DNA from: Novacetimonas maltaceti
Lineage (GTDB): Bacteria > Pseudomonadota > Alphaproteobacteria > Acetobacterales > Acetobacteraceae
DNA length: 64,000 nucleotides
Direction of reading: 5' to 3'
Assembly: GCF_002906255.1 (NCBI RefSeq)
Contig: NZ_POTC01000006.1
Coordinates: 1-64,000, forward strand
Part shown: positions 1 to 64,000 of the stretch, in pieces
How positions within the stretch are numbered: position 1 is the stretch's first letter
Layout of the letters: every line of letters starts with the position of its first letter
The notes under the pieces: model-generated
What the model saw: the letters and a program-made list of their open reading frames with translations, nothing else
The model's database searches: none
Told to the model about the DNA's origin: nothing
Program-made: the position numbers and the translations under genes

Positions 1-1
1 G

Positions 2-1294
2 ATGCCCGGCGCGCGCATGGTCCTTGCGGTCATCGCGACCGGGGTCCTGTCGGGGCTGGGCGGCATGGCGCTGGCACTGGCGCTGCATGCGATCCAGCAT
101 GTCGCCTATGGCTACGGGCAGGCGGGCGGGCCGCACAACTTCCTTGCGGGCGTCAGCGCCGCGCCCCCATGGCGGCGCGTGGCCGCGCTGTTCACCTGCG
201 GGGTTGTCGCGGGGTTCGGGTGGTGGGGGCTGCAGCGCGCGGGGCGGCCACTGGTCAGCGTCACCGCCGCCGTGGGGCGTGGCGATGCGCCGGGCAAGCC
301 CATGCCCGCGCTGTCCACCACCATCCATGTGCTGCTGCAGATCGCGACCGTCGCCCTTGGCTCCCCGCTGGGGCGGGAGGTCGCGCCGCGCGAATTCGGC
401 GCGCTGCTGGCCTCCCGCCGGGGGCGGGTGCTGGGCCTTGCGCCGGGGGATGCGCGCATCATCATCGCCTGTGGCGCGGGGGCGGGGCTGGCTGCGGTCT
501 ATAACGTGCCGCTGGCGGGCACGCTGTTCATTCTCGAAGTGCTGCTCAAGGCATTTTCCCCGCGCGCGGCAATGGCGGCGCTGGGCGCCTGCGGCATTGC
601 CGCCATGGTGCCATGGATCGCCCTTGGCAACGTGCAGCAGTACGAGATCGGCCCGATGGCGCTGACGCCCGCCCTCATGATGTGGGCCATCTGTGCCGCG
701 CCGGTCATCGGCGTGTGCGCCCATGTGGTCAAGACCCTCAGCACACAGGCGCAGAACCGCGCGGCGTCGGGGGCGGCGCGGATTGCATGGTGCCTTGCGG
801 TCTTTACGGCCATCGGCCTGCTGGCCTGCCTGTTCCCGCAGCTTCCGGGCAACGGGCGCGGGCCGATGCAGCTTGCGGTGGCAGGGCGCGTGGGCGCGAC
901 GCTGGGCGCGGAACTGCTGGTGCTGAAGATCCTTGTCGTCATGGGCGCGCTGCGGGCGGGTGCTGCGGGCGGCCTGCTGACGCCAAGCCTGACGATGGGC
1001 GCGCTGCTCTCCAGCATACTGGTCGCGGGATGGAACCTCGCCGCCCCCGCCGTGCCCGCCGATGCGGCGGCCCTGGTCGGCGGGGTGGCCTTCCTCGGCA
1101 CGTTCATGGCCATGCCCATGACGGCGCTGGCGCTGGGGATCGAATTCACCCGCGTCGGGCACGACATGTGGTTCCCGATGTGCCTTGCCATGGCGCTGTG
1201 CGTGGCTGTCGCACGCGGGTGCGCGCGCCTGACCCACCTGCCGGGGCCGCTGACACGGCCTGCGGCACCGGGGAGCGTGTCGGCGCGGTCTTAG
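2..1294 (+). CDS. ClC-family chloride channel/antiporter (probably 5'-truncated by window edge)
   Basis: Integral membrane anion channel or Cl-/H+ exchanger of the ClC family. The protein is almost entirely hydrophobic helices. The stretch around residues 120-135 (GSPLGREVAPREFGA) matches the conserved GREGP-type filter region containing the gating glutamate, and is followed by a glycine-rich segment and an NVPLAGTLFILE helix typical of the family. The canonical GSGIP loop is not obvious, as in some divergent bacterial branches. The first ATG lies at base 2 and the frame is open to the edge, so the true start may lie upstream; 430 residues is slightly short of E. coli ClcA. It converges with the c-di-GMP operon across a hairpin-rich intergenic repeat. 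Confidence 0.8.
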   Translation: MPGARMVLAVIATGVLSGLGGMALALALHAIQHVAYGYGQAGGPHNFLAGVSAAPPWRRVAALFTCGVVAGFGWWGLQRAGRPLVSVTAAVGRGDAPGKPMPALSTTIHVLLQIATVALGSPLGREVAPREFGALLASRRGRVLGLAPGDARIIIACGAGAGLAAVYNVPLAGTLFILEVLLKAFSPRAAMAALGACGIAAMVPWIALGNVQQYEIGPMALTPALMMWAICAAPVIGVCAHVVKTLSTQAQNRAASGAARIAWCLAVFTAIGLLACLFPQLPGNGRGPMQLAVAGRVGATLGAELLVLKILVVMGALRAGAAGGLLTPSLTMGALLSSILVAGWNLAAPAVPADAAALVGGVAFLGTFMAMPMTALALGIEFTRVGHDMWFPMCLAMALCVAVARGCARLTHLPGPLTRPAAPGSVSARS

Positions 1295-1317
1295 TTTTCC
1301 GATGGGCGGCGTCTTTC

Positions 1318-1404
1318 GAAGCTTTTTGAAAAAAGCTTCACCAAAAACTTTTAATTATTAAAGTATTAAAAGTCTTTTTGCTTCTTTTTCTTCAGAAAAA
1401 GAAG
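1318..1404. repeat. Intergenic hairpin repeat (family A, copy 1) plus second hairpin; likely bidirectional terminator
   Basis: A perfect palindrome built on GAAGCTTTTT / AAAAAGCTTC (1318-1339) is followed by CACCAAAAACTTTT and, at 1381-1404, a second palindrome CTTCTTTTT / AAAAAGAAG. It lies between two convergent genes, so it can serve both as a terminator. The same GAAGCTTTTT core recurs near 9.1, 10.2, 22.1 and 41.0 kb. Confidence 0.7.
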
Positions 1405-1414
1405 ATACTTCCCT

Positions 1415-1879
1415 TCAGGCCAGCGGCGGCAGATCCAGCGACGCCAGATCCTCCGGCATCCCCGCGATCACGCAGGCCACCCCGGTCTCACGGTCCACCA
1501 CGAGGCGCAGGTGCACCACGCCGCCCGCAGGGTCGAACAGGTCGGACTCCACCGCATACCCTGCCCCCAGCGCACGGCCCGCGCGCGCATCCTCGCCCGC
1601 GGCGGCCTCCATCAGGCGGCCGATCGCACGGTCCAGACCCAGCATCACCCGCGTGGGCGACAGGCGGCCACCCGGACCATCCACCGGCCCGTCGCCAGTG
1701 CAGTACCGCTCCAGCAGGCGCGCCCAGCCCGCCGTGGGGACAAAGGCAGGCAGAACCGCGTCATCACCATCATGGCGCACATGCATGATGCGCCGCGTAT
1801 TGGCCCACCCCGCGACATCCGCGCGCGGGACGGACGGGTCGAGTTGCACCGCCCCCGTGGGCACATCACCCTGCGCCAT
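1415..1879 (-). CDS. Small protein, third gene of the c-di-GMP operon
   Basis: Protein of 154 residues with no domain I recognise and no signal peptide or membrane helix; the composition is that of a soluble cytosolic protein. The ATG lies 2 bases after the stop of the diguanylate cyclase gene, so the two are almost certainly co-transcribed and coupled. In cellulose-producing acetic acid bacteria one cdg operon is known to end with a small gene after pdeA and dgc (cdg1d), and this gene occupies that place; whether it is homologous was not tested. A GTG two codons upstream is an alternative start. Confidence 0.65.
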   Translation of the reverse strand: MAQGDVPTGAVQLDPSVPRADVAGWANTRRIMHVRHDGDDAVLPAFVPTAGWARLLERYCTGDGPVDGPGGRLSPTRVMLGLDRAIGRLMEAAAGEDARAGRALGAGYAVESDLFDPAGGVVHLRLVVDRETGVACVIAGMPEDLASLDLPPLA

Positions 1880-1881
1880 GG

Positions 1882-3600
1882 TCACGCCGCGATTTCAAAG
1901 CGTGACGGCAGCTTCAGCAGCGCCTGCGACGACAGCGCGGGGGAGATGAAGAACCCCTGCACCCGGTCGGGCTTCATCGCATGGACGATGTCGAACTGCG
2001 CGCGTGTCTCCACGCCCTCGACCGTCACCTCCAGCCCGTATACCTGCCCCAGCCCGATCAGGCTGGCGAGCACCTCGCGGTCGCCCTGGTTGTCCACGAT
2101 GCCCGTGACAAGCGACTGGTCGATCTTCAACTGCGTGAACGGCAGGTCGCGCAGGTGGCGCAGCATCGTCTCGCCCTTGCCGAAATTGTCCATCGCGATC
2201 TGGAAGCCCGCGGCGCCAAGCTCGCGGATGTTGTGCATGCTCTGCTCCGCACGGCGGCCCTGCAGCATCGGCTCGGTCACCTCCAGCACGAAATTGGCGG
2301 GCAACAGGCCGAATTCACGCAGCGACTGTTCCAGCTCCTCGCGGTATTCCGCACGGCCAAGGTCCATGCGCGACATGTTGATCGCAAGCTGGCGCGCGGG
2401 CTGGCCGGTGCTGTTCCACAAGGCCACGTCGCGCTGGAACGACGCGATCATCGACGGCCCCATCGCCTGCGTCAGCGTGGAGTCAGTGAACACGTCGGCA
2501 AAATCCTCCGCCGCCAGCAGGCCGCGTTCGGGATGGTGCCAGCGCAAAAGCGCCTCGATCTGGTCAAGCTGGCGGGTGTGGCAGTTCAGGATCGGCTGGT
2601 AATAGACCTCGAACTGGCCATTCTTCACCCCGCTGCGCGCCTCGATCAGGATCTGGCTGCGCACCTGCGCGCGGCGACGCAGGGCGGAGGTGAACATCTG
2701 CGCCTGCTTGCCGCCCGCGCGCTTGGCCGCATACAGCGCCATGTCGGCGTTCTTCTGCATGTCCTCGACGCTTTCGCGCGCATCGAGGAAGACGGCGCCG
2801 ATGCTGCCCGAAATGCTGACGGTCACCGTCTCGATGTCGATCGGGCGCTCAAGCGCCGCCTGCAGCCGGTCCATGTATTTTTCCAGCGGCACGCTGCGCA
2901 GGGTCTTGTTCAGGACAATGGCGAATTCGTCCCCGCCAAGGCGGCTGATCGGGTCATCGGGGTCCGTCAGTTCCACAAGGCGCGAGGCGACGACACGCAG
3001 GACGATATCGCCCGCATGGTGGCCGTGGATGTCATTGATCTGCTTGAACCCGTCGAGGTCGAACATCACCAGCGCACGCGATTCCGGCGGCTCCTTGCTC
3101 GACAGGCCAAGGGCGGCGGACAGCGCGGTGTTGAACCCGCCACGGTTGAGCAGCGCCGTCAGCGTATCGGTTTCCGCCAGTTCCGACAGCCGCTCCTTCG
3201 TCTTCATCAGTTCGGTGATCTCGAAGCGGCTGGCGACATAGCCCTCCACCTCGCCCGTCGGGCCGCATTTGGGGATGATGGTCGTCGCAACCCAGTAGAT
3301 CGTGCCGTCCTTCGCCCGGTTGCAGATATTGCCCCGCCACGGCTGCCCCGACTGGATGGTGCGGTACATGTCCTGGAAAAAGGCCGCATCGTGATAGCCG
3401 GAATTGAGGATGCGGTGCGTCGATCCCAGCAGTTCCTTCGCGGAGTATTTGCTGACCTTGCAGAACTTGTCGTTGACATAGGTAATCACGCCATCACGGT
3501 CGGTAATGGCGACAATCAGGACATCATCAACCAGATCGGCCCAGAAATCCGCATCCTGGTGAGTAAGGGCGCGCAGCCGATCATCGTGTTGCAATGACAT
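1882..3600 (-). CDS. dgc: PAS-GGDEF-EAL diguanylate cyclase
   Basis: Probably makes c-di-GMP, the activator of bacterial cellulose synthase. Order: PAS (about 20-135), GGDEF (about 140-300), EAL (about 315-565). The cyclase signature is intact (RLGGDEF, residues 220-226). The inhibitory I-site position reads DPDD (213-216) instead of RxxD, so product inhibition through that site is unlikely. The EAL domain keeps E349 but the metal-binding DD pair is D471-N472 inside DNFGKG, so hydrolysis is probably lost. The start has a good Shine-Dalgarno (GAGGG). It lies about 100 bp after the PDE gene, the pdeA-dgc arrangement known from Komagataeibacter cdg operons. Confidence 0.88.
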   Translation of the reverse strand: MSLQHDDRLRALTHQDADFWADLVDDVLIVAITDRDGVITYVNDKFCKVSKYSAKELLGSTHRILNSGYHDAAFFQDMYRTIQSGQPWRGNICNRAKDGTIYWVATTIIPKCGPTGEVEGYVASRFEITELMKTKERLSELAETDTLTALLNRGGFNTALSAALGLSSKEPPESRALVMFDLDGFKQINDIHGHHAGDIVLRVVASRLVELTDPDDPISRLGGDEFAIVLNKTLRSVPLEKYMDRLQAALERPIDIETVTVSISGSIGAVFLDARESVEDMQKNADMALYAAKRAGGKQAQMFTSALRRRAQVRSQILIEARSGVKNGQFEVYYQPILNCHTRQLDQIEALLRWHHPERGLLAAEDFADVFTDSTLTQAMGPSMIASFQRDVALWNSTGQPARQLAINMSRMDLGRAEYREELEQSLREFGLLPANFVLEVTEPMLQGRRAEQSMHNIRELGAAGFQIAMDNFGKGETMLRHLRDLPFTQLKIDQSLVTGIVDNQGDREVLASLIGLGQVYGLEVTVEGVETRAQFDIVHAMKPDRVQGFFISPALSSQALLKLPSRFEIAA

Positions 3601-3705
3601 TTTTCCCTCAGACCTGAAAACGGGGGATCAAAAGATTCAGACAGTAATCGTCAGTCATAAAACATGAGACCGCCGCCTGCCGCGACAGCACGGCGGTCCG
3701 TGACA

Positions 3706-6141
3706 TCATTTCGCGCCCTTGTCCCCGGCCGGTGCCCCGGTAACGGCGGCCGAAGGTGCGGCCTTGGCCTTGGCTGCCGCGGCTTCCTGCGCGGCCTTCT
3801 GCATCTCCAGCGCGCCGGGACGGTCCGCGATCGGCGGGACGAAGGTGCCCCGCGCCTTGCCCGCGCGGTACCATTTCTCCAGCTCATGCGCCGGCAGCGG
3901 CTTGGCGAACAGGTAGCCCTGCATCACGTCGCACCTGAGCTCCTCCAGCAGGAGGCGCTGCTGCTCGGTCTCCACGCCCTCGGTCACGACCGTCATGCCA
4001 AGGCGCGAGCCGATGCCGATGACCGCCATGGTCACGGCCTGCGCGTTGGTATCATGTTCGAAATCGTTGATGAAGCTGCGGTCGATCTTGATCTCGCTCA
4101 GCGGCAGGCGCGTCAGGCGCGACAGCGAGGAATAGCCCGTGCCGAAATCGTCCATCGACAGCCCGCAGCCCATGTCGCGGATGGCATGCAGCACGTCGAT
4201 CGTGTCGCTGCTGCTGTCCATCATGACGCTTTCGGTGATTTCCACCGTCAGGCGGTCGGGCGTCAGGTTGAACTGCCGCAGCAGGTTGGAGATGTATTCC
4301 GGCAGCGCGCGGTTGCGGAAATGCACCGCCGACAGGTTCACCGCAACCGTGGGGACATGCACGTCCGCATCGTCCCAGTGGCGCATCTGGCGGCAGGCCT
4401 CGTGCAGGGACCAGCGGCCGATGGCCTCGATCTGGCCGGTTTCCTCCGCCACCGCGATGAAGCGCGAGGGGAAGATGTTGCCAAGGTGCGGATGGTGCCA
4501 GCGCGACAGCGCCTCCACCCCGTACAGCCCGCCGCTCGCCGCCTCGACCTGCGGCTGGTAATGCAGGTTGAGCATCCCCTTCGCCAGCGAGTCGCGCAGC
4601 GCGGAGCCAAGCACCAGACGGTCCTGCGCCACCTGGTTCTTTTCCTGCCCGGCAAAGCGGTAGACGCCGCGCCCGTCGGCCTTGGCCTGGCGCATGGCGG
4701 AGTCGGCGTTGCTGAGCAGGGATTCGCTGTCGGGGCCGTTGTCGGGGAAGCTGCTGATCCCGATGCTGCACGAGATGCTGAGCGTGTTTTCCCCCACCTG
4801 CATCGGCTTGGCGATGGTGGTGATCAGCAGTTCGGCGAACTTGACGGCCTTTTCCTGCGTGCAGTCAGGCACGATGACGATGTATTCATCCCCGCCGGAG
4901 CGGCTGATGATGTAATCACCCTGCACAAGGTCACGGATGCGCTGCCCGATCTCGACCAGGAACTGGTCGGCATAGACATGGCCCAGCGCGTCGTTGATGT
5001 CGCGGAAGCGGTCGATGTCGATCATGAACAGGTAGAAGCGGCTGTCGCCCTCGCGCATGATCAGTTCGTCGATGATCTTGTGCAGCGAGGAGCGGTTGAG
5101 CAGCCCGGTCAGGGAATCGAAGTTCGACAGCTGCGAGATATGCTGGCGCGTCGCGTTCTGTTCCACCGCAAGGGCGCAGAACGGGATGCACGCATCGACG
5201 ATCCGCTCCGGCCAGCTCTGCGGCGCATGGGGGTCGCGCGAATACAGCGCGAACAGGCCCGATATCTGGCTGTTATGCGTGCGGATCGGCGCGGAACGGC
5301 AGTGTTCCAGCCCCAGCGACTTCGCGATCGACTGGTAATTGTGCCACAGGATGTGGTTGCTGTACGACGGCTCGCGCTGCAGGCGGGAGATGTCGGCCGG
5401 TTCGAGCTTCAGCCCCTCGAGCGCGCTGAAATAGCGCTTGGGCAGGCCGGGGGCCGAGAGGATCTGCAGCCGGTTGTCCGCGTCGATCAGGATCAGGCAC
5501 GCGACCGAATTGGGCACGAAGCTGTCCACACGGCGGCACAGCAGGTCGGCCACGTCCTGGATCAGCAGGTCCGCCGCCAGCGCCTGGAGCACGTCGTTCT
5601 GGAGGATGAGGATCTTGCGCCTCTGGCTTTCCTCCGTCGCGTCCTTCATCACCGCGATGTAGTAGATCTTGTCCGTGCCCGGCAGCTGCACCTTGGAGAT
5701 CGAAAGCTCGCCGCAGACATATTCGCCATCCGCGCGGGTGAACTCCACCTCCCGCGAGGTGCCGACGATCTTGTTGATCCCGGTCCTGCGGTTATGCGCG
5801 ATGAAGCTGTCATGGTCCTTGCGGTAATCGAGCGGCACGAGGCAGCTGACATTGCGGCCCAGCACGTCCTTGCGTGGCAGGCCCCACATGCGCTCGGCCG
5901 CGGGATTGAAGAAAATGACGCTGTTGTGCTCATCGATGATGACGATGGGGTCGATCGCCTGTTCCATGGCAGGCAACAGGATCTCGGCGTTAATCTTGGG
6001 CTGACTCACCACGCTCTCCAGCTCGCCCGTGCGGGTCGCCCCACACGTTTCAGGTTTCACATCATCTCGCACGGCCGGGCGGGATTTCCCCCTGCCCGCA
6101 CAGCCCCGGGGGACTGTTTTCCAGACCGACATTTCCGTCAT
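3706..6141 (-). CDS. pdeA: Haem-PAS / GAF-like / degenerate GGDEF / EAL c-di-GMP phosphodiesterase (AxPDEA1/DosP type)
   Basis: Likely oxygen-regulated c-di-GMP phosphodiesterase. PAS (about 55-170) resembles the haem PAS of E. coli DosP: proximal His candidate H110 (RKDH), the downstream HNRRTG, and R130 matching the DosP arginine that contacts O2. The DosP distal Met position is T128, as expected for a five-coordinate direct O2 sensor. A GAF-like region spans about 175-335. The cyclase motif is GGDEY (416-420). The EAL domain looks complete: E543-A-L, D664-D665 in DDFGTGYSSL, and TEGVET. The tail is Ala/Lys-rich. The first 44 residues are not family-like; a GTG at 6009 preceded by GGAG is a better start than the ATG at 6141. 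Confidence 0.88.
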   Translation of the reverse strand: MTEMSVWKTVPRGCAGRGKSRPAVRDDVKPETCGATRTGELESVVSQPKINAEILLPAMEQAIDPIVIIDEHNSVIFFNPAAERMWGLPRKDVLGRNVSCLVPLDYRKDHDSFIAHNRRTGINKIVGTSREVEFTRADGEYVCGELSISKVQLPGTDKIYYIAVMKDATEESQRRKILILQNDVLQALAADLLIQDVADLLCRRVDSFVPNSVACLILIDADNRLQILSAPGLPKRYFSALEGLKLEPADISRLQREPSYSNHILWHNYQSIAKSLGLEHCRSAPIRTHNSQISGLFALYSRDPHAPQSWPERIVDACIPFCALAVEQNATRQHISQLSNFDSLTGLLNRSSLHKIIDELIMREGDSRFYLFMIDIDRFRDINDALGHVYADQFLVEIGQRIRDLVQGDYIISRSGGDEYIVIVPDCTQEKAVKFAELLITTIAKPMQVGENTLSISCSIGISSFPDNGPDSESLLSNADSAMRQAKADGRGVYRFAGQEKNQVAQDRLVLGSALRDSLAKGMLNLHYQPQVEAASGGLYGVEALSRWHHPHLGNIFPSRFIAVAEETGQIEAIGRWSLHEACRQMRHWDDADVHVPTVAVNLSAVHFRNRALPEYISNLLRQFNLTPDRLTVEITESVMMDSSSDTIDVLHAIRDMGCGLSMDDFGTGYSSLSRLTRLPLSEIKIDRSFINDFEHDTNAQAVTMAVIGIGSRLGMTVVTEGVETEQQRLLLEELRCDVMQGYLFAKPLPAHELEKWYRAGKARGTFVPPIADRPGALEMQKAAQEAAAAKAKAAPSAAVTGAPAGDKGAK

Positions 6142-6282
6142 GCAGCAGGCATGAGCGGACCCACATCATGCCACACGATATCCGCTGCGCGGATGACGGC
6201 ACATGATATGCCTCAATGTTTACGATGTTTACAATATTTGCGGGGTATTATTTTACACTAAGGCGGCATGCGTCCGCTGCAT
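6142..6282. promoter_or_regulatory. AT-rich upstream region of pdeA operon with tandem ATGTTTAC repeats
   Basis: Short non-coding gap upstream of the minus-strand PDE/DGC operon. It is distinctly AT-rich for this genome and holds two copies of ATGTTTAC in tandem (6216-6223 and 6225-6232, period 9). It is a plausible promoter/operator zone for the operon; no confident -35/-10 pair was identified. Confidence 0.4.
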
Positions 6283-7392
6283 TCACGGCCTGCGGAAGTC
6301 CTGCGGCAGCAGTCCGCCAAGGGGCCGGCAGGCATATTCGCAGGCATCGGGGTCCTGTGGCGCGTTCTGCCGCAATTCCGCCGCGCCCTGCGACACGGCG
6401 CGCCACGCGGCCTGCGCCAGCGCCTTGCGGCTGGGGAAATCATCGGGGTCGAGGGCGGGATGCAGCATGACGGTCGCCCGCATGGAGCGCCATTTCACCA
6501 GCTGCCACACATGGGGGCCAAGCTCCATGTCGCCATACCAGGCGAAGACCGGGCGGCGCGCGCGGTTGACCGGCAGCCCCTCCAGCCGGTCATACACGAC
6601 GGAAACCGGCTGGATCAGCGGCGTCATCCCCGGCGGGTGCTGGCGCATGGCCTGGGCCTCGGGCGTGTCTTCACGCCCGCGCGGGACGCGGGGCAGCTTT
6701 GCAATGGCGAAGAAGGCCGACATGAACGGCAGCACGCGCGACCCGTCGGACGATGTGCCCTCGGGGAACAGCACGAGGTTGTCGCCCCCGATCAGGCGAT
6801 CCATCATCTCGTCGCGTTCGCGCCCGGTGGTGCTGCGCTGGCGGCTGACGAAGATGGTCCGGCCAATGCGCGAGACGAGGCCCATGATGGGCCATTTCTC
6901 GATATCGCCCTTGGCGACGAAATTCGACGGCAGCACCGTGCCCAGCACCGGCACGTCCAGCCACGAGGAATGGTTGGAGACATAGATCACCGGCCGTTCG
7001 CCGCGCGCGCGCGCCCGTGCGCCGCCAACCGACCCGGCCCTGCGCCCGATGACGCGGATATTCAGCGACAGCAGGAAGCACAGCCCCCCCCAGACGAAGC
7101 GCGTCCAGCGGATCTTCGCCGTGCCGGGCACCAGCAGCAGCACCGCCTCGAACCCGACCGACAGCGGCACCCAGACCGTGATGGCGGCAAGGCGGCCGAT
7201 GCCGCGCAGGGTGCGCGCGCGTTCACGCCACGGCCCCGACGCATGGATGCGCAGCGCCGCGATGTCGGCGATGTCGCGCGACGTGACCGGGGCGATGGCG
7301 CGACGTTCGCGCGCGGCGCGCGGCGGTGGCGGGGGTGTGGCGGGGGTTTCGCGACGTCGCAGGATGCGGCGCTGAATGAAATCGGCAATCAT
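6283..7392 (-). CDS. 1-acyl-sn-glycerol-3-phosphate acyltransferase-like protein (PlsC family)
   Basis: Membrane-associated lysophospholipid acyltransferase, expected to transfer an acyl group to lysophosphatidate or a related acceptor. The NHxxxxD catalytic motif is at residues 140-146 (NHSSWLD) and the second block FPEGTSSDGSRVLPF is near 209-223. Two hydrophobic segments lie between residues 70 and 115 ahead of the catalytic domain. The first 50 residues are Arg/Pro-rich and probably cytosolic. At 369 residues it is longer than E. coli PlsC (245), mainly through this N-terminal part and a C-terminal tail. It may serve phospholipid, hopanoid or ornithine-lipid synthesis; the substrate cannot be told from sequence. 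Confidence 0.8.
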   Translation of the reverse strand: MIADFIQRRILRRRETPATPPPPPRAARERRAIAPVTSRDIADIAALRIHASGPWRERARTLRGIGRLAAITVWVPLSVGFEAVLLLVPGTAKIRWTRFVWGGLCFLLSLNIRVIGRRAGSVGGARARARGERPVIYVSNHSSWLDVPVLGTVLPSNFVAKGDIEKWPIMGLVSRIGRTIFVSRQRSTTGRERDEMMDRLIGGDNLVLFPEGTSSDGSRVLPFMSAFFAIAKLPRVPRGREDTPEAQAMRQHPPGMTPLIQPVSVVYDRLEGLPVNRARRPVFAWYGDMELGPHVWQLVKWRSMRATVMLHPALDPDDFPSRKALAQAAWRAVSQGAAELRQNAPQDPDACEYACRPLGGLLPQDFRRP

Positions 7393-7812
7393 GCCCTATC
7401 CATAGACAGGTGGGACAGACCGCGCCGACAGGCGTCGCGATCACGATGGGGCGCTACTGTGGCAGGACCGACCCGCGCGGCCTGCACCGCGTTGCGGGTG
7501 CGCGCCGGCCCTGTGTCCGGACGTAGCCGCCGCCTTCGGGCGCGTCAAGTACGCCCCGCCCCGCCGGGGCCTGCGCGACGGGGGGCGATACTTTGCGTAA
7601 CGATAAAGCTGGCCCGGACACGGTTCCATAAAATATTTTTTTGTCGCATCCTCCCCCTGCGGCATTATGCAGGTATGTAAGGACACGGTTTCGCGAGCAT
7701 CCGTCGCGGCCGCGGCCATCGTCGGCACGCCCCGATCCTGTCGCGGGGCCTCTTCCGGGGGCGCGCGTGCTCTCCCTCTTGCCCTGCCTTTCCAGCCCAA
7801 GGAGTGCCCCTG
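7393..7812. promoter_or_regulatory. Divergent intergenic region with candidate plus-strand promoter
   Basis: 420 bases between two divergent genes with no convincing gene. A possible sigma-70 type promoter for the downstream solute-binding protein is TTGTCG (7641-7646), a 17-base spacer, and ATTATG (7664-7669), next to an A/T run (7627-7642) that is unusual here. No repeat or RNA element was recognised in the GC-rich left half. Confidence 0.35.
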
Positions 7813-9087
7813 ATGTCCGGATGGTCCGGTTACGGCCTGTTATCCGCCGCCACGGCTGTTCTGCTTGCCACGACACCCCTTGCCTGCCCCACGGCCCATG
7901 CGCGCGACGATGTGCTCAACATCCTGACAAGCTGCGACCATGAGGACCCCGAACTGCTGCGCCCGTTCGAGAAGGAAAACGCCGTGCAGGTGCATTTCCG
8001 CGACATCGACACCGTGGAGTCCGTGATGTCGATCATCCGGCAGGCCCAGCCCGGGGACTGGGACCTTGTCGCGACGGACGAGGCGGAACTGATGCCCATG
8101 GCGCGCAACGGCATGCTGATGGCGCTGGACCCGGCGGATTTCCCCACCACCGGCATCCCCGCCGCCGTGGCAGACCCGCAGGCGGGGTCGTTCGACGGCC
8201 ACCTGTATGCCGTGCCGGAGAAGTTCGGGTATTTCGCCATCGCCTTCGACCAGGCGAAGGTATCGGCGCAGGCGCTGTCGGACATCAACGAGATCTGGAA
8301 GCCGCAGTACCAGGGCCGGGTCGCGATCTATGATTCGTGGCTGCCGGTGCTGTCCTACCTTGCGCTGGCGCTGGGCAGGGACCCCGCCAGCCTGTCGGAC
8401 GCGGACCTGCCGGCGCTGCAGGCGAAGCTTGTGGCGCTGAAGGCGAACGCCGCCGTCGTGGGCGACATGGCCACGGTGCAGCAGGCGCTGGCCGATGGGC
8501 AGGTGGACATCGTTGTCGGCGGTGGCGCATGGACCACGGCGGGCATCGGCCATGACGGCGCGGTGCAGAAGGGCCAGCCCGCCCCGGCAGGCAGCCCGGA
8601 CAGCGACGGCGATGACGACAGTGACGACGCCCCGCCCCTGCCGCCCGGCGCGCACCCGGCCACGCAGCCCGACGCGGCCAGCGCGGGCGCCAGCGCCACG
8701 GCCGCCACGCCCGCGCCCGTTGCAGCACCCGCCCCTGCACCGGTCCTGTCCGCGCATCCGACCCTGACCTACCTGATCCCGCATCAGGGCGCGCTGCGCT
8801 GGCAGCAGGCGGTGTCGATCCTGTCTTCCTCGCAACGCCGGGACATGGCGCTGCGCTTTGCGAAATACCTGCGCACGCCACAGGCGCAGGCGCACCTTGC
8901 CACGTCCTCGTGCTACTGGGGGATGCCCGCGGACATGCGCACGCCGCTGGACCCCACGATCAGGGCCGCCCTGCATTGGGACGAGCAGCCCGCACAGATC
9001 GCGGCGACCCGCATGCTGCCGCAGCTTTCGGCCGACATGAACCAGAAGCTGCAGGCCATGTGGACCAGCGTGATGCAGGCCCCGTAA
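7813..9087 (+). CDS. Periplasmic solute-binding protein (polyamine-type, PotD/PotF-like) with acidic insert
   Basis: Exported binding protein, 424 residues, starting at the ATG 8 bases after an AAGGAG Shine-Dalgarno. A Sec signal peptide (residues 1 to about 30, ending near AHA) precedes the mature sequence LNILTSCDHEDPELLRPF, which has the opening strand-helix pattern of class I/II binding proteins; FDGHLYAVPEKFGYFAIAFD and TLTYLIPHQGALRW match the polyamine/thiamine-type fold. Roughly 55 residues (about 255-310) form a low-complexity Asp-then-Pro/Ala insert within the C-terminal lobe. No ABC permease or ATPase gene is adjacent, so it is an orphan here. The ligand is unknown. Confidence 0.65.
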   Translation: MSGWSGYGLLSAATAVLLATTPLACPTAHARDDVLNILTSCDHEDPELLRPFEKENAVQVHFRDIDTVESVMSIIRQAQPGDWDLVATDEAELMPMARNGMLMALDPADFPTTGIPAAVADPQAGSFDGHLYAVPEKFGYFAIAFDQAKVSAQALSDINEIWKPQYQGRVAIYDSWLPVLSYLALALGRDPASLSDADLPALQAKLVALKANAAVVGDMATVQQALADGQVDIVVGGGAWTTAGIGHDGAVQKGQPAPAGSPDSDGDDDSDDAPPLPPGAHPATQPDAASAGASATAATPAPVAAPAPAPVLSAHPTLTYLIPHQGALRWQQAVSILSSSQRRDMALRFAKYLRTPQAQAHLATSSCYWGMPADMRTPLDPTIRAALHWDEQPAQIAATRMLPQLSADMNQKLQAMWTSVMQAP

Positions 9088-9107
9088 GACAACCGGTTGA
9101 AAAGTAA

Positions 9108-9187
9108 AAGAAGTTTCTGGTGAAGCTTTTTCCAAAAGCTTCAGAAGGTGTCGCCTTTAAAAAAAGGCGACACCCAGAAACTTTTAT
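9108..9187. repeat. Intergenic hairpin repeat (family A, copy 2)
   Basis: Two nested palindromes: GAAGCTTTTT/AAAAGCTTC and GGTGTCGCC TTTAAAAAAA GGCGACACC, bounded by AAGTTTCTGG and CCAGAAACTTTT. It lies between convergent genes (solute-binding protein and cbtA) and probably terminates both. Confidence 0.7.
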
Positions 9188-9219
9188 TCTTCACCTACCT
9201 GTTTCGCGAAAAAACAGAC

Positions 9220-9939
9220 TTACGCCCGCCCCCGCAGTTCGGGCATGCGCTCCACCAGCGCACCGAACGCAAGGCCGAGCGTCCCCCACAGCACAAGCTG
9301 CATGCCCAGGGCCGCCTCGCGGAAGCGCCACAGCAGGGCTGCGGGAAAGTCGGCCGGGACCTCGCTGATGTCAGGCAGCGTCAGTTGCAGCACCGTCACC
9401 AGCACGATGAACACCGCGCCACCGCACAGCCACGCCGACCATACCCCCACGCGCGCCAGCAGCGCCCGCCCCGCCAGCACCGACAGGATCATCGCGCACA
9501 GCGAAAAGACCACCATTTCGAAATAGGCCGCAGTCCGCATGCCGATCGTCTCCGCATGGCCGACGGCAGGGGGATTGGCGGGATATTTCAGGTCCGGCAC
9601 CAGCACGACGGCCACGAACCCCGCCCCCGCCAGCAGCAGCGCGAGCATGCGCGGCGACACCTGCCCCACGCGCCCATGGGCCACCGCAAAGGCCAGCGCG
9701 AACACCCCGCCATAGGCCGCGCCATACATGAGGGCCGCCGTCAGCAGGCCAAGGGTGGACTGCACCCTGCGGCTGACCAGCTCCTCCTCTGGCGGTTCGC
9801 CCGCCGCCGCGTCGTGCGCGGCCTCGATGCCGATGGCGCGATCAACCAGCGGTTCCGCGAAGACGCGGGCAAAACCGAAGGCAAGGAACGCCGCGAGAAC
9901 CCCCGCAAGCATCCCGCGCAGCAGCACGCGCCCGGCCAT
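9220..9939 (-). CDS. cbtA: CbtA-type cobalt transporter subunit
   Basis: Predicted cobalt uptake membrane protein of the CbtA family. The 239 residues hold about five to six hydrophobic helices. The family pattern is recognisable: N-terminal helix LLRGMLAGVLAAFLAFGFARVFAEP, then EELVSRRVQSTLGLLTAALMYG, and PDLKYPANPPAVG in the central loop. CbtA normally pairs with a small His-rich CbtB and is controlled by a cobalamin riboswitch; the riboswitch is present upstream but no CbtB is visible. The start codon overlaps (TGATG) the stop of a 13-codon upstream reading frame. Confidence 0.85.
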   Translation of the reverse strand: MAGRVLLRGMLAGVLAAFLAFGFARVFAEPLVDRAIGIEAAHDAAAGEPPEEELVSRRVQSTLGLLTAALMYGAAYGGVFALAFAVAHGRVGQVSPRMLALLLAGAGFVAVVLVPDLKYPANPPAVGHAETIGMRTAAYFEMVVFSLCAMILSVLAGRALLARVGVWSAWLCGGAVFIVLVTVLQLTLPDISEVPADFPAALLWRFREAALGMQLVLWGTLGLAFGALVERMPELRGRA

Positions 9940-9980
9940 CAGGACCGCACCCGGATGGGGGAAAGAAGGGAAATGGACAT
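9939..9980 (-). CDS. 13-codon upstream ORF coupled to cbtA
   Basis: Reads MSISLLSPIRVRS then TGA. Its ATG has a proper Shine-Dalgarno (GGAG, 7-base spacing), whereas cbtA itself has no clear one; its stop overlaps the cbtA start by one base (TGATG). It may act as a coupling leader so that the riboswitch controls cbtA translation through this ribosome entry site. It could also be the relic of a lost cbtB. No homology is claimed. Confidence 0.4.
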   Translation of the reverse strand: MSISLLSPIRVRS

Positions 9981-10009
9981 ATCATGACTCCTGCAGGGAA
10001 ACCGCGTCC

Positions 10010-10165
10010 CCGGTGGATGGATGAAAGGAACAGCCTGCAAAGGGTCTGGCTTGGCGCTGTCATGCAGCGTTTACAGTGGCGCGACCGCACCGGATTTCCA
10101 CCGGCTTCCTTCGCAGGCAACGCCCGGTTTCATCGCAGGGCGCACCGGCCGAGTCAATGCGGGCG
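10010..10165 (-). ncRNA. Cobalamin (B12) riboswitch upstream of cbtA
   Basis: On the minus strand the conserved blocks appear in order: CGGCCGGTGCGCC, then GAAGGGAAnnCCGGTG-type core (read here as GAAGCCGGTGGAAATCCGGT), then CGCGCCACTGTAAACGC, then AAGCCAGACCCTTTGCAGGC (the B12 box). This order and spacing match the cobalamin aptamer. The regulated gene is cbtA about 70 bases downstream, consistent with cobalt uptake being repressed by its end product. Confidence 0.88.
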
Positions 10166-10198
10166 GGACGGCGGGAACGGGGACTGGCTGAAAATCGT

Positions 10199-10285
10199 CA
10201 GAAAGTTTTTGGGTGTCGCCTTTTGATCGAGAAAGGCGACGTCCTTGAAGCTTTTTGGAAAAAGCTTCACCAAAAACTTTTGTTC
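10199..10285. repeat. Intergenic hairpin repeat (family A, copy 3)
   Basis: Same composite as copy 2: AAAGTTTTTGGGTGTCGCCTT, a facing AAGGCGAC, GAAGCTTTTT/AAAAAGCTTC, and CACCAAAAACTTTT. It lies just before the stop of the minus-strand peroxiredoxin and upstream of the riboswitch; probably the peroxiredoxin terminator. Confidence 0.65.
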
Positions 10286-10297
10286 GTTTTCAGTCTG

Positions 10298-10891
10298 TTA
10301 TTTGCCGGGCACGGGCTGTCCCGCGCGCCACGCCCTGATGGCGTCGAGCGTGCGGCGGACATGTTCGTCCGGTGACATGGCGCTGTAGGTGAAGATGACC
10401 TTGCCATCGGGGGCGATGACATAGGACGTGCGACTGGCGTAATGGACCACCGGCATGCGCGAATCATACAGCCGCGCGATCGTCCCCGACGGGTCGGACG
10501 CAACGGGGAAGCGGCCATGGCATTCGCTGACGGAAAACCTGTCGAGCGTCTTGATGTCGTCCATCGACACCCCGATCACGCTGGCGCCCAGTTCGTGGTA
10601 GCTGTCCATCGCCTCGGCGAACTCATGCGCCTCTATGGTGCAGCCACGGGTGAAGGCGGCGGGATAGAAATACACCACCACCGGCCCGTTGCGCAGCGCA
10701 TCGGCAAGGTGGAAGCTGAACTCCTTTCCCGCCTGGCTGGCGGGGGCGACGAACATCGGCGCATTGCTGCCCGCGGGCAGGGCGGCGCGCGCGCTGGACC
10801 ATGCGACGATCCCGGCAAAGGCCATGACCGCCACCAGCGGCATGATGATTCCCATCCACGACCAGCGCGGACGCCTGTAGAAATATTTCAT
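10298..10891 (-). CDS. Membrane-anchored peroxiredoxin (AhpC/TSA, BCP-like)
   Basis: Thiol peroxidase reducing hydroperoxides. A single hydrophobic segment at residues 13-33 acts as uncleaved anchor or signal, placing the domain in the periplasm. The active site PxxxTxxC is present (P77, T81, C84; FTRGC). The BCP-type resolving cysteine five residues after the peroxidatic one is absent (His/Glu there), and C124 is the only other cysteine, so it is either 1-Cys or uses C124. Start ATG chosen because the hydrophobic anchor begins immediately. Confidence 0.83.
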   Translation of the reverse strand: MKYFYRRPRWSWMGIIMPLVAVMAFAGIVAWSSARAALPAGSNAPMFVAPASQAGKEFSFHLADALRNGPVVVYFYPAAFTRGCTIEAHEFAEAMDSYHELGASVIGVSMDDIKTLDRFSVSECHGRFPVASDPSGTIARLYDSRMPVVHYASRTSYVIAPDGKVIFTYSAMSPDEHVRRTLDAIRAWRAGQPVPGK

Positions 10892-10929
10892 TCACTTCAT
10901 CCCGTCATGGATCGTGCCACCGCGCACCG

Positions 10930-12051
10930 TCATGAACCGGACATCGGCCCCATGACCTGGCAGCCATGGCTGCCCAGCTTCTGGCATGCCTGCAATGCGC
11001 TGGCATGCGACAGGCCCAGCAGGCGCGCGCGATAGACATGCGCCCGCCCCGCCGTTACCGAATCGACCTGTTCGCGCGCGCCACGCAGCACCGCGCTGGT
11101 ACGCGCGCGCTGCAGTGCCAGCAACGCCTGGCCGCGCGATCCGTATGCGCCGACCTGCACCGCCCAGTTGGCGGCGTCCATCACGATGGTGGGATGCGCG
11201 CCCACCGCCGTCATTGGCAACTGCCCCGCCTTTTCACGCGCACTCCATGCCGCGCGGACGGCCGCGCTCTCGGCCGAGGGGGCCTCGGCCACCTGAAGTG
11301 GCTGGTCCGCGCCAATCACCTGCCGCCCGTGCCCGCGCCCGTACCCGCCAACGCCCTGCACGCGGGCCTGCGCGCGCGCCTGTGCCCTTGCCTCGATCAT
11401 CAGGTCGGCCTGCGAACGGTTGACCGGCGATACCCCGGCAATGCGCGGGCCGATATAGGCCACATACTCGCGCGTCTCACGCGGGAGGGTGTGGCTGCGG
11501 TCGATGAAATCATCCAGCCGCCCCGGCCCGCTGTTATAGGCCGCAAGGAACCCCGGCGAGCCATAGATGTCATACATCTGCCGCAGGTAGGCCGTGCCCG
11601 CGATGATGTTGTCATGCGGTTCGTACGCATCTGGCCCAAGGTCGTAGCGTTTGCGCATCTCGTCATAGGTGGGGGGCATCAACTGCATCAGCCCCATCGC
11701 CCCGGGCTGCGAGGTCACGAACTGCCCGTTATGGAACAGCTGCCCGCCGGATTCGCGCTGCATCACCGCGCGGATCCACAGGTCGGGCACGTCGAAACGC
11801 TTCGCCGCCTCGGTAATGTATGGCCCCCACGGGTCCTCCGGCGGCCCGGGCGGGGTATAGTTCTGGCGCGCGCGGGCGCGGTAGCTGTCGGCCTCCTGCA
11901 TCATCTGCGCCTCCGACATCCGGGCCTCGTGCGGCTGGCCCGCGCAGGCGGCCAGCGCGACCAGCAGCACCAGCGAAAGCCACCGCCCTGCCCGCGAACA
12001 TGACCGCGAAAAGGACGAAACAGGGTTTTCCGCAAGAAGCGAAGGGGACAT
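10930..12051 (-). CDS. Lipoprotein lytic transglycosylase (SLT) with C-terminal SPOR-like domain
   Basis: Peptidoglycan-cleaving lytic transglycosylase. The start was set at the ATG giving a type II signal peptide ending in LVALAAC, so it is probably an outer-membrane or periplasmic lipoprotein. The SLT domain (about 85-215) shows the catalytic glutamate in AVMQRESGGQ, then GAMGLMQLMPPTY, NIIAGTAYLRQMY and FLAAYNSGPG. A Gln/Arg-rich linker follows, and the last ~75 residues (WAVQVGAYGSRGQA to the end) look like a SPOR domain that binds denuded glycan. The longer reading frame upstream lacks signal-peptide character. Confidence 0.88.
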   Translation of the reverse strand: MSPSLLAENPVSSFSRSCSRAGRWLSLVLLVALAACAGQPHEARMSEAQMMQEADSYRARARQNYTPPGPPEDPWGPYITEAAKRFDVPDLWIRAVMQRESGGQLFHNGQFVTSQPGAMGLMQLMPPTYDEMRKRYDLGPDAYEPHDNIIAGTAYLRQMYDIYGSPGFLAAYNSGPGRLDDFIDRSHTLPRETREYVAYIGPRIAGVSPVNRSQADLMIEARAQARAQARVQGVGGYGRGHGRQVIGADQPLQVAEAPSAESAAVRAAWSAREKAGQLPMTAVGAHPTIVMDAANWAVQVGAYGSRGQALLALQRARTSAVLRGAREQVDSVTAGRAHVYRARLLGLSHASALQACQKLGSHGCQVMGPMSGS

Positions 12052-12195
12052 GGGCCGCTGTGATCCTGTTGCGATGGTCCGGGCATGCCGGGGGTGTCCA
12101 CCATCGCGATGAAATGGCGGGCGCGTCCTTGTTACACCACCCCATGCGACCGATGCAACGCCGTCCGCCCCGCGCTGCATGGCGGGGCCTGCGCC

Positions 12196-13254
12196 CTACA
12201 GCAGCTTCATCAGCTTGAGCAGCAGCCACGTGATGACCATGAACAGGAAGCAGATGCACCCGGCCTCGATCGTGCCGGCGCGCCCTTCGGCCAGGAACAT
12301 GCCGCCGGTATTCATGCCGAAGAACCCGGTGACGAACGTCGCGGGCAGCATCAGCGTCGTCACGATGGACACCGTATACAGCCGCCGGTTCGTCTCCTCC
12401 GCCTGCCCCGACGCCAGTTCGTCCTGCAGGGAGCGCGCGCGGTCCTGCAGCGCCAGCAGGTCATCGAGGGCCGCATGGATCTGGCGCTGCGAACGGTCGC
12501 GCAGGTCGTCCTCCGCCCATTCGGGCAGTTCGAGGTCCTCGCTGCGGAACATGCGGTCCACGGGGGAGATGACGCGCCGCAGTTCGGTCGAACGCCGCCG
12601 CACCCGCCCGATCAGGCCGCTGATGCGCCCGAAATCGGTATGCTGGTCCAGCGTCAGCAGCAGGTCCTCCGCCCGGTCGAGGTGATCGTCCAGCAGCGCG
12701 ATGTTGCGCCGCACCGTGTCCGCGAATTCCAGAAGCGTGCGGTCCACCACCTCCGCCGGGGAGGTGAACGGCTCGCCACGCTGCATGTAGCGATAGACCA
12801 GCCCAAGGGCGGGCACCGGCTGGCGGCGCGTGGTGATCAGCAGGTCCGGCAGCACCGCGAAACGCCACGCCGACAGGTTCTTGTCATCCTCGGACATGCT
12901 GTCGTCAAAGCCCGGCAGCGCGCCATAGACGATGTCGCCCTCCACCTCCAGCCGGGTGCCACGGTCGATATTGCCCAACGCCGCGCGCGCCTCCTCCGGC
13001 AGGCAGGGAATCGCCTGCATGCGCGCGCGCGTGGCGGTGTGGACGATATCGTAATGCAGCCACACCCACGTATCGGGAACCGGCGGCGGGTCCCCCGCCA
13101 GCGCGCGGGCGACCCCTTCGGCGTCCAGCTTCTCCGGCTTGTGGCCGGGACGGCACGCAATCGCCCAGACCAGGCCGTCCGCCTCCGGAAACGGGGCGGA
13201 GGCGGGCTCCGGCGTGGGGGCGTGCGGGACGGCGGGGGAAAGCATGTCGGACAT
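12196..13254 (-). CDS. zntB: CorA-family divalent cation transporter, ZntB-like
   Basis: Zinc/magnesium transporter of the CorA superfamily, acting as a pentamer in the inner membrane. Large cytosolic N-terminal domain (about 1-285) with long helices, then two C-terminal membrane helices bracketing the signature GMN (FFGMNTGG). The second helix and Lys-containing end LLLKLMKLL are typical. The ATG at 13254 is preferred because the longer frame would begin inside a strong terminator hairpin. 352 residues is normal for ZntB. Metal specificity is inferred from overall similarity only. Confidence 0.83.
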   Translation of the reverse strand: MSDMLSPAVPHAPTPEPASAPFPEADGLVWAIACRPGHKPEKLDAEGVARALAGDPPPVPDTWVWLHYDIVHTATRARMQAIPCLPEEARAALGNIDRGTRLEVEGDIVYGALPGFDDSMSEDDKNLSAWRFAVLPDLLITTRRQPVPALGLVYRYMQRGEPFTSPAEVVDRTLLEFADTVRRNIALLDDHLDRAEDLLLTLDQHTDFGRISGLIGRVRRRSTELRRVISPVDRMFRSEDLELPEWAEDDLRDRSQRQIHAALDDLLALQDRARSLQDELASGQAEETNRRLYTVSIVTTLMLPATFVTGFFGMNTGGMFLAEGRAGTIEAGCICFLFMVITWLLLKLMKLL

Positions 13255-13402
13255 GGGCACTGCATCCGGAAGGCCATGGGCGGACGTTGCCCCATCTTGC
13301 ACGATGGCCACAGTGGCGCAACAGAACAGGGGCGCAACAGGCGGCAGCGCAACGGCACGCGCCGCGCCGCGCCCTGCCATGAAATACGCAAAAGGGGTAC
13401 GC

Positions 13403-13449
13403 AAAAAGGGCGGAACCCGGCGGCCCAGCGATGGCCGCCCGGTTCCGCC
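13403..13449 (-). terminator. Rho-independent terminator of the DUF3597 gene
   Basis: Long GC stem GGCGGAACC...GGTTCCGCC with a second inner stem CGGCGGCC/GGCCGCC, followed on the minus strand by CTTTTTG. It stands 20 bases after the DUF3597 stop codon. Confidence 0.85.
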
Positions 13450-13469
13450 CCGGAAGTCGGGCGTGAAAA

Positions 13470-13880
13470 TTACTTCATCAGGTCGGGAGAGACCTTGCCG
13501 CCATTTTCCGCCAGCTTCTTGAGCACCTGGGCCTGCAGCCAGATGTTCATCGCGGCGGAATCGTTGGTGTCGCCGGTGTAGTGCAGTTCCGCCGCCAGTT
13601 CCTTGCGCGCGGCAAAGGAGCTGTCGAGGCCCAGCAGCTTGAGCAGATCGACGATGGAGGTCTGCCAGTTCAGCTTTTCGGGGTTCTTCGCGGCCATGGC
13701 GCTCAGGACCGCGTTGACGTCAACCGGCGCGGCAGGCGCTGCCGGGGCGGCGGCTGCAGGCGTTGCGGCAGCGGCGGCGGGCGTCGCGGCGGCCGCAGGC
13801 GCGGCACCAGCAGCGGGGGTTGCGGCCTTGGCTTCGGAATACCCGAAGATCTTGGACATGATCGTGCCAAAAATGCTCAT
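13470..13880 (-). CDS. DUF3597 family protein
   Basis: Short protein (136 residues). N-terminal MSIFGTIMSKIFG helix, then an Ala/Pro low-complexity linker of about 35 residues, then the conserved C-terminal domain of about 80 residues (VDVNAVLSAMAAKNPEKLNWQ, LLKLLGLDSSFAARKELA) that I recognise as DUF3597. The fold resembles LysM-adjacent stress proteins of proteobacteria; its function is unknown. It is followed by its own strong terminator. Confidence 0.8.
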   Translation of the reverse strand: MSIFGTIMSKIFGYSEAKAATPAAGAAPAAAATPAAAAATPAAAAPAAPAAPVDVNAVLSAMAAKNPEKLNWQTSIVDLLKLLGLDSSFAARKELAAELHYTGDTNDSAAMNIWLQAQVLKKLAENGGKVSPDLMK

Positions 13881-13904
13881 GAAATCGTACCCTTAATTCC
13901 GGAT

Positions 13905-13928
13905 GTGCCCGGCAGGGATGCCGGGCCT
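13905..13928. terminator. Hairpin between ahcY and DUF3597 gene
   Basis: Perfect stem GCCCGGC / GCCGGGC with a 6-base loop, 33 bases after the ahcY stop (minus strand). No U-run follows, so it may be an mRNA 3' end stabiliser or attenuator rather than a full terminator. Confidence 0.45.
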
Positions 13929-13959
13929 CTCAGATATGTTATAGCAGACGCGAACGTGC

Positions 13960-15252
13960 TCAGTAACGATACAGATCATTCTTGAACGGCCCGGCGACGG
14001 GCACGCCGATATAGTCGGCCTGCTTGGGCGACAGCTTCGACAGCTTCGCGCCGACCTTGGCGAGGTGCAGGAAGGCCACCTTTTCATCAAGGTGCTTGGG
14101 CAGGGTGTAGACCTTGTTTTCGTACTTGCCTTCGGGTGCGGTCCACAGGTCGATCTGCGCCAGCGTCTGGTTGGTGAACGACGCGGACATGACGAAGGAC
14201 GGGTGGCCCGTGGCGTTGCCAAGGTTCACGAGACGACCTTCGGACAGGACGATCAGGCGCTTGCCGTCGGAGAAGATGACCTCATCGACCTGCGGCTTGA
14301 TGTTTTCCCACTTGAAGTTGCGCAGCGCGTTGATCTGGATTTCGGAATCGAAATGCCCGATGTTGCACACGATGGCGCGGTTCTTCATCTCGCGCATGTG
14401 GTCGATGGTGATGACGTCCTCGTTGCCGGTGGCGGTGACGAAGATGTCGCCGCGCGGTGCGGCCTCTTCCATCGTCACGACCTCATAGCCTTCCATCGCG
14501 GCCTGCAGGGCGCAGATGGGATCGACCTCGGTCACCAGCACGCGGCAGCCCGCGTTGCGCAGGGACGCGGCGGACCCCTTGCCCACGTCGCCATAGCCCG
14601 CAACCACCGCGACCTTGCCCGCCATCATGACGTCGGTGCCGCGACGGATCGCGTCCACCAGGCTTTCGCGGCAGCCATACAGGTTGTCGAACTTCGACTT
14701 CGTGACGCTGTCGTTGACGTTGATGGCCGGGACCTTCAGCAGGCCCTTCTTGGCCATGTCCCACAGGCGGTGCACGCCGGTCGTGGTCTCTTCGGAGACG
14801 CCACGCACGTCATTGAGCATCTCGGGATACTTCTCGTGCATCAGCGTCGTCAGGTCCCCGCCATCGTCGAGGATCATGTTCGGCGTCCAGCCATCGGGGC
14901 CCTTGATGGTCTGTTCGATGCACCACCAGAACTCGTCTTCCGTCAGGCCCTTCCACGCGAACACGGGCACGCCCGTCGCGGCGATGGCGGCGGCGGCCTG
15001 GTCCTGCGTGGAGAAGATGTTGCACGACGACCAGCGCACGGTGGCCCCCAGCGCCGTCAGCGTCTCGATCAGGACGGCGGTCTGGATGGTCATGTGCAGG
15101 CAGCCCGCGATGCGCGCGCCCTTGAGCGGCTTGGACTTGCCGTATTCCTCGCGCAGGGCCATCAGGCCGGGCATTTCCCCTTCGGCGATGGCGATTTCCT
15201 TGCGTCCCCAATCCGCGAGGGAGATGTCCTTGACCTTGTAATCTGTCGTCAT
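13960..15252 (-). CDS. ahcY: Adenosylhomocysteinase
   Basis: Hydrolyses S-adenosylhomocysteine to adenosine and homocysteine, relieving product inhibition of methyltransferases. The 430-residue protein carries the hallmark segments: [54 protein letters not shown]-binding [10 protein letters not shown], and the C-terminal KNDLYRY. Start ATG follows AGGACAGG. No SAH riboswitch consensus was recognised upstream, only a 7-bp inverted repeat. Confidence 0.97.
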
Positions 15253-15271
15253 GACCTGTCCTGATATGATG

Positions 15272-15304
15272 TTTGACGGTTGCGGGTATACCCCGTTGTC
15301 CCCC
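15272..15304. promoter_or_regulatory. Inverted repeat TTGCGGG/CCCGCAA upstream of ahcY
   Basis: 7-bp perfect inverted repeat (TTGCGGG and CCCGCAA on the minus strand) around a 15-base loop containing GGGTATA, 25-50 bases before the ahcY start. Either an operator overlapping a promoter or an mRNA leader hairpin. Confidence 0.35.
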
Positions 15305-15334
15305 GCAAATCCAGAGCGCGGCGGGGGGTGCGGG

Positions 15335-16402
15335 TCAGGATGCGCCCTGCGCGGCGGGCATCGCTGCCGCCACTTCCTCGGCCTGGCGCAGGATGCGCAC
15401 GAAATTGCCCCCCCACAGGGCCGCGATCTGCGCACGGTCATAGCCACGGCGCATCAGTTCCGCCGTCAGGTTGGGCGCCTGCGCAGCGTTGGCCCATCCC
15501 TCGATCCCGCCGCCGCCGTCAAAGTCGGAGGAGATGCCGACATGCGCGATGCCGATGCGCTTCACCGCGTAGTCGATATGGTCCACGAAGTCGGCCACGC
15601 CCACGCGGTGGGTCTGGCGCACGTCGCGCGGGCACAGGAACGCGTCCATGGCGGTGATGTGGATCACCCCGCCGCACGCCCTGAGCGCATCGAGTTGCCC
15701 GTCATCGAGGTTGCGCGGGTGGTCGCACAGGGCACGCACGCATGAATGGCTGGCTAACACCGGCGCGCGCGACAGTTCGACCGCCTGCATCATCGTCCTG
15801 CGCGACGTGTGCGACACATCGACGAGCATGCCAAGGCGGTTCATTTCCGCCACCGCCGCGCGCCCCAGCGCCGACAGCCCGCCATGCGGCTCCGCCTCGT
15901 CGCCAAGGTGGGCCATCGGCCGCGCGGAGTCCGCAAGCGCGTTATGCCCGTTGTGCGTCAGCGTCATGTAGCGCACGCCATGGGCGCGAAAGCGCGCCAG
16001 CAGGCCGATGTCCTGCCCGATGGTATAGCCGTTTTCGACCGCCGGGATGATCGCGATGTCGCCCGCCGCATGCGCGGCCAGCAGCGCATCCGCGCTGTCG
16101 CACACCCGCACGCCCGGCAGGTCGCGCGCGCTGTTGATGACCTCGAGCATCGCCAGGGCCTTGGCCGAGGCGGCGGCATGTCCCGTGTCACTGACCGCGC
16201 CCTGCCCCACATAGGCCACAAGGCACGCCGCCCCCATGCCGCCTTCGCGCATCTTCGGCAGGTCGGAGCAGCGCGAGTCCGCGCCCGTGGCGAAATCGCC
16301 CCGGTCGGGCCACGGGATGTCCACATGGGTATCGAGGGTCAGGATCGAACGGTGCAACGCCTGCACCGCGTCGGGAGTGGGATCGTTGGGTGTCTGGTTC
16401 AT
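15335..16402 (-). CDS. Membrane dipeptidase family (M19, renal dipeptidase-like)
   Basis: Zinc metallopeptidase of family M19 (355 residues), acting on dipeptides, possibly D,L-type. Metal-ligand motifs are visible: LDTHVDIPW near the N-terminus, the central glutamate in [37 protein letters not shown], and the C-terminal [11 protein letters not shown]. There is no signal peptide, so it is presumably cytosolic. The ATG at 16402 follows AAAAGGA and was preferred over the frame opening 10 codons earlier. Confidence 0.88.
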
Positions 16403-16588
16403 GGCAGCTATCCTTTTGACACAATGAAGCATACGCAGGGCTGTCCTGAAAACCGGGCATTAAACCGATCCACCTTCAGGGCGTTAGGCTGGGGACAGGC
16501 TACTCCATCCCTCCGGTCGCTCCACGCGGCGGCGCGCCCCTTGGCATGCCCCGCAGGCCGGAACACTTTGCGAGGCGAAGGAACCGAC

Positions 16589-17419
16589 ATGCAGAACATT
16601 CCCCTGCTTTCCCTGAACGATGGCTACAAGATCCCCGCGATCGGCTATGGCACCTACCCGCTCGACAACCCGCAGGCCGAAACCGCCGTGCGCGAGGCGC
16701 TGTCCTGCGGATACCGCCTGTTCGACACCGCCGCCAACTATGGCAACGAATCGGGCGTGGGCACCGGGCTGCTCAGCTTCGACGTGGGGCGCACCGACAT
16801 CTTCGTCACCACGAAGCTGCGCGGCCGCGACCAGGGGTATGACAGCACGATGCGTGCCTTCGACGCCAGCCTGCAACGCCTGAAGATGAGCTATATCGAC
16901 CTCTACCTCATCCACTGGCCCCTGCCTATGAAGGACCTGTATGTCGAAAGCTGGAAGGCGCTGGTGCAGTTGCAGAAGGACGGGCGCGTGCGCTCCATCG
17001 GGGTGTCGAACTTCCTGCCCGAACACCTGACGCGCATCATCGACGCCACCGGCGTCACCCCCGCCGTCAACCAGATCGAGATGCACGCCGATTTCGCGCA
17101 GAGGGAAGCACTGGAAGTGCATAAGAAGCTCGGCATCCTGACCGAGGCATGGAGCCCGCTGGGCCGTGGCAGCGTGCTGGAAAACCCGGTCGTCGGCCGC
17201 GTGGCGCAGCGCCACAACCGCACCCCGGCGCAGGTGCTGCTGCGCTGGGTGGTGCAGATGGGCGCCGTCCCCCTGCCCAAGAGCGCGCATCCCGCCCGCA
17301 TGAAGGCCAATATCGAGATCTTCGATTTCGAACTGTCCGAAACCGACATGAACGACCTCGCCACGATCGACGGCAACCACCGCACCGGCGCCGATCCGGC
17401 CACCTGTACCGAGGAGTAA
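16589..17419 (+). CDS. Aldo/keto reductase
   Basis: NADPH-dependent reductase of the AKR superfamily (276 residues) resembling 2,5-diketo-D-gluconate reductases. Catalytic tetrad visible: D in LFDTAANYG, Y in the same motif, K in VTTKLRG and H in YLIHWPLP; also IGVSNFLPEHL and NQIEMHADF, and the C-terminal VPLPKSAHPARMKAN NADPH-binding block. Start after AAGGA with 6-base spacing. Physiological substrate unknown; ketogluconate reduction would fit an acetic acid bacterium. Confidence 0.9.
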   Translation: MQNIPLLSLNDGYKIPAIGYGTYPLDNPQAETAVREALSCGYRLFDTAANYGNESGVGTGLLSFDVGRTDIFVTTKLRGRDQGYDSTMRAFDASLQRLKMSYIDLYLIHWPLPMKDLYVESWKALVQLQKDGRVRSIGVSNFLPEHLTRIIDATGVTPAVNQIEMHADFAQREALEVHKKLGILTEAWSPLGRGSVLENPVVGRVAQRHNRTPAQVLLRWVVQMGAVPLPKSAHPARMKANIEIFDFELSETDMNDLATIDGNHRTGADPATCTEE

Positions 17420-17430
17420 AGCCTGATGCC

Positions 17431-17833
17431 GCAGGGGCTCTGCCCCTGCACCCCGCCAAAGGGCATTGCCCCTTGGAAACCATGACTTTTAAACGGATCA
17501 GGGTGCAGGGATCGCGATCCCTGCCGGGGCCGGAGCAAGCCGGCCGGGCATTCCGTGCGGCGACAGTCTCAGGGGCGTTGCCCCTGAAACCCCACCAAAG
17601 GGTATTACCCTTTGGAAACCATGACTTTTAACGAATCAGGGTGCAGGGAGCACGCTCCCTGCCGAGTCCGGAGCAAGCCGGCCGGGTATTCCGTGCGGCG
17701 ACAGTCTCAGGGGCGTTGCCCCTGAAACCCCACCAAAGGGTATTACCCTTTGGAAACCATGACTTTTAACGAATCAGGGTGCAGGGAGCGCGCTCCCTGC
17801 CGGGTCCGGGCAGCGCCCGGGTCTTGCGCGCGC
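17431..17833. repeat. Three tandem copies of a multi-hairpin intergenic repeat (family B, copies 1-3)
   Basis: Period about 138 bp. Each unit contains four consecutive palindromes: CAGGGGCGTTGCCCCTG, AAAGGGTATTACCCTTT, a central invariant GGAAACCATGACTTTTAA-type segment with AATCAGG, then GCAGGGAGCGCGCTCCCTGC and a GC-rich CCGGGCAGCGCCCGG. Units begin near 17431, 17569 and 17707. Two more copies lie at 24972 and 25108. The whole 428-base gap between the aldo/keto reductase and the next gene is made of this. Confidence 0.9.
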
Positions 17834-17847
17834 CGAGTGCGTCGCCC

Positions 17848-18657
17848 TCAGGGCAGGCGGCTTTGCACCAGTTCCGCCTTGTCACGGCTGATGGTCCAGA
17901 CGGTATTGGGGCGCGTGGCATCCCAGTCGAAGGCCTGCCCGCCCGTGGGCAGGGTGATCGTGCGGACATGCACCAGTCGCCCACCCGCATCGGGCAGGCG
18001 CAGCACATACATCTCCGGGCGCGTATGGCCCGTGACATACAGCATCCCGTCACGCCCCCACCGTCCGCCGGATGCGCTGAAATCCCCGAAGCGGTCCAGC
18101 ACGTCGCGCGGGAACAGCCACGATTCGCGTTCCACGAAATCCGCTGAATATTTCACCAGGACCGTCGATTGCGTGCCGCGTCCGGCCTCGCCCCCCGTTG
18201 CGGTGTAATTGGCAAAGCACGCCCACCAGAACCCGTCATGCCAGTCGATCCATGTCAGCGACCCATGGCCGGGGCCAAAGCTGTGGCTGCGCACATGCCG
18301 CATCGTGGCGGGATCGAACCATTCGACCGAACTGTCCATCGGCACGTTGGGGAAGTTCGACATGGCGCAGGCCATCTGCCCCGACACCATTTCGCAACTG
18401 TTGATATGGATGAACACCTGCGGGTCGCCCGACCATGCGGCCACCCTTTTCCCGCTGGCACGATCGTATTTGCCAATCGTGCTGTTGGAAACGGCATAGA
18501 CATGTTTTGCGTCGTTGGTGACGCCCTGGTGCGCCTCCTCCGCCTCCATGCGTGTCAGGACCGTGGCGGCGGGCGCGTCATCGTCGGCCCACGCCACCTC
18601 CGCCATGACCAGAAGGGCGAGGAAAATTGTCGACAGGCGCAGGATGAATGTAAACAT
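17848..18657 (-). CDS. Secreted protein of unknown function, partner of the TonB receptor
   Basis: 269 residues. N-terminal signal peptide (about 1-25, cleavage near AWA-DDD). The mature part has short repeating strands rich in W, G and D (YAVSNSTIGKYDRASGK, GSLTWIDWHDGFWW, GRWGRDGMLYVTGHTRPEMYVL), suggesting a small beta-propeller, but no family is recognised. The ATG sits 4 bases after the TonB-receptor stop, so they are co-transcribed and perhaps act on the same ligand, for example as a periplasmic binding or processing factor. Confidence 0.7.
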   Translation of the reverse strand: MFTFILRLSTIFLALLVMAEVAWADDDAPAATVLTRMEAEEAHQGVTNDAKHVYAVSNSTIGKYDRASGKRVAAWSGDPQVFIHINSCEMVSGQMACAMSNFPNVPMDSSVEWFDPATMRHVRSHSFGPGHGSLTWIDWHDGFWWACFANYTATGGEAGRGTQSTVLVKYSADFVERESWLFPRDVLDRFGDFSASGGRWGRDGMLYVTGHTRPEMYVLRLPDAGGRLVHVRTITLPTGGQAFDWDATRPNTVWTISRDKAELVQSRLP

Positions 18658-18661
18658 CGTC

Positions 18662-21100
18662 TCAGAACCCTGTTGAAACACTGGCCACGACCGCAAACGG
18701 CGCCCCGGCAAAGTAGCTGGGTGTCGAGGCACTGACGGCATTTCCGTTCATGCCCTTCATCGCCTTCGCCGTGCCGCCATAGCCGGACACCGCGGACAGG
18801 TAGTGGTTGTCGCCCACATTCATGATGTTGACCTGGATCTGGGGCGAGCGGAAGCGCGAGAAGCTGTGGAAGCGATAGCCCAGCGTCAGGTTGGCGGTGA
18901 TGTAGGACGGCATGGCGGCATTATCCATCAGCGCCGAATACTGCCTGTCCACATAAAGGATGTTGGCATTGCCGAAATAATGCCCGTTATCATACTGCAA
19001 CCCGATGGAGCCTGAGAATTTGGGGGCTGCAATCGCGGTCTTTCCCGCCGTGGGCAGGTAATCGGTGCCCGCGTTGAAATTGTTGTCGGTGGTGGCGTGC
19101 AGGAACTGCCCCGACAGGTAGGGGCTGAAATGATGCCACGGCTTCATGCCGAATTCGACCTGCACGCCCCGGATCGTCTCCCCCCCGACATTGAGCGGCA
19201 CGCTGGTCAGGTAATTGTCACCCGGCAGGTATTCGGACGAACTGACCTGATGGTTCGTCAGGTTCATGTTGAACAGCGCAAGGGAGAAATTGAAAAGTCC
19301 CGTGTGCCGGTAACCGACTTCCTCGCTGATGTCATATTCCGGCTTCAGGTTGCCGATCGTCGTCGTGGGATTGGGCGATGTCAGCTTGTAGCTGTCGATA
19401 TAGGCATTGGCCGACGCGGGCATGCGGTACGACGTCGTGCCGTTGATATAGACCTGGTTATGCGGCGTGATGAAATAGGTCAGCGAAACCTGCGGCAGGG
19501 GCTCGAAATAGTTCTTGTTGTTGCTGTACTGCGTGCCGGGGATGTCGTTGGTGACGGAGCGACCGACCATCGACGCCTTGAACGCCGCGTTGATGACCAG
19601 GCGGTTGTTGAATGCCCTGAACGTATCGGCAATATACAGCGTATTGACCTGCTGTATGTAGCTCATGTCCTCCGTCGCCAGCACGCGCCCCGACGGCAGG
19701 CGCACCGGGTTGTAGCCCCCGACCGCATCGCCTGCGTTATTGACCACGCCATAGTCGTTGAGGACGCCGTAATCCGTATATTGGTACCAGTCGCCAAACG
19801 ACAGCGTATTATGCTTTGTCGTCCACGAGATTTCGGAACTCAGCCCGGCGGTGTCCTCCTGCCAGTTGTTGTAGGCGATGGCGGTCGCGCTGCCTTTCTG
19901 TGCATAGGGCAGGCCGAGGTTTCCATACTGCTCGCTCCCCATGTATCCGCCACTGACGGGAACCATGGAACTGCCGATCGTGGGGCCGGTGCGATGGATG
20001 TAATAGGGGCGCACCTGCAGGCGCAGGCTGTCGGACAGGCGCAGGTCCGACGGCAGCATGACATGGATTTCGTTTTCGTCTTCGAGGTGGAGCTTGTACC
20101 AGTTCGTATTCCCGAAGTAATAATCCTTGTTATATCCGGGGCTTTTCCCGGTCTTCTGCCACGCATTCCAGCTCGCCATCGTCACCGTGGGATAGCTGGC
20201 CTGATTTTCGCGGGTATAGCCGAAAATCAGCGATGTATTGCCAATCGACCAGTCCTTGGTCAGTTTCGAATCCACATGGTAGCGATAGACCCCGCCGCCG
20301 CCGAACCAGTTATTGCTGCGGGTATAGGAAAACGACGCCATCCCGCGCAGGCCGGTATTGCCGATGTCGCCGGTCTCGAACCGGGCGAATTCCTTGTTCG
20401 ATCCGTACGTGCCACCCGACGTGGAGACATATCCGTGCATCTGGTGCGACGGGTCGATCATCCTGGCGTTGATCTCGCCGCCGGCGGCCCAGTACACGGG
20501 GGAATCGATGCTGGACGATCCCTGAATCACCCTGATGGAACCGATGTTTTCGGAATCGACCAGCATCTGCGTATGCGTGACATACGTGGTGGGATTGGCC
20601 GCCGGGATTCCCTCGAACACATACCCGACTTCCGACCCGTCAAGGCCACGCATGTTCATGTGGTCGCTTTCGATCCCCATCGGGTCCTTCGCCCCGAGGA
20701 CCACGCCCGGCACCATCGCGATCAATGTGTTGAGGTTGGCCGTGGGCGACTGCTTGGCGATGTAATCGCGCGTCAGCGTCGTCTGGGACCGGGCCTCCGT
20801 CTCCACCGACATGCGGCCGCCGCCCGGCGCATTGAGCGTCACGCCATCGGGCGTCGCACGACTGGCGTTGACGTGGATGTATTCGTTCTTCTGCGCGGGG
20901 CCGGATGCGGGTTTTGCCGTGCTCCGGGCAGGCACCGCCTTCTTTTTTGCCGCACCCGCCGCCCCGTGCGTCGTATCGGGGGCCACGGGGGCCGCGTGGG
21001 CACTGGTGCTTGCAGCAACAGCCAGCAGAAACAGCACATGTACCCTGCTGGCGCGACGGGGAACATATCGTAAGAATGCGGCTGATATACTGGCAAACAT
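18662..21100 (-). CDS. TonB-dependent outer membrane receptor (paralogue 1)
   Basis: 812-residue TonB-gated transporter. Signal peptide (about 10-38), plug domain (about 90-220; TRDYIAKQSPTANLNTLIAM, MRGLDGSEVGYVFEGIPA), then a 22-strand barrel ending in aromatic VSTGF. Start ATG set by GAGG 8 bases upstream. No Fur box was seen upstream, so the ligand need not be iron. It is clearly paralogous to the receptor at 52284: shared LHATTD, AGKTAI and MPSYIT segments. The downstream gene encodes a secreted partner. Confidence 0.9.
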   Translation of the reverse strand: MFASISAAFLRYVPRRASRVHVLFLLAVAASTSAHAAPVAPDTTHGAAGAAKKKAVPARSTAKPASGPAQKNEYIHVNASRATPDGVTLNAPGGGRMSVETEARSQTTLTRDYIAKQSPTANLNTLIAMVPGVVLGAKDPMGIESDHMNMRGLDGSEVGYVFEGIPAANPTTYVTHTQMLVDSENIGSIRVIQGSSSIDSPVYWAAGGEINARMIDPSHQMHGYVSTSGGTYGSNKEFARFETGDIGNTGLRGMASFSYTRSNNWFGGGGVYRYHVDSKLTKDWSIGNTSLIFGYTRENQASYPTVTMASWNAWQKTGKSPGYNKDYYFGNTNWYKLHLEDENEIHVMLPSDLRLSDSLRLQVRPYYIHRTGPTIGSSMVPVSGGYMGSEQYGNLGLPYAQKGSATAIAYNNWQEDTAGLSSEISWTTKHNTLSFGDWYQYTDYGVLNDYGVVNNAGDAVGGYNPVRLPSGRVLATEDMSYIQQVNTLYIADTFRAFNNRLVINAAFKASMVGRSVTNDIPGTQYSNNKNYFEPLPQVSLTYFITPHNQVYINGTTSYRMPASANAYIDSYKLTSPNPTTTIGNLKPEYDISEEVGYRHTGLFNFSLALFNMNLTNHQVSSSEYLPGDNYLTSVPLNVGGETIRGVQVEFGMKPWHHFSPYLSGQFLHATTDNNFNAGTDYLPTAGKTAIAAPKFSGSIGLQYDNGHYFGNANILYVDRQYSALMDNAAMPSYITANLTLGYRFHSFSRFRSPQIQVNIMNVGDNHYLSAVSGYGGTAKAMKGMNGNAVSASTPSYFAGAPFAVVASVSTGF

Positions 21101-21362
21101 CAATGTCACCTCACAGCAATTTCCTTGCTGCGCGGGAACATAGTTTTTTTCAAACCTGCTGTTTGTGAACGTTTAATGAAGTTCGGATGACAATGTTACG
21201 TTTTACCATGCCTCCACTGGTAATCGTCATCCACTGGACCTGCACGGCAGCAGCACCCGGTTCATGAAAAGGTTTCCGGATACCGCCCCGCCTTCCCCAA
21301 AAGGGGCCGTGCTGCGAAGGTTTTTCAAAACCCCCCTGCCGGAACCCCTTTATTTCCAGCCT

Positions 21363-21911
21363 TCAGGCGTGGCCTGGTGCGGACACCGCCGCCGCCGTGA
21401 CGTAATGCGGCCCGCAATGCAGCACCGGTCGCGCCACACGTGCGCCCAGCCAGTATCCCGCCCCGGCAAGGCACGCGCCCAGCAGCGTGATGGCGGGCAT
21501 CAGGCGCGCCACCACCCCGTCATGGCTGGACACGTCGCGCAGGGCGATGCGGGCTTCGTCATCGTGCCCTGCCTGCGCCGCCGCCGTCGCGGCCAGCAGG
21601 CGGCGTTCGACATCGGTCACATGCATCACCCCGGCCATCGCGATATCGGGCAGCGGCAGGCGCTGGCGTGCCATCCAGGCCAGCGCATTGTGGAAAGCCT
21701 GCGCCACATCGGCGAATTCGCGGCGATTGCACGGCAGGAACAGGCCCAGCGCCGAAGAACGCGCGGAAACCGGCAAGTCCGCCCCCCCGGCACAGGACGC
21801 CATCGGATGCACTGGCCCGACAAGGCGGCGGACGGTCCATACCGCCAGTCGTTCGCCACAGGGAAGATCGGACAGAACGGTCGCATAACTGGACATGGCA
21901 TTTCCGGACAC
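21363..21911 (-). CDS. Fur-box-controlled protein of unknown function
   Basis: 182 residues, no recognised family. One likely membrane helix near residues 137-158 (PAITLLGACLAGAGYWLGA); no N-terminal signal. Five cysteines (LPCGE, ASCAGG, LPCNRR, GACLAG, LHCG) are spread along the chain. A consensus Fur operator sits about 45 bases upstream of the start, so the gene should be induced by iron starvation. The start is probably GTG at 21911 behind GAGGAG; ATG at 21896 is an alternative. A role in iron acquisition or membrane redox is inference from regulation only. Confidence 0.6.
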   Translation of the reverse strand: MSGNAMSSYATVLSDLPCGERLAVWTVRRLVGPVHPMASCAGGADLPVSARSSALGLFLPCNRREFADVAQAFHNALAWMARQRLPLPDIAMAGVMHVTDVERRLLAATAAAQAGHDDEARIALRDVSSHDGVVARLMPAITLLGACLAGAGYWLGARVARPVLHCGPHYVTAAAVSAPGHA

Positions 21912-21957
21912 GCGATGTCCGGCTCCTCAGGGGTTCATCATGTTCGTGACCTTAGAT

Positions 21958-21976
21958 GATAATGATTATCATTTTC
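21958..21976 (-). promoter_or_regulatory. Fur box
   Basis: GATAATGATTATCATTTTC, 18 of 19 bases identical to the Fur consensus. It overlaps a possible promoter on the minus strand (TTGTGT, 16-base spacer, TATCAT), as expected for repression of the unknown gene ending at 21363. Confidence 0.88.
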
Positions 21977-22097
21977 AACACAAAAATCCCATTCCCCCTC
22001 ACTTCGCCGTGAGAGGTCGTGCGAACATACCCTGACGAACGACAGGGACGCGCCATGGTTGCCACGTCCCCACCCACGAAACAGGTCCCCCATCGTC

Positions 22098-22178
22098 AAA
22101 AAGTTTTTGGTGAAGCTTTTTACAAAAAGCTTCAAGGAACGCCGCCTTTTTGAAAAAAGCCGGCACCCGAAAACTTTT
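22098..22178. repeat. Intergenic hairpin repeat (family A, copy 4)
   Basis: AAAAAGTTTTTGG, GAAGCTTTTT/AAAAAGCTTC, a GCCGCCTTTTT/AAAAAAGCCGGC palindrome, then CCGAAAACTTTT. It stands just after the cysG stop on the minus strand and probably terminates it. Confidence 0.7.
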
Positions 22179-22192
22179 ATCCCATTCGTTTT

Positions 22193-23602
22193 TTATGAAA
22201 CCGCCGCAGGCGACACCACGCGGTGTTCGACCACCTGCCCCACGATGATCAGCGCCGGGCTTTCGACCCCGTTGTCCCGCGCAAGGTCCGGCAGGGTGGA
22301 CAGCGTGCCGGTCAGGACGCGCTGGTCCGGGCGGGTGCCGCGTTCGACAATGGCGGCGGGCCAGTCGGCAGGCAGTCCGTGACGCGCCAGTTCCGCGCAC
22401 AGCACCGGCAGGGCCGAAACCCCCATATAGATGACGATCGTCTGCCCCGGCCGGGCCATGTTGGCCCATGGCAGGTCCAGCACCCCATCGGCGCGGGCAT
22501 GGCCGGTGACGAACATGCACGCCTGCGCGCAGTCGCGATGCGTCAGCGGTATCCCGGCATAGGCCGCGCACCCGTTGGCCGCCGTGATCCCCGGCACGAC
22601 CTGGAAGGGGATGCGCGATTGAAGCAGCGCCTCGATCTCCTCCCCGCCGCGCCCGAACACGAACGGGTCGCCCCCCTTCAGGCGCAGCACGCGCTGGCCC
22701 GCGCGCGCGCGACGGACCAGTTCGGCGTTGATCTCCTCCTGCGGCATGGTGTGGCGGTTGCGCTGCTTGCCCACGAACACCAGTTCCGCATCGCGGCGCA
22801 CGCGGTCCAGCAGGTCGGGGGAGAGCAGTTGGTCATACAGCACGCAATCCGCATTCTGCATCATGTGCAGTGCGCGCAGCGTCAGCAGGTCCGGGTCCCC
22901 CGGCCCCGCACCGACCAGCCAGACCTCGCCCCCCGGCGCGTCCCCCGCCAGCAGCGTGTCGAGCACGTGGCGCGCGCGATCCATGTCGCCGCTGCGGGCG
23001 GCCTGCGCGCCGGCACCATCCAGGAACGCCTCCCACACGCGGCGGCGGCGCACGATATCGGGGCATGCCGCGCCGACGCGCTCGCGCTCGGCCTGCATGA
23101 AATCGGCCAGCGCGCCGGTGCCGTCGGGAATTGCCGCCTCGATCTGTTCACGCAGGCGCCGCGCCAGCACCGGGGCCGCGCCGCCGGTGGAAATGGCGAT
23201 GCGCACCAGCCCGCGATGCACCTGCGCCGGCGTGATGAAGGTGGAGGGCTGCGGATCGTCCACGGCGCAGACCGGCACGTTGAGGTCGCGTGCGATGGCG
23301 GCGATGCGGCGGTTGAGCGTGCGGTCATCGGTCGCGACATAGACCAGGCGGCAGCCGGGGATGGCGGCGCGCACGGCGTCGTCCGATGCCTCCGCCGCGA
23401 TATGGGTCAACGCGCCCCCGTCGCACCAGCGGCGCATGTCCGCGACCAGCCGCGTCGCGATGACCGAAATGCGCGCCCGGTGCGCCAGCAGCAGCCGCAC
23501 CTTGTTCACCGCGACCTCGCCCCCGCCCACGACCAGCACCGGCGCGTCATCAAGCCGCAGCGCCAGCGGAAACCATGCGGGATCAGAAGAAGAAAGGGTC
23601 AT
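22193..23602 (-). CDS. cysG: Sirohaem synthase (trifunctional CysG)
   Basis: Makes sirohaem from uroporphyrinogen III for sulfite/nitrite reductases. N-terminal precorrin-2 dehydrogenase/ferrochelatase (about 1-205; NAD motif VLVVGGGEVAVNK) fused to C-terminal uroporphyrinogen methyltransferase (about 210-469; GAGPGDPDLLTLRALH, RLKGGDPFVFGRGGEE, PGITAANGCAAYAGIPLTHR). 469 residues matches E. coli CysG (457). The ATG at 23602 opens the FPLALRLDDAPVLVV strand directly; the longer frame is not conserved-looking. Confidence 0.95.
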   Translation of the reverse strand: MTLSSSDPAWFPLALRLDDAPVLVVGGGEVAVNKVRLLLAHRARISVIATRLVADMRRWCDGGALTHIAAEASDDAVRAAIPGCRLVYVATDDRTLNRRIAAIARDLNVPVCAVDDPQPSTFITPAQVHRGLVRIAISTGGAAPVLARRLREQIEAAIPDGTGALADFMQAERERVGAACPDIVRRRRVWEAFLDGAGAQAARSGDMDRARHVLDTLLAGDAPGGEVWLVGAGPGDPDLLTLRALHMMQNADCVLYDQLLSPDLLDRVRRDAELVFVGKQRNRHTMPQEEINAELVRRARAGQRVLRLKGGDPFVFGRGGEEIEALLQSRIPFQVVPGITAANGCAAYAGIPLTHRDCAQACMFVTGHARADGVLDLPWANMARPGQTIVIYMGVSALPVLCAELARHGLPADWPAAIVERGTRPDQRVLTGTLSTLPDLARDNGVESPALIIVGQVVEHRVVSPAAVS

Positions 23603-23769
23603 GCACCATTCACCGGCATGGACCGGTGGCTCCAACAGACACGAAAGGGCACGCACGGGCCGGGCCATGCGCGCGATGGGAAAACACGACGGGCGGGAAC
23701 GTGCCGGGACACCGCACGGGGTTCAGGCCACGGCGGCCCGCCCCCATCCGCCCGCCATGACGCGCGGGA

Positions 23770-23919
23770 TCAGTAGGGGTTGGCTTTCTTCAGCCCCTCG
23801 GCATAGCCCCAGCGCTGCCAGTCGGCGCGATTGTCCACCTTGCCCGGCGTGACGTGGGAACACGCGCCAAGCGCAAGCACGAAGGCAAACAGGCCAAGGA
23901 TATGGACAATGCGGGTCAA
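23770..23919 (-). CDS. Small lipoprotein with TTG start
   Basis: 49 residues: short type II signal peptide ending in the lipobox LALGAC, then SHVTPGKVDNRADWQRWGYAEGLKKANPY-type mature tail (about 30 residues) with no recognised domain. A textbook AGGAGG lies 5 bases before a TTG codon, which fixes the start; no ATG is possible. Sits alone between cysG and panC. Function unknown. Confidence 0.7.
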   Translation of the reverse strand: MTRIVHILGLFAFVLALGACSHVTPGKVDNRADWQRWGYAEGLKKANPY

Positions 23920-24096
23920 GTAAGCCTCCTGCTGGACACGGCGGCAACATAACAGAAAAGCGAACCGCCGGTCACGACCCATCATGCAGGTGGCGTTTGC
24001 ATATTGCGCGCCGTGCACGGATAACCCATCCACGGGGGCCACGCCATACCCGTGGCCATCCCGCCCAACCACCGCCGGACACAGGACCAGGCCGCC

Positions 24097-24957
24097 ATGA
24101 CCACCGCGCACATGACCACAGCCCACACCGTCCACGACCTGCGCGCGCAGGTCATGCAATGGAAACGCGACGGGTTGCGCGTGGCGATGGTGCCGACCAT
24201 GGGCGCCCTGCATGACGGGCACCTGTCGCTGGTGCGGGCCGCGCGCGCGGCGTGTGACCGCGTGGTCGTCAGCATCTTCGTCAATCCGATACAGTTCGAC
24301 GACGCCGCCGACCTTGCCGCCTATCCCCGGACGCTGGACGCGGACGCCGCCCTGCTGCGCGGCGCGGGCGTCGATGTGCTGTATGCGCCGAGTGCCGCCG
24401 AGATGTATCCCCCCGGCTTCGCCACCACCATTCGTGTGCGCGGCGTGTCCGAAGGGCTGTGCGGTGGCGCGCGCCCCGGCCATTTCGACGGCGTGGCCAC
24501 CGTGGTGTGCAAGCTGCTGATGCAGGCACTGGCGGATTGCGCGTTCTTTGGCGAAAAGGATTTCCAGCAGGTGCATGTCGTGCGCCGCATGGTCACGGAC
24601 CTGAACCTGCCGGTGGAGATCGTCACCTGCCCCACCCGGCGCGAAGACGATGGCCTTGCGATGTCATCACGCAACCGCCGTCTCTCGGCCGAAGGGCGCG
24701 CCCGCGCGCGCATCCTGCCGCAGGTGCTGACGCAGTGCGCCGAACGCATTGCGGCGGGCGACGACCTCGACACCGCCCTGCAACAGGCCCGCGACGCGCT
24801 GATTGCCGCAGGGTTCACGTCGGTGGATTACCTCGAATTGCGCGATGCGCGCGACCTCGCCCCCGTCACCACCACCCCCACCGCGCCCGCACGCCTGCTG
24901 GCGGCGGCATGGCTGGAGTCCGTGCGGCTGATTGATGGGGTGGACGTGGGGGTGTAG
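24097..24957 (+). CDS. panC: Pantoate--beta-alanine ligase
   Basis: Condenses pantoate and beta-alanine with ATP to make pantothenate, the precursor of coenzyme A. 286 residues. Motifs: [15 protein letters not shown] with the HxGH nucleotide-binding pair, [20 protein letters not shown]-like [21 protein letters not shown] and [16 protein letters not shown] (KMSKS-equivalent). Start at the ATG behind CAGGACCAGG; the 15 codons upstream look unconserved. Confidence 0.95.
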
Positions 24958-24971
24958 GTCCGGGGCGTCCC

Positions 24972-25229
24972 TCAGGGGCTTTGCCCCCGAACCCCCACCA
25001 AAGGGCATTGCCCTTTGGAAACCATGACTTTTAAACGAATCAGGGTGCAGGGATCGTGATCCCTGCCGGGTCCGGGCAGCGCCCGGGTGTCTCATGCGGC
25101 GACAGTCTCAGGGGCTTTGCCCCCGAACCCCCACCAAAGGGTATTACCCTTTGGAAACCATGGCTTTTAAACGAATCAGGGTGCAGGGATCGCGATCCCT
25201 GCCGGGTCCGGGCAGCGCCCGGGTGTCCC
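24972..25229. repeat. Two tandem copies of the multi-hairpin repeat (family B, copies 4-5)
   Basis: Units start near 24972 and 25108 (period 136). Same order of palindromes as at 17.4-17.8 kb (CAGGGGCTTTGCCCCCG, AAAGGGCATTGCCCTTT, GGAAACCATGACTTTTAAAC, GCAGGGATCGTGATCCCTGC, CCGGGCAGCGCCCGG). Fills the gap between convergent panC and the Trm112 gene. Confidence 0.9.
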
Positions 25230-25258
25230 ATGCGCCAACGGCCTCCCCCGGCGAAAGG

Positions 25259-25453
25259 TCAGTCCGTCAGGCGACGCGCTTCGTCGGGGAGCATGATGGG
25301 AATGCCATCGCGAATCGGGAAGGCAAGGCCCGCGCCCTTGCTGATGAGTTCACCGGCCTCGCGGTCATAGATCAGCGGCCCCTTGGTCACCGGGCACACC
25401 AGCACCGACAGCAGGCGGGGATCGAGCGGGGGAAACGTGGGTTTTTCGGTCAT
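25259..25453 (-). CDS. Trm112 family protein
   Basis: 64-residue small zinc-ribbon-like protein of the Trm112/YcaR family. Core [25 protein letters not shown] and the C-terminal [16 protein letters not shown] are diagnostic. In bacteria such proteins partner methyltransferases or lie near LPS genes; only one cysteine remains of the usual metal set. Third gene after ybbN and the LON-domain gene on the same strand. Confidence 0.9.
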
Positions 25454-25485
25454 GAGGGGCGGCCTCCTGCGTAAATCATGATGGA

Positions 25486-26253
25486 TCAGGACGGGGATGC
25501 ACCCTCGTCCGGCTCATGTCCAGCCATGTCCAGCAGCGTGCGCAGCGTATGGGCGCGCTCCGCCAGCGTTGCGGATTCCAGCAGCGCCTGTTTTTCCGCC
25601 TTCGCGAACGGGCAGATCATCGGCAGCGTCACCAGAAGCGTCGCATCATCCATTTCATACAGCGCATCCCACTGCGTATTCAGCCCCTGCCGCGCGCAGA
25701 AACGGCGCAGCGACTCCAGCAGGCGTTCACGGTCATAGGCCACGTCCTCGTCCGGGTCGGTCACGTCGGCGGCAAAGCCCGACACGTCGATGCGCGCCAC
25801 GCGATAGCCGCGCCGCACCCCGGCCTCCCGCAGCAGGCGAAAGCGCGCCAGCCCCGTCAGCGTGATGCCGTACGTGCCATCGGCGCGTTCGGTCATCGAC
25901 GTGATCCGCCCGACACAGCCGATGGAATACAGTTCCGGCGGGTCTTCGCTCCCGTCGGCCACGTCACTGCCGGACACGCCCGCGACCGACTCCATGCCGG
26001 GCCAGTCGCGCGGCTGGATCATGCCGATCATCCGCTCCCCGCGCATCGCGTCCTCCACCAGCGCGACATAGCGTGGCTCGAACACGTTGAGCGGCAGCTT
26101 CCCATGCGGCAGCAGCATGACCTCGTCCAGCGGGAACAGCCCGATTTCCGCCGGGAAATCCGCCAGCGTCATGTCCTGGATCAGCGGGATGCGACGCGGT
26201 ATGTCGTCATCATGCCCGACGACATACCCCATCCGGTCGTGGCGTGACGTCAT
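25486..26253 (-). CDS. LON-type substrate-binding domain protein
   Basis: 255 residues containing the N-terminal (LON/PUA-like) substrate-recognition domain of Lon protease without ATPase or protease parts. The domain begins at [33 protein letters not shown] and runs to about residue 200. Probably cytosolic proteostasis factor; exact role unknown. Its ATG overlaps the ybbN stop (ATGA), so translation is coupled to the thioredoxin-like co-chaperone upstream. Confidence 0.88.
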
Positions 26254-27230
26254 GAAAACAGCAGCGAGGACATGCGCCTGCGCGCCGCCACCGTCGCGGG
26301 GTCGTCATGGCCCCATGCCTCGAACAGGCGGATCAGCTGCAGGCGCGCGGCGTCATCGTTCCACGCGCGGTCTTCCTTCATGATCGTCAGCAGCTCATCC
26401 GCGGCCTCCGCCTTCTGCCCGGCCGCGTTCAGGGCGGCGGACAGTTCGAAACGCGCGGCGTAATCCTTCGGGTTGGCGGCAAGGCGCGCGCGCAGGCTTT
26501 CGGCCTCCTCCGCCGCCTTGCGCCCTTCGCGCTTGAGGTCGAGCGCCGCGCGCGCGCCCTTGATCTCCGCATGCTCGGCAATCGCGGCGGGCACGTCGCG
26601 CAGGGCGTCGGCGGCCCCTTCCTCATCGCCCATGACGATCAGCGCGCGCACCAGCCCGCCCCATGCGGTGGGGTTTTCCGGCTCGATCTCCAGCACCTGG
26701 GAATAGGCGCTCGCCGCGGCCTCCGCCCGGCCTTCGTCAAGTTCCTTGCGCGCAAGGGCGATCAGGTCGGCCGCCGGCAGCGCGCCGCCCGCCGCCTTGA
26801 GCACGCCTTCGACAAAGCGGCGGACCTCGCTCTCGGGCTGCGCGCCCTGGAACAGGTCGAGGATCTGCCCCTGCCAGAACGCCGCGACCAGCGGGATCGA
26901 CTGCAGCGGCAGGCCGATCTTGCCCAACTGCTGCGCCAGCGCCTGGTTGGCGTCCACGTCGATCTTCACCAGCCGCACGCGCCCGCCGGCCGATGTCACC
27001 ACCTTTTCAAGGACAGGGGTCAGCTTCTTGCACGGCCAGCACCACGCGGCCCAGAAATCGACCAGCACCGGCACGCTGCGGCTGGCGTCGACCACGTCGC
27101 GCATGAAGGTGTTCTGGTTGCCATCCGAAATCACGGCCGCCCCGGCGGACGGCGCCGCACCACCCGGCGCGGCGGCGGAAGCGCCGGGACGCGCGTTGGG
27201 GGACGGGGACTGACCAATGATATAGTCCAT
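26250..27230 (-). CDS. ybbN: Thioredoxin-TPR co-chaperone (YbbN/CnoX-like)
   Basis: 326 residues: thioredoxin domain (about 40-150) followed by TPR repeats (about 155-326), the YbbN/CnoX layout that protects chaperone clients during oxidative stress. The redox motif is C-W-P-C (FWAAWCWPCKKLTP), not CGPC. The N-terminal 35 residues are Ala/Pro/Gly-rich. Start ATG at 27230 opens MDYIIG; the longer frame enters unconserved sequence. First gene of a ybbN / LON-domain / Trm112 operon. Confidence 0.85.
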   Translation of the reverse strand: MDYIIGQSPSPNARPGASAAAPGGAAPSAGAAVISDGNQNTFMRDVVDASRSVPVLVDFWAAWCWPCKKLTPVLEKVVTSAGGRVRLVKIDVDANQALAQQLGKIGLPLQSIPLVAAFWQGQILDLFQGAQPESEVRRFVEGVLKAAGGALPAADLIALARKELDEGRAEAAASAYSQVLEIEPENPTAWGGLVRALIVMGDEEGAADALRDVPAAIAEHAEIKGARAALDLKREGRKAAEEAESLRARLAANPKDYAARFELSAALNAAGQKAEAADELLTIMKEDRAWNDDAARLQLIRLFEAWGHDDPATVAARRRMSSLLFS

Positions 27231-27452
27231 GGAAACTTGATCCTGCCTTGGCTTGTGTCTGTGGGCCTGTGTCTTCGCCACCGCCCGCCCCCGAAAGGGC
27301 GCGGACGGCCGATGTTTCATCTCGATAGATTGTCATTCCCACGGCATCGCGCAACCTCCGGACGGGCAGATGAAAAAAAACATCCCCACCTGCATTTTCC
27401 CCCTTGCGCCCCAGACGCTTATTCCGTAAACACCGCTTCACCGACACGGAGC

Positions 27453-27527
27453 GCGGGCGTAGCTCAGGGGTAGAGCACAACCTTGCCAAGGTTGGGGTCG
27501 AGGGTTCGAATCCCTTCGCCCGCTCCA
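27453..27527 (+). tRNA. tRNA-Gly (anticodon GCC), attachment site of the integrated element
   Basis: Complete cloverleaf with encoded CCA: acceptor GCGGGCG pairs with CGCCCGC, D-arm GCTCAGGGGTAGAGC, anticodon stem AACCT-TGCCA-AGGTT with GCC, T-arm GAGGGTTCGAATCCCTT. The 3' 46 bases belong to the direct repeat flanking the element, so the gene is kept functional by the element's own copy of the 3' end. Confidence 0.97.
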
Positions 27528-28684
27528 AGGTTCTCAAAGAGAATCAGTCGGTTAGATGATGAGCCACCAGCCATCATCGGTTCGTCTAGCACGCTACTAA
27601 CACGCACAGTTTTAGTTACCATCACCCGGGTTGCCGCCCGGCTGATGGCGTTTGCTATCTCGTCAACAGCCTTGCAGGCATTGCCGAGGTAGTCAGGCAT
27701 GACATGAACGTAGCGTCCTGTCGTCCTGAAATTGGGCAGGTCGTGCCCGGTGAAGCATGAAATCTCCCCCGGCGGCACTCCCCGCGCGAACAACTCCGTC
27801 GTGATCGTATGCCGGATCGTGTAAGGCGTGATGTCATCCGGCAACCCAGCAAGAGCGCGGGCGATCCTCCACGGTTTATTGATCTTCTGCACCGGCTTCC
27901 CGTGCCATGCCACCAGCGGGCCAGTCGGGACGGATTCAATCCACGGACGCACAAAGTCGGCCACTGGCAGACGCGGCCTGCGCTTCTTTGTCCGTTCCCG
28001 TCCCGGCGGATTCAGGTCGATAAAACCGCGTTCAAGGTCACACTGTTCCCGGGTTAGCTGCAAGATTGCTTCAGGTCGTGATGCCGTAGCGATCAGCAGG
28101 ACAAAGAACATGCGGAGGTGGTCGGGCATTTCGGCACTGAAGAACCGAGCCATTTCCTCGACCGTCGCCACGCGTTCGCGCGGCTCACCGTCTGGCAGAC
28201 GCAGGAATGGCATGGGACGATCGAGTTCGCCATTGTTCCATGCCCAGTTCACCGCCGCCTTTGTGATGGTGAATATCCGCTTGATATATCCCGCAGCGTA
28301 CCCCTTGTCCTGTAACTTGCGGACAGCCTGTTTTTGCTGGTCGAGGTTCAATTCGCCAACGGTGATCCCCTCCGGCAGGACATCGAGCATGAGACGCAGG
28401 ACGATCTTATTCTCGCCCTGGCTGCGAACGTGCTGACCCTGCCGGAGGTAGTAGCGGGTCACGACCTCCGCTAACGGAACATCCCGTGCGGTCTGCATCT
28501 GGCCGGTGGCATGTTCTGCAACGAAGCGCGCTAACGCGATTTCGGCTTCCCGAGGATCGCTAGTGCCGAGCGATGCGCGCTTTGTCTGTCTCGTGACGCT
28601 ATCATACCAGCACGCGCACCAGTTGTCCGACCCTCGGCGTTTGCCGAGGAAGTACTTACCTGTCGGTTCAGTGGTGCGGCGCAT
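27464..28684 (-). CDS. int: Tyrosine recombinase / integrase of the element
   Basis: 406-residue site-specific recombinase. N-terminal arm-binding domain (about 10-60), core-binding SAM-like domain (about 65-165), catalytic domain (about 170-345) with R203 (TASRPEAI), R291-H292 (YTIRHT), H314 (TGHD) and nucleophile Y325 (GRYVHV). The last ~20 codons run through the att core and into the tRNA gene on the opposite strand, giving the tail GAGEGIRTLDPNLGK then VVLYP. It lies at the left border of the element, as usual for tRNA-targeting islands. Confidence 0.95.
   Translation of the reverse strand: MRRTTEPTGKYFLGKRRGSDNWCACWYDSVTRQTKRASLGTSDPREAEIALARFVAEHATGQMQTARDVPLAEVVTRYYLRQGQHVRSQGENKIVLRLMLDVLPEGITVGELNLDQQKQAVRKLQDKGYAAGYIKRIFTITKAAVNWAWNNGELDRPMPFLRLPDGEPRERVATVEEMARFFSAEMPDHLRMFFVLLIATASRPEAILQLTREQCDLERGFIDLNPPGRERTKKRRPRLPVADFVRPWIESVPTGPLVAWHGKPVQKINKPWRIARALAGLPDDITPYTIRHTITTELFARGVPPGEISCFTGHDLPNFRTTGRYVHVMPDYLGNACKAVDEIANAISRAATRVMVTKTVRVSSVLDEPMMAGGSSSNRLILFENLGAGEGIRTLDPNLGKVVLYP
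27482..27527 (+). repeat. attL core (46-bp direct repeat)
   Basis: Begins CTTGCCAAGGTTGGGGTCGA and ends CGCCCGCTCCA; identical to 38977-39022. Spans anticodon loop to CCA of tRNA-Gly. Confidence 0.95.
27587..27605. repeat. Putative arm-type recombinase site, left
   Basis: CTAGCACGCTACTAACACG lies 60 bases inside attL; 17 of 19 bases match a same-orientation sequence at 38871-38889, about 90 bases inside attR. Paired near-identical short sites on both flanks are what integrase or Xis arm sites look like. Confidence 0.5.
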
Positions 28685-28917
28685 GGTGTAATCTCGTTCC
28701 TAACTAAATAATCTTCGAGGTGTTGGGGAGTATATCGAATCCGGCGACCAACCATTGTGTAGCCAATTTCGCCCTTCTTACGGTAACGGGCAACGGTGGT
28801 GACAGATACCCCTAGTCGGGCCGCGATCCCCTGTTCAGTCAAAAGCGTTCTGAAGGATTCCGATTTCTTAAAGTGCGATTGTTTATAAGGATTGTTTTCT
28901 ATATAGGCATCCATCAT
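28531..28917 (-). CDS. Helix-turn-helix DNA-binding protein (excisionase/AlpA-like)
   Basis: 128 residues. Winged HTH of the excisionase/MerR-like type at about 25-75: LTEQGIAARLGVSVTTVARYRKKG, then GYTMVGRRIRYTPQHLEDYLV. The C-terminal half is low-complexity and lies in the stretch overlapping the integrase start by 154 bases, so it may be dispensable. Located directly upstream of int on the same strand, the usual place for an excisionase or AlpA-type activator. ATG-ATG start behind AAAGG. Confidence 0.75.
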   Translation of the reverse strand: MMDAYIENNPYKQSHFKKSESFRTLLTEQGIAARLGVSVTTVARYRKKGEIGYTMVGRRIRYTPQHLEDYLVRNEITPCAAPLNRQVSTSSANAEGRTTGARAGMIASRDRQSAHRSALAILGKPKSR

Positions 28918-28953
28918 AATACCTTTTGGAAGCAGTCATTATCTCCATCGGAG

Positions 28954-28995
28954 AAAAAGCCGTTAGGTAGCTGGATCAGCGCCTAGCGGCTTTTT
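28954..28995. terminator. Bidirectional terminator separating head genes from xis/int
   Basis: AAAAAGCCG...CGGCTTTTT inverted repeat (28954-28962 and 28987-28995) with partial inner pairing TTAGG/CCTAG. On the minus strand it follows the end of the 119-residue gene and carries a T-run, so it should stop transcription from the head operon. Confidence 0.8.
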
Positions 28996-29335
28996 CTTTT
29001 TCTGGCAGAAGAAACCAGACGACTTTCCCGCCAATGACCTCACATTCCATCCGCGCCAGTGCTTCGGCCGGAACGCTTTCCCGGGCATAGAACGTGACCG
29101 TCCCGTGTGTTGGATGGCGCAGCAGTTCGCCCGTTTTCTTGTTGGTCAGGATCGCGCATGTGAGCATGAACTTGATGCCAGCGGCTTCGGTTATTTCCCA
29201 CGCGCCGATGGTCGTGTTTGCGCCGGTCCTGCCCGCAAGGAATGGGTCCGCGCCATCGTCGATCATCTTATCGGTCATTGTCCGGCCCAGTTCGAGGCAG
29301 GCCAGAAAATCCGGGTTTGTCAGCATGTCATACAT
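28976..29335 (-). CDS. Unknown protein at the end of the head-gene block
   Basis: 119 residues, no recognised family, no membrane segment or signal. Starts at ATG (MYDMLTNPDFLACLELGRTM) behind GGGACAG. Last gene before the terminator, after the DUF2190 gene; the position suggests a head-completion, decoration or connector protein, but the sequence alone does not show it. Confidence 0.6.
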   Translation of the reverse strand: MYDMLTNPDFLACLELGRTMTDKMIDDGADPFLAGRTGANTTIGAWEITEAAGIKFMLTCAILTNKKTGELLRHPTHGTVTFYARESVPAEALARMECEVIGGKVVWFLLPEKEKAARR

Positions 29336-29394
29336 TGAGCTGTCCCACGTTTGAGGGTTGCCCGGCCCCAAGGATGGGCCGGGCGTTGCCGCGA

Positions 29395-29715
29395 TCAGCG
29401 AATAAGGACGCTGACGACGGCATCGGTCGCGGCCGCGTCCTGCACGACCGTCCCGACCAGCGTGTTTCCCGTCGCCGTGGACGTGACCAGCTTGTTCGTG
29501 GCGTCGAAGTAGCAGGAGTCACCGACCGCGAACGTGTCCGTCCCATTCTTGGGCAGGCCGAACACAGCGTTGCGCTCGATGTCGAGGTCGGAACCGGCGG
29601 CAGCGTCACCGCAGGCCACGCCGACCAGACTGCCGATGACCACAAGGTCGCTCGACGCCGTATCGACAGGCGCGGGAATGGTGATGATGCGGCCCGGCTG
29701 GATGAAGTTACGCAT
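29395..29715 (-). CDS. DUF2190 family phage head protein
   Basis: 106 residues. Matches the pattern of DUF2190 proteins found after capsid genes in phages: MRNFIQPGRIITIPAP, SDLVVIGSLVGVACGDAAAG, KNGTDTFAVGDSCYFDATNKLVT. These small beta-rich proteins are thought to be capsid decoration or stabilisation proteins. Gap of 3 bases to the upstream 76-residue gene. Confidence 0.8.
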   Translation of the reverse strand: MRNFIQPGRIITIPAPVDTASSDLVVIGSLVGVACGDAAAGSDLDIERNAVFGLPKNGTDTFAVGDSCYFDATNKLVTSTATGNTLVGTVVQDAAATDAVVSVLIR

Positions 29716-29718
29716 GAC

Positions 29719-29949
29719 TCAAAGCCCTTTGCTTGTGCGAAACCGGATCGTGTTCGGTTTCGGCCGTGTGAGGCGGGCGATTTCACTATTGATCGTGAAT
29801 AAAGCCGCCTGAATCTGGTTGAAGGTGCGGGACTGGACCTGTTCGCCGTTCTGGTCCGTGATGGACTGGGGCGCGCTCATCTGCGCGATAAGGTCGTCAC
29901 GGGTCCGCAGAAGGGCGGACAGGACCGCTGCCGTGTCACTGTCCGCCAT
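29719..29949 (-). CDS. gpW-like head-tail joining protein
   Basis: 76 residues. Layout resembles lambda gpW (68 residues): N-terminal helix (AAVLSALLRTRDDLIAQM), a beta-hairpin-like SITDQNGEQVQSRTF, a second helix NQIQAALFTINSEIARL and a basic tail. gpW plugs the filled head and provides the interface for the tail. Identification rests on length, order and the hairpin pattern rather than strong identity. Sits between the capsid fusion and DUF2190. Confidence 0.5.
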   Translation of the reverse strand: MADSDTAAVLSALLRTRDDLIAQMSAPQSITDQNGEQVQSRTFNQIQAALFTINSEIARLTRPKPNTIRFRTSKGL

Positions 29950-29953
29950 TGGC

Positions 29954-31714
29954 TTACGCGCTCGCGCCCGGGTTCATGTAAGCGCCGCGCCAGTCCACCG
30001 CGCCCGCGCCAAGGTGCAGGTAAACGCGGAACTCGGTGCCCAGCGTGTTCCAGCCCAGACGGGTGCTGATCTGCGGACCCGGTTCGCTGGCGATGGTGGC
30101 CGCTTCCAGAACCGGCACGGCGGCCGGATCAGCGAACAGATACCAGCGACTGTCCGTGATGCGCGGTTCGACCAGCAGCGACAGCTTGCCGGTACCACCC
30201 CACGGGTTCACGTCGTCGGGCGTGGTCGCATAGATGCCCGCAAGGAACTGTTCGGCGATGGTTTCCATCGCGGGACCAACCAGCAGGTACTTCGGCGCGC
30301 TGTTAATCAGCGTCACGCCGTCCAGCGCCTTGAAGCTGCGCATGGTCTGGCGACCAGAGCCCAGCGTGGCAACGGACAGCGCCGCGCCAGTCCCGGCCGC
30401 GTTGCGCGACTTGTCGAACAGCGGCTTGCCGTCCTCGTTCATCTTCCCATTGGACAGCAGCGCGGCCACGATAAGGTTTGCCTCGGTCGTGGCGGCCGCA
30501 CGGGACGCGATCTGCGACCAGTCCGTCAGCGCCGACAGGTCATCGTTGAGAACAGCCCGATGCGACAGGGCGAACGTGTTCCCGTAGGTGCCGAGGGTGT
30601 ACGTCTCGGTCGCCTCGGCGACGGTCTTGGCCTTCAGTTCCCCGGATTCCGACACCTTATCGAGCGGCGACATGTCGCCACGCTTCACGGTATCGGTTTC
30701 GCGGAAGTCCGGCCGCGTGGTCTGGCGCGTCAGCGTCGTGGCGATCGGACTGCGGGCCAGGTCATATCCTGCCATCAGGACACGACGGGTCGAGGACTCC
30801 AGCAGGGCAGGCAGGTCGCTGATGGTCATGGCACGGCGGACCAGTTCGGGGCTGCCCATTCCGCGCGTGGATACGCCAGCGGCTTCCAGCGCATCGCGCG
30901 CCATGTCCGCCAGTGTCAGGCCCACATAAGGCCGTGCCGCCTCGGACGGCGCGCCGCCAGCCATGCGGAAGAAAAGGGCATCCTCCACGCCGCGCGTGCG
31001 CTGCATGGCGTCCGTCGGTTCGGCGCGGGTGACGCGGATGGCAGGGGTCTGCCGTGCGGTCATGCCCTCGAAAGCCGCCGCGCGTGCTGCCACGATGTCC
31101 GCGCCGCTGTCGATCTGGGCATCGGCCCATTCTGCGGACAGGCCCGCCGTGCGGGCAATCTGGCGGATGGCCGCGCGGGTCTGCACGATGTCGTCGCCCT
31201 GCGGCTGCTGTTCGATGATGTTATCCGGCATCGGATTTTCGCTCCTGATTTTTGCCCCGGCATCCGCGCCGATGGGCACAAGTGAGACCTCGAACGGCGC
31301 CCATTTGGTCGCCGTGACGATGGTCGAACGGGTTTTCGGATCGGTGCTGCGGACGGACTGGTCGATGCGGAACCCGATCGACACGTCGCGAATGGCCCGA
31401 CCTTCAAGCCGGGCGGCGATGGGATCGACGTCCGGGCTGTCCACAAGGCGGCACGAGACGACCAGCTTGCCGTCTTCCATGCGAAAGGCTGTCACATGGC
31501 CGATGACATCGGTCGCCGAACCGGAACGATGACCGTTCAACAATGGCGCGCCGACCAGATGGGTCGTGTCCATGCCGTTCGGGTCGAGGCGTTCCACGAC
31601 GGTCCCGGTGGCCGTGCGACGGTTGACGTCGGCGAACGTGCTGGCGACCGCCTCGAACGTGCGATCCTTGGGGTCGTACGAAGCCGCCTGCGCGCGGAAC
31701 GTCAGGCCCGTCAT
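29954..31714 (-). CDS. Prohead protease-major capsid protein fusion
   Basis: 586 residues combining capsid maturation protease and shell protein. Residues 1 to about 160 are an HK97-type prohead protease: H62 in LLNGHRS, S112 in RDVSIGFRI, and APFEVSLVPIGAD closing the fold. A helical linker (about 165-280) may play the scaffold role. The capsid part (about 285-586) contains KRGDMSPLDKVSESGELK, YGNTFALSHRAVLNDD and a C-terminal beta-rich segment. Fused versions are known in some tailed phages. Start overlaps the preceding mini-ORF (ATGA). Confidence 0.85.
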   Translation of the reverse strand: MTGLTFRAQAASYDPKDRTFEAVASTFADVNRRTATGTVVERLDPNGMDTTHLVGAPLLNGHRSGSATDVIGHVTAFRMEDGKLVVSCRLVDSPDVDPIAARLEGRAIRDVSIGFRIDQSVRSTDPKTRSTIVTATKWAPFEVSLVPIGADAGAKIRSENPMPDNIIEQQPQGDDIVQTRAAIRQIARTAGLSAEWADAQIDSGADIVAARAAAFEGMTARQTPAIRVTRAEPTDAMQRTRGVEDALFFRMAGGAPSEAARPYVGLTLADMARDALEAAGVSTRGMGSPELVRRAMTISDLPALLESSTRRVLMAGYDLARSPIATTLTRQTTRPDFRETDTVKRGDMSPLDKVSESGELKAKTVAEATETYTLGTYGNTFALSHRAVLNDDLSALTDWSQIASRAAATTEANLIVAALLSNGKMNEDGKPLFDKSRNAAGTGAALSVATLGSGRQTMRSFKALDGVTLINSAPKYLLVGPAMETIAEQFLAGIYATTPDDVNPWGGTGKLSLLVEPRITDSRWYLFADPAAVPVLEAATIASEPGPQISTRLGWNTLGTEFRVYLHLGAGAVDWRGAYMNPGASA

Positions 31715-31902
31715 TCGCCGCGCCCTTTCGCCTCGGTCATCAGCGCCGACAGGTCATCGGTTTCGATGGCCCTATGGCTCAACTCGAACCTGTCGCCGTA
31801 CCGGGCACGACGGGTCGATGCCGCCAGCAGTTCGGGAAAGTCGCTGGTGGTCATGGCACGGCGGACAATCTTGGGACTGCCCATGTGCTTGGGTTTGTCC
31901 AT
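31711..31902 (-). CDS. Mini-ORF: internally deleted partial copy of the capsid domain
   Basis: 63 residues. Its MGSPKIVRRAMTTSDFPELL segment parallels capsid residues 286-305, then it jumps straight to RFELSHRAIETDDLSAL, matching capsid residues 380-396; about 65 residues in between are missing. Start ATG lies 10 bases after an AGGAG inside the portal gene's end, and its stop overlaps the capsid start, so it is still translatable and coupled. Probably a duplication remnant; a retained assembly role cannot be excluded. Confidence 0.6.
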   Translation of the reverse strand: MDKPKHMGSPKIVRRAMTTSDFPELLAASTRRARYGDRFELSHRAIETDDLSALMTEAKGRGE

Positions 31903-31906
31903 GATT

Positions 31907-33325
31907 TCAGGACTCCTGTGTGGGGGTTGCGGGATCTGTGAAGGACAATCCCAGAGCGGCCGCCTCGGCGTTGTCGTGCGCGATTTCAGCGTCGAGGTCG
32001 GACACGTCGCGGCCACGCTCGGCCACGGCCTGCCTGCGCGATTTCAGGCCCGCAGCGATTTCGGCCGTGTCGGCCTGCACGCTTTTGAGCGGGTCAACCT
32101 GAAATGGCTTGGGTGCCAGCCAACGGACGGCCAGGTACGCGGGATCGGTCTCGAAACCCGGCAGGTCCAGCGCGCCCGACAGCACGCCGAACGTGATGAC
32201 CTCACGCCAAACCGGCGTGAGGAACTGCGGGACAAGCACGGCATTGTGGCGCTGTGAGGCGGTGCGTCGGAACGGCATCAGTCCGGCCCGAAGGCTGGAA
32301 TAATTCGCGCCCGACAGGTCGCCCGTGACGATAAACACGGGCATTTCCAGCGCGGCCGCGACCGCTTGCAGCGACAGCTTCACCGTCTCGATGCCACTGG
32401 TCGCCTGCTGGGGCGTGCTGAACCGGACATCGTAACCGGGCGGCAGGCGTGTCAGCGTGCCGGGTTCAAGGCCGGACTCCAGAACGTCGCCGATCTGGTT
32501 GCCCGCAATGGGTTCGCCATTGCCGGACTGATCGACAAGGAAACCGGCCAGCATCGAAGCCACCTTGGCGTTGACCGTCAGGGCATCGACAAGCTGGTCC
32601 ACCTCATTCGCCGGGATCAGCGCGGCCGACAGCCAAGGAAGGCCACGAACCTGCCCAGCAGCGAGGGGATGCACCACATGGATGATGTCGGACGCGGGAA
32701 CGCGAACCGGCTCCATGTACGTCGCATAAAGGGCCGTCGGGACGATGGGCAGGATGTGATAAGCGCGCCGCGTCCCGTCAGGGGCGAACTCGATGCCCTG
32801 CACGATGTAACCGCCGTCTGGCAGGTTTGCCGTTAATCTTTCGTAAACCTGTTCGGCGGGGATAAGGCGCAATTTCAGGCCGTTTTCGTCACGAATGACC
32901 TGAAGAAACGCCTCACCATCCACGGCCAGCGCCCGGACAACGCTTTCCTGAATCCCTATCCAGTTCGTGCGTCCATCCGCGTCGCAAGACTGGCACCATG
33001 CTGCCCAGTAGGCGAGGATTGCCTTGCGACTGGCGGCATCCAGAACGGTCGGCGACGCGGTGATGCCGTCGCCGACAAGTTCCGCCACCCATCCACCTAC
33101 GCCGTTCTTGCACCACGGGTTGTCGAAGGCGGCAGCGCGCGACCGACCGCGAAGGATATGCAGCGACCGCATCACCTCGGGGTTGATCGGCCCATTCAGT
33201 GACTTTGGCGCGCGTGGCCCGCCTGTCGCGCCCTCGAACGTGCCGCCATGATGATGGGCACCAGCAAAAGCGCGCCGAAACGCCGCTTTTAGCTGCCGCA
33301 TCGCCCCGGTGAACGGAGCGGCCAT
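31907..33325 (-). CDS. Portal protein (lambda gpB family)
   Basis: 472-residue portal that forms the dodecameric DNA gate of the head. Recognisable lambda-family blocks: RGRSRAAAFDNPWCKNGVGGWV, WAAWCQSCDADGRTNWIGIQ, GEAFLQVIRDENGLKLRLIP, GIEFAPDGTRRAYHI, VHPLAAGQVRGLPWLSAALIPANEVDQ. One base separates it from the stop of the gene upstream and the mini-ORF follows after 4 bases. Confidence 0.93.
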   Translation of the reverse strand: MAAPFTGAMRQLKAAFRRAFAGAHHHGGTFEGATGGPRAPKSLNGPINPEVMRSLHILRGRSRAAAFDNPWCKNGVGGWVAELVGDGITASPTVLDAASRKAILAYWAAWCQSCDADGRTNWIGIQESVVRALAVDGEAFLQVIRDENGLKLRLIPAEQVYERLTANLPDGGYIVQGIEFAPDGTRRAYHILPIVPTALYATYMEPVRVPASDIIHVVHPLAAGQVRGLPWLSAALIPANEVDQLVDALTVNAKVASMLAGFLVDQSGNGEPIAGNQIGDVLESGLEPGTLTRLPPGYDVRFSTPQQATSGIETVKLSLQAVAAALEMPVFIVTGDLSGANYSSLRAGLMPFRRTASQRHNAVLVPQFLTPVWREVITFGVLSGALDLPGFETDPAYLAVRWLAPKPFQVDPLKSVQADTAEIAAGLKSRRQAVAERGRDVSDLDAEIAHDNAEAAALGLSFTDPATPTQES

Positions 33326-33326
33326 G

Positions 33327-33809
33327 TCACGCGCTCCGCAGGAAGACGCCGACCAGCCCGTCGAGGCGGATCGACTGTTCGGAAATGGCGGGCAGTTCGT
33401 CCAGCTTGCACGGGCTGAGCGTTTCCGTGCCGTGCGTCAGCGAAACCGATGCCACGATATCGCCAAACAGCGAATAATTGCGGATGTGCATGGTCAGCGC
33501 GCGCTTGTCGTACTGGTTGCTGCCAATGTGCATCAGGACGTCAGCGTGTTCGTCCAGCAGCGGGATGGCCGTGTCGATGGTCTTCATCGGCACGCCGACC
33601 ATGTGCATGTGCAGGCAGATGCCCGCCAAGATGCCGCCCTTGACGGACAGCAGTTTGATCCTGCGGGTGTCCGCCAGATAAATGATGAAATTGCGATACT
33701 TTTTCCGCAGGGATGCGGCGGAAGAAAGGTCAGATTCATCATATCCGACAGCCTTCTGATAAATAAAGGCCAGTCCGGTCGGCGGCTGCAATCCAGTCAG
33801 CGGAGTCAT
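33327..33809 (-). CDS. Unknown protein between terminase and portal
   Basis: 160 residues, unrecognised. No signal peptide; mostly mixed alpha/beta soluble pattern with charged stretches (SLRKKYRNFIIYLADTRRIKLL). It is in the slot that holds gpW in lambda but is more than twice as long and does not resemble it. Preceded by a 149-base AT-rich gap, but coupled to the portal gene downstream by a 1-base spacing. Could be a head-assembly or helper-interaction protein specific to the satellite. Confidence 0.6.
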   Translation of the reverse strand: MTPLTGLQPPTGLAFIYQKAVGYDESDLSSAASLRKKYRNFIIYLADTRRIKLLSVKGGILAGICLHMHMVGVPMKTIDTAIPLLDEHADVLMHIGSNQYDKRALTMHIRNYSLFGDIVASVSLTHGTETLSPCKLDELPAISEQSIRLDGLVGVFLRSA

Positions 33810-33958
33810 GACAGGTCATCCCCTTGCTATAGTGAAAGAATGACTCCGGCTTAATTTCTTCCGACGGAGTCTTGCAAGGAATAAATGACCTGAAATACTT
33901 TGTTTTACTTGGTATTGACTTATTTTTAGCTTTGAATGTTTTTCAGTCTCGACAGGTT
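33810..33958 (-). promoter_or_regulatory. AT-rich gap with inverted repeat ahead of the 160-residue gene
   Basis: Strikingly AT-rich compared with neighbours. Contains the inverted repeat GACTCCG...CGGAGTC (33842-33871) and, on the minus strand, a CACTATAGC element 20-30 bases before the start codon. A plausible internal promoter or operator for the portal/capsid block. Confidence 0.4.
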
Positions 33959-35743
33959 TTACTTAGAAAGCCATTTCGATTTCGCTTGGATGGGTGCCGG
34001 TTTCGGCGGCTGTATGCTCGACAGTTCCGCGCGGCGCGTCGTGTCATCGACCTGCACAAGCTGGCGCGCGGCCAGCGCATAGACCATGCAGTCGAGGGAT
34101 TCCGACCGACGGCCCATGATGCGGACCCACTGGCGGATCGGGCGGCCGCGCTGATACTTGGTTTCGAGGCGTTCGCTGACGATTTCCTCGTAAAAGCGCG
34201 CGCCCAACGTGTCGGAAAAGCGGATCGACGTTCCTTTCGCCAGTCGCGTGGCAATCTGCTGTTTCAGGCCGTCCACGCCGACGATGAACAGCCTTCCGCC
34301 GCCGGACTTGCTCTGCTCGATGGGCAATCGACGCCCTGCCATGCCCTTGATCGGCACGATCCTGCGGAACGCCTTGCCTTTGCAGAACGAATAGACGGCC
34401 TGCATGGTGTTCCCGTCGCTGCTGTCGATGGCGCAGGCATCCACGCCAATCGTGCCGCCTGCTGGATGCTTCCAGCGACGGCCCAGAACGTCGGACAGCT
34501 CTCCCCACGGGTCGCTTGTGTTCGGGTCGCCGTATATGACCATCTGCCCAAGGACGTAGGCTGTATGCCGCCCCGCATCGAACCCGACGAACAGCATATC
34601 AAGGCCATATCCCTGCACGTCCACGCCGACGGTCATGGTCAGAACGTCCGCAGGCATTGAGTCCAGGGCGAACGGTTCCGCGCGCTGCTGCAACGTGCTT
34701 TCGTCAACGTCGAACTCGGAATCCCGCCACGGCTCGGCCAGAATGGTGTTTACGAACGTCTGCAACAGGTCCGGCCGGCCTTTTGCCTGCACGAACTCAC
34801 GCGCCAGCGTGCCCCACGCGCAATTCGCCAGCAGCGACACCAGCGCGTTGAACCTGTAGCCATGATGATCCTGCACATGGGGCGCGGTTGCCCGCCAGCG
34901 GCCTTTTGCGACCATCTGCGCCTTGTGGGCTTCATCCACGACCGAACCGCATGCAGGGCAAACGTAGGCGGCCTTTTCGGGCTGTCCTTCGGGCCATTGG
35001 ATGTCGGCCCACTTGATCTCATGGAAATGGCCGCAATCGGGGCACGGAACCTCATAGACGCGCTGATCGCTGTTCACATACGAGGTCAGAACCGGGCCGG
35101 TTTCCCATACGGGCGTGCTGCCCATGACGATCTTGCGTGGGGAGAAGGACAGCGTGCGGCGCTCGGCCAGCTTGATCGGGTCGCCTTCCTGCGTCGCTTC
35201 GTACCCGTCCACCTCGTCCAGCAGCAGGACGCGCACCGTATGGCGACGCAATGACCGCGGCGAACGCGCTGCCACGACCTTGAGCGAACCGCCGGGCCAA
35301 CGGCGCGACAACAGCGTGTCGCGGTCTGGGCCATCGCTGTCGTCGGTCATCATGCCGCGCACGACCGGGCTGGCGTCGATCAGCGGTTCGAGGTCGGACA
35401 CCACGAAGTCGCGGCAGTCATCCTGCGTCGGCTGGACCAACAGGATCGGCGCGGGATCGTTGGCGATGTACGACGCCACGGACGACGCCAGAAGCATCGT
35501 GAAGCCCGCGCGCACCGGCTTGACGATGGTCACGCGCTCGACAGTCGGGTCGCCAATGCTGTCGGCCATCTGGCGCTGAAACGGCCACAGACGCAGCGGC
35601 CCAGACTGGGCAGCGGTATCCGGCAGGCAAATGTTTGCCTCGGCCCATTCGGACAACGGGATGCGCGGTGGCGGCAGCAACGCTTTGCGCGCCTCGGCCC
35701 AGATGGCAGCAAGCGCGGCCGTGTTTTCGATCTGGTTAAGCAT
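33959..35743 (-). CDS. Large terminase subunit (lambda GpA family)
   Basis: 594-residue packaging motor. ATPase part: SEWAEANICLPDTAAQSGPLRLWPFQRQ, Walker A-like VKPVRAGFTML, Walker B VLLLDEVDGYE, RRTLSFSPRKIVMGSTP. A zinc-ribbon CPDCGHFHEI...CPACGSVV follows, then the nuclease domain with TMTVGVDVQG and GVDACAIDSSDGNT. The C-terminus EMAFLSK-like tail is lysine-rich. ATG at 35743 overlaps the end of the small subunit gene by 8 bases; the 31 extra codons of the longer frame are not family-like. Confidence 0.93.
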   Translation of the reverse strand: MLNQIENTAALAAIWAEARKALLPPPRIPLSEWAEANICLPDTAAQSGPLRLWPFQRQMADSIGDPTVERVTIVKPVRAGFTMLLASSVASYIANDPAPILLVQPTQDDCRDFVVSDLEPLIDASPVVRGMMTDDSDGPDRDTLLSRRWPGGSLKVVAARSPRSLRRHTVRVLLLDEVDGYEATQEGDPIKLAERRTLSFSPRKIVMGSTPVWETGPVLTSYVNSDQRVYEVPCPDCGHFHEIKWADIQWPEGQPEKAAYVCPACGSVVDEAHKAQMVAKGRWRATAPHVQDHHGYRFNALVSLLANCAWGTLAREFVQAKGRPDLLQTFVNTILAEPWRDSEFDVDESTLQQRAEPFALDSMPADVLTMTVGVDVQGYGLDMLFVGFDAGRHTAYVLGQMVIYGDPNTSDPWGELSDVLGRRWKHPAGGTIGVDACAIDSSDGNTMQAVYSFCKGKAFRRIVPIKGMAGRRLPIEQSKSGGGRLFIVGVDGLKQQIATRLAKGTSIRFSDTLGARFYEEIVSERLETKYQRGRPIRQWVRIMGRRSESLDCMVYALAARQLVQVDDTTRRAELSSIQPPKPAPIQAKSKWLSK

Positions 35744-36374
35744 CAGCTTCGCCCCCGGCCTGTTTGAGCGCGTCGCGGATCGCGCGGTCGATGACTTCCT
35801 TGTCGCTGGCGGACAGGCCCGGCAATTCCATCGCAATGCGGCCAGGTACCTGCATGACAGCGGCCCGAATGTTCGCCAGATGGGTCGCCCATTCCCGCAC
35901 GACGGCCGCGCGTTCGACCAGCGTGCCGCGCTGGATGGCGTTGGCCGTCTCGGCTTTCATGGCATCGGCTTCGGTTTTCCGCGTCCGCGCCGCGATCAAT
36001 GCCGCGTTCTTTTCAGGTTCTTTGCCCTTCACCTGCTGGCGCAGGCGTTCGGCGTAACGCTGGACCGACGATTTCAGGGGATAGTAATGCGTCCGCTTGT
36101 GGCCGGGCAGCAGTTCCCGGCGCAGCACGCCAGAACGGCCCAACTGGTCAACTGTCCTCTCGACAACGCCGAACCAATCCGCCAAAGTCGAAGCCGAGAC
36201 CAGCGATTCCCCGGTTTCCTTCCCATTGAGCGGCTTTGAAACGGCTTTTTTGACCGTTCCCGCGCTGGGACTTCCCAAAATATCATCGAACTCGTCGAAC
36301 GGATGGGCCATTTTTGGCTGTTTTCTGCCGATTTTTTGCATTTTTTCGGCGAATTGCGATTCACGCATTTTCAT
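35736..36374 (-). CDS. Small terminase subunit (Nu1-like)
   Basis: 212 residues. An N-terminal winged-helix region (SASTLADWFGVVERTVDQLGRSGVLRREL) binds the packaging site; it is followed by a long helix (RTRKTEADAMKAETANAIQRG) and a C-terminal interaction segment, the organisation of terminase small subunits of the Nu1 type. Start ATG follows TAGGA by 5 bases. Overlaps the large subunit gene by 8 bases. Having its own small terminase suggests the element packages itself specifically. Confidence 0.78.
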   Translation of the reverse strand: MKMRESQFAEKMQKIGRKQPKMAHPFDEFDDILGSPSAGTVKKAVSKPLNGKETGESLVSASTLADWFGVVERTVDQLGRSGVLRRELLPGHKRTHYYPLKSSVQRYAERLRQQVKGKEPEKNAALIAARTRKTEADAMKAETANAIQRGTLVERAAVVREWATHLANIRAAVMQVPGRIAMELPGLSASDKEVIDRAIRDALKQAGGEADA

Positions 36375-36522
36375 AAATCCTAAAAACAGGTGACCACAGC
36401 GGCTCCGCGCCCCCCGCCCGACGGCACTGGGGGGAGAACCTATCCGGCCTTCGGGCAATCCGCCGTTGCCTCGATTTCGGCAATGCGGCGTCGGCTTTCT
36501 TATCTTCTGTCTCAATGGCAGC

Positions 36523-36783
36523 GAGTGTGACGTGACGGACAGCCCCTAAGGGGTCTGTCACGTCTGTCACGCTCCACGCCGCAATGCCCGGATGTTTGTC
36601 ACGCCTTGTCACACTCGCTGCACGTTCACAACAAACATGCCAAAAAACAGCGGAAAACAGCCATTTCCTATTCGGAAAACAGTGTGACAAGACGGCTTTG
36701 TCACGCCTTGTCACGCCTGTCACAAACGACCTGTCGAAAGTCGTTACGATTGCCGTGTGACAAGACTGTCTTGTCACGCTTTC
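36523..36783. repeat. Iteron-like TGTCAC repeat field, candidate replication origin or operator array
   Basis: Non-coding 417-base gap. Exact TGTCAC at 36556, 36565, 36597, 36607, 36699, 36709, 36718 and 36772, and inverted GTGACA at 36684 and 36757; neighbours are spaced 9-10 bases. One pair forms the palindrome GTGACAAGAC T GTCTTGTCAC (36757-36777). Between the two clusters lies a 55-base AT-rich tract with three AAAACAG repeats. Adjacent to the primase-helicase gene, as expected for an origin. Confidence 0.7.
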
Positions 36784-36800
36784 GAGGCGCGTCATGTTGC

Positions 36801-38840
36801 TCACATCACGTCCTCATCGCCGAATTGTATGCTTTCCTGTCCCGCAGTACGAACCGTGTCTTTCGCTTTATCGGCGATTATCAGATTGAGCCGTGACAGA
36901 TGTGTGACGGTGCGGTTCAGGGCTTGACGCAAAGCCGCAGCGTCATTTGACGCACAAAAACCGGCACTTTCGGTGCAACGCCGCTTCCAGTCTGAAAACC
37001 GTATGGGTTTATCGGGCGCTTCGCGTTCCATTTCGATCAGGATGTCACGCGCCGTTGAAAGCTGCGGACTCAAACGCAACGGTGTAGCGCCATCCCGATT
37101 GCTACACGGTTCGCAATAACCTGCCGTGATCTGATCCCCGTCTTCGTCAGTTCCGATTTCATGTGCCGCGATCTTAAAGGCGATCTGGCGGTCACATGTA
37201 CCGTTGCGGTTCTTCGTCAGTTTGCCGTTAATAACGCCATTCTGATCCTTCGCTTTTACATGAAGCGCCATGTCCAGCGCGCCATTCAGCACGGAATGAC
37301 CGCGCGGTGTTCCGTTGTCGGCTTTCGTATCGTGATGAATCAAGACAACGGCACAGCCGGATTTAGCTAGGTACCGAGCGACACGGACGACTTTCACCAT
37401 AGATTCGCTGTCGTTTTCCGTAATGTCGGGAAACGCCATCGCCAGCGTGTCGATAAACACTATCGACGGTTTGCGCTCTCTCACCAGTTCCTTGAGGCGA
37501 GTCAGGTCGTCGGATTTATCGACCTTGCCGGTACGGGAATCGACACTGTACCCAAGATTTGAAACCCCACCGATCAGAAGAAAGTCGTCTGTCGTCCCGT
37601 GCTGTTCCATGAGCGCCGTGACACGACTGCGCATGCCATGTTCGTCCTCGGCAGCGACATACATGACTGTGCCAGCTTTCGTACGCGATCCAAACGCTTC
37701 CTTCCCCTGTGCGATCATGTACCCAAGGTACGGGGCAATCATGGATTTACCTGCGCCCGGTGCGCCAAAGATACAGGCCACATCACCCGCAGCCAGCAAA
37801 CCTTTGACGACATAAGGTTTCGGGGGAAGGTTCTGGCACTGGCCCGGCGTCAGGATCGTCAGGCGTCCATGACCCGATGCCGGTGCGGCCTCTATCTGGT
37901 CTGATACGTCATCATCGTCGAACAAATCGTCAGCGGTGTGATGTTCTTTCGCTGCATCGCGACCGTACGCATATATAAGAGATGTTTCGATCGTCTTACG
38001 CCGGTCATGCCACCGCTGATCCCGCTGATCGGCAGGGATATCACCGAACACCCGTTCGAGCTGTTTGATTGCATCAACGTAGCCAATTCCTGCCTTCGCC
38101 CATATGCCGCCGAGCCGCACCATGCTGGCGTGGTAATTCTCGCCCGTAAAGATATCCCGCAGCAGGTCGGCCTCTGTCGCCTTATCGCCGGGCGCAGGTG
38201 TGGCGTTATCGACATGCTGGCGATCATCCTTCCATCTGGCAGTACGGTCGAGGTCATGCGCTTCGTCGATGCACTGACCTTCCGTCTGGAACGTCTCGAC
38301 CGGATTGCCGGAGGTGGTCTGCCCTATGAAGTATGACTGTCCAAGCACGTACGACGCCGGATCGAACTTCCCATCAAACAGGCCGATGATGCGAGCGGCG
38401 AACCTTTCGCGCTCTTTGGGGTCATGTTCCTGTGATAATGGAGCAAGGATACGCCACTTGGGATGACCCGGCGTGTGAGTCGGCGTGGTGTAAACCAGCG
38501 CCGCAATTCCCGCATCGTTAAGCCGTTTCCGGGCTTCCTGCGGGGTGATCTCGCCCGCGTCGTAATCGACTTCGACGCCAGAAACAGACAGGATGCTGTC
38601 GTTCCCACGCTTCCCGTTTACCCGGGCCAGCTTGATAAGAGGTAGATTATCTTTTGCCTCCCCAACAGGCTGACGAACCATGTCTGCCAGTTCGGACAGG
38701 CTCATTTCTTGCGTATCGTACAGCGCCGGTTTGTACACATCCCGATATGTGGTCACACATACACGCGGAGACACTGGCCCGAGAATGTCATCGAACTCGG
38801 AGTCGTACACTACCCGGAGGTGAGGAACATCATTTGTCAT
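36801..38840 (-). CDS. Primase-helicase replication protein (RepA-like AAA+ ATPase)
   Basis: 679 residues. N-terminal part (about 60-210) has archaeo-eukaryotic-type primase character: VSGVEVDYDAGEITPQEARKRL, VYTTPTHTPGHPKWRI. Central hexameric RepA-like helicase (about 320-560) with Walker A GAPGAGKSMIAPYL, VMYVAAEDEHGMRSR and Walker B PSIVFIDTLAMAFPD, followed by VVLIHHDTK. C-terminal winged-helix-like tail. Start fixed by GGAGG 7 bases upstream. Lets the element replicate autonomously after excision. Confidence 0.87.
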   Translation of the reverse strand: MTNDVPHLRVVYDSEFDDILGPVSPRVCVTTYRDVYKPALYDTQEMSLSELADMVRQPVGEAKDNLPLIKLARVNGKRGNDSILSVSGVEVDYDAGEITPQEARKRLNDAGIAALVYTTPTHTPGHPKWRILAPLSQEHDPKERERFAARIIGLFDGKFDPASYVLGQSYFIGQTTSGNPVETFQTEGQCIDEAHDLDRTARWKDDRQHVDNATPAPGDKATEADLLRDIFTGENYHASMVRLGGIWAKAGIGYVDAIKQLERVFGDIPADQRDQRWHDRRKTIETSLIYAYGRDAAKEHHTADDLFDDDDVSDQIEAAPASGHGRLTILTPGQCQNLPPKPYVVKGLLAAGDVACIFGAPGAGKSMIAPYLGYMIAQGKEAFGSRTKAGTVMYVAAEDEHGMRSRVTALMEQHGTTDDFLLIGGVSNLGYSVDSRTGKVDKSDDLTRLKELVRERKPSIVFIDTLAMAFPDITENDSESMVKVVRVARYLAKSGCAVVLIHHDTKADNGTPRGHSVLNGALDMALHVKAKDQNGVINGKLTKNRNGTCDRQIAFKIAAHEIGTDEDGDQITAGYCEPCSNRDGATPLRLSPQLSTARDILIEMEREAPDKPIRFSDWKRRCTESAGFCASNDAAALRQALNRTVTHLSRLNLIIADKAKDTVRTAGQESIQFGDEDVM

Positions 38841-38870
38841 GATGCACCTCCGCATGGTACACTTTGCAAG

Positions 38871-38889
38871 CTAACACGCTTCTAACACG
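38871..38889. repeat. Putative arm-type recombinase site, right
   Basis: CTAACACGCTTCTAACACG, 17/19 match to 27587-27605 and in the same orientation. It also lies in the promoter region of the primase-helicase gene, so an operator role is possible. A related GCTAGACG occurs at about 38934. Confidence 0.5.
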
Positions 38890-38976
38890 TAACATCGTCT
38901 AAACCCTTGATAGGGCGTGTCAGTGAATGGCGATGCTAGACGGCATAACCTATTGATTCAGTTAATTATCTTTGGT

Positions 38977-39022
38977 CTTGCCAAGGTTGGGGTCGAGGGT
39001 TCGAATCCCTTCGCCCGCTCCA
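38977..39022 (+). repeat. attR core (46-bp direct repeat)
   Basis: Exact second copy of 27482-27527; here it is only the 3' two-thirds of tRNA-Gly, i.e. the displaced original end. Confidence 0.95.
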
Positions 39023-39052
39023 GATTTTCCAAGGAAAGTCAGTCGGATACGA

Positions 39053-39082
39053 GAAAGCCACCGCAAGGTGGCTTTCGTCGTT
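39053..39082 (+). terminator. Original tRNA-Gly terminator, now right of attR
   Basis: GAAAGCCACC GCAA GGTGGCTTTC followed by GTCGTTTCT. It would have stood about 30 bases after the tRNA before integration; it is now 11.5 kb away from the intact tRNA gene. Confidence 0.8.
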
Positions 39083-39561
39083 TCTGCCCCCCAGAACACC
39101 ACCACACCGGAACATTTCCCCCCTGCCCCGCGCAATGGGCCTGCGGGATGATGCGACATGATCGGGGCAGCAGTGTACGTGCCCGCCCGTGCGCGTGACC
39201 TGCCATCCCGTGGGGAACGCGGCATGCCGCCTGCGGCCCCCGCGCCGTCGCCGGCGGCCCCATGGTGTTCAAACATTCGTGATGACGGGGCATCCGACCC
39301 GCCCCCAACATTGCCCGCCCCGCCCCGAATGTCGGCATATGGGCGCCGACAGTTCGCACGGGCGTACTCCTGCCCTGTCCCCAGCGCGCATTGACACGCT
39401 ACGGACGGATATAGTCACGATAGGGAGAGCGTTCCCGGACAGGTCGCCCCTGTCCAGAGCACTTCCCTGCCCTGACAACCCGTTCGCGCGTTCAGAGAAT
39501 GCAAATCTTCGTCCGTTTACAAGCGACGGTCAGCGCAGCAACCACAAAGGACATGACGACA
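39083..39561. other. Non-coding chromosomal gap
   Basis: About 480 bases without a convincing gene. A perfect TTGACA (39391-39396) is the only promoter-like element noticed, but no good -10 stands at 16-18 bases. Reading frames on the minus strand here are att-core read-through artefacts. Confidence 0.5.
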
Positions 39562-40935
39562 ATGACCAGTCCCTATCGCACGATCAATCCGGCGACCGGA
39601 AAGACGGAAAAGGTCTTTGACCTTCATGACGACAAGACGATGCTGGCGAAGCTGGCGACCGCCCACCAGTTCTGGGAAAATGACTGGCGCCGCCGCACCA
39701 TCGCGCAGCGCAAGGCCGCCATGCTCAAGGCCGCGGACATCCTGCGCCGCGACAAGGAAAAGCATGCCCGCCTGATTTCCATCGAAATGGGCAAGGTCCT
39801 GCCGGAAGCCATCGGGGAAATCGCGCTTTCGGCCGATATCCTGACCTATTACGCGCAGAAGGCGGAAACCTTCCTCGCACCGCGCGAACTGCCGGTGTCG
39901 CAGGGCCACGCGACCGTCACCAGCGAACCGCTGGGCATCATCTACTGCGTGGAGCCGTGGAACTTCCCCTACTACCAGCTGGCCCGCGTCGCGGCGCCGA
40001 ACCTGATGGCGGGCAATGTCGTCATGGTCAAGCACGCGCCAAGCGTGCCGCAGTGCGCCGTGGCGTTCGAGGAGCTGTTCCGCGAAGCGGGCCTGCCCGA
40101 AGGGGCCTATACCAACCTGTTCATTACCAATGACCAGTCCGAAAAGCTGATTGAACGCCCCGAGGTGCGCGGCGTCGCCCTGACCGGCAGCGAACGCGCC
40201 GGCAGCGCCGTGGCGTCGCAGGCCGGGCGCGCGCTGAAGAAAAGCACGATGGAACTGGGCGGTTCCGACGCGTTCATCGTGCTTGACGATGCCGACCTGG
40301 ACAAGGCGGTGCCCATGGCGGTGCGCGGGCGCATGTCCAACAACGGGCAGGTCTGCACCGCCGCCAAGCGGATGATCGTCCACAAGTCGCTGGTGGAGGA
40401 ATTCACGTCGCGCCTGAAGGCGGCGGTGGAGGGGTTCCAGTATGGCGACCCGCTGGAACAGGGCGTCACCCACGGCCCGATGAGCAGCCAGGCCGCCATG
40501 GAACGGGCCGTGTCACAGGTGGAAAAGGCCGTGTCCCACGGTGCGACGCTGGTTGCGGGCGGCAAAAGGATCGACCGCGAAGGCTTTTTCATGAAGGCCG
40601 CGATCCTGACCAGCGTCACGAAGGACAACCCCATTTTCTATGAGGAGATCTTTGGCCCCGTCGCCATCATCTATTCCGTCGGCAGCGATGACGAAGCCAT
40701 CGCCATGGCCAATGATTCGCCCTATGGGCTGGGCGGGTCCATCCAGACCAGCGACGTGGAACGTGGCCGTCGCGTCGCGGCGCGGATCGACACGGGCATG
40801 GTGTTCATCAACAACATTACCGGCTCGGCCCCCGACCTGCCCTTTGGCGGGATCAAGAACTCCGGCTACGGTCGCGAACTTTCGGAATTCGGCATCGAGG
40901 AATTCCTGAACCGCAAACTGGTCCACACCCCCTGA
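39562..40935 (+). CDS. NAD(P)-dependent succinate-semialdehyde dehydrogenase-type aldehyde dehydrogenase
   Basis: 457 residues, ALDH superfamily. Motifs: NPATGK start, EPLGIIYCVEPWNFPYYQ, MELGGSDAFIVLDDAD with the general-base glutamate, catalytic cysteine in NNGQVCTAAKR, EEIFGPVAIIY, FGGIKNSGYGREL. The short form (about 457) and these motifs match succinate-semialdehyde dehydrogenases, which oxidise the semialdehyde to succinate; in acetic acid bacteria this can complete a modified TCA route. The ATG at 39562 is 10 bases after AAAGGA and opens the conserved TSPYRTINPATG. Confidence 0.88.
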   Translation: MTSPYRTINPATGKTEKVFDLHDDKTMLAKLATAHQFWENDWRRRTIAQRKAAMLKAADILRRDKEKHARLISIEMGKVLPEAIGEIALSADILTYYAQKAETFLAPRELPVSQGHATVTSEPLGIIYCVEPWNFPYYQLARVAAPNLMAGNVVMVKHAPSVPQCAVAFEELFREAGLPEGAYTNLFITNDQSEKLIERPEVRGVALTGSERAGSAVASQAGRALKKSTMELGGSDAFIVLDDADLDKAVPMAVRGRMSNNGQVCTAAKRMIVHKSLVEEFTSRLKAAVEGFQYGDPLEQGVTHGPMSSQAAMERAVSQVEKAVSHGATLVAGGKRIDREGFFMKAAILTSVTKDNPIFYEEIFGPVAIIYSVGSDDEAIAMANDSPYGLGGSIQTSDVERGRRVAARIDTGMVFINNITGSAPDLPFGGIKNSGYGRELSEFGIEEFLNRKLVHTP

Positions 40936-40950
40936 CCCATCCGGTACAGC

Positions 40951-40981
40951 CCGCCCCTGTCGCATGACGGGGGCGGTCTTT
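40951..40981 (+). terminator. Terminator of the aldehyde dehydrogenase gene
   Basis: CCGCCCC...GGGGCGG stem (40951-40976) followed by TCTTT, 16 bases after the stop codon. Confidence 0.75.
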
Positions 40982-41040
40982 CCCATGCCACCCGCAAGGG
41001 TGGCCGGCAGTGCCGGATTTCTTACAGGCCTGGCAATGCC

Positions 41041-41062
41041 GAAGCTTTTCTGAACAGGCTTC
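41041..41062. repeat. Degenerate family A hairpin
   Basis: GAAGCTTTTCTGAACAGGCTTC, an eroded version of the GAAGCTTTTT palindrome followed by CACC, upstream of nhaA. Confidence 0.5.
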
Positions 41063-41138
41063 ACCCCGGATTACCGGATGTCTTCGCGTGGCGCAGCTTT
41101 GGCTTGCCTGCGCTGCGTGCCTGTTCCAATGAACGGGC

Positions 41139-42311
41139 ATGGCCCTTTCCCCCACCCCCGTGCACCCGCTCCGCCGTTTCCTGGCCTCCGCCGCCGGGGG
41201 CGCGCTGGCCCTGCTGCTGGCGTCGCTGCTGGGGCTGGGTCTGGCGAATTCGCCGTGGGCGGACGGGTATGCGGCGCTGGTGACACTGCCGCTGCGGCTG
41301 CCCTTCGCGGCCGCGCGGGCGCCGGCGGACTTGGCCGCATGGGTGTCCGACGGGCTGATGACGCTGTTCTTCCTGCTGGTCATCCTTGAAATCCGCAACG
41401 ACATGGCGTCAGGCCACCTGTCATCCGCACGCCGCATCGCCCTGCCGCTGCTGGGGGCCGTGGGGGGCATGGCCGTGCCCGCCCTGACCTACCTTGCGCT
41501 CACATGGGCGCATCCCGACGCCACGCGCGGATGGGCCATTCCCGTGGCGACCGATGCCGCCTTCACCCTGCCGGTCATCCTTGCGCTGGGCACGCGCGTC
41601 GCACCGGCGGCGCGGGCATGGCTGATGGCGCTGGCCATTTTCGATGACCTGCTGGGCATTGTCGTGATCGCCCTGTTCTATGGCGCGCCGCCCTGCTGGC
41701 CCGCGCTGGCGGCGGCGGGCGTGCTGACGGCGCTGATGCTGGGGGCGAACCGCGCGGGGGTGCGGACCCTGTGGTGCTACGCCGGTGGCGGCGTGCTGCT
41801 GTGGGGGGCGCTGCTGGCGTCGGGACTGCACCCGACGCTGGCGGGGGTGGCGTGCGGGCTGTGCCTGCCCGCGACACCGCACGCCGCGCGGGCCACACCC
41901 GCCGGGACGGTGGCCCGCGCCCTGTCGCCCGTCGTGACATGGGGGGTGCTGCCGCTGTTCGGGTTCCTGAACATGGGGGTGGCCCTTCCGCCGCCGTCCG
42001 CACTGCTTGCGCCCGTGCCGCTGGGGATCATGGCGGGGCTGGTCATCGGAAAGCCGGTGGGCGTGTTCGGCACGACCATGCTGTGTGCGGGGCTGAAGGT
42101 CGCGCCCCTGCCGGATGGCGCCACGCCACGGATGCTGTGCGGGCTGTCGCTGCTGTGCGGGATCGGGTTCACCATCAGCCTGTTCATCGCCGGGCTGGCC
42201 TTTCCCGCCCCCGGCCTGCTGGCCGCGACAAAGGCAGGCATCCTTGCCGGGTCCGCCATCTCGGCCCTTGCCGGGTGGCTGTGGCTGCGCCTTGCCCCCG
42301 CGCCACGCTGA
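41139..42311 (+). CDS. nhaA: Na+/H+ antiporter NhaA
   Basis: Inner-membrane electrogenic Na+/H+ exchanger, 390 residues with about 12 hydrophobic helices. Key features: PVATDAAFTLPVILALG (D equivalent to E. coli D133), the paired aspartates in AIFDDLLGIVVIALFY (D163/D164 equivalents), GKPVGVFG containing the conserved lysine, and GIGFTISLFIAGLAF. The ATD-AAF block reads PVATDAAF rather than PAATDIAF. Stand-alone gene with a weak ribosome site. Confidence 0.92.
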   Translation: MALSPTPVHPLRRFLASAAGGALALLLASLLGLGLANSPWADGYAALVTLPLRLPFAAARAPADLAAWVSDGLMTLFFLLVILEIRNDMASGHLSSARRIALPLLGAVGGMAVPALTYLALTWAHPDATRGWAIPVATDAAFTLPVILALGTRVAPAARAWLMALAIFDDLLGIVVIALFYGAPPCWPALAAAGVLTALMLGANRAGVRTLWCYAGGGVLLWGALLASGLHPTLAGVACGLCLPATPHAARATPAGTVARALSPVVTWGVLPLFGFLNMGVALPPPSALLAPVPLGIMAGLVIGKPVGVFGTTMLCAGLKVAPLPDGATPRMLCGLSLLCGIGFTISLFIAGLAFPAPGLLAATKAGILAGSAISALAGWLWLRLAPAPR

Positions 42312-42446
42312 CACCGCGCGCGTGGGGCCTGCGCGCCGCCTAAGTCACTGAACCGACACATAACGCGGGCCGGATACCGTCGCCACGGGGCCGCCGCCAT
42401 GCCCCCACCCCGCCACGGATGGCGGTTCACCGGGAAAAATTCGGTA

Positions 42447-42520
42447 CGTATGCGCAAAGAAATATGTTGCATACGGATTCCGGAATCAGCATAGTTGACT
42501 GGACAACAGAACAAGTTGAC
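42447..42520. promoter_or_regulatory. Candidate operators of the GntR-type regulator
   Basis: Two signals. First, inverted repeat CGTATGC...GCATACG (42447-42453, 42469-42475). Second, direct repeat AGTTGAC(T/G)GGACA at 42493 and 42514, exactly 21 bases (two helical turns) apart, running up to the start codon at 42531. Both are well placed for autoregulation of the operon. Confidence 0.5.
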
Positions 42521-42530
42521 GGGACACTTC

Positions 42531-43373
42531 ATGACGACGCTTCCGCTCTACCGGCAGATCGCAAACCGCCTCAGGGAGGAAGTGGCCGCGTGCAAGCCCA
42601 GCGAACGGCTGACCAGCGAAACCGCGCTGGCCGCAAGCTGGGGCGTCAGCCGCTTCACCGTCGCCAAGGCGGTGGAGGAACTGGTGGCCGAAGGGCTGGT
42701 GGTGCGCAGGCAGGGGGCAGGCACGTTCGTCGCCAGCACGCCGCTTCGCAAACAGCCCGGCATACTCATGAGCTTTACCGAAGCGGTGGGGGCCGCGGGC
42801 CGCGTCGCCTCGCACGAACTCCTGTCGTTCGAGCAGTGGCCCGGAAAGGCCACCCCCCCGTTCGAGGTGGAGGGCGAGGCCGTCGTCATGGACCGCCTGC
42901 GCTGTGTCGATGGCACGCCGGTGGCGCGCCACAATTCCGTCGTGCCGCAGGATGTGGTCGAACGCACCGGCCTTACGAAAGATATATGCGCGCGCACGGA
43001 TTTTTCATTCTACCGCTTCCTTGCGGAACGCGGCTGCCCCGTCGCCAGCGCCACGGAACGGCTGAACGCCCGCATGGCGACACCCGATGAATGCACGATC
43101 CTGGCCCTGTCACCCGACAGCGTGGTGATCGTGGTCTACCGACAGTCATTTGACGCCGAGGGACGCGTCCTCGACATGGTCGAGGCGGTCTATGACGCGC
43201 GTCGTTATTATTACGAAACGAAATTGGTCCGGGCCACGGCCCGGGACCCTGCGATAGGTCTGTCCGATGACGGAACGGTACACACGCCGCCCGGTACTGG
43301 CGGCCCTGGCCTTGACCTTGGCCACGGCGATCCCCCACCACGGCGCAGGCGCGCACGCCGCCGGCGCGAATGA
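42531..43373 (+). CDS. GntR-family transcriptional regulator with UTRA domain (HutC subfamily)
   Basis: 280 residues. N-terminal winged HTH (about 1-70: LYRQIANRLREEVAACKPSERLTSE, LAASWGVSRFTVAKAVEELVAEGLVVRRQGAGTFV), then UTRA effector domain (about 85-240) ending VYDARRYYYETKL. First gene of the nucleoside-type operon and probably its repressor, with a pathway intermediate as inducer. The last ~35 residues (Pro/Gly/Arg-rich) overlap the next gene by 107 bases and are probably non-functional extension. Start ATG (MTTLPLYRQ) opens the domain directly. Confidence 0.87.
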   Translation: MTTLPLYRQIANRLREEVAACKPSERLTSETALAASWGVSRFTVAKAVEELVAEGLVVRRQGAGTFVASTPLRKQPGILMSFTEAVGAAGRVASHELLSFEQWPGKATPPFEVEGEAVVMDRLRCVDGTPVARHNSVVPQDVVERTGLTKDICARTDFSFYRFLAERGCPVASATERLNARMATPDECTILALSPDSVVIVVYRQSFDAEGRVLDMVEAVYDARRYYYETKLVRATARDPAIGLSDDGTVHTPPGTGGPGLDLGHGDPPPRRRRARRRRE

Positions 43374-44328
43374 CGCCCCGGCGGTCCTGGTCGTTGGCCA
43401 GGGCGGCCTGGGGGACCAGTCCTATAACGACCTTGGCGTTGCGGGATTCCGGCGCGGCCTGCGCCTGAACAACCTGCCGGGCCGGGTGGTGGAGACGGCC
43501 TCCGTCGTGGCCGAAGGCGCGGACATCCTGCAACAGGCCGCCACGTCGGGCGCGGGCCTGGTGGTGGACCTCGAATATTCGCACGGCCCGGTCATGCAGG
43601 ATGTGGCGCCGCTGTTCCCGCGCTGCCATTTCGTCATCCTCAACCAGGTCGTGACGGGCGCGAACATCACCTCCATCATGTTCGAGGAGCACGAGGGCTC
43701 CTACCTTGCCGGCGTGCTGGCCGCGCAGGTGATGCGCGACGGCCATGCGCCGGGCCTGCGCGCGCACCGTGCGCTGGGCGTGATCGGGGGCACGCGTTCG
43801 GTCGGGATCGACAAGTTCATTGCCGGGTTCATCCAGGGCGCGCGCAGCGTGGCCCCGGACATCGCGGTGCGCGTCGCCTATGCCGACAGCTTCAACGACC
43901 CGGCCAAGGGCCTGCAGATGGCCGACGTGATGTACAATGGCGGCGTGGGCATCATCTATGCCGTGGCGGGCGTGACCAGCGTGGGCGTGATCCACGCGGC
44001 GCAGGACAGCGGCCTGTACGCCATCGGCGTGGACCAGGACGAGGACGCGCTGGCGCCGGGCCATGTACTGACCAGTATGCTCAAGCATACCGATGTCGCG
44101 ATCGAACGTATCATCCAGACCTACCATGACGGCGCAATCGCGAACCTTCCTGTCCTGCACATGGGATTGTCCGAAGGGGGTGTGGGCCTGTCGCCCATGG
44201 CATACACCCGCGCGCTGGTCCCGCCCTCCGCCCTTGCGGCGGTGGAGGCCGCGCGCCGCGACATCATCGCGGGCCTGGTGAAGGTGTGGAACGTCGCGAC
44301 CGAAGGATACCCGGAGTTCATGCGATGA
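43267..44328 (+). CDS. BMP-family ABC transporter substrate-binding protein (nucleoside type)
   Basis: 353 residues. Signal peptide (about 1-32), then the basic-membrane-protein/PnrA fold: VLVVGQGGLGDQSYNDLGVAGFRRG, FEEHEGSYLAGVLAAQVM, GVIGGTRSVGIDKFIAGFIQGAR, AVAGVTSVGVIHAAQDSGLYAIGVDQDED. Characterised members bind purine or other nucleosides. No lipobox cysteine, so it is soluble periplasmic. Starts inside the regulator gene; its end overlaps the ATPase gene (ATGA). Confidence 0.88.
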   Translation: MTERYTRRPVLAALALTLATAIPHHGAGAHAAGANDAPAVLVVGQGGLGDQSYNDLGVAGFRRGLRLNNLPGRVVETASVVAEGADILQQAATSGAGLVVDLEYSHGPVMQDVAPLFPRCHFVILNQVVTGANITSIMFEEHEGSYLAGVLAAQVMRDGHAPGLRAHRALGVIGGTRSVGIDKFIAGFIQGARSVAPDIAVRVAYADSFNDPAKGLQMADVMYNGGVGIIYAVAGVTSVGVIHAAQDSGLYAIGVDQDEDALAPGHVLTSMLKHTDVAIERIIQTYHDGAIANLPVLHMGLSEGGVGLSPMAYTRALVPPSALAAVEAARRDIIAGLVKVWNVATEGYPEFMR

Positions 44329-45797
44329 GTACACCCCCGCCACGCATCGCCTTTTGCGGCATCACCCGCGCCTTTGGCAGCCATGTCGCCAATGATGACA
44401 TTTCCATCGCCATCGCGCGCGGTTCGGTCCATGCCTTCCTTGGCGGCAACGGTGCCGGGAAAAGCACGCTGATGCGCATGCTCCAGGGGCTGGAACGCCC
44501 CGATGGCGGCCAGATCCTGCTCGATGGCGCACCCGTCAGCCTGTCGGGCGCGCATGACGCCATCGCGCGCGGCATCGGCATGGTGCACCAGGAATTCAGC
44601 ACCATCCCCGAACTTTCCCTGCTCGACAACCTGATCCTGGGCCATGAACCACGCGCGCGCCTTGGCCGGGTGGACCGCGCCCGCGCCCTGCACGAGGCCG
44701 AGGCCCTGGCGGCGATGGCGGGGATGGAGGTGGACTGGTCCATGCCCACCGCGCACGCGCCGCTGCATGTCCGCCAGGGGGTGGAAATCCTGCGCGTGCT
44801 GTATCGCGGGGCCGATGTCCTGATCCTTGACGAACCCAGCGCCGTGCTGCCGCGCGAACAGATTGCGGGGCTGCTGCGCCTGATGCGCCGCCTGCGTGAC
44901 GAGGGACGGACCCTGATCTTCATCAGCCACAAGCTGGACGAGGTGATGGCCGTGGCCGACCGCGCCAGCATCCTGCGCGATGGCCGCCATGTCGCGACGC
45001 TGGAGCGCGCGGACATGAGCCACGACGCCCTTGTCCGCCACATGACGGGCAGGCCCCCCGTGCCCGCGCGTGTGCCGGGGGCGCAGCGTGGGGAGGTCGT
45101 GCTGTCGGTGCGTGACCTGTCGCTGCGCGACCGGCGTGGGACGCGGCGGGTGGACGGCCTGTCGTTCGACCTGCATGCGGGGGAGATCCTTGGCCTTGGC
45201 GGCGTGCCGGGCGCGGGACAAGACGAGGTGCTGCGCTGTGTCGCGGGCCTGTGCCCGTGCGATGGCGGGCAGATCGCGCTGCGTGGCCGCGCGGTGGAGC
45301 GGCTTTCGACACGGGCGCGGCGTCGCGCGGGCATCGGCTACCTCAGCGCCGAACGCGCGGGCGAGAGCCTGTGCCTTGACGCCAGCCTGCGTGACAACGT
45401 GGTCGCCGGGCGGCACGACGCCATGCCGTTTGCCGCATGGGGCCTGCGACGCGATGCGGCGATCACGGGGCATACGCGCGCGCTGCTGGACCGTTTTGGC
45501 GTGCGCCGCGCGACCGACCTGCTGGCGTCGGGGCGGCTGTCGGGTGGCAACCAGCAGCGCGTGGCCATGGCGCGCGAACTCGACGCGCGGCCCTGCGTGC
45601 TGCTGGTGGCGCAGCCGACGCGCGGCGTGGACCTGGAGGGGATCGACGTCATCCACCACCGGATCGTGGAATTCGCGGCCGCCGGCGGGGCCGTGCTGCT
45701 GGTGTCGGAGGAAGAGGACGAACTGCGCACCCTGTCCACCCGCCTTCTGGCGCTGGGGGCGGTGGTCACGGATGGCGGCATCGGGGGGCACGCGTGA
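44325..45797 (+). CDS. ABC transporter ATPase with two nucleotide-binding domains (nucleoside/sugar type)
   Basis: 490 residues. NBD1 (about 1-245): Walker A GGNGAGKST, Walker B VLILDEPSAVL, H-loop FISHKL. Its ABC signature is lost: where relatives have LSVG, this protein reads HAPLHVRQGVEIL. NBD2 (about 255-490): degenerate Walker A GVPGAGQDEV (usual for the class), good signature LSGGNQQRVAMAREL, Walker B LLVAQPTRGVDLE. Energises the BMP-dependent uptake system with the two permeases downstream. Start overlaps the binding-protein stop by 4 bases. Confidence 0.9.
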   Translation: MSTPPPRIAFCGITRAFGSHVANDDISIAIARGSVHAFLGGNGAGKSTLMRMLQGLERPDGGQILLDGAPVSLSGAHDAIARGIGMVHQEFSTIPELSLLDNLILGHEPRARLGRVDRARALHEAEALAAMAGMEVDWSMPTAHAPLHVRQGVEILRVLYRGADVLILDEPSAVLPREQIAGLLRLMRRLRDEGRTLIFISHKLDEVMAVADRASILRDGRHVATLERADMSHDALVRHMTGRPPVPARVPGAQRGEVVLSVRDLSLRDRRGTRRVDGLSFDLHAGEILGLGGVPGAGQDEVLRCVAGLCPCDGGQIALRGRAVERLSTRARRRAGIGYLSAERAGESLCLDASLRDNVVAGRHDAMPFAAWGLRRDAAITGHTRALLDRFGVRRATDLLASGRLSGGNQQRVAMARELDARPCVLLVAQPTRGVDLEGIDVIHHRIVEFAAAGGAVLLVSEEEDELRTLSTRLLALGAVVTDGGIGGHA

Positions 45798-46864
45798 TGG
45801 AGGTCCACCCGCAGGCGGCATTGCCGCACACGCCCCGCCGCGACCTGCTGCGTGGCCTTGGCGCCCGCCTTGCGCCGCATGCCTTCCCGGTGGTGGGCGC
45901 GCTGGTGTGCGCGGGATGCGTCCTCGCACTGTGCGGGTTCAACCCGTTCATGGTGGGCGCGCTGATCGTGCGTGCGGGCATGGGCGACATGGCGGCGCTG
46001 GCGCAGACGCTCAACGCCACCACGCCGCTGGTCCTGACGGGGGTCGCCACGGCCATTTCCTTTCGCAGCGGCATCTTCAACACCGGGGTGGAGGGATGTT
46101 TTGTACTGGGCGGTCTGGCGGCGGCGGTGATCGCGCCGTCCTGCGCGGGGCTGCCGCATGTGCTGGCCGTTGCCGTGCCCGCCTGTGGCGGCATCGCGGC
46201 CGGGGCGGCGTGGATGGCGCTGTCGGCGGCACTGGTGGTGGGGCTGGGGCTGGATGATGTCGTCGCGACGCTGATGCTCAATTTCGTCGCCCTCGACCTT
46301 GCGGCGTGGCTGGTGGAATATTTCTTCCTCGCGCCCGGCGCGGCCAATTCCGCCACCGCCATGATCCCGCAGGCCAGCCACATGCCCGACATCGTCGCGC
46401 ACGGGCTGAACCTTTCCTTTGCCGTCGCGCTGGTGGTGGCGGTGGGCTACGGGCTGTGGTGCCGCCATACGGTGCTGGGATACGCCACGCGCATCGTCGG
46501 CATGAACCGCCGCTTCGCCACCGCCTGCGGGTTCGACGTGCGGCGCGTGCTGGTGTCGGCCATGCTGCTCAGCGGGGCGGTGGGCGGGCTGGCGGGCGGG
46601 CTGCACACGCTGGGCAATGTCCACCGCTATGTCGCGGGGTTTTCGGCGGAATACGGCTTCCTTGGCCTGACGGTCGCGATCCTTGGGGCGAACCGCGCGC
46701 CGGGCATCATCGCGGCGGCGGCGCTGCTGGGGCTGCTGGTGGTGTCGGGCATCGGCATCCAGCTGATTTCCGCCGTGCCGGAAGAAGTCACCCAACTGCT
46801 GGAGGCGACGCTGATCATCTTCGCCTCCGCCCGGTGGCGGCGCCATGGGGGGACGGGACGATGA
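45797..46864 (+). CDS. ABC transporter permease 1 (BMP-dependent nucleoside type)
   Basis: 355 residues, about nine hydrophobic helices; branched-chain/ribose-type permease fold. Typical blocks: TTPLVLTGVATAISFRSGIFNTGVEG, LDDVVATLMLNFVALDLAAWLVEYF, VGMNRRFATACGFDVRRVLV, FLGLTVAILGANRAPGII. Its ATG overlaps the ATPase stop (TGATG). Confidence 0.9.
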   Translation: MEVHPQAALPHTPRRDLLRGLGARLAPHAFPVVGALVCAGCVLALCGFNPFMVGALIVRAGMGDMAALAQTLNATTPLVLTGVATAISFRSGIFNTGVEGCFVLGGLAAAVIAPSCAGLPHVLAVAVPACGGIAAGAAWMALSAALVVGLGLDDVVATLMLNFVALDLAAWLVEYFFLAPGAANSATAMIPQASHMPDIVAHGLNLSFAVALVVAVGYGLWCRHTVLGYATRIVGMNRRFATACGFDVRRVLVSAMLLSGAVGGLAGGLHTLGNVHRYVAGFSAEYGFLGLTVAILGANRAPGIIAAAALLGLLVVSGIGIQLISAVPEEVTQLLEATLIIFASARWRRHGGTGR

Positions 46865-47733
46865 GCGTGCCGACCTTCATCGGTGACTGCCTGTCACAGA
46901 CGACGCCGCTGCTGCTGGCCGCGCTGGGCGGGGCGTTCAGCCGCCGCGCGGGGCTGGTGAACGTGGGGCTGGATGCGTTCATCCTGCTGGGCGCGCTGGT
47001 GGCGGCGGTCGTGGCGCGGGCCACGGGGTCGGCCATGGCCGGGCTGGTGCTGGCGGCGGCGGCGGGAAGTGCCGGCGCATGCCTGATGGCGGCGGTGGTG
47101 TCCGTGCTGCGCACCAATCCCATCGTCACCGGCCTTGGCTTCAACCTGCTGTCGCATGCCTTCTGCCGCCTGGTGGTCAAGGCCGCGTTCGGCGTGTCGG
47201 GCCTGCTGATGGTGGCCCCGGCAGCCCGCCTCGCCCCGCTGCCGCTGCCCGTGCCGCTGCACCTCGACATCCTCGCCTTCGCGGCATGGGGGTGCGTGTT
47301 CGCGATGGACTGGTTCTTCCGCCACCACTGGCTGGGCCTGCACCTGCGCGCGGCGGGCGCGGCCCCGGCCATGGCGCGCGCGGTGGGCATTTCCGCACGC
47401 CGGATGCTGTTTGCCGGCATGGCCGTGGCCGGCGCGCTGTGCGGGCTTGGCGGGGCGGACCTTTCGCTGGGCATCGTCGGCGCCTTCAGCGACGACATCT
47501 CCGCCGGGCGGGGATACGTGGCGCTGGCGGCCTTTTACGTGGGGCGTGACCATCCGTGGCCCACCGCCCTTGTCTGCCTTGTGCTGGGCGTGGCCGCGCA
47601 TCTGGCGACCGATGCGCAGGTGATCGGGCTGCCGGTCTCCATCGCCCAGGCTTTTCCCTATGTCGCGGTGCTGGTCCTGATGTGCCTGCAGCAGGTCCGC
47701 GCACGCCGCATGAATGGAGGTTTCGCGTCATGA
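46861..47733 (+). CDS. ABC transporter permease 2 (BMP-dependent nucleoside type)
   Basis: 290 residues, hydrophobic, paired with the preceding permease. Blocks: TTPLLLAALGGAFSRRAGLVNVGLDA, RTNPIVTGLGFNLLSHAF, GLHLRAAGAAPAMARAVGISARRM, AGRGYVALAAFYVGRDHP. Start overlaps permease 1 by 4 bases (ATGA) and its end overlaps the hydrolase gene the same way. Confidence 0.9.
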   Translation: MSVPTFIGDCLSQTTPLLLAALGGAFSRRAGLVNVGLDAFILLGALVAAVVARATGSAMAGLVLAAAAGSAGACLMAAVVSVLRTNPIVTGLGFNLLSHAFCRLVVKAAFGVSGLLMVAPAARLAPLPLPVPLHLDILAFAAWGCVFAMDWFFRHHWLGLHLRAAGAAPAMARAVGISARRMLFAGMAVAGALCGLGGADLSLGIVGAFSDDISAGRGYVALAAFYVGRDHPWPTALVCLVLGVAAHLATDAQVIGLPVSIAQAFPYVAVLVLMCLQQVRARRMNGGFAS

Positions 47734-48290
47734 CGTCCCGATCCCGGACAGCGCTGGTGCTGGTCGATGTCATCAATTCGTTCTTCGATCCCGAAGAACC
47801 CAACTGCTACCCCGCGGCGGGGCAGGTGCTCGCGCCGATCGCGACCCTGCTGGCGGCGGCGCGCGCGTCGGGCACGCTGGTGGTCCACGCGGTGGAGCGC
47901 CACCGCCCCGACCTGCATGATTTCGAGTGGGGGAAGCTGCCGGTCCACCATATCGAGGGGTCGGACGCCTGCGGCTTCGTCGCGGGCTTTGAACCCCTGC
48001 CGGGCGAGCCCGTGGTGGCCAAGCGCCGCTACAGCGCGTTCTTCGCCACCGACATGGCGCTGATGCTGCATGAACAGGGGATCGGGCGGCTGGTCATCGT
48101 GGGGGTGAAGACCAACTGCTGCATCCGCGCGACGGTGCAGGACGCGTTCGCCAACGGGTTCGAACCGATTGTCGTGCGCGAGGCGACCAATTCCAACCGC
48201 CCCCACCTGGCCGAGGCGTCGCTGGAGGATATCGAACGCTATTTCGGCAGGGTCGTCCCGCTTGAGGACGGGGTCATGGCCCTGTCATGA
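47730..48290 (+). CDS. Isochorismatase-fold cysteine hydrolase
   Basis: 186 residues. Catalytic triad visible: D in ALVLVDVINSFFD, K in VVAKRRYSAF, C in VGVKTNCCIRATVQDA (with cis-peptide region). Members include nicotinamidase, RutB ureidoacrylate hydrolase, N-carbamoylsarcosine amidase and biuret hydrolase. In this operon a role in opening or deamidating a base-derived amide or carbamoyl group is plausible. Overlaps both neighbours by 4 bases. Confidence 0.85.
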   Translation: MTSRSRTALVLVDVINSFFDPEEPNCYPAAGQVLAPIATLLAAARASGTLVVHAVERHRPDLHDFEWGKLPVHHIEGSDACGFVAGFEPLPGEPVVAKRRYSAFFATDMALMLHEQGIGRLVIVGVKTNCCIRATVQDAFANGFEPIVVREATNSNRPHLAEASLEDIERYFGRVVPLEDGVMALS

Positions 48291-49177
48291 GCGGCGTTGC
48301 GATCCTTGGCTATGCCAGCATGGACCATGTGCTGGCGCTGGAGGGGCCGCCCGCGCTGGGCCGCACGACGCACGTCACGCGCCGCGACGCGGCCGCGTGG
48401 GGGCGTCCGGGGGGCGCGCCGTATTTCGTCGCCCGCGCCATGGCCGCCGCCGGCGTGCCCCACCCCGCGCCCGTCAGCTGGATCGGCGATGACGCGGACG
48501 GCACGGCCTATCGCGCGGCGGTGGCGCGCTGTGGCGCGGATGACCGCGGGCTTGCGGTCATTGCGGGCGGGCGCACGCCGCTGACGATGATGGTGTACGA
48601 CCCCACGGGCGAATGCATGTGCCTGTATGACGCGCTGGAACATGATGCGCGCGCGCCCATCGTGACCCCGGCGCAGGCGGACCTGATCGCCACGGCGCGG
48701 TGCGTGTGCCTGACGGTGGCGCCGGCGCAGGCCACGCGCGCCGCACTGGCGCTGTGCGCGGACACGGCGCGCGTGGCGTGGGTGGCCAAGCACGATGTCC
48801 GCGCCCTGCCCGATGACCTGCTGCGCGCGGTGGCGGGACGGGCGGACATCATCTTCTTTTCCGAAACCGAAGGCCCGCTGGTGCGCGACGCGCTGGCGGC
48901 GGCGGCCCCGCGTGCGGGCCGCATGCTGGTGGAAACCCATGGCCCGCGCGGGGCCGTGCTGGAAACGGCGGACGGGCGCACCGCGCGCCCGCCGGTCGCG
49001 GCCCTGCGGGTGGATGACCCGTGCGGGGCGGGCGACACGCTGGCGGGGGGGATGCTGGCGCACCTGCTGGCGCACCCGCACGACCCGCCGGGCGCGCTGG
49101 ACGCGGGGATCGGCGCCGCATTCGCATTACTGAGATCACGACAGAAAGAAAGCAGGGACGAACCGTTCAATGGCTGA
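48287..49177 (+). CDS. PfkB-family sugar/nucleoside kinase
   Basis: 296 residues. N-terminal ILGYASMDHVLALEGPPALG and GGAPYFVARAMAAAGV (substrate-binding GG) and C-terminal ATP/anion hole DPCGAGDTLAGGMLA with catalytic D. Family phosphorylates ribose, pseudouridine, adenosine, fructose derivatives. In this context it may phosphorylate the sugar released by the phosphorylase or the imported nucleoside. Overlaps the next gene by 8 bases. Confidence 0.87.
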   Translation: MSGVAILGYASMDHVLALEGPPALGRTTHVTRRDAAAWGRPGGAPYFVARAMAAAGVPHPAPVSWIGDDADGTAYRAAVARCGADDRGLAVIAGGRTPLTMMVYDPTGECMCLYDALEHDARAPIVTPAQADLIATARCVCLTVAPAQATRAALALCADTARVAWVAKHDVRALPDDLLRAVAGRADIIFFSETEGPLVRDALAAAAPRAGRMLVETHGPRGAVLETADGRTARPPVAALRVDDPCGAGDTLAGGMLAHLLAHPHDPPGALDAGIGAAFALLRSRQKESRDEPFNG

Positions 49178-49943
49178 GAACATTCCAGAAAAAAGCGCGT
49201 GGTATATCGGCGCGACCCCGCGTGACGTGGGCGATGTCGCGATCCTGATCGGCGATCCCGCGCGCGTGGAGCGCATTGCCACCCACCTTGACGACGTGCA
49301 CCGCGTGCCGGTCAACCGGGGGCTGCAGACCATCACCGGCACGCGGGCGGGCACGCGCATCACCGCCACCGCATTCGGCATGGGCGCGCCCATCGCCGCC
49401 GTCGTGCTGGAGGAACTGCGTGCGCTGGGGGTGCATACCTTCGTGCGCATCGGCACCGCCATGGCCGCCGGCGCGGTGCAGCTGGGCGATTTCGTGCTGG
49501 CCGAAGCCGCGCTGCGGCGCGAGGGCACGTCCGACAGCTATGCCCCGCCCGGATACCCGGCGGTGTCGGACACGACGCTCAATGCCGCCATCACCGATAC
49601 CCTGCACGCGCAGTCCACGCGCCGCCACCATACCGGCGTGTTCGCCAGCTATGACGGGTTCTATTCCCAGATGTTCGCCCTGCCGGGATCGCGCAGCCGC
49701 GTGCGCGAGGAGCTGCTTGACGATATCGCGCGCTTTGGCCTGATCGCGGCCGACATGGAAACCTCCGCCCTGCTGGTGGCGGGGCGGATGCTGGGCGCGC
49801 GCACCTCCAGCCTGTGCGTCGCGACCGTCGATCCCGTCAGCCAGGAGAAGCTCGACGCCGGGCGCATGGCTGCGGCGGAACATGACCTGTTCGAGGCGGC
49901 GATCAACGCGCTGTGCCATCCCACGCTCAAGGAAACACGATAA
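49170..49943 (+). CDS. Nucleoside phosphorylase (uridine phosphorylase-like, PNP/UDP family)
   Basis: 257 residues. Motifs of the trimeric/hexameric NP-I family: AILIGDPARVERIA (phosphate site), GLQTITGTRAGTRITATAFGMGAPIAAVVLEEL, VRIGTAMAAGAVQLGDFVLA, and the ribose-binding IAADMETSALLVAGRMLGA. Closest in pattern to uridine phosphorylase. It would split the imported nucleoside into base and (deoxy)ribose-1-phosphate. Confidence 0.88.
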   Translation: MAENIPEKSAWYIGATPRDVGDVAILIGDPARVERIATHLDDVHRVPVNRGLQTITGTRAGTRITATAFGMGAPIAAVVLEELRALGVHTFVRIGTAMAAGAVQLGDFVLAEAALRREGTSDSYAPPGYPAVSDTTLNAAITDTLHAQSTRRHHTGVFASYDGFYSQMFALPGSRSRVREELLDDIARFGLIAADMETSALLVAGRMLGARTSSLCVATVDPVSQEKLDAGRMAAAEHDLFEAAINALCHPTLKETR

Positions 49944-50710
49944 TGACCGATATCATCGAGGAATATTTCGACGTCCTGATCGCGCGCCTGGGCCGTGTGC
50001 GCGACACGCAGGCCGAGAACATCCGCGCGGCGGCGAAGCTGTGCGCGCGCAGCATCGCGCGCGACAAGCTGGTCTTCACCTTCGGCACCGGCCATGGCGC
50101 CCTGCCCGCGATCGAGACGTTCCCGCGCACCGGCACGGTGGCGGGTTTCCGCCCCATCGTCGAAAGCAGCATGATCTCCTTCCACCATGTGCTGGGCGAC
50201 CAGGGCGCGCGGCAGTACCGCTTCATCCATGCGGTGGAAGGCTATGGCAAGGCGATCCTGTCGGCGCATCACCTCGATGCGGAAGACACGCTGATCCTGT
50301 TTTCACATTCGGGCATCAATGCCGTCATCCTCGACATGGCGCTGCAGGCGAAGGCGCTGGGCATGAAGGTCATCGCGGTGACGTCGCTGCCGCATTCCTC
50401 CACCACCGCGTCGCGCCATTCCAGCGGGCAGCGCCTGTTCGAGGTCGCGGACGTGGTGATCGACACCGGCGTGCCAAAGGCCGACGCCAGCCTGAAGATC
50501 GCGGGGCTGGAGGCGCCGGTGGGGGCCAGTTCGACCTCCATCACCATCGCGATCGCGCATGCCATCGTGTCCGCCACGGCGCAGGAACTCGTGGCGCAGG
50601 GGATCACCCCGCGCGTCATGATCAACCCGAACACGGAACACAAGGAAGCCGCGAACCGCCACAACGACGAAAATTACGCCGATATGTGGCGTCGCCTGCG
50701 CGCACGCTGA
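49943..50710 (+). CDS. SIS-domain sugar-phosphate isomerase/binding protein
   Basis: 255 residues, single SIS domain spanning most of the protein: LVFTFGTGHGALPAIETFPRTG, LILFSHSGINAVILDMALQAKALGMKVIAVTS, GASSTSITIAIAHAIV. Resembles uncharacterised sugar isomerase domain proteins (UPF0309 type) often next to sugar transporters. Expected to interconvert an aldose/ketose phosphate from the nucleoside sugar. Start ATG shares one base with the phosphorylase stop codon. Confidence 0.83.
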   Translation: MTDIIEEYFDVLIARLGRVRDTQAENIRAAAKLCARSIARDKLVFTFGTGHGALPAIETFPRTGTVAGFRPIVESSMISFHHVLGDQGARQYRFIHAVEGYGKAILSAHHLDAEDTLILFSHSGINAVILDMALQAKALGMKVIAVTSLPHSSTTASRHSSGQRLFEVADVVIDTGVPKADASLKIAGLEAPVGASSTSITIAIAHAIVSATAQELVAQGITPRVMINPNTEHKEAANRHNDENYADMWRRLRAR

Positions 50711-50727
50711 ACAGGACGGGCATCATC

Positions 50728-52203
50728 ATGGACATCACCGACAACACACGCCCCCTGTTCATCGGCGGGCAATGGGTCGCGCCGCAGGGCGGTACGTACC
50801 GACCGGTCATCGACCCGGCGACGGGACAGGCGATCGGCCGGACGGCCATTGCCGATGGCGTGGACGTGGAACACGCGGTGGCTGCGGCGCACGCGGCCTT
50901 TCCCGCATGGTCACGCGCCATGCCCGATGCGCGCGCGGCCATCATGCGGCGCGCGGCAGACCTGATCGAACAGCGCGTCGACCACATCGCCACCGCCCTG
51001 ACGCGCGAACAGGGCAAGCCGGTTCCCGATTCGCGCAAGGAGATCCTGTTTGGCGCCGAGGTCCTGCGCTATTACGCGGAGGAAGGGCGGCGCATGGGCG
51101 GCACGCTGCGCCCGTCGGTGCGGCCCGACATCCGCAGCATCGTCTCCTCCGGTCCGGTGGGCGTGGTTGCGGCCATTGTCCCATGGAACTATCCCGTGGA
51201 CCTGTATGCATGGAAAATCGCCCCGGCGCTAGCCGCCGGATGCACCATGGTGGTCAAGCCGCCCCCCGAAACCCCGTTCGCCATCGCCGCCGTCATCGAC
51301 TGCCTGACCGAGGCGGGGCTGCCGGCGGGGGTGCTCAACGACATTCCGGGCGACGGGCCGGATGTGGGGGCCGCGCTGTCGGCGCATCCGGGCATCAGCC
51401 TGATTTCCGCCACCGCGTCGGTCCCGGCGGGGCAGGCGATCATGCGCGCGGCGGCAGGCAACCTAAAGCGCGTGGCGCTGGAACTGGGCGGGCAGTGCCC
51501 GTTCGTGGTGCTTGACGACGCGGATATCGAGGACGCGGCCGCCGCCGCCGCACGGCGCAGTTTTTCCAACATGGGGCAGATCTGCATCGCGGTGAACCGC
51601 ATCCTGGTCGCGCGCAGCGTGCAGGACCGCTTTGTCGAGGCGCTGGTGGCCATCACGTCGGCCATCCGTCCGGGGCCGGGCATCGAACCCGGCGTCACCT
51701 ATGGCCCGGTGATGAACGACAGCGTGCGCGAACGCGCGGACCTGCATGTGCGCGACGCCGTGGACCGGGGGGCAAGGCTGCTGTGCGGGGGGCATGCGCT
51801 GCATGACGGCGTGCCCGAAGGCGGGTTCTATTACAGTCCCGCCGTCCTGACGGACGTGCCGGCCGACGCGCTGGCGATGACGCACGAGACGTTCGGCCCG
51901 GTCGCGGCCATCCATGCGTTCGACACCGATGCGCAGGCGCTGTCGCTGGCCAATGCCCTGCCCTTTGGCCTGGCGGCCTATGTCTACAGCCGCGACCTGG
52001 AGCGGGCATGGGGCCTGGCCGATCATATCGAGGCCGGGGGCATCGGCATCAATGTCAATGACGTCAGCGAACTCCAGGCCCCCTTTGGCGGCTGGAAGAT
52101 GAGCGGGCACGGGCGCGAACTCGGCCCCGAGGGGCTGGCGCTGTACCGCGAGAGCCGACACATCCGCATGCGGGTCCGCCCGCCTGCCCTCCCGCCCGGA
52201 TAG
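50728..52203 (+). CDS. Aldehyde dehydrogenase of the nucleoside-type operon
   Basis: 491 residues, ALDH superfamily: LFIGGQWVAPQGG, GPVGVVAAIVPWNYPVDLYAWKIAPALAAG, LELGGQCPFVVLDDAD (base E), catalytic C in NMGQICIAVNRIL, HETFGPVAAIHAF, FGGWKMSGHGRELG. Likely oxidises a small aldehyde made from the sugar (for instance glycolaldehyde or a semialdehyde). 17 bases after the SIS gene; last gene of the operon. Confidence 0.87.
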   Translation: MDITDNTRPLFIGGQWVAPQGGTYRPVIDPATGQAIGRTAIADGVDVEHAVAAAHAAFPAWSRAMPDARAAIMRRAADLIEQRVDHIATALTREQGKPVPDSRKEILFGAEVLRYYAEEGRRMGGTLRPSVRPDIRSIVSSGPVGVVAAIVPWNYPVDLYAWKIAPALAAGCTMVVKPPPETPFAIAAVIDCLTEAGLPAGVLNDIPGDGPDVGAALSAHPGISLISATASVPAGQAIMRAAAGNLKRVALELGGQCPFVVLDDADIEDAAAAAARRSFSNMGQICIAVNRILVARSVQDRFVEALVAITSAIRPGPGIEPGVTYGPVMNDSVRERADLHVRDAVDRGARLLCGGHALHDGVPEGGFYYSPAVLTDVPADALAMTHETFGPVAAIHAFDTDAQALSLANALPFGLAAYVYSRDLERAWGLADHIEAGGIGINVNDVSELQAPFGGWKMSGHGRELGPEGLALYRESRHIRMRVRPPALPPG

Positions 52204-52283
52204 GCGGGGGACGTGCGCCTTTAACGCGCTCTTTTTGTTGCGTTATCGTAATGTTTTAACATCTCACGCAAGGGGACCAAGTC

Positions 52284-54683
52284 ATGCGTTCGAAGTATCT
52301 GCTGTTTGTCTCTCTCTTTGCCTTCCTGCCCCTTGATACCGTCCTGGCGCAGGATCGCCCCAATTCGCCCACGCCCGACCCGCGCCTGCACGCCAACAAG
52401 GCCAAGCCCACGGGCGGCGGCACGGCCACGAAAAAAGCCACGCAGCAGCCACCGCAGGTCATGGAGAACATCAACGTCACGTCCAACGCGGCCGCCACCA
52501 ACGGCGTCACCGGCGCGGGCGTTGGCGCGGGCCTGATCCGCAGGGAGACCGCCCCGCGTTCGGTCAGCACCGTTTCGGCCAACTACATCCAGAAACAGAC
52601 CCCCGGCACCAGCGCGCTGCAACTGATCAAGATGCTGCCGGGCGCGAATGTGGGCGGGTCGGACCCGATCGGCCTGTCGGACCAGTCCACGCTGTCGATC
52701 CGCGGGTTGGGACAGGATGAGATCGGTTACGTGATGGAGGGCATCCCCCTCAATGACAGTGGCATCTACATCCAGGATGCGTCCGAATGGGCGGATTCCG
52801 AAAACATGAGTTCGATTTCCGTGGCACAGGGCGCGCCCGGCCTGACGGACCCGGTCTATACCTCCGCCGGGGGCGTGATGACGGTGGGCATCCGCAACCC
52901 GTCGAACAAGTTCGGCATCTTCACCGACGCCGCCTATGGCACCTATACCACCAACCGCGAGTTCATCCGCCTCGATACCGGGGAGCTTGGCCATACCGGG
53001 GTCAAGGCGTTCGTCTCCTTCTCCGCCGCGAGCAGCCAGAACTCCCACGGGCCGGGGTGGAACCACCGCCGCCATGTGGATTTCAAGCTGCAGAAGGAAT
53101 GGGGCGACAACAGCATATCCCTGTTCGGGTCGTATAACAGCCGCGATGTCGCCTATTACATGGAACCGACCATGTCGCAATGGAACGCGCTGCATTATTC
53201 GGCCAACTATGCCGGCAGCTATACGCCGGGCAAGACGAATTACTGGAAGAACTATATCGGCGGGTGGAACGATTTCATGATCAGCGCGCCGATCAGGCTG
53301 GCGCTGACGGACCACCTGCATTTCACCAGCACGCCGTATTTCTACTGGGGCAGCGGCTATTACCCCGGCGGCACCATGGTGAACGAGACGGGGAATTACA
53401 TCGGCACGCAGTACCATCCCGAAAGCCTCAACCTGCCGGGGGCGATCAACAACCAGGTCAACGCGCTGGGGCAGTACCTGGAACAGGAATACACCTATGG
53501 CATCAACAGCGCGCTGCATTACGACATCGGACGACACAAGATCACGCTGGGATACTGGTATGATTACCAGAGCAACGCCGTGCAGATGCCCTTCGCCGCG
53601 CTGAATTCACGCGGGGAGGCCCGCAACGCCATGGGCGGCTACAGCATCACCTACCCCGACGGGCAACTGCTGCTGGCGGGCAACAACTTCACCGGCACGC
53701 AGATCAACGGCATCTATGTCGGGGACAAGGTCTCGCTCGACCATGACCGGCTGCAGATCAGCGCGGGCTTCCGCGAGATGATGATCTCGCGCAAGGGCGA
53801 CAACTACCTGCCGGGGCCGCAGTCGCATGTGGGGGAAAACACGTCACAGCCGCTGCCGCAGTTCTCGCTGAGCTACCGGCCGAGCCCGTACCACCAGATC
53901 TTCGTCTCCGCCAGCGGCAATTTCCGCCCGCCCTCGACCTCCAACCTGTTCAACAACTACAGCATCACCACCGGCGCGATCACCAGCATCCCGAACACGA
54001 AGCTGAAGGATGAATATTCGATCCAGGAGGAAATCGGATACCGGTATCAAAAGGACATCGTCGCGTCGGTCACGTTCTTCAACTACAACTTCACCAACCG
54101 GCAGATTTCGACCATCATCCCCGAAAATGGCGCGCTGGTCAGTTCGTACATCAATGCGGGCGGGCAGACGTCGCGCGGCTTTGACGCGGAAATCGGCACG
54201 AAACCGTACCATCATTTCAGCCCCTATGCCTCGGTCGAGTACCTGCACGCCACGACCGACAGCAACATCGCCGTGGGCGGGGACTACCTGCATACCGCGG
54301 GCAAGACCGCCATCCGCAGCCCGCAGTGGCAGGCCGCCGTCGGGCTGTCCTATGACGACGGGATGTTCTTTGCCAACGGGAACATGAAATATGTCGGCAG
54401 CCAGTATTCGACCTTCATGGATGACGAGAAGATGCCAAGCTACATCACCGGCGACCTTGCGCTGGGTGTGCGGCTGAAGAAGGTGTGGGTGGCGAAGGCG
54501 CCTGAATTCCGCCTGAACTTCATCAATATCGGCAACACGAAATACCTGTCGGGCATCGCGGGCGCCGCCCTGAACGCCAAGAGCTATACCGGCATGCGCG
54601 GGACCCAGATCTCCGGCTCCTCCGCTTCGTATTTCGTCGGTGCGGGCTTTGCGATGATGGGGAGCTTCCAGACCGCCTTCTGA
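52284..54683 (+). CDS. TonB-dependent outer membrane receptor (paralogue 2)
   Basis: 799 residues. Signal peptide (1-22, AQD), Pro/Lys-rich linker, plug (about 85-215: ANYIQKQTPGTSALQLIKMLPGANVGG, LSIRGLGQDEIGYVMEGIPLND), 22-strand barrel ending FQTAF. Shares many segments with the receptor at 18662. Start behind AAGGGG (8-base spacing). Following the nucleoside-type operon with an 80-base gap, it might supply the outer-membrane step for the same substrate, but no shared transcript is proven. Confidence 0.9.
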   Translation: MRSKYLLFVSLFAFLPLDTVLAQDRPNSPTPDPRLHANKAKPTGGGTATKKATQQPPQVMENINVTSNAAATNGVTGAGVGAGLIRRETAPRSVSTVSANYIQKQTPGTSALQLIKMLPGANVGGSDPIGLSDQSTLSIRGLGQDEIGYVMEGIPLNDSGIYIQDASEWADSENMSSISVAQGAPGLTDPVYTSAGGVMTVGIRNPSNKFGIFTDAAYGTYTTNREFIRLDTGELGHTGVKAFVSFSAASSQNSHGPGWNHRRHVDFKLQKEWGDNSISLFGSYNSRDVAYYMEPTMSQWNALHYSANYAGSYTPGKTNYWKNYIGGWNDFMISAPIRLALTDHLHFTSTPYFYWGSGYYPGGTMVNETGNYIGTQYHPESLNLPGAINNQVNALGQYLEQEYTYGINSALHYDIGRHKITLGYWYDYQSNAVQMPFAALNSRGEARNAMGGYSITYPDGQLLLAGNNFTGTQINGIYVGDKVSLDHDRLQISAGFREMMISRKGDNYLPGPQSHVGENTSQPLPQFSLSYRPSPYHQIFVSASGNFRPPSTSNLFNNYSITTGAITSIPNTKLKDEYSIQEEIGYRYQKDIVASVTFFNYNFTNRQISTIIPENGALVSSYINAGGQTSRGFDAEIGTKPYHHFSPYASVEYLHATTDSNIAVGGDYLHTAGKTAIRSPQWQAAVGLSYDDGMFFANGNMKYVGSQYSTFMDDEKMPSYITGDLALGVRLKKVWVAKAPEFRLNFINIGNTKYLSGIAGAALNAKSYTGMRGTQISGSSASYFVGAGFAMMGSFQTAF

Positions 54684-54708
54684 AACATGTCCTGACCGTC
54701 CGGAAGCG

Positions 54709-54742
54709 TCACGGGGACCGGCCCCACACCGGGGCCCCGTGA
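54709..54742 (+). terminator. GC hairpin after TonB receptor 2
   Basis: TCACGGGG...CCCCGTGA with inner GGCCCC/GGGGCC, 25 bases after the stop; no T-run follows, so termination strength is uncertain. Confidence 0.45.
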
Positions 54743-54837
54743 TCGGGACGTCATAACACAGCGCCACCACGCATACCATGTCCACCGCCCTTCCCTGCCC
54801 CCCACCTGGCGCGTGCGCCAGCGCAGGGAGGGGATCG

Positions 54838-54960
54838 GGATCGACTTCATCGACAATGGCATGGATTCTGGTGGTCAGTCCGCCACGGGATCGGCCGATG
54901 GCCTGATCCGCGCCCTTTTTTTATCCGCTCCCACCAGCCATCGCCCTGGCCATAGCGTCG
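54838..54960 (-). pseudogene. IS5-family transposase fragment
   Basis: On the minus strand a frame reads KGADQAIGRSRGGLTTRIHA then IVDEVDP, the highly conserved central motif of IS5/IS1031-type transposases common in acetic acid bacteria. It is preceded by RRYGQGDGWWERI in another frame. Start, end and terminal inverted repeats are missing, so it is an insertion scar. It lies between the TonB receptor and the WXG/FtsK locus. Confidence 0.7.
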
Positions 54961-55040
54961 CATGCGCACTCCCCCCGTTCCAGAAACGGAAAGGAAACAT
55001 CACCGATCAAACGGGAGTACGCGCGGCATGATCCTCCCGC

Positions 55041-55499
55041 TTAACAGACGTACGGCGGGGTCTGGGCGGCGGCATGCGTCGCCTGCGCGTCACATTCGCG
55101 GCCGTAGGATTCCGCGCGGGAGATTTCCATATGCACATCCGGCAGGCGCGCCATCAGCGTGCTGCCGGTATGGTCGATACTGTCCATGGTGCGCCCGGCG
55201 TAACAGGACTGCGCCCATGCTTCCATCAGGGCGGTGCCTGCCATGTCATTCTCTGTGGCAAGGTCCGTCAGGTCCGTCCCGATCGCCTCGCGCGCCTCCG
55301 TGGTGGGCCTGATGTTCCGTTCCATGACCGAACGCCCCGCCGCGTCAAGCCACAGGGCGGCAAGGGATTCGACCTCATTGCGCCACGACAGCAACATCTC
55401 GTGCAGTTCCTCAAGGCGTTCGTGCGCGTCACGCGCATGGCCGTGAAGGACCTCCAGGCTGGAGGTCGGCGTTACGTTATCGCGGTCGATGCTGAACAT
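55041..55499 (-). CDS. Helical protein with W-x-D turn, last gene of the WXG/FtsK locus
   Basis: 152 residues, no signal peptide. Predicted helix-turn-helix hairpin: long helix 20-48 (HARDAHERLEELHEMLLSWR), then LAALWLDAAGRSVMERN with W50-L51-D52 followed by AAG, similar in place and character to the WxG-AA turn of WXG100 proteins. C-terminal half is helical with three cysteines (CYAG, ECDA, final C). Start behind GAGGAGG; 18 bases after the gene upstream. Perhaps a third WXG-like partner or a substrate. Confidence 0.6.
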   Translation of the reverse strand: MFSIDRDNVTPTSSLEVLHGHARDAHERLEELHEMLLSWRNEVESLAALWLDAAGRSVMERNIRPTTEAREAIGTDLTDLATENDMAGTALMEAWAQSCYAGRTMDSIDHTGSTLMARLPDVHMEISRAESYGRECDAQATHAAAQTPPYVC

Positions 55500-55517
55500 C
55501 GTCGGGCCTCCTCGACC

Positions 55518-56516
55518 TTACAGGGTTCGGGTGTCAAATTTCTGCATCAGCGCCGCCTTGTCCATCAGGCGGTCATCCGCGCGCGTCGCGTCGTGCGCAT
55601 TGTCCCCGGCGCGGGCGCGGATGCTGTGGAACTGCTCCGTGCCGATATCGACATGATTGCGCCCGACCTGGGCCTGACGGGCGCAGGCATCGGCATGTTC
55701 GCGCATCACGTCAAGCAGGCGGTCCATTTCCTGCACCAGGGGATAGATGTCCCTGGCGGTGCGTATGACGTCATTCGCGCTCGCCACGGCCTGGCGCCCG
55801 ACACGGACGGCATGCCCCGCAATAGAGACCGCGTGAATCCCCCGATTGCGGCAGTCGGTGCAGATGTTTTCACGCGCCTGCGCATGGCCCAGCGCCTGAT
55901 GCGCGCCGTTCAGTGCGCATTCGGCGCCGAACACCTCGGTCTGGGCATGTTCCAGTTGGGATTGCGCGGCATATACCGCATTGGCATAGGACGCGCAGTT
56001 GGGATAGACGATGTGTCCCTGGTTATCATAGCTGACATCCGCCTCACAACTCGCCAGAGCGGACTGCGCGCTCGACAGCGCGGACTGGGCGCTCCCCGCC
56101 CGGTTCTGCGCCATCATCAACCGCCCCGATGCGGCGGAGACAGCGGCCTGCGCGTTGGTGCGCTCGATGATGGCCATGCTCAGTTGGCCTTCCCAGTGGT
56201 GCAGCACGCTATTGGCCTCGCATTCCACCTGCCTGGCGCGCGCCTCTCGACTGCTGGCGGCGCTGTGGGCGGACTGCGCCGCCGCATGGACGGCGTCCAG
56301 TTCGCTGCGCCAGTACTGCACGCGCTGCATCGCCTCATGCAGGGCCTCGCCCGTGGCCTGCGCGCGCGCGATGGCGTCCGACGCCTCCTCCATCAGCAGG
56401 GCCTGCACGGTGCCAAAGACCGCCACGGCATCGACCAGCGCGCGCTGCGGGTCGTAATGACGGTCTTTCGTCTCCTCCATCAGGCCGACCACGGCAGCCG
56501 GTTCGATCATGTCCAT
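55518..56516 (-). CDS. Coiled-coil, cysteine-containing protein of the WXG/FtsK locus
   Basis: 332 residues, almost wholly alpha-helical and Ala/Gln/Glu-rich (AHSAASSREARARQVECEANS, AGSAQSALSSAQSALASCEAD). Seven or so cysteines, including ICTDCRNRG, interrupt the coil near the middle. No signal peptide or membrane helix. The length and helical character recall LXG/ESX-type secreted substrates or EspA/EspB-like helical proteins, but no homology is recognised. 8 bases after the second WXG-like gene, so in the same operon. Confidence 0.6.
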   Translation of the reverse strand: MDMIEPAAVVGLMEETKDRHYDPQRALVDAVAVFGTVQALLMEEASDAIARAQATGEALHEAMQRVQYWRSELDAVHAAAQSAHSAASSREARARQVECEANSVLHHWEGQLSMAIIERTNAQAAVSAASGRLMMAQNRAGSAQSALSSAQSALASCEADVSYDNQGHIVYPNCASYANAVYAAQSQLEHAQTEVFGAECALNGAHQALGHAQARENICTDCRNRGIHAVSIAGHAVRVGRQAVASANDVIRTARDIYPLVQEMDRLLDVMREHADACARQAQVGRNHVDIGTEQFHSIRARAGDNAHDATRADDRLMDKAALMQKFDTRTL

Positions 56517-56524
56517 GGCAGGAA

Positions 56525-56806
56525 TCAGATCCCGGCGCCCGCCGTGTCAAGGCGCGTGAGCACTTCGATACGGACCTGCAGCGCCTTCTGGATCGCGTCC
56601 ATCGCCTCGTTACATTCACGCATCTTCAGGACGCTGGCGTTGAACATGTCGGCGAACTGCTCCGCCGCCTGCCCGGAATAGACGGTGGCGAACATGGTCC
56701 AGCTCTGCTCCAGCTGCTCGAAGGCCGCCTGGATGGCCTCACGGCTGCGCAGCAGCGCCGCGTCGTAATCGTTGAGAACGCCAATCAGGGCTGTCGTGTC
56801 GATCAT
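56525..56806 (-). CDS. WXG100-like small protein B (Y-S-G turn)
   Basis: 93 residues, two helices (about 5-38 and 46-85) joined by a turn TVYSGQAAEQF with Y43-S44-G45 at the position of WXG. The GQAAEQF that follows is typical of ESAT-6/WXG100 proteins (WxGxAAxxF). No signal peptide. Its ATG overlaps the stop of the partner gene by 4 bases, the arrangement seen for esxB/esxA-type pairs. Good Shine-Dalgarno GGAGG. Predicted to form a heterodimer with protein A and to be a substrate of the FtsK-type ATPase. Confidence 0.7.
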   Translation of the reverse strand: MIDTTALIGVLNDYDAALLRSREAIQAAFEQLEQSWTMFATVYSGQAAEQFADMFNASVLKMRECNEAMDAIQKALQVRIEVLTRLDTAGAGI

Positions 56807-57084
56807 TGTCCGGCCTCCATGTATTCCTCAAGGATCGCAAGCTTCTCCGCGATGAACTCACGATAGGCGGGCGCGTCCTGCGTGCTCCACAGGTTCAGCG
56901 CCTCGCTCAGTTCCTGCCACGAGGCATTGTAGCGCATCGAACTCTGGTCATTGTCCCATGCGGCCATCGCCTCGTCATGGAAGCGTGTCAGCTCCACGAG
57001 CGTACTGGACAGTACGTCGCTGAACTCCTCCAGGCTCCTGTTGAACTGCTGCATCTGTTCGAATGTCTCATCAAGCGATGACAT
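56803..57084 (-). CDS. WXG100-like small protein A (W-D-N turn)
   Basis: 93 residues from the ATG behind GGGAGAG (a TTG five codons earlier is less likely). Helix 1 (about 5-40: TFEQMQQFNRSLEEFSDVLSSTLVELTRF), turn AAWDNDQ with W43-D44-N45, helix 2 (about 53-90: ASWQELSEALNLW...EFIAEKLAILEEYME). Same length and same turn position as protein B. Lies 74 bases after the ATPase gene. Identification as WXG100-like rests on size, hairpin architecture, motif position and context. Confidence 0.65.
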   Translation of the reverse strand: MSSLDETFEQMQQFNRSLEEFSDVLSSTLVELTRFHDEAMAAWDNDQSSMRYNASWQELSEALNLWSTQDAPAYREFIAEKLAILEEYMEAGQ

Positions 57085-57158
57085 CGTCCGCTCTCCCAAG
57101 CAAAGTATGGTCCACGATTCCCGGCGCAGGTGTCCTGCGTGCCGCCATCAGTCCGCGC

Positions 57159-60100
57159 TCATTCCCCGAACAGGGTCACCAGCGACCTTTCCTGCGACGG
57201 CCCCATCAGGTTTACCGTCGTCACGTTTTCTTCCGCGTCGTCGCGGCTGCGGCTGGTCGGGGTGCTGACCCCCACCCCGCGCGCAAGCTCACGCGTCAGG
57301 ATGTCGAACACGATCCAGTGGAACGTCTCCCCAAGCGCGTTCGCCCGCGCCTGGAACACCTTGCCCACCTCCGCCATCGTATTGCACAGCATGATCGTGT
57401 GCTGCCCCGTCTCCGGCCCCTTGCCCAGCCGCTTCGACAGCGCGTTGCCCGCGCTGCGCGCGGCCAGCGTGTCCGGGACCCGCAGGTCCGGCGCCTGGTC
57501 GGGACCGATCAGCAGCAGCACGTCGGCGCTGCCGTCCGGGGCGCGGGCCTCCAGGAAGTCCTTTGCGTCGGCGGCATTTTCCGACACCACCCAGTGCGCG
57601 GGCATCGGCCGCCCGGTCAGGGCGATGGCAGCGTCGATCACCCCACGGAAGGTATCGGCATACAGCGCGGTATTGAGGATGCGCACCGATCCCACCACCG
57701 AAGGCGCCAGCGAGGCGAGCGAGACGATGATCCCGGCCAGCAGCTTGCCCTGCAGGTCGCTGTCCTTGACCACCGACAGCAGGTTTTCCCCATCCCCGCG
57801 CCACAGCACCGCGCTGGCCTGCCCATGCAGGGAGGTGTCGCGTCCCAGCAGCAGCGGCACGGGATGGATCTGCGCATCGAGCCGGACGGGGAAAAGGCCC
57901 TTCTCCTCCGGCCGCTGCGCGGCCAGCGCCTCGAGCGCCGCAGCGTCGAGCGGCGCGCCCGTGGCCTGCATGCGCTGCAGCAGGAAGTTGCCCGACAGCG
58001 TCGGCAGCGTCAGCCCGTCGATCACCTCCAGCCGCGGCCAGTGCGCCTTCTGCGCGTCGGTCCGGCGGCGGGCCAGTTCGTCGAATTTCGCAAACAGCGG
58101 CGCCAGCCGCGCATTGTCGTCCTGCGATGCGCCGGGGGCGTTGATCTCCGCATCGCTCCGGCCATCGAGCAGGTCCACATGCCCGACGACGTTGCCATCC
58201 TTGCCGCCGTCGCTGTTGACCAGGATGTCACCGCGTTCACGGACCATGCTGCGCAGCAGGGCCTTGCCCTCGCGGTTGAATTCCTCCAGCCCCTCGATCG
58301 CATCCCCCGACAGTTTCATCGACATGCGCAGCGCGATGTTGCTGAAGATGTTCCGGCCCTGCGTCATGCCGGGCGCCTTCATGCTCTGCGATGACAGCAG
58401 GATGTGGATGCCCGCCGAACGCCCCTTGGCGACCAGGTTCTGGATCACCTTGGAAATCTTCGGCGCCTGGTCGGCGTTGCGGAACATGACCTGGTATTCG
58501 TCGATCACGATCAGGAGGCGCGGCGCGGGGCCACGGGGCTGGCCCGCATTGTGATAGGCGGTGATGTTCTTGAACTGCCCGTGCCCGTCGTCATTGTCAC
58601 GGAACAGCTTGATGTTGCGCCGGGTCATCTCCGCATCGAGGTTCTCCAGCAGCGAGCCGACATACGGCAGCGCCGTGCTGGTCGCGATGACCGCCGTGTG
58701 CGGCATCTGCCGGTAGATGTTGAACTCCGTCCCGTCCTTGAGGTCCACGAGGTAGAACTGCAGTTCATCGGGGGAATAGCGCATCGCAAGGCCAAAGATC
58801 AGCACTTCGAGCATCTTCGACTTGCCGCTGCCGGTCTGCCCCGCCAGCACGCCCGCCGTGACGATGCGGCACAGGCCATCGGGTTCCTCCCCGAACAGGA
58901 CGCTCGGGCCGTCGGGCGTGTTCGTCAGGGGGGTCTGGATGAAATGCACCGCCCTGTGGGTCCACCATTTGCTCACGGGCGGGATCACGGCGAAACTGCT
59001 GCCCTTCACCGGGCGGGCCAGCGATTGCAGGATCCGCGTATGCAGCGGCGCGGGCGGCAGGCGGTCCACCGCGATGCCGGCCCCCGTCGCGGCCCCCGCC
59101 GCAAGGGTGCGCAGGTCGATGACATGCGCGCCCTTGCGGACGTCATCGAACCCCTGCGGCAGCTTCTCGACGCCGTCGCCGCGCGCGCCGAACTGGTGCG
59201 CAGGCGGCGTGACATTGACATGCGCGACAAGGTAGCGCCCCACCGGCGGGCCGTTGAGGGCGATCTCGCGCAGCTTCGCGGACAGGGCGTCATATTTCGG
59301 GTCGCCCACGTCCAGCGCGCAGACCACCTCGTATCCCCCCGCAAGCTTCTGCTCCTCGCGGGTCCAGGAATGGAAGTCGGGACGCCCCTGCAGCATCGTG
59401 CGCGTCGCATCCACCAGGTCGTTGCAGATCGTCGCCAGCGCATTGGCCGGCTGCGCGGAATCGACCGGGCGGCATGACGGCAGGTATGTCTGCTGCGCGA
59501 ACGCACGGCCAAGCCCCACCGGGTCAAGCAGGCTGAAGCGCACGTCATCGGTCATCATGCACGCAAGGCGCAGCACCAGCACGCGCACCAGTTCATGGGC
59601 CATGTCCTTCGTGCTGTCATCGGACAGGATCAGCCACGATTTCTGCCCCGCGATCAGCGGCAGGTACGCAATGGCGCCCGACGGGCCACGTTCCCTGCCC
59701 CAGCGCAGCAGGAAACCGTCATCGCCGTTGCGCGTCAGGCCCGCGGGCCTGCCACTGCGGCGCCAGCGCAGCCATTGCGGCGCCCATTCGGCCCGCAGCC
59801 CCGCGCAGTCATCGGCAGTGAAGGACGCGTTGAGGTGGAAATGATCCGGCGCGAACATCGCCTCGCGCACGGTTGCGCCCGCGTCACCGACGATGTGCGC
59901 GCACAGCGCGACCGACGGCGCGCTGTCCGTGCCGCCGCCCTGCGCCACCAGCCGGTCATGTTCCGCCCGCCACGCCGCGTTGCATGCCTCCTGCCCTTCC
60001 ACCGCGATGGCGCGCAGCAGCGCGTGCGGCGGCCTGCTGCCGGGGGGGGCGGACCTCGGCGGCGGCGCGACCTCGGGGGCCGCTTCGGGCGTGGGTTCGG

Positions 60101-60164
60101 GCGCGGGTTCGGGTGTTGCGGCAGGCGTGGGAACCATGCTCAGGAGGTCTTCAATGGACTTCAT
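57159..60164 (-). CDS. FtsK/SpoIIIE-type ATPase (EccC/EssC-like)
   Basis: 1001 residues. Residues 15-45 are Pro/Ala/Glu-rich. A first FtsK-like module (about 165-360) keeps RFSLLDPVGLGRAFA but lacks Walker A. The central module (about 400-650) is intact: Walker A AGQTGSGKS (441-449), FYLVDLKDGTEF, Walker B LLIVIDEYQ (550-558), GRSAGIHILLSSQS (581-593). A third module (about 715-1001) is again degenerate. No membrane helix is predicted, unlike EccC/EssC. Multi-module FtsK ATPases with one active site drive WXG100 export in type VII systems; here the two WXG-like genes follow directly. Confidence 0.88.
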   Translation of the reverse strand: MKSIEDLLSMVPTPAATPEPAPEPTPEAAPEVAPPPRSAPPGSRPPHALLRAIAVEGQEACNAAWRAEHDRLVAQGGGTDSAPSVALCAHIVGDAGATVREAMFAPDHFHLNASFTADDCAGLRAEWAPQWLRWRRSGRPAGLTRNGDDGFLLRWGRERGPSGAIAYLPLIAGQKSWLILSDDSTKDMAHELVRVLVLRLACMMTDDVRFSLLDPVGLGRAFAQQTYLPSCRPVDSAQPANALATICNDLVDATRTMLQGRPDFHSWTREEQKLAGGYEVVCALDVGDPKYDALSAKLREIALNGPPVGRYLVAHVNVTPPAHQFGARGDGVEKLPQGFDDVRKGAHVIDLRTLAAGAATGAGIAVDRLPPAPLHTRILQSLARPVKGSSFAVIPPVSKWWTHRAVHFIQTPLTNTPDGPSVLFGEEPDGLCRIVTAGVLAGQTGSGKSKMLEVLIFGLAMRYSPDELQFYLVDLKDGTEFNIYRQMPHTAVIATSTALPYVGSLLENLDAEMTRRNIKLFRDNDDGHGQFKNITAYHNAGQPRGPAPRLLIVIDEYQVMFRNADQAPKISKVIQNLVAKGRSAGIHILLSSQSMKAPGMTQGRNIFSNIALRMSMKLSGDAIEGLEEFNREGKALLRSMVRERGDILVNSDGGKDGNVVGHVDLLDGRSDAEINAPGASQDDNARLAPLFAKFDELARRRTDAQKAHWPRLEVIDGLTLPTLSGNFLLQRMQATGAPLDAAALEALAAQRPEEKGLFPVRLDAQIHPVPLLLGRDTSLHGQASAVLWRGDGENLLSVVKDSDLQGKLLAGIIVSLASLAPSVVGSVRILNTALYADTFRGVIDAAIALTGRPMPAHWVVSENAADAKDFLEARAPDGSADVLLLIGPDQAPDLRVPDTLAARSAGNALSKRLGKGPETGQHTIMLCNTMAEVGKVFQARANALGETFHWIVFDILTRELARGVGVSTPTSRSRDDAEENVTTVNLMGPSQERSLVTLFGE

Positions 60165-60241
60165 GGTTCTTCAGATCCTTTGCTGCCGGGAATACGGGTG
60201 CGATGATCGCGCGGCATGCACGCGCCTTGGGATGGCATGCA

Positions 60242-63200
60242 TCATGAAATGGTCTCCAGCACCTTCACCGAAGGCATCAGGATACGGCAGAAGCAGGTCT
60301 CCTTGTCCTTGCCCATGTGCTGCGCCATCCATGCGCTGGTGCACGGCAGGATATGCGCAAGCCGCATCTGGTCCACAGCCTTGCCCCTGAGGATAGGGAG
60401 GACGAGGGGAACATTCGTGTCCGGGTTCACGACATCCAGCTTCACCGGCAGCGCTCTGATGCTCTGGCCCAGATCGGGGATCGTTTTCCTGAAAGCGACA
60501 GTGTCCACGTCCTCGCTCATCAGTCCGTTGAGGAACGGGACATACCTGTTCATGTCGGGAAGCGCTTTCGTGGCGGCCTTCAGCAGGTCAAAACCGTGCT
60601 TCTCGTTACGGAAAAAGAGAGCGCGGTGCTGGTAGAGGTAGTACATCCCTTCGCCGAACAGGCCCCAGCCGACCTTCTTTTTCGCCAACTGTTCGAAAAT
60701 CTTCAGGGCCGTGGTCTCGCTTTGCGAAACACCGATGCCAAGGGCATGGCAGTAGGCCAGACGCAACAGCGCCCATTCACTACCGCTGTCCGCGGCACGC
60801 CTGGTCCATTTGAACATCCTGTCCGGGTCGGCGCACGGGTTTTCGGTATGGGCGGAATAGACGTACGACAGGATCAGCATCGACCCATGATCGCCCTTCT
60901 CCGCCAACTGCTCGTACTGCTCGAGCGCAATCCGGCGGTAACGCCCCTCCGCCAGCGAACCGGCGCCGAGATACGCGCGCAGGTACACCCGCAACTGGGG
61001 ATCTTCCCCGGCGGCAATGGCACGTTCGTAATACTGTGCCGCCTGCAGGTAGTAGGCCTTGACCATGTCCGTGGCGGCAGGGTTGCCATCATATGTCCGC
61101 CCTGCCGCAGCGCGGAAGAAATCCCCCACGAACGCCAGAGGCGTCAACAACTCTTTCGTGTTGATGCAGCGTTCGGCGCGCTCCGGATCCTGCATGTAAC
61201 CGACGCACCGGTTGAACGGTACGTCGCCGACGGCAGGGTCATTCATCCAGCACAGCATCAGTCCCAGCACGGCCCGGGCATCGTACTTCCCCTCACCCGT
61301 CGGCGTCAGGACGTCGCCATACCATTTGCTGGCCTTGACATAGTTCTTGCGGTTCCGTTCGGTGTCGCCAAGCAGGATTTGCACATCCGGATGATCCGCC
61401 ACGCCGGGTTCGGTGAGCATCGCCACACCGCCATCGACATCAAGGGGGCAGAACTTCCCGTCAATCATCAGCTTGCCGTACAGACGCTTTGCGTTCACGC
61501 TCCCCTTGGCCACCCCCTGCCGGAGCAGGTCGATCGCACGGGTCTTGTCGGGCGCGCCGGGCACGACATTGCTCAGCGCAAGCGACGCCAGCAACCCCAT
61601 GGCATCGGCATTTCCCAGTTCCACGGCCTTTTCCAGCCATGAAATCGCGTCGGGCCATTCCTGCCTGCCCACACGGAATTTGCCCAGTTCATACATCGCC
61701 CGCGCGCTGTCCGGAACCTTCGCCTCCGCCGCCTGCGTAAACAGTGCGACGGCACGCTCGCGCACCGTGGGGTCCGTTTCCTGCACATACAGGCAGCCAG
61801 CCGCGATCATGGCCTCGACGCTGCCCATTTCGACCGCCTTCAGGTACCACTCCAGGGCCTCGGGGGTATCGTGCGCCACACCGTTGCCATCGCGCAGGCT
61901 GTCGGCATAGCGCACCATCGACTGCCGGTTCCCCCCCCGCGCCGCCATGGCATCGAAATGGGCCGCCTTGCGCGGATCCGGCGCGAACGGAATTTTCCCC
62001 TCCACGCGCCCCCGTCTGATGGAGCGCCAGCTATACAGGCAGCCCAGCGTGTTCATTGCATCCACGGAGCCCAGTTTGACCGCCTGCTCCAGCAGGCGCA
62101 GCCCTTCGTCCACCTCGGGCTTCAGCACGTCCTTCACGCCAATGACGCAGCACATGCCAAGGTAGCTCATGACCTTAGGGTCATCCCCGGAGGCGGCAGC
62201 CAGCTTGAGCCAGCGGATCGCCTCTGCAAGGCTGACGTCCGACGTATTCTCGAAAACCTGCAGCCCCAGCTTCTTCTGCGCGGCGCAATCGCCCAGTCCG
62301 GCTGCCTCCCGACATGCGGCAAGGGCCGCCGCATCATCCTTCGGCCCCCCGATCCCCTGTTCGAAACACCGGACCAGCAGGACAAAGGCCGCGCGCCGCT
62401 CGACCGGGTCGAGGGAACTTCGCTCTGCCGTCGCCTGCTTCAGCAGCGCCACCGCGCGCGCGGCCTCGGCCGGGGCGGGGCTGTCGCCATCAAGGATCTG
62501 CTTCGCCGCCTGATACGCATACGAGAAGTTCCCAAGCTCGACCGCCCGGTTCTCCCACCTGCGCAGGTCGTTCGTGTCGGAGTCGTGGCGGCAGAGTTCG
62601 ATCAGCTTCTGCACGGCCTTCAGCGCCAGCGCGTCCGTGCTCTGCGCGACGCGCATCAGCCACTTCTTCGCCTTGTCGCGGGTGGCGGGATCGGGCGGCA
62701 GCATGGCGGCATACGTCATCCCCGCGCCGAACATGCCCTGCATATTCCGCCTGTTTCCCGCCTTTTCATACCAGGCGGCGCTGGCGGCGAAGTCGGGGCT
62801 CAGCCGGGCGGCGTGCAGCATGGCCTCCACATTGCCCGCGGTCCCCGCCTTTTCATACCATTTCAGCGCATCCGCCTTGTCCGGGCTCAGCCGGGCGGCA
62901 TTCATCATGCCGTCGACGTCGCCCGCGGCCCCCGCCTTTTCATACCATTTCAGCGCATCCGCCTTGTCCGGGCTCAGCCGGGCGGCGGCCATCATGCCGT
63001 CGACGTTGCCCGCGGCCCCCGCCTTCCCGTACCAGTCCAGGGCCCCGGAGAGGCTGACCTCAACCCCTTTGCCTTCCTCAAGGAAGCAGCCGTAATTGAA
63101 CATGCCCTCGCCAGAGCCCTTCTGCGCCGCCATGAGATAGTATTCGGCCGCGGCCTTCAGGTCGGTGGCAAACGGGCTTTGGCCCTCCAGTTCCTCGAAG

Positions 63201-64000
63201 GTGACTGTCTTTTTCTCATAAAGCTCGCCAAGCACCAGCATCGCATCATCGTCGCCAAGCTGGCATGCCTCATTGAGCAGCCGCTCCCCTTTCCTCAGGT
63301 CGACCTTGAGGTCCCGGCGCGGGCCGACCAGGTAGCACCAGCCCAGTACGGTCATGAGGGAGGAGTCCTTCTTTTCGGCCCCTTTCATCAGCCACGACAG
63401 CGCCTCGTCCGCCGGAAGGCCATAGCTTGGAAACGCATACAGGACGCCCATCTTGCGGGCGCAATCCCCGTTGCCAAGTTCCGCCCCGGCGCGCAAGTAA
63501 TCGATCCCGGCGCCATAGTCGCAATCGCTGTCCCCGTACAAGCCTAACGCCGACGAGGCCAGCAGATCCAGCGCCGCGCCACGCTGTGCATTGTTGGCCC
63601 CACTGTCCTTTGCCACGACCTTCTTCAGCAGCGACATCGCGCGCGCGCGCATGGTGGCGGAAGGAGCCCGTTTCCCAAGGAGGTTGCGCGCGACCGCCAC
63701 GCCGGTGTCCACGTCGCCCAGCGCGAAGGCGCGGTCTTGCCACCGGTACCGTTCGGTCGGGTCGGGATCGCGCGCATGGACCCGCATCAGGGCACGCGAG
63801 GCCTGCAGCGCGAAACTGCTGTCGCCCAGGGCGACCTTCTGCAGCAGCGCGATTCCGCGGCTGCGGTCGGCAGGGGATGCCCCTTCGACGCAGTAAAGCT
63901 GCCCCGCGCCCAGTTCGCCTTCGGCATTCCCCTTGGCCGCGGCCCGGTTGTAGAATTCCAGCGACCGTGCCTCATCCCCACACAGCCGTGCCACGCCCAG
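60242..64000 (-). CDS. Giant Sel1/TPR-repeat protein (5' end beyond the window)
   Basis: At least 1250 residues, open to the window edge. Made of Sel1-like repeats throughout (AMLVLGELYE, GMFNYGCFLEEGKGVEVS, DWYGKAGAAGNVDGMM, AAELGNGDCARKMGVLY). Around 62780-63050 a 29-residue unit (ARLSPDKADALKWYEKAG core) is repeated almost perfectly three times. No signal peptide visible in the part seen. Sel1 proteins act as scaffolds; standing 77 bases before the ATPase gene on the same strand, it may be an assembly or regulatory platform of the WXG/FtsK locus. Confidence 0.8.
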   Translation of the reverse strand: MGVARLCGDEARSLEFYNRAAAKGNAEGELGAGQLYCVEGASPADRSRGIALLQKVALGDSSFALQASRALMRVHARDPDPTERYRWQDRAFALGDVDTGVAVARNLLGKRAPSATMRARAMSLLKKVVAKDSGANNAQRGAALDLLASSALGLYGDSDCDYGAGIDYLRAGAELGNGDCARKMGVLYAFPSYGLPADEALSWLMKGAEKKDSSLMTVLGWCYLVGPRRDLKVDLRKGERLLNEACQLGDDDAMLVLGELYEKKTVTFEELEGQSPFATDLKAAAEYYLMAAQKGSGEGMFNYGCFLEEGKGVEVSLSGALDWYGKAGAAGNVDGMMAAARLSPDKADALKWYEKAGAAGDVDGMMNAARLSPDKADALKWYEKAGTAGNVEAMLHAARLSPDFAASAAWYEKAGNRRNMQGMFGAGMTYAAMLPPDPATRDKAKKWLMRVAQSTDALALKAVQKLIELCRHDSDTNDLRRWENRAVELGNFSYAYQAAKQILDGDSPAPAEAARAVALLKQATAERSSLDPVERRAAFVLLVRCFEQGIGGPKDDAAALAACREAAGLGDCAAQKKLGLQVFENTSDVSLAEAIRWLKLAAASGDDPKVMSYLGMCCVIGVKDVLKPEVDEGLRLLEQAVKLGSVDAMNTLGCLYSWRSIRRGRVEGKIPFAPDPRKAAHFDAMAARGGNRQSMVRYADSLRDGNGVAHDTPEALEWYLKAVEMGSVEAMIAAGCLYVQETDPTVRERAVALFTQAAEAKVPDSARAMYELGKFRVGRQEWPDAISWLEKAVELGNADAMGLLASLALSNVVPGAPDKTRAIDLLRQGVAKGSVNAKRLYGKLMIDGKFCPLDVDGGVAMLTEPGVADHPDVQILLGDTERNRKNYVKASKWYGDVLTPTGEGKYDARAVLGLMLCWMNDPAVGDVPFNRCVGYMQDPERAERCINTKELLTPLAFVGDFFRAAAGRTYDGNPAATDMVKAYYLQAAQYYERAIAAGEDPQLRVYLRAYLGAGSLAEGRYRRIALEQYEQLAEKGDHGSMLILSYVYSAHTENPCADPDRMFKWTRRAADSGSEWALLRLAYCHALGIGVSQSETTALKIFEQLAKKKVGWGLFGEGMYYLYQHRALFFRNEKHGFDLLKAATKALPDMNRYVPFLNGLMSEDVDTVAFRKTIPDLGQSIRALPVKLDVVNPDTNVPLVLPILRGKAVDQMRLAHILPCTSAWMAQHMGKDKETCFCRILMPSVKVLETIS
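62770..63040. repeat. 87-bp coding tandem repeat in the Sel1 gene
   Basis: Three consecutive units of 87 bases; two are nearly identical (TTTCATACCATTTCAGCGCA ... TCCGCCTTGTCCGGGCTCAG on the plus strand) and the third diverges. Encodes the 29-residue Sel1 variant; likely a copy-number-variable tract. Confidence 0.8.

What the first reader, a model, noticed from the sequence alone, without database searches (positions are those of the whole stretch)
55041..64000. ESX/type VII-like module in a diderm alphaproteobacterium
One minus-strand operon contains a Sel1-repeat giant, a multi-module FtsK/SpoIIIE ATPase with a single intact Walker A/B site, two adjacent 93-residue helical-hairpin proteins of WXG100 type, and two more helical proteins. 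Type VII systems are known from Actinobacteria and Firmicutes; canonical EccB/D/E, MycP or EsaA/EssB partners are not visible here. How such a machine would work across two membranes, or whether it acts inside the cell (for instance in contact inhibition or defence), is open. Seen: genes and motifs. Inferred: secretion function.
Basis: partly seen in the sequence, partly recalled or inferred. Interest (0 to 1): 0.92.

Follow-up and report, generated by a model that had tools for sequence, protein, structure and literature searches.

The report
Diderm ESX-like (type VII-related) module
A relative of vinegar bacteria carries a compact gene cassette built from the two hallmark parts of the Gram-positive type VII secretion machine, and the same five-gene core turns up scattered in unrelated two-membrane bacteria, so it is a new variant of a little-studied and apparently never-tested kind of system.

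Summary
A minus-strand Novacetimonas operon encodes a Sel1-repeat giant (2381 aa, running out of the window), an EccC-type ATPase (1001 aa; FtsK-like segments, only the middle one with Walker A/B), two 93-aa helical hairpins of WXG100 type, a 332-aa coiled-coil protein and a 152-aa protein with a W-x-D-x-x-G-R motif. The order ATPase, hairpin 1, hairpin 2, coiled coil, WxD protein recurs in N. cocois, on a Deinococcus plasmid, in two species of another proteobacterial genus and in one MAG: a sporadic, apparently mobile cassette. The ATPase matches EccC far better than FtsK. 'Known only from Actinobacteria and Firmicutes' is too strong: WXG + FtsK modules in diderms are on record (Helicobacter pylori HP0062/HP0066; 'mobile versions of T7SS', Zhang 2012). 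The five-gene form in Alphaproteobacteria and Deinococcus appears undescribed. It is not a canonical T7SS: the ATPase has no predicted membrane anchor, and EccB/D/E, EssA/B and EsaA are not seen. A candidate envelope pair (secreted protein plus multi-pass membrane protein) lies just beyond the window, but its relatives also occur without the module. Most likely it is an ATP-driven handling or export device for small helical proteins; export is inferred, not shown.

The parts
60242..64000 (-). Sel1-repeat giant (2381 aa in full; gene runs on to contig position 67387, outside the window)
   Evidence: Pfam Sel1 4.6e-62; orthologs of 2376 aa in N. hansenii (53% identity) and 1112 aa in N. cocois
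57159..60164 (-). EccC-type FtsK/SpoIIIE ATPase, 1001 aa, no predicted N-terminal membrane helix
   Evidence: EccCa 6e-33; profile finds EccC 4nh0 at 5e-50, FtsK at 1e-14
58965..59672 (-). first, degenerate FtsK-like segment of the ATPase (residues 165-400), no Walker motifs
   Evidence: hhalign 91% probability against the middle domain; EccC 7e-4
58095..58964 (-). middle, active FtsK/EccC-type domain (residues 401-690)
58818..58841 (-). Walker A, GQTGSGKS
   Evidence: conserved in relatives
58497..58514 (-). Walker B, LIVIDE
   Evidence: conserved in relatives
57162..57872 (-). C-terminal alpha/beta segment (residues 765-1001), possibly a third degenerate FtsK-like domain
   Evidence: weak profile match only (8%); no solved relative
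56803..57084 (-). hairpin 1, 93 aa, WXG100-type (W-N-D at the bend)
   Evidence: homologs N. cocois 55%, Deinococcus 3e-13
56947..56958 (-). bend of hairpin 1 (W43-D46)
   Evidence: helices 3-42 and 47-92
56818..56832 (-). conserved C-terminal tail of hairpin 1 (LEEYM; hxxYL in relatives)
56525..56806 (-). hairpin 2, 93 aa, WXG100-type (Y-S-G motif)
   Evidence: Pfam WXG100 27.6 bits, over cut-off; TIGR03930 6e-7
56672..56680 (-). Y-S-G motif of hairpin 2
   Evidence: Y-x-G in all six loci
55518..56516 (-). coiled-coil protein, 332 aa, no toxin domain found
   Evidence: homologs in N. cocois, Deinococcus and others
55533..55568 (-). conserved C-terminal tail of the coiled-coil protein (LMDKAALMQKFD)
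55041..55499 (-). WxD protein, 152 aa helical protein with W-L-D-A-A-G-R motif
55332..55352 (-). W-x-D-x-[AS]-[GT]-[RQ] motif of the WxD protein
   Evidence: kept in all six loci

Best explanation
The operon is a diderm ESX-like module, a variant of the 'mobile versions of T7SS' noted by Zhang et al. 2012. Shown by sequence: an EccC-type ATPase with a single active site, genetically coupled to two WXG100-type hairpins, a coiled-coil protein and a WxD-motif helical protein, in the same order across distant bacteria. Inferred: the ATPase recognises the conserved C-terminal tails of hairpin 1 and the coiled-coil protein and uses ATP to pull, unfold or pass on these small helical proteins, as EccC/EssC does with Esx proteins and LXG toxins. 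The Sel1 giant is probably a cytoplasmic scaffold or adaptor (inferred from the general role of Sel1 repeats). Because the ATPase has no membrane anchor, export would need a membrane partner; the only candidate seen in Novacetimonas is the signal-peptide protein plus multi-pass membrane protein encoded divergently next to the Sel1 gene (contig 67561-69941, outside the window). That would carry substrates across the inner membrane; whether they cross the outer membrane is unknown. No toxin domain is encoded here, so an antagonistic role is suggested only by more distant relatives. Identity as an ESX-like module: about 0.93. Export as the function: about 0.5.
For: EccC-specific similarity of the ATPase and a single active middle domain, as Zhang 2012 described. 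WXG100-type hairpins by Pfam, profile, predicted structure and fold search. Same five-gene order in N. cocois, Deinococcus, G637, G720 and G641. Conserved C-terminal tails. A membrane-protein gene that co-occurs with the ATPase in 3 of 3 Novacetimonas species and is absent from the species without it, and whose homolog lies inside the operon of G637 and G720. More distant relatives pair the same ATPase type with a nuclease toxin and immunity protein.
Against: No predicted membrane helix in the ATPase; no EccB/D/E, EssA/B, EsaA or EsaB-like gene was recognised by the Pfam and NCBIfam scans of the cluster. The canonical YxxxD/E export motif is absent from both hairpins. The envelope pair also occurs alone on plasmids and is not found at the Deinococcus locus. 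In N. hansenii the small genes were not found in the draft assembly.
Confidence: 0.5

Rival explanations
1. A cytoplasmic conflict or defence device: the ATPase remodels helical-hairpin and coiled-coil complexes inside the cell in response to an invader or stress, without secretion.
For: Soluble ATPase; sporadic, plasmid-borne, fast-evolving distribution; more distant relatives sit with CARF, vWA, kinase, phosphatase, TerD or Hsp70 genes.
Against: No match to a defence family beyond the P-loop; homology of motor and hairpins to dedicated export parts; a linked membrane-protein gene; no sensor or effector domain recognised in the cluster.
Confidence: 0.3
2. A decaying remnant: a once complete system that has lost its membrane parts and toxin and no longer works.
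For: No toxin domain; small genes not found in the N. hansenii assembly; strong divergence between species.
Against: All frames are intact, Walker motifs and hairpin motifs are kept across phyla, and the same toxin-free five-gene set recurs in Deinococcus, G637, G720 and G641.
Confidence: 0.1
3. A DNA translocase with unrelated coiled-coil neighbours, with the ESX likeness due to chance.
For: Helical hairpins are simple folds; one hairpin scores low in Pfam; Foldseek E-values are not below 0.001.
Against: EccC-specific similarity, Pfam WXG100 over cut-off for the other hairpin, and recurrence of the same order across phyla.
Confidence: 0.05

Closest known systems
[quoted passage not shown] 2012, PMC3482391, Table 1 note 6)
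   [quoted passage not shown] mobile distribution
   Different: Alphaproteobacteria and Deinococcus are not listed there; the five-gene order, second hairpin, WxD protein and Sel1 giant are not described in the passages read
Helicobacter pylori HP0062/HP0066 and the TerY-P-linked WxG + FtsK island (PMC3397514, PMC4978471)
   Same: WXG100-like hairpin with a W-x-D bend, clustered with an FtsK-type ATPase, in a diderm; profile match 9e-13 to HP0062
   Different: One hairpin, nuclease toxin and, in the island, kinase/phosphatase/vWA genes; its plasmid relative falls in a different ATPase clade
Type VII secretion systems a-j of Actinomycetota and Bacillota (PMC11217815)
   Same: EccC/EssC-type ATPase and WXG100 hairpins in one cluster
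   Different: Membrane-bound ATPase and dedicated membrane subunits there; soluble ATPase with one active site and no such subunits recognised here

Membership tests
Type VII secretion system (T7SSa-j) | EccC/EssC-type ATPase | tested here: met
   EccCa 6e-33 (below the curated equivalog cut-off of 509 bits: 115 bits); PDB profile search EccC 5e-50
Type VII secretion system (T7SSa-j) | WXG100 protein encoded with the ATPase | tested here: met
   Pfam WXG100 over cut-off for one hairpin; profile and fold matches for the other
Type VII secretion system (T7SSa-j) | ATPase anchored by N-terminal transmembrane helices | tested here: not met
   Hydropathy scan: no N-terminal helix in the ATPase or its relatives; hydropathy only, no dedicated predictor
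Type VII secretion system (T7SSa-j) | Dedicated membrane subunits (EccB/D/E or EssA/EssB/EsaA) and EsaB-like protein | tested here: not met
   None among the proteins of the cluster and its two neighbours in Pfam and NCBIfam; the whole genome was not searched for each family
Type VII secretion system (T7SSa-j) | Secretion of the WXG100 protein | not testable with these tools
   Needs fractionation or proteomics
'Mobile T7SS' of Zhang et al. [quoted passage not shown]
   Only the middle domain has Walker A/B; first segment is a degenerate copy; third segment not proven
'Mobile T7SS' of Zhang et al. 2012 | Solo WXG proteins (no toxin fused) in the same cluster | tested here: met
'Mobile T7SS' of Zhang et al. 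2012 | Scattered (mobile) distribution | tested here: met
   3 of 61 genomes of one genus, 3 of 398 Pseudomonadota besides the own genome, and a Deinococcus plasmid
Anti-phage defence systems (PADLOC) | Match to a defence-protein model beyond the P-loop | tested here: not met
   Only P-loop matches of the ATPase to SspH and mad8

The most novel reading that the evidence does not exclude
A distinct class of ATP-driven export machine of two-membrane bacteria: a soluble EccC-type motor that reads C-terminal tails of WXG-type hairpins and a coiled-coil carrier, docks on a dedicated inner-membrane protein with a secreted or lipoprotein partner, and delivers helical proteins to the envelope or beyond.
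Probability: 0.3. Interest if true: 0.88.

Novelty: new variant of a known kind. Interest (0 to 1): 0.62.

Why it matters
ESX-like modules in two-membrane bacteria have been noted in passing since about 2012 but, in the papers found here, never tested. A conserved, compact five-gene cassette in harmless cellulose- and vinegar-type bacteria gives a safe system in which to ask whether type VII-like transport works in a diderm, and it suggests the minimal parts: one active ATPase site, two hairpins, one coiled-coil protein, one WxD protein and a possible membrane dock.

Tried and rejected
AlphaFold of the whole ATPase: mean pLDDT 36 with three sequences, so not used for a fold search. A hand-typed domain alignment (A12) held a mistyped start of one sequence; it was not used, and the domains were rebuilt from DNA references. 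Conserved Cys pair at the apex of the coiled-coil protein as a sign of an oxidising compartment: found in Novacetimonas, Deinococcus, Caballeronia and one Rhodococcus, but not in G637/G720, so not used as evidence of export. Empty-site comparison with the fourth Novacetimonas genome: its contig ends at the junction, inconclusive. IMG/VR scan: no relative. The genome-contig scan used genus-specific patterns and found only N. hansenii and N. cocois. Profile-profile comparison of hairpin 1 with hairpin 2: not significant. Plasmid search with hairpin 2 alone: nothing. Long ORFs on the opposite strand of these genes were taken as shadow ORFs of GC-rich coding sequence.

Full report
What is there. 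The window is the first 64,000 bases of a 109,301-base contig of a 3.6-Mb genome. Its same-genus relatives in the set include Novacetimonas hansenii and N. cocois, so the host is taken to be a Novacetimonas (Acetobacteraceae). Six genes lie close together, hairpin 1 and hairpin 2 overlapping by four bases: Sel1 giant 60242-67387 (beyond the window), ATPase 57159-60164, hairpin 1 56803-57084, hairpin 2 56525-56806, coiled-coil protein 55518-56516, WxD protein 55041-55499. Third-position G+C of 77-88% and conservation of the core frames in N. cocois (ATPase 46%, hairpins 55% and 46%, coiled coil 31%, WxD 27% identity) show that they are genes.

The ATPase. Pfam calls it FtsK_SpoIIIE, but the closest curated family is EccCa of type VII secretion (6e-33; DNA translocase FtsK 2e-5). 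A profile of four relatives finds T. curvata EccC at 5e-50, EccC5 at 4e-40, YukB at 2e-27 and FtsK only at 1e-14. There is a single Walker A/B pair, in the middle segment. The first segment is a degenerate copy of the middle one (hhalign 91%; EccC 7e-4). The last segment is only suggestive. No N-terminal membrane helix is predicted in it or in its diderm relatives, unlike the membrane-bound ATPases of T7SSa-j.

The small proteins. Hairpin 2 passes Pfam's WXG100 cut-off by 0.3 bits and carries Y-x-G where the family has W-x-G. Hairpin 1 is weak in Pfam. Its family profile, however, finds S. aureus EsxA (8.5e-4 with Novacetimonas and Deinococcus sequences alone) and H. pylori HP0062 (9e-13 when Caballeronia and Helicobacter sequences are included). 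AlphaFold gives two helices, 3-42 and 47-92, bent at W43, pLDDT 90. The best structural matches in the PDB are mostly Esx proteins and HP0062, though with E-values from 0.03 upwards, as expected for a simple hairpin. The 152-aa protein shares the motif W-x-D-x-[AS]-[GT]-[RQ] with its relatives in all six loci. Hairpin 1 relatives end in hxxYL-like tails (8 of 9 match the strict pattern; the ninth has a D in place of L/R/E) and all six coiled-coil proteins end in a tail like Lx[DE][KRQ]...L..[FLY][DN] (five match the strict pattern, G720 with Y for F/L); shuffled sequences show the strict patterns in 1% and 0.02%. The patterns were chosen after seeing the alignments, so these rates are only a guide. 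C-terminal signals are known for Esx substrates; that these tails are signals is inference.

Where else it occurs. The same order ATPase, hairpin 1, hairpin 2, coiled coil, WxD is found on a plasmid of Deinococcus actinosclerus, in two species of an unnamed genus (G637, G720) and in one MAG (G641) of the Pseudomonadota. In G637 and G720 hairpin 1 is assigned mainly by position, length and tail, since its profile score is marginal. In 61 genomes of that genus 3 have the ATPase; 3 of 398 Pseudomonadota besides the own genome have it at full length; none of the 56 relatives outside Novacetimonas searched has it. In an ATPase tree this group is separate (support 1.0) from the loci of Caballeronia, Helicobacter and two Rhodococcus plasmids. 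Those loci carry toxin-type effectors or regulatory genes: vWA, kinase, phosphatase and CARF in Caballeronia; a WHH/colicin-DNase protein beside a SUKH immunity protein in Helicobacter; Hsp70/GrpE or TerD in Rhodococcus.

Envelope parts. Just past the window, divergent from the Sel1 gene, lie a signal-peptide protein (contig 67561-68445) and a multi-pass membrane protein (68442-69941). The membrane protein is present in the three Novacetimonas species that have the ATPase and absent from the fourth and from 31 further relatives. Its homologs sit inside the operon of G637 and G720, behind a GDPD lipoprotein gene. But similar pairs occur alone on plasmids of Acetobacter, Salmonella, Aeromonas and Pseudoalteromonas, so the link is suggestive, not proof. 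Several relatives instead have a tail-anchored coiled-coil protein beside the ATPase.

Tempo. Flanking genes on one side are mostly 75-90% identical between this genome and N. cocois, while the operon is 27-55%, at the same chromosomal place.

Known before. Zhang et al. [quoted passage not shown] HP0062 of H. pylori was recognised as ESAT-6/WXG100-like and clustered with an FtsK-type gene. A 2016 H. [quoted passage not shown] The 2024 survey of T7SS variants is confined to Gram-positives. I found no description of the five-gene form, nor of it in Alphaproteobacteria or Deinococcus, within a library that lacks many subscription papers.

Verdict. A real, conserved, scattered ESX-like module: a new variant of a known but functionally untested kind. 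It works, most likely, like an EccC motor on hairpin and coiled-coil substrates. It is not filed as a member of T7SSa-j, because the anchored ATPase and the membrane subunits are lacking. Export is plausible (about 0.5); a cytoplasmic conflict role is the main rival (0.3).

Noticed in passing
L003:3012-3091 and 6104-6186 (contig 73011-73090 and 76103-76185): An element of about 80 bases in inverted orientation, with dozens of copies in the Novacetimonas genomes; looks like a REP-type repeat.
   Followed up: no
L003:717-1000 (contig 70716-70999): A stretch of about 280 bases with more than 25 partial copies in one Novacetimonas genome (G001), fewer in others.
   Followed up: no
L053, L054, L056, L058, L080: Pairs of a lipoprotein-like gene and a P0008-like multi-pass membrane protein gene stand alone on plasmids of Acetobacter, Salmonella, Aeromonas and Pseudoalteromonas (there with a GDPD protein), without ESX genes.
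   Followed up: partly
L040:7134-11536 (Helicobacter sp. NHP19-012 plasmid): WXG100-like hairpin, coiled coil with WHH/colicin-DNase domain, SUKH immunity protein and FtsK/EccC-type ATPase in one operon of a Gram-negative plasmid.
   Followed up: partly
L039:7829-17812 (Caballeronia sp. SBC2 plasmid): vWA, WXG100, coiled-coil protein with an unassigned C-terminal part, FtsK-type ATPase, CARF, phosphatase and kinase genes in one operon.
   Followed up: partly
L027 / L024:13619-13772 (N. hansenii JCM 7643): The contig ends 154 bases after the ATPase, and no hairpin or coiled-coil gene was found elsewhere in this draft.
   Followed up: partly
window 49882-52203 and 52284-54683, + strand: Two long ORFs just downstream of the operon; the second (799 aa) reads like a TonB-dependent outer-membrane receptor (from the sequence; no search run).
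   Followed up: no
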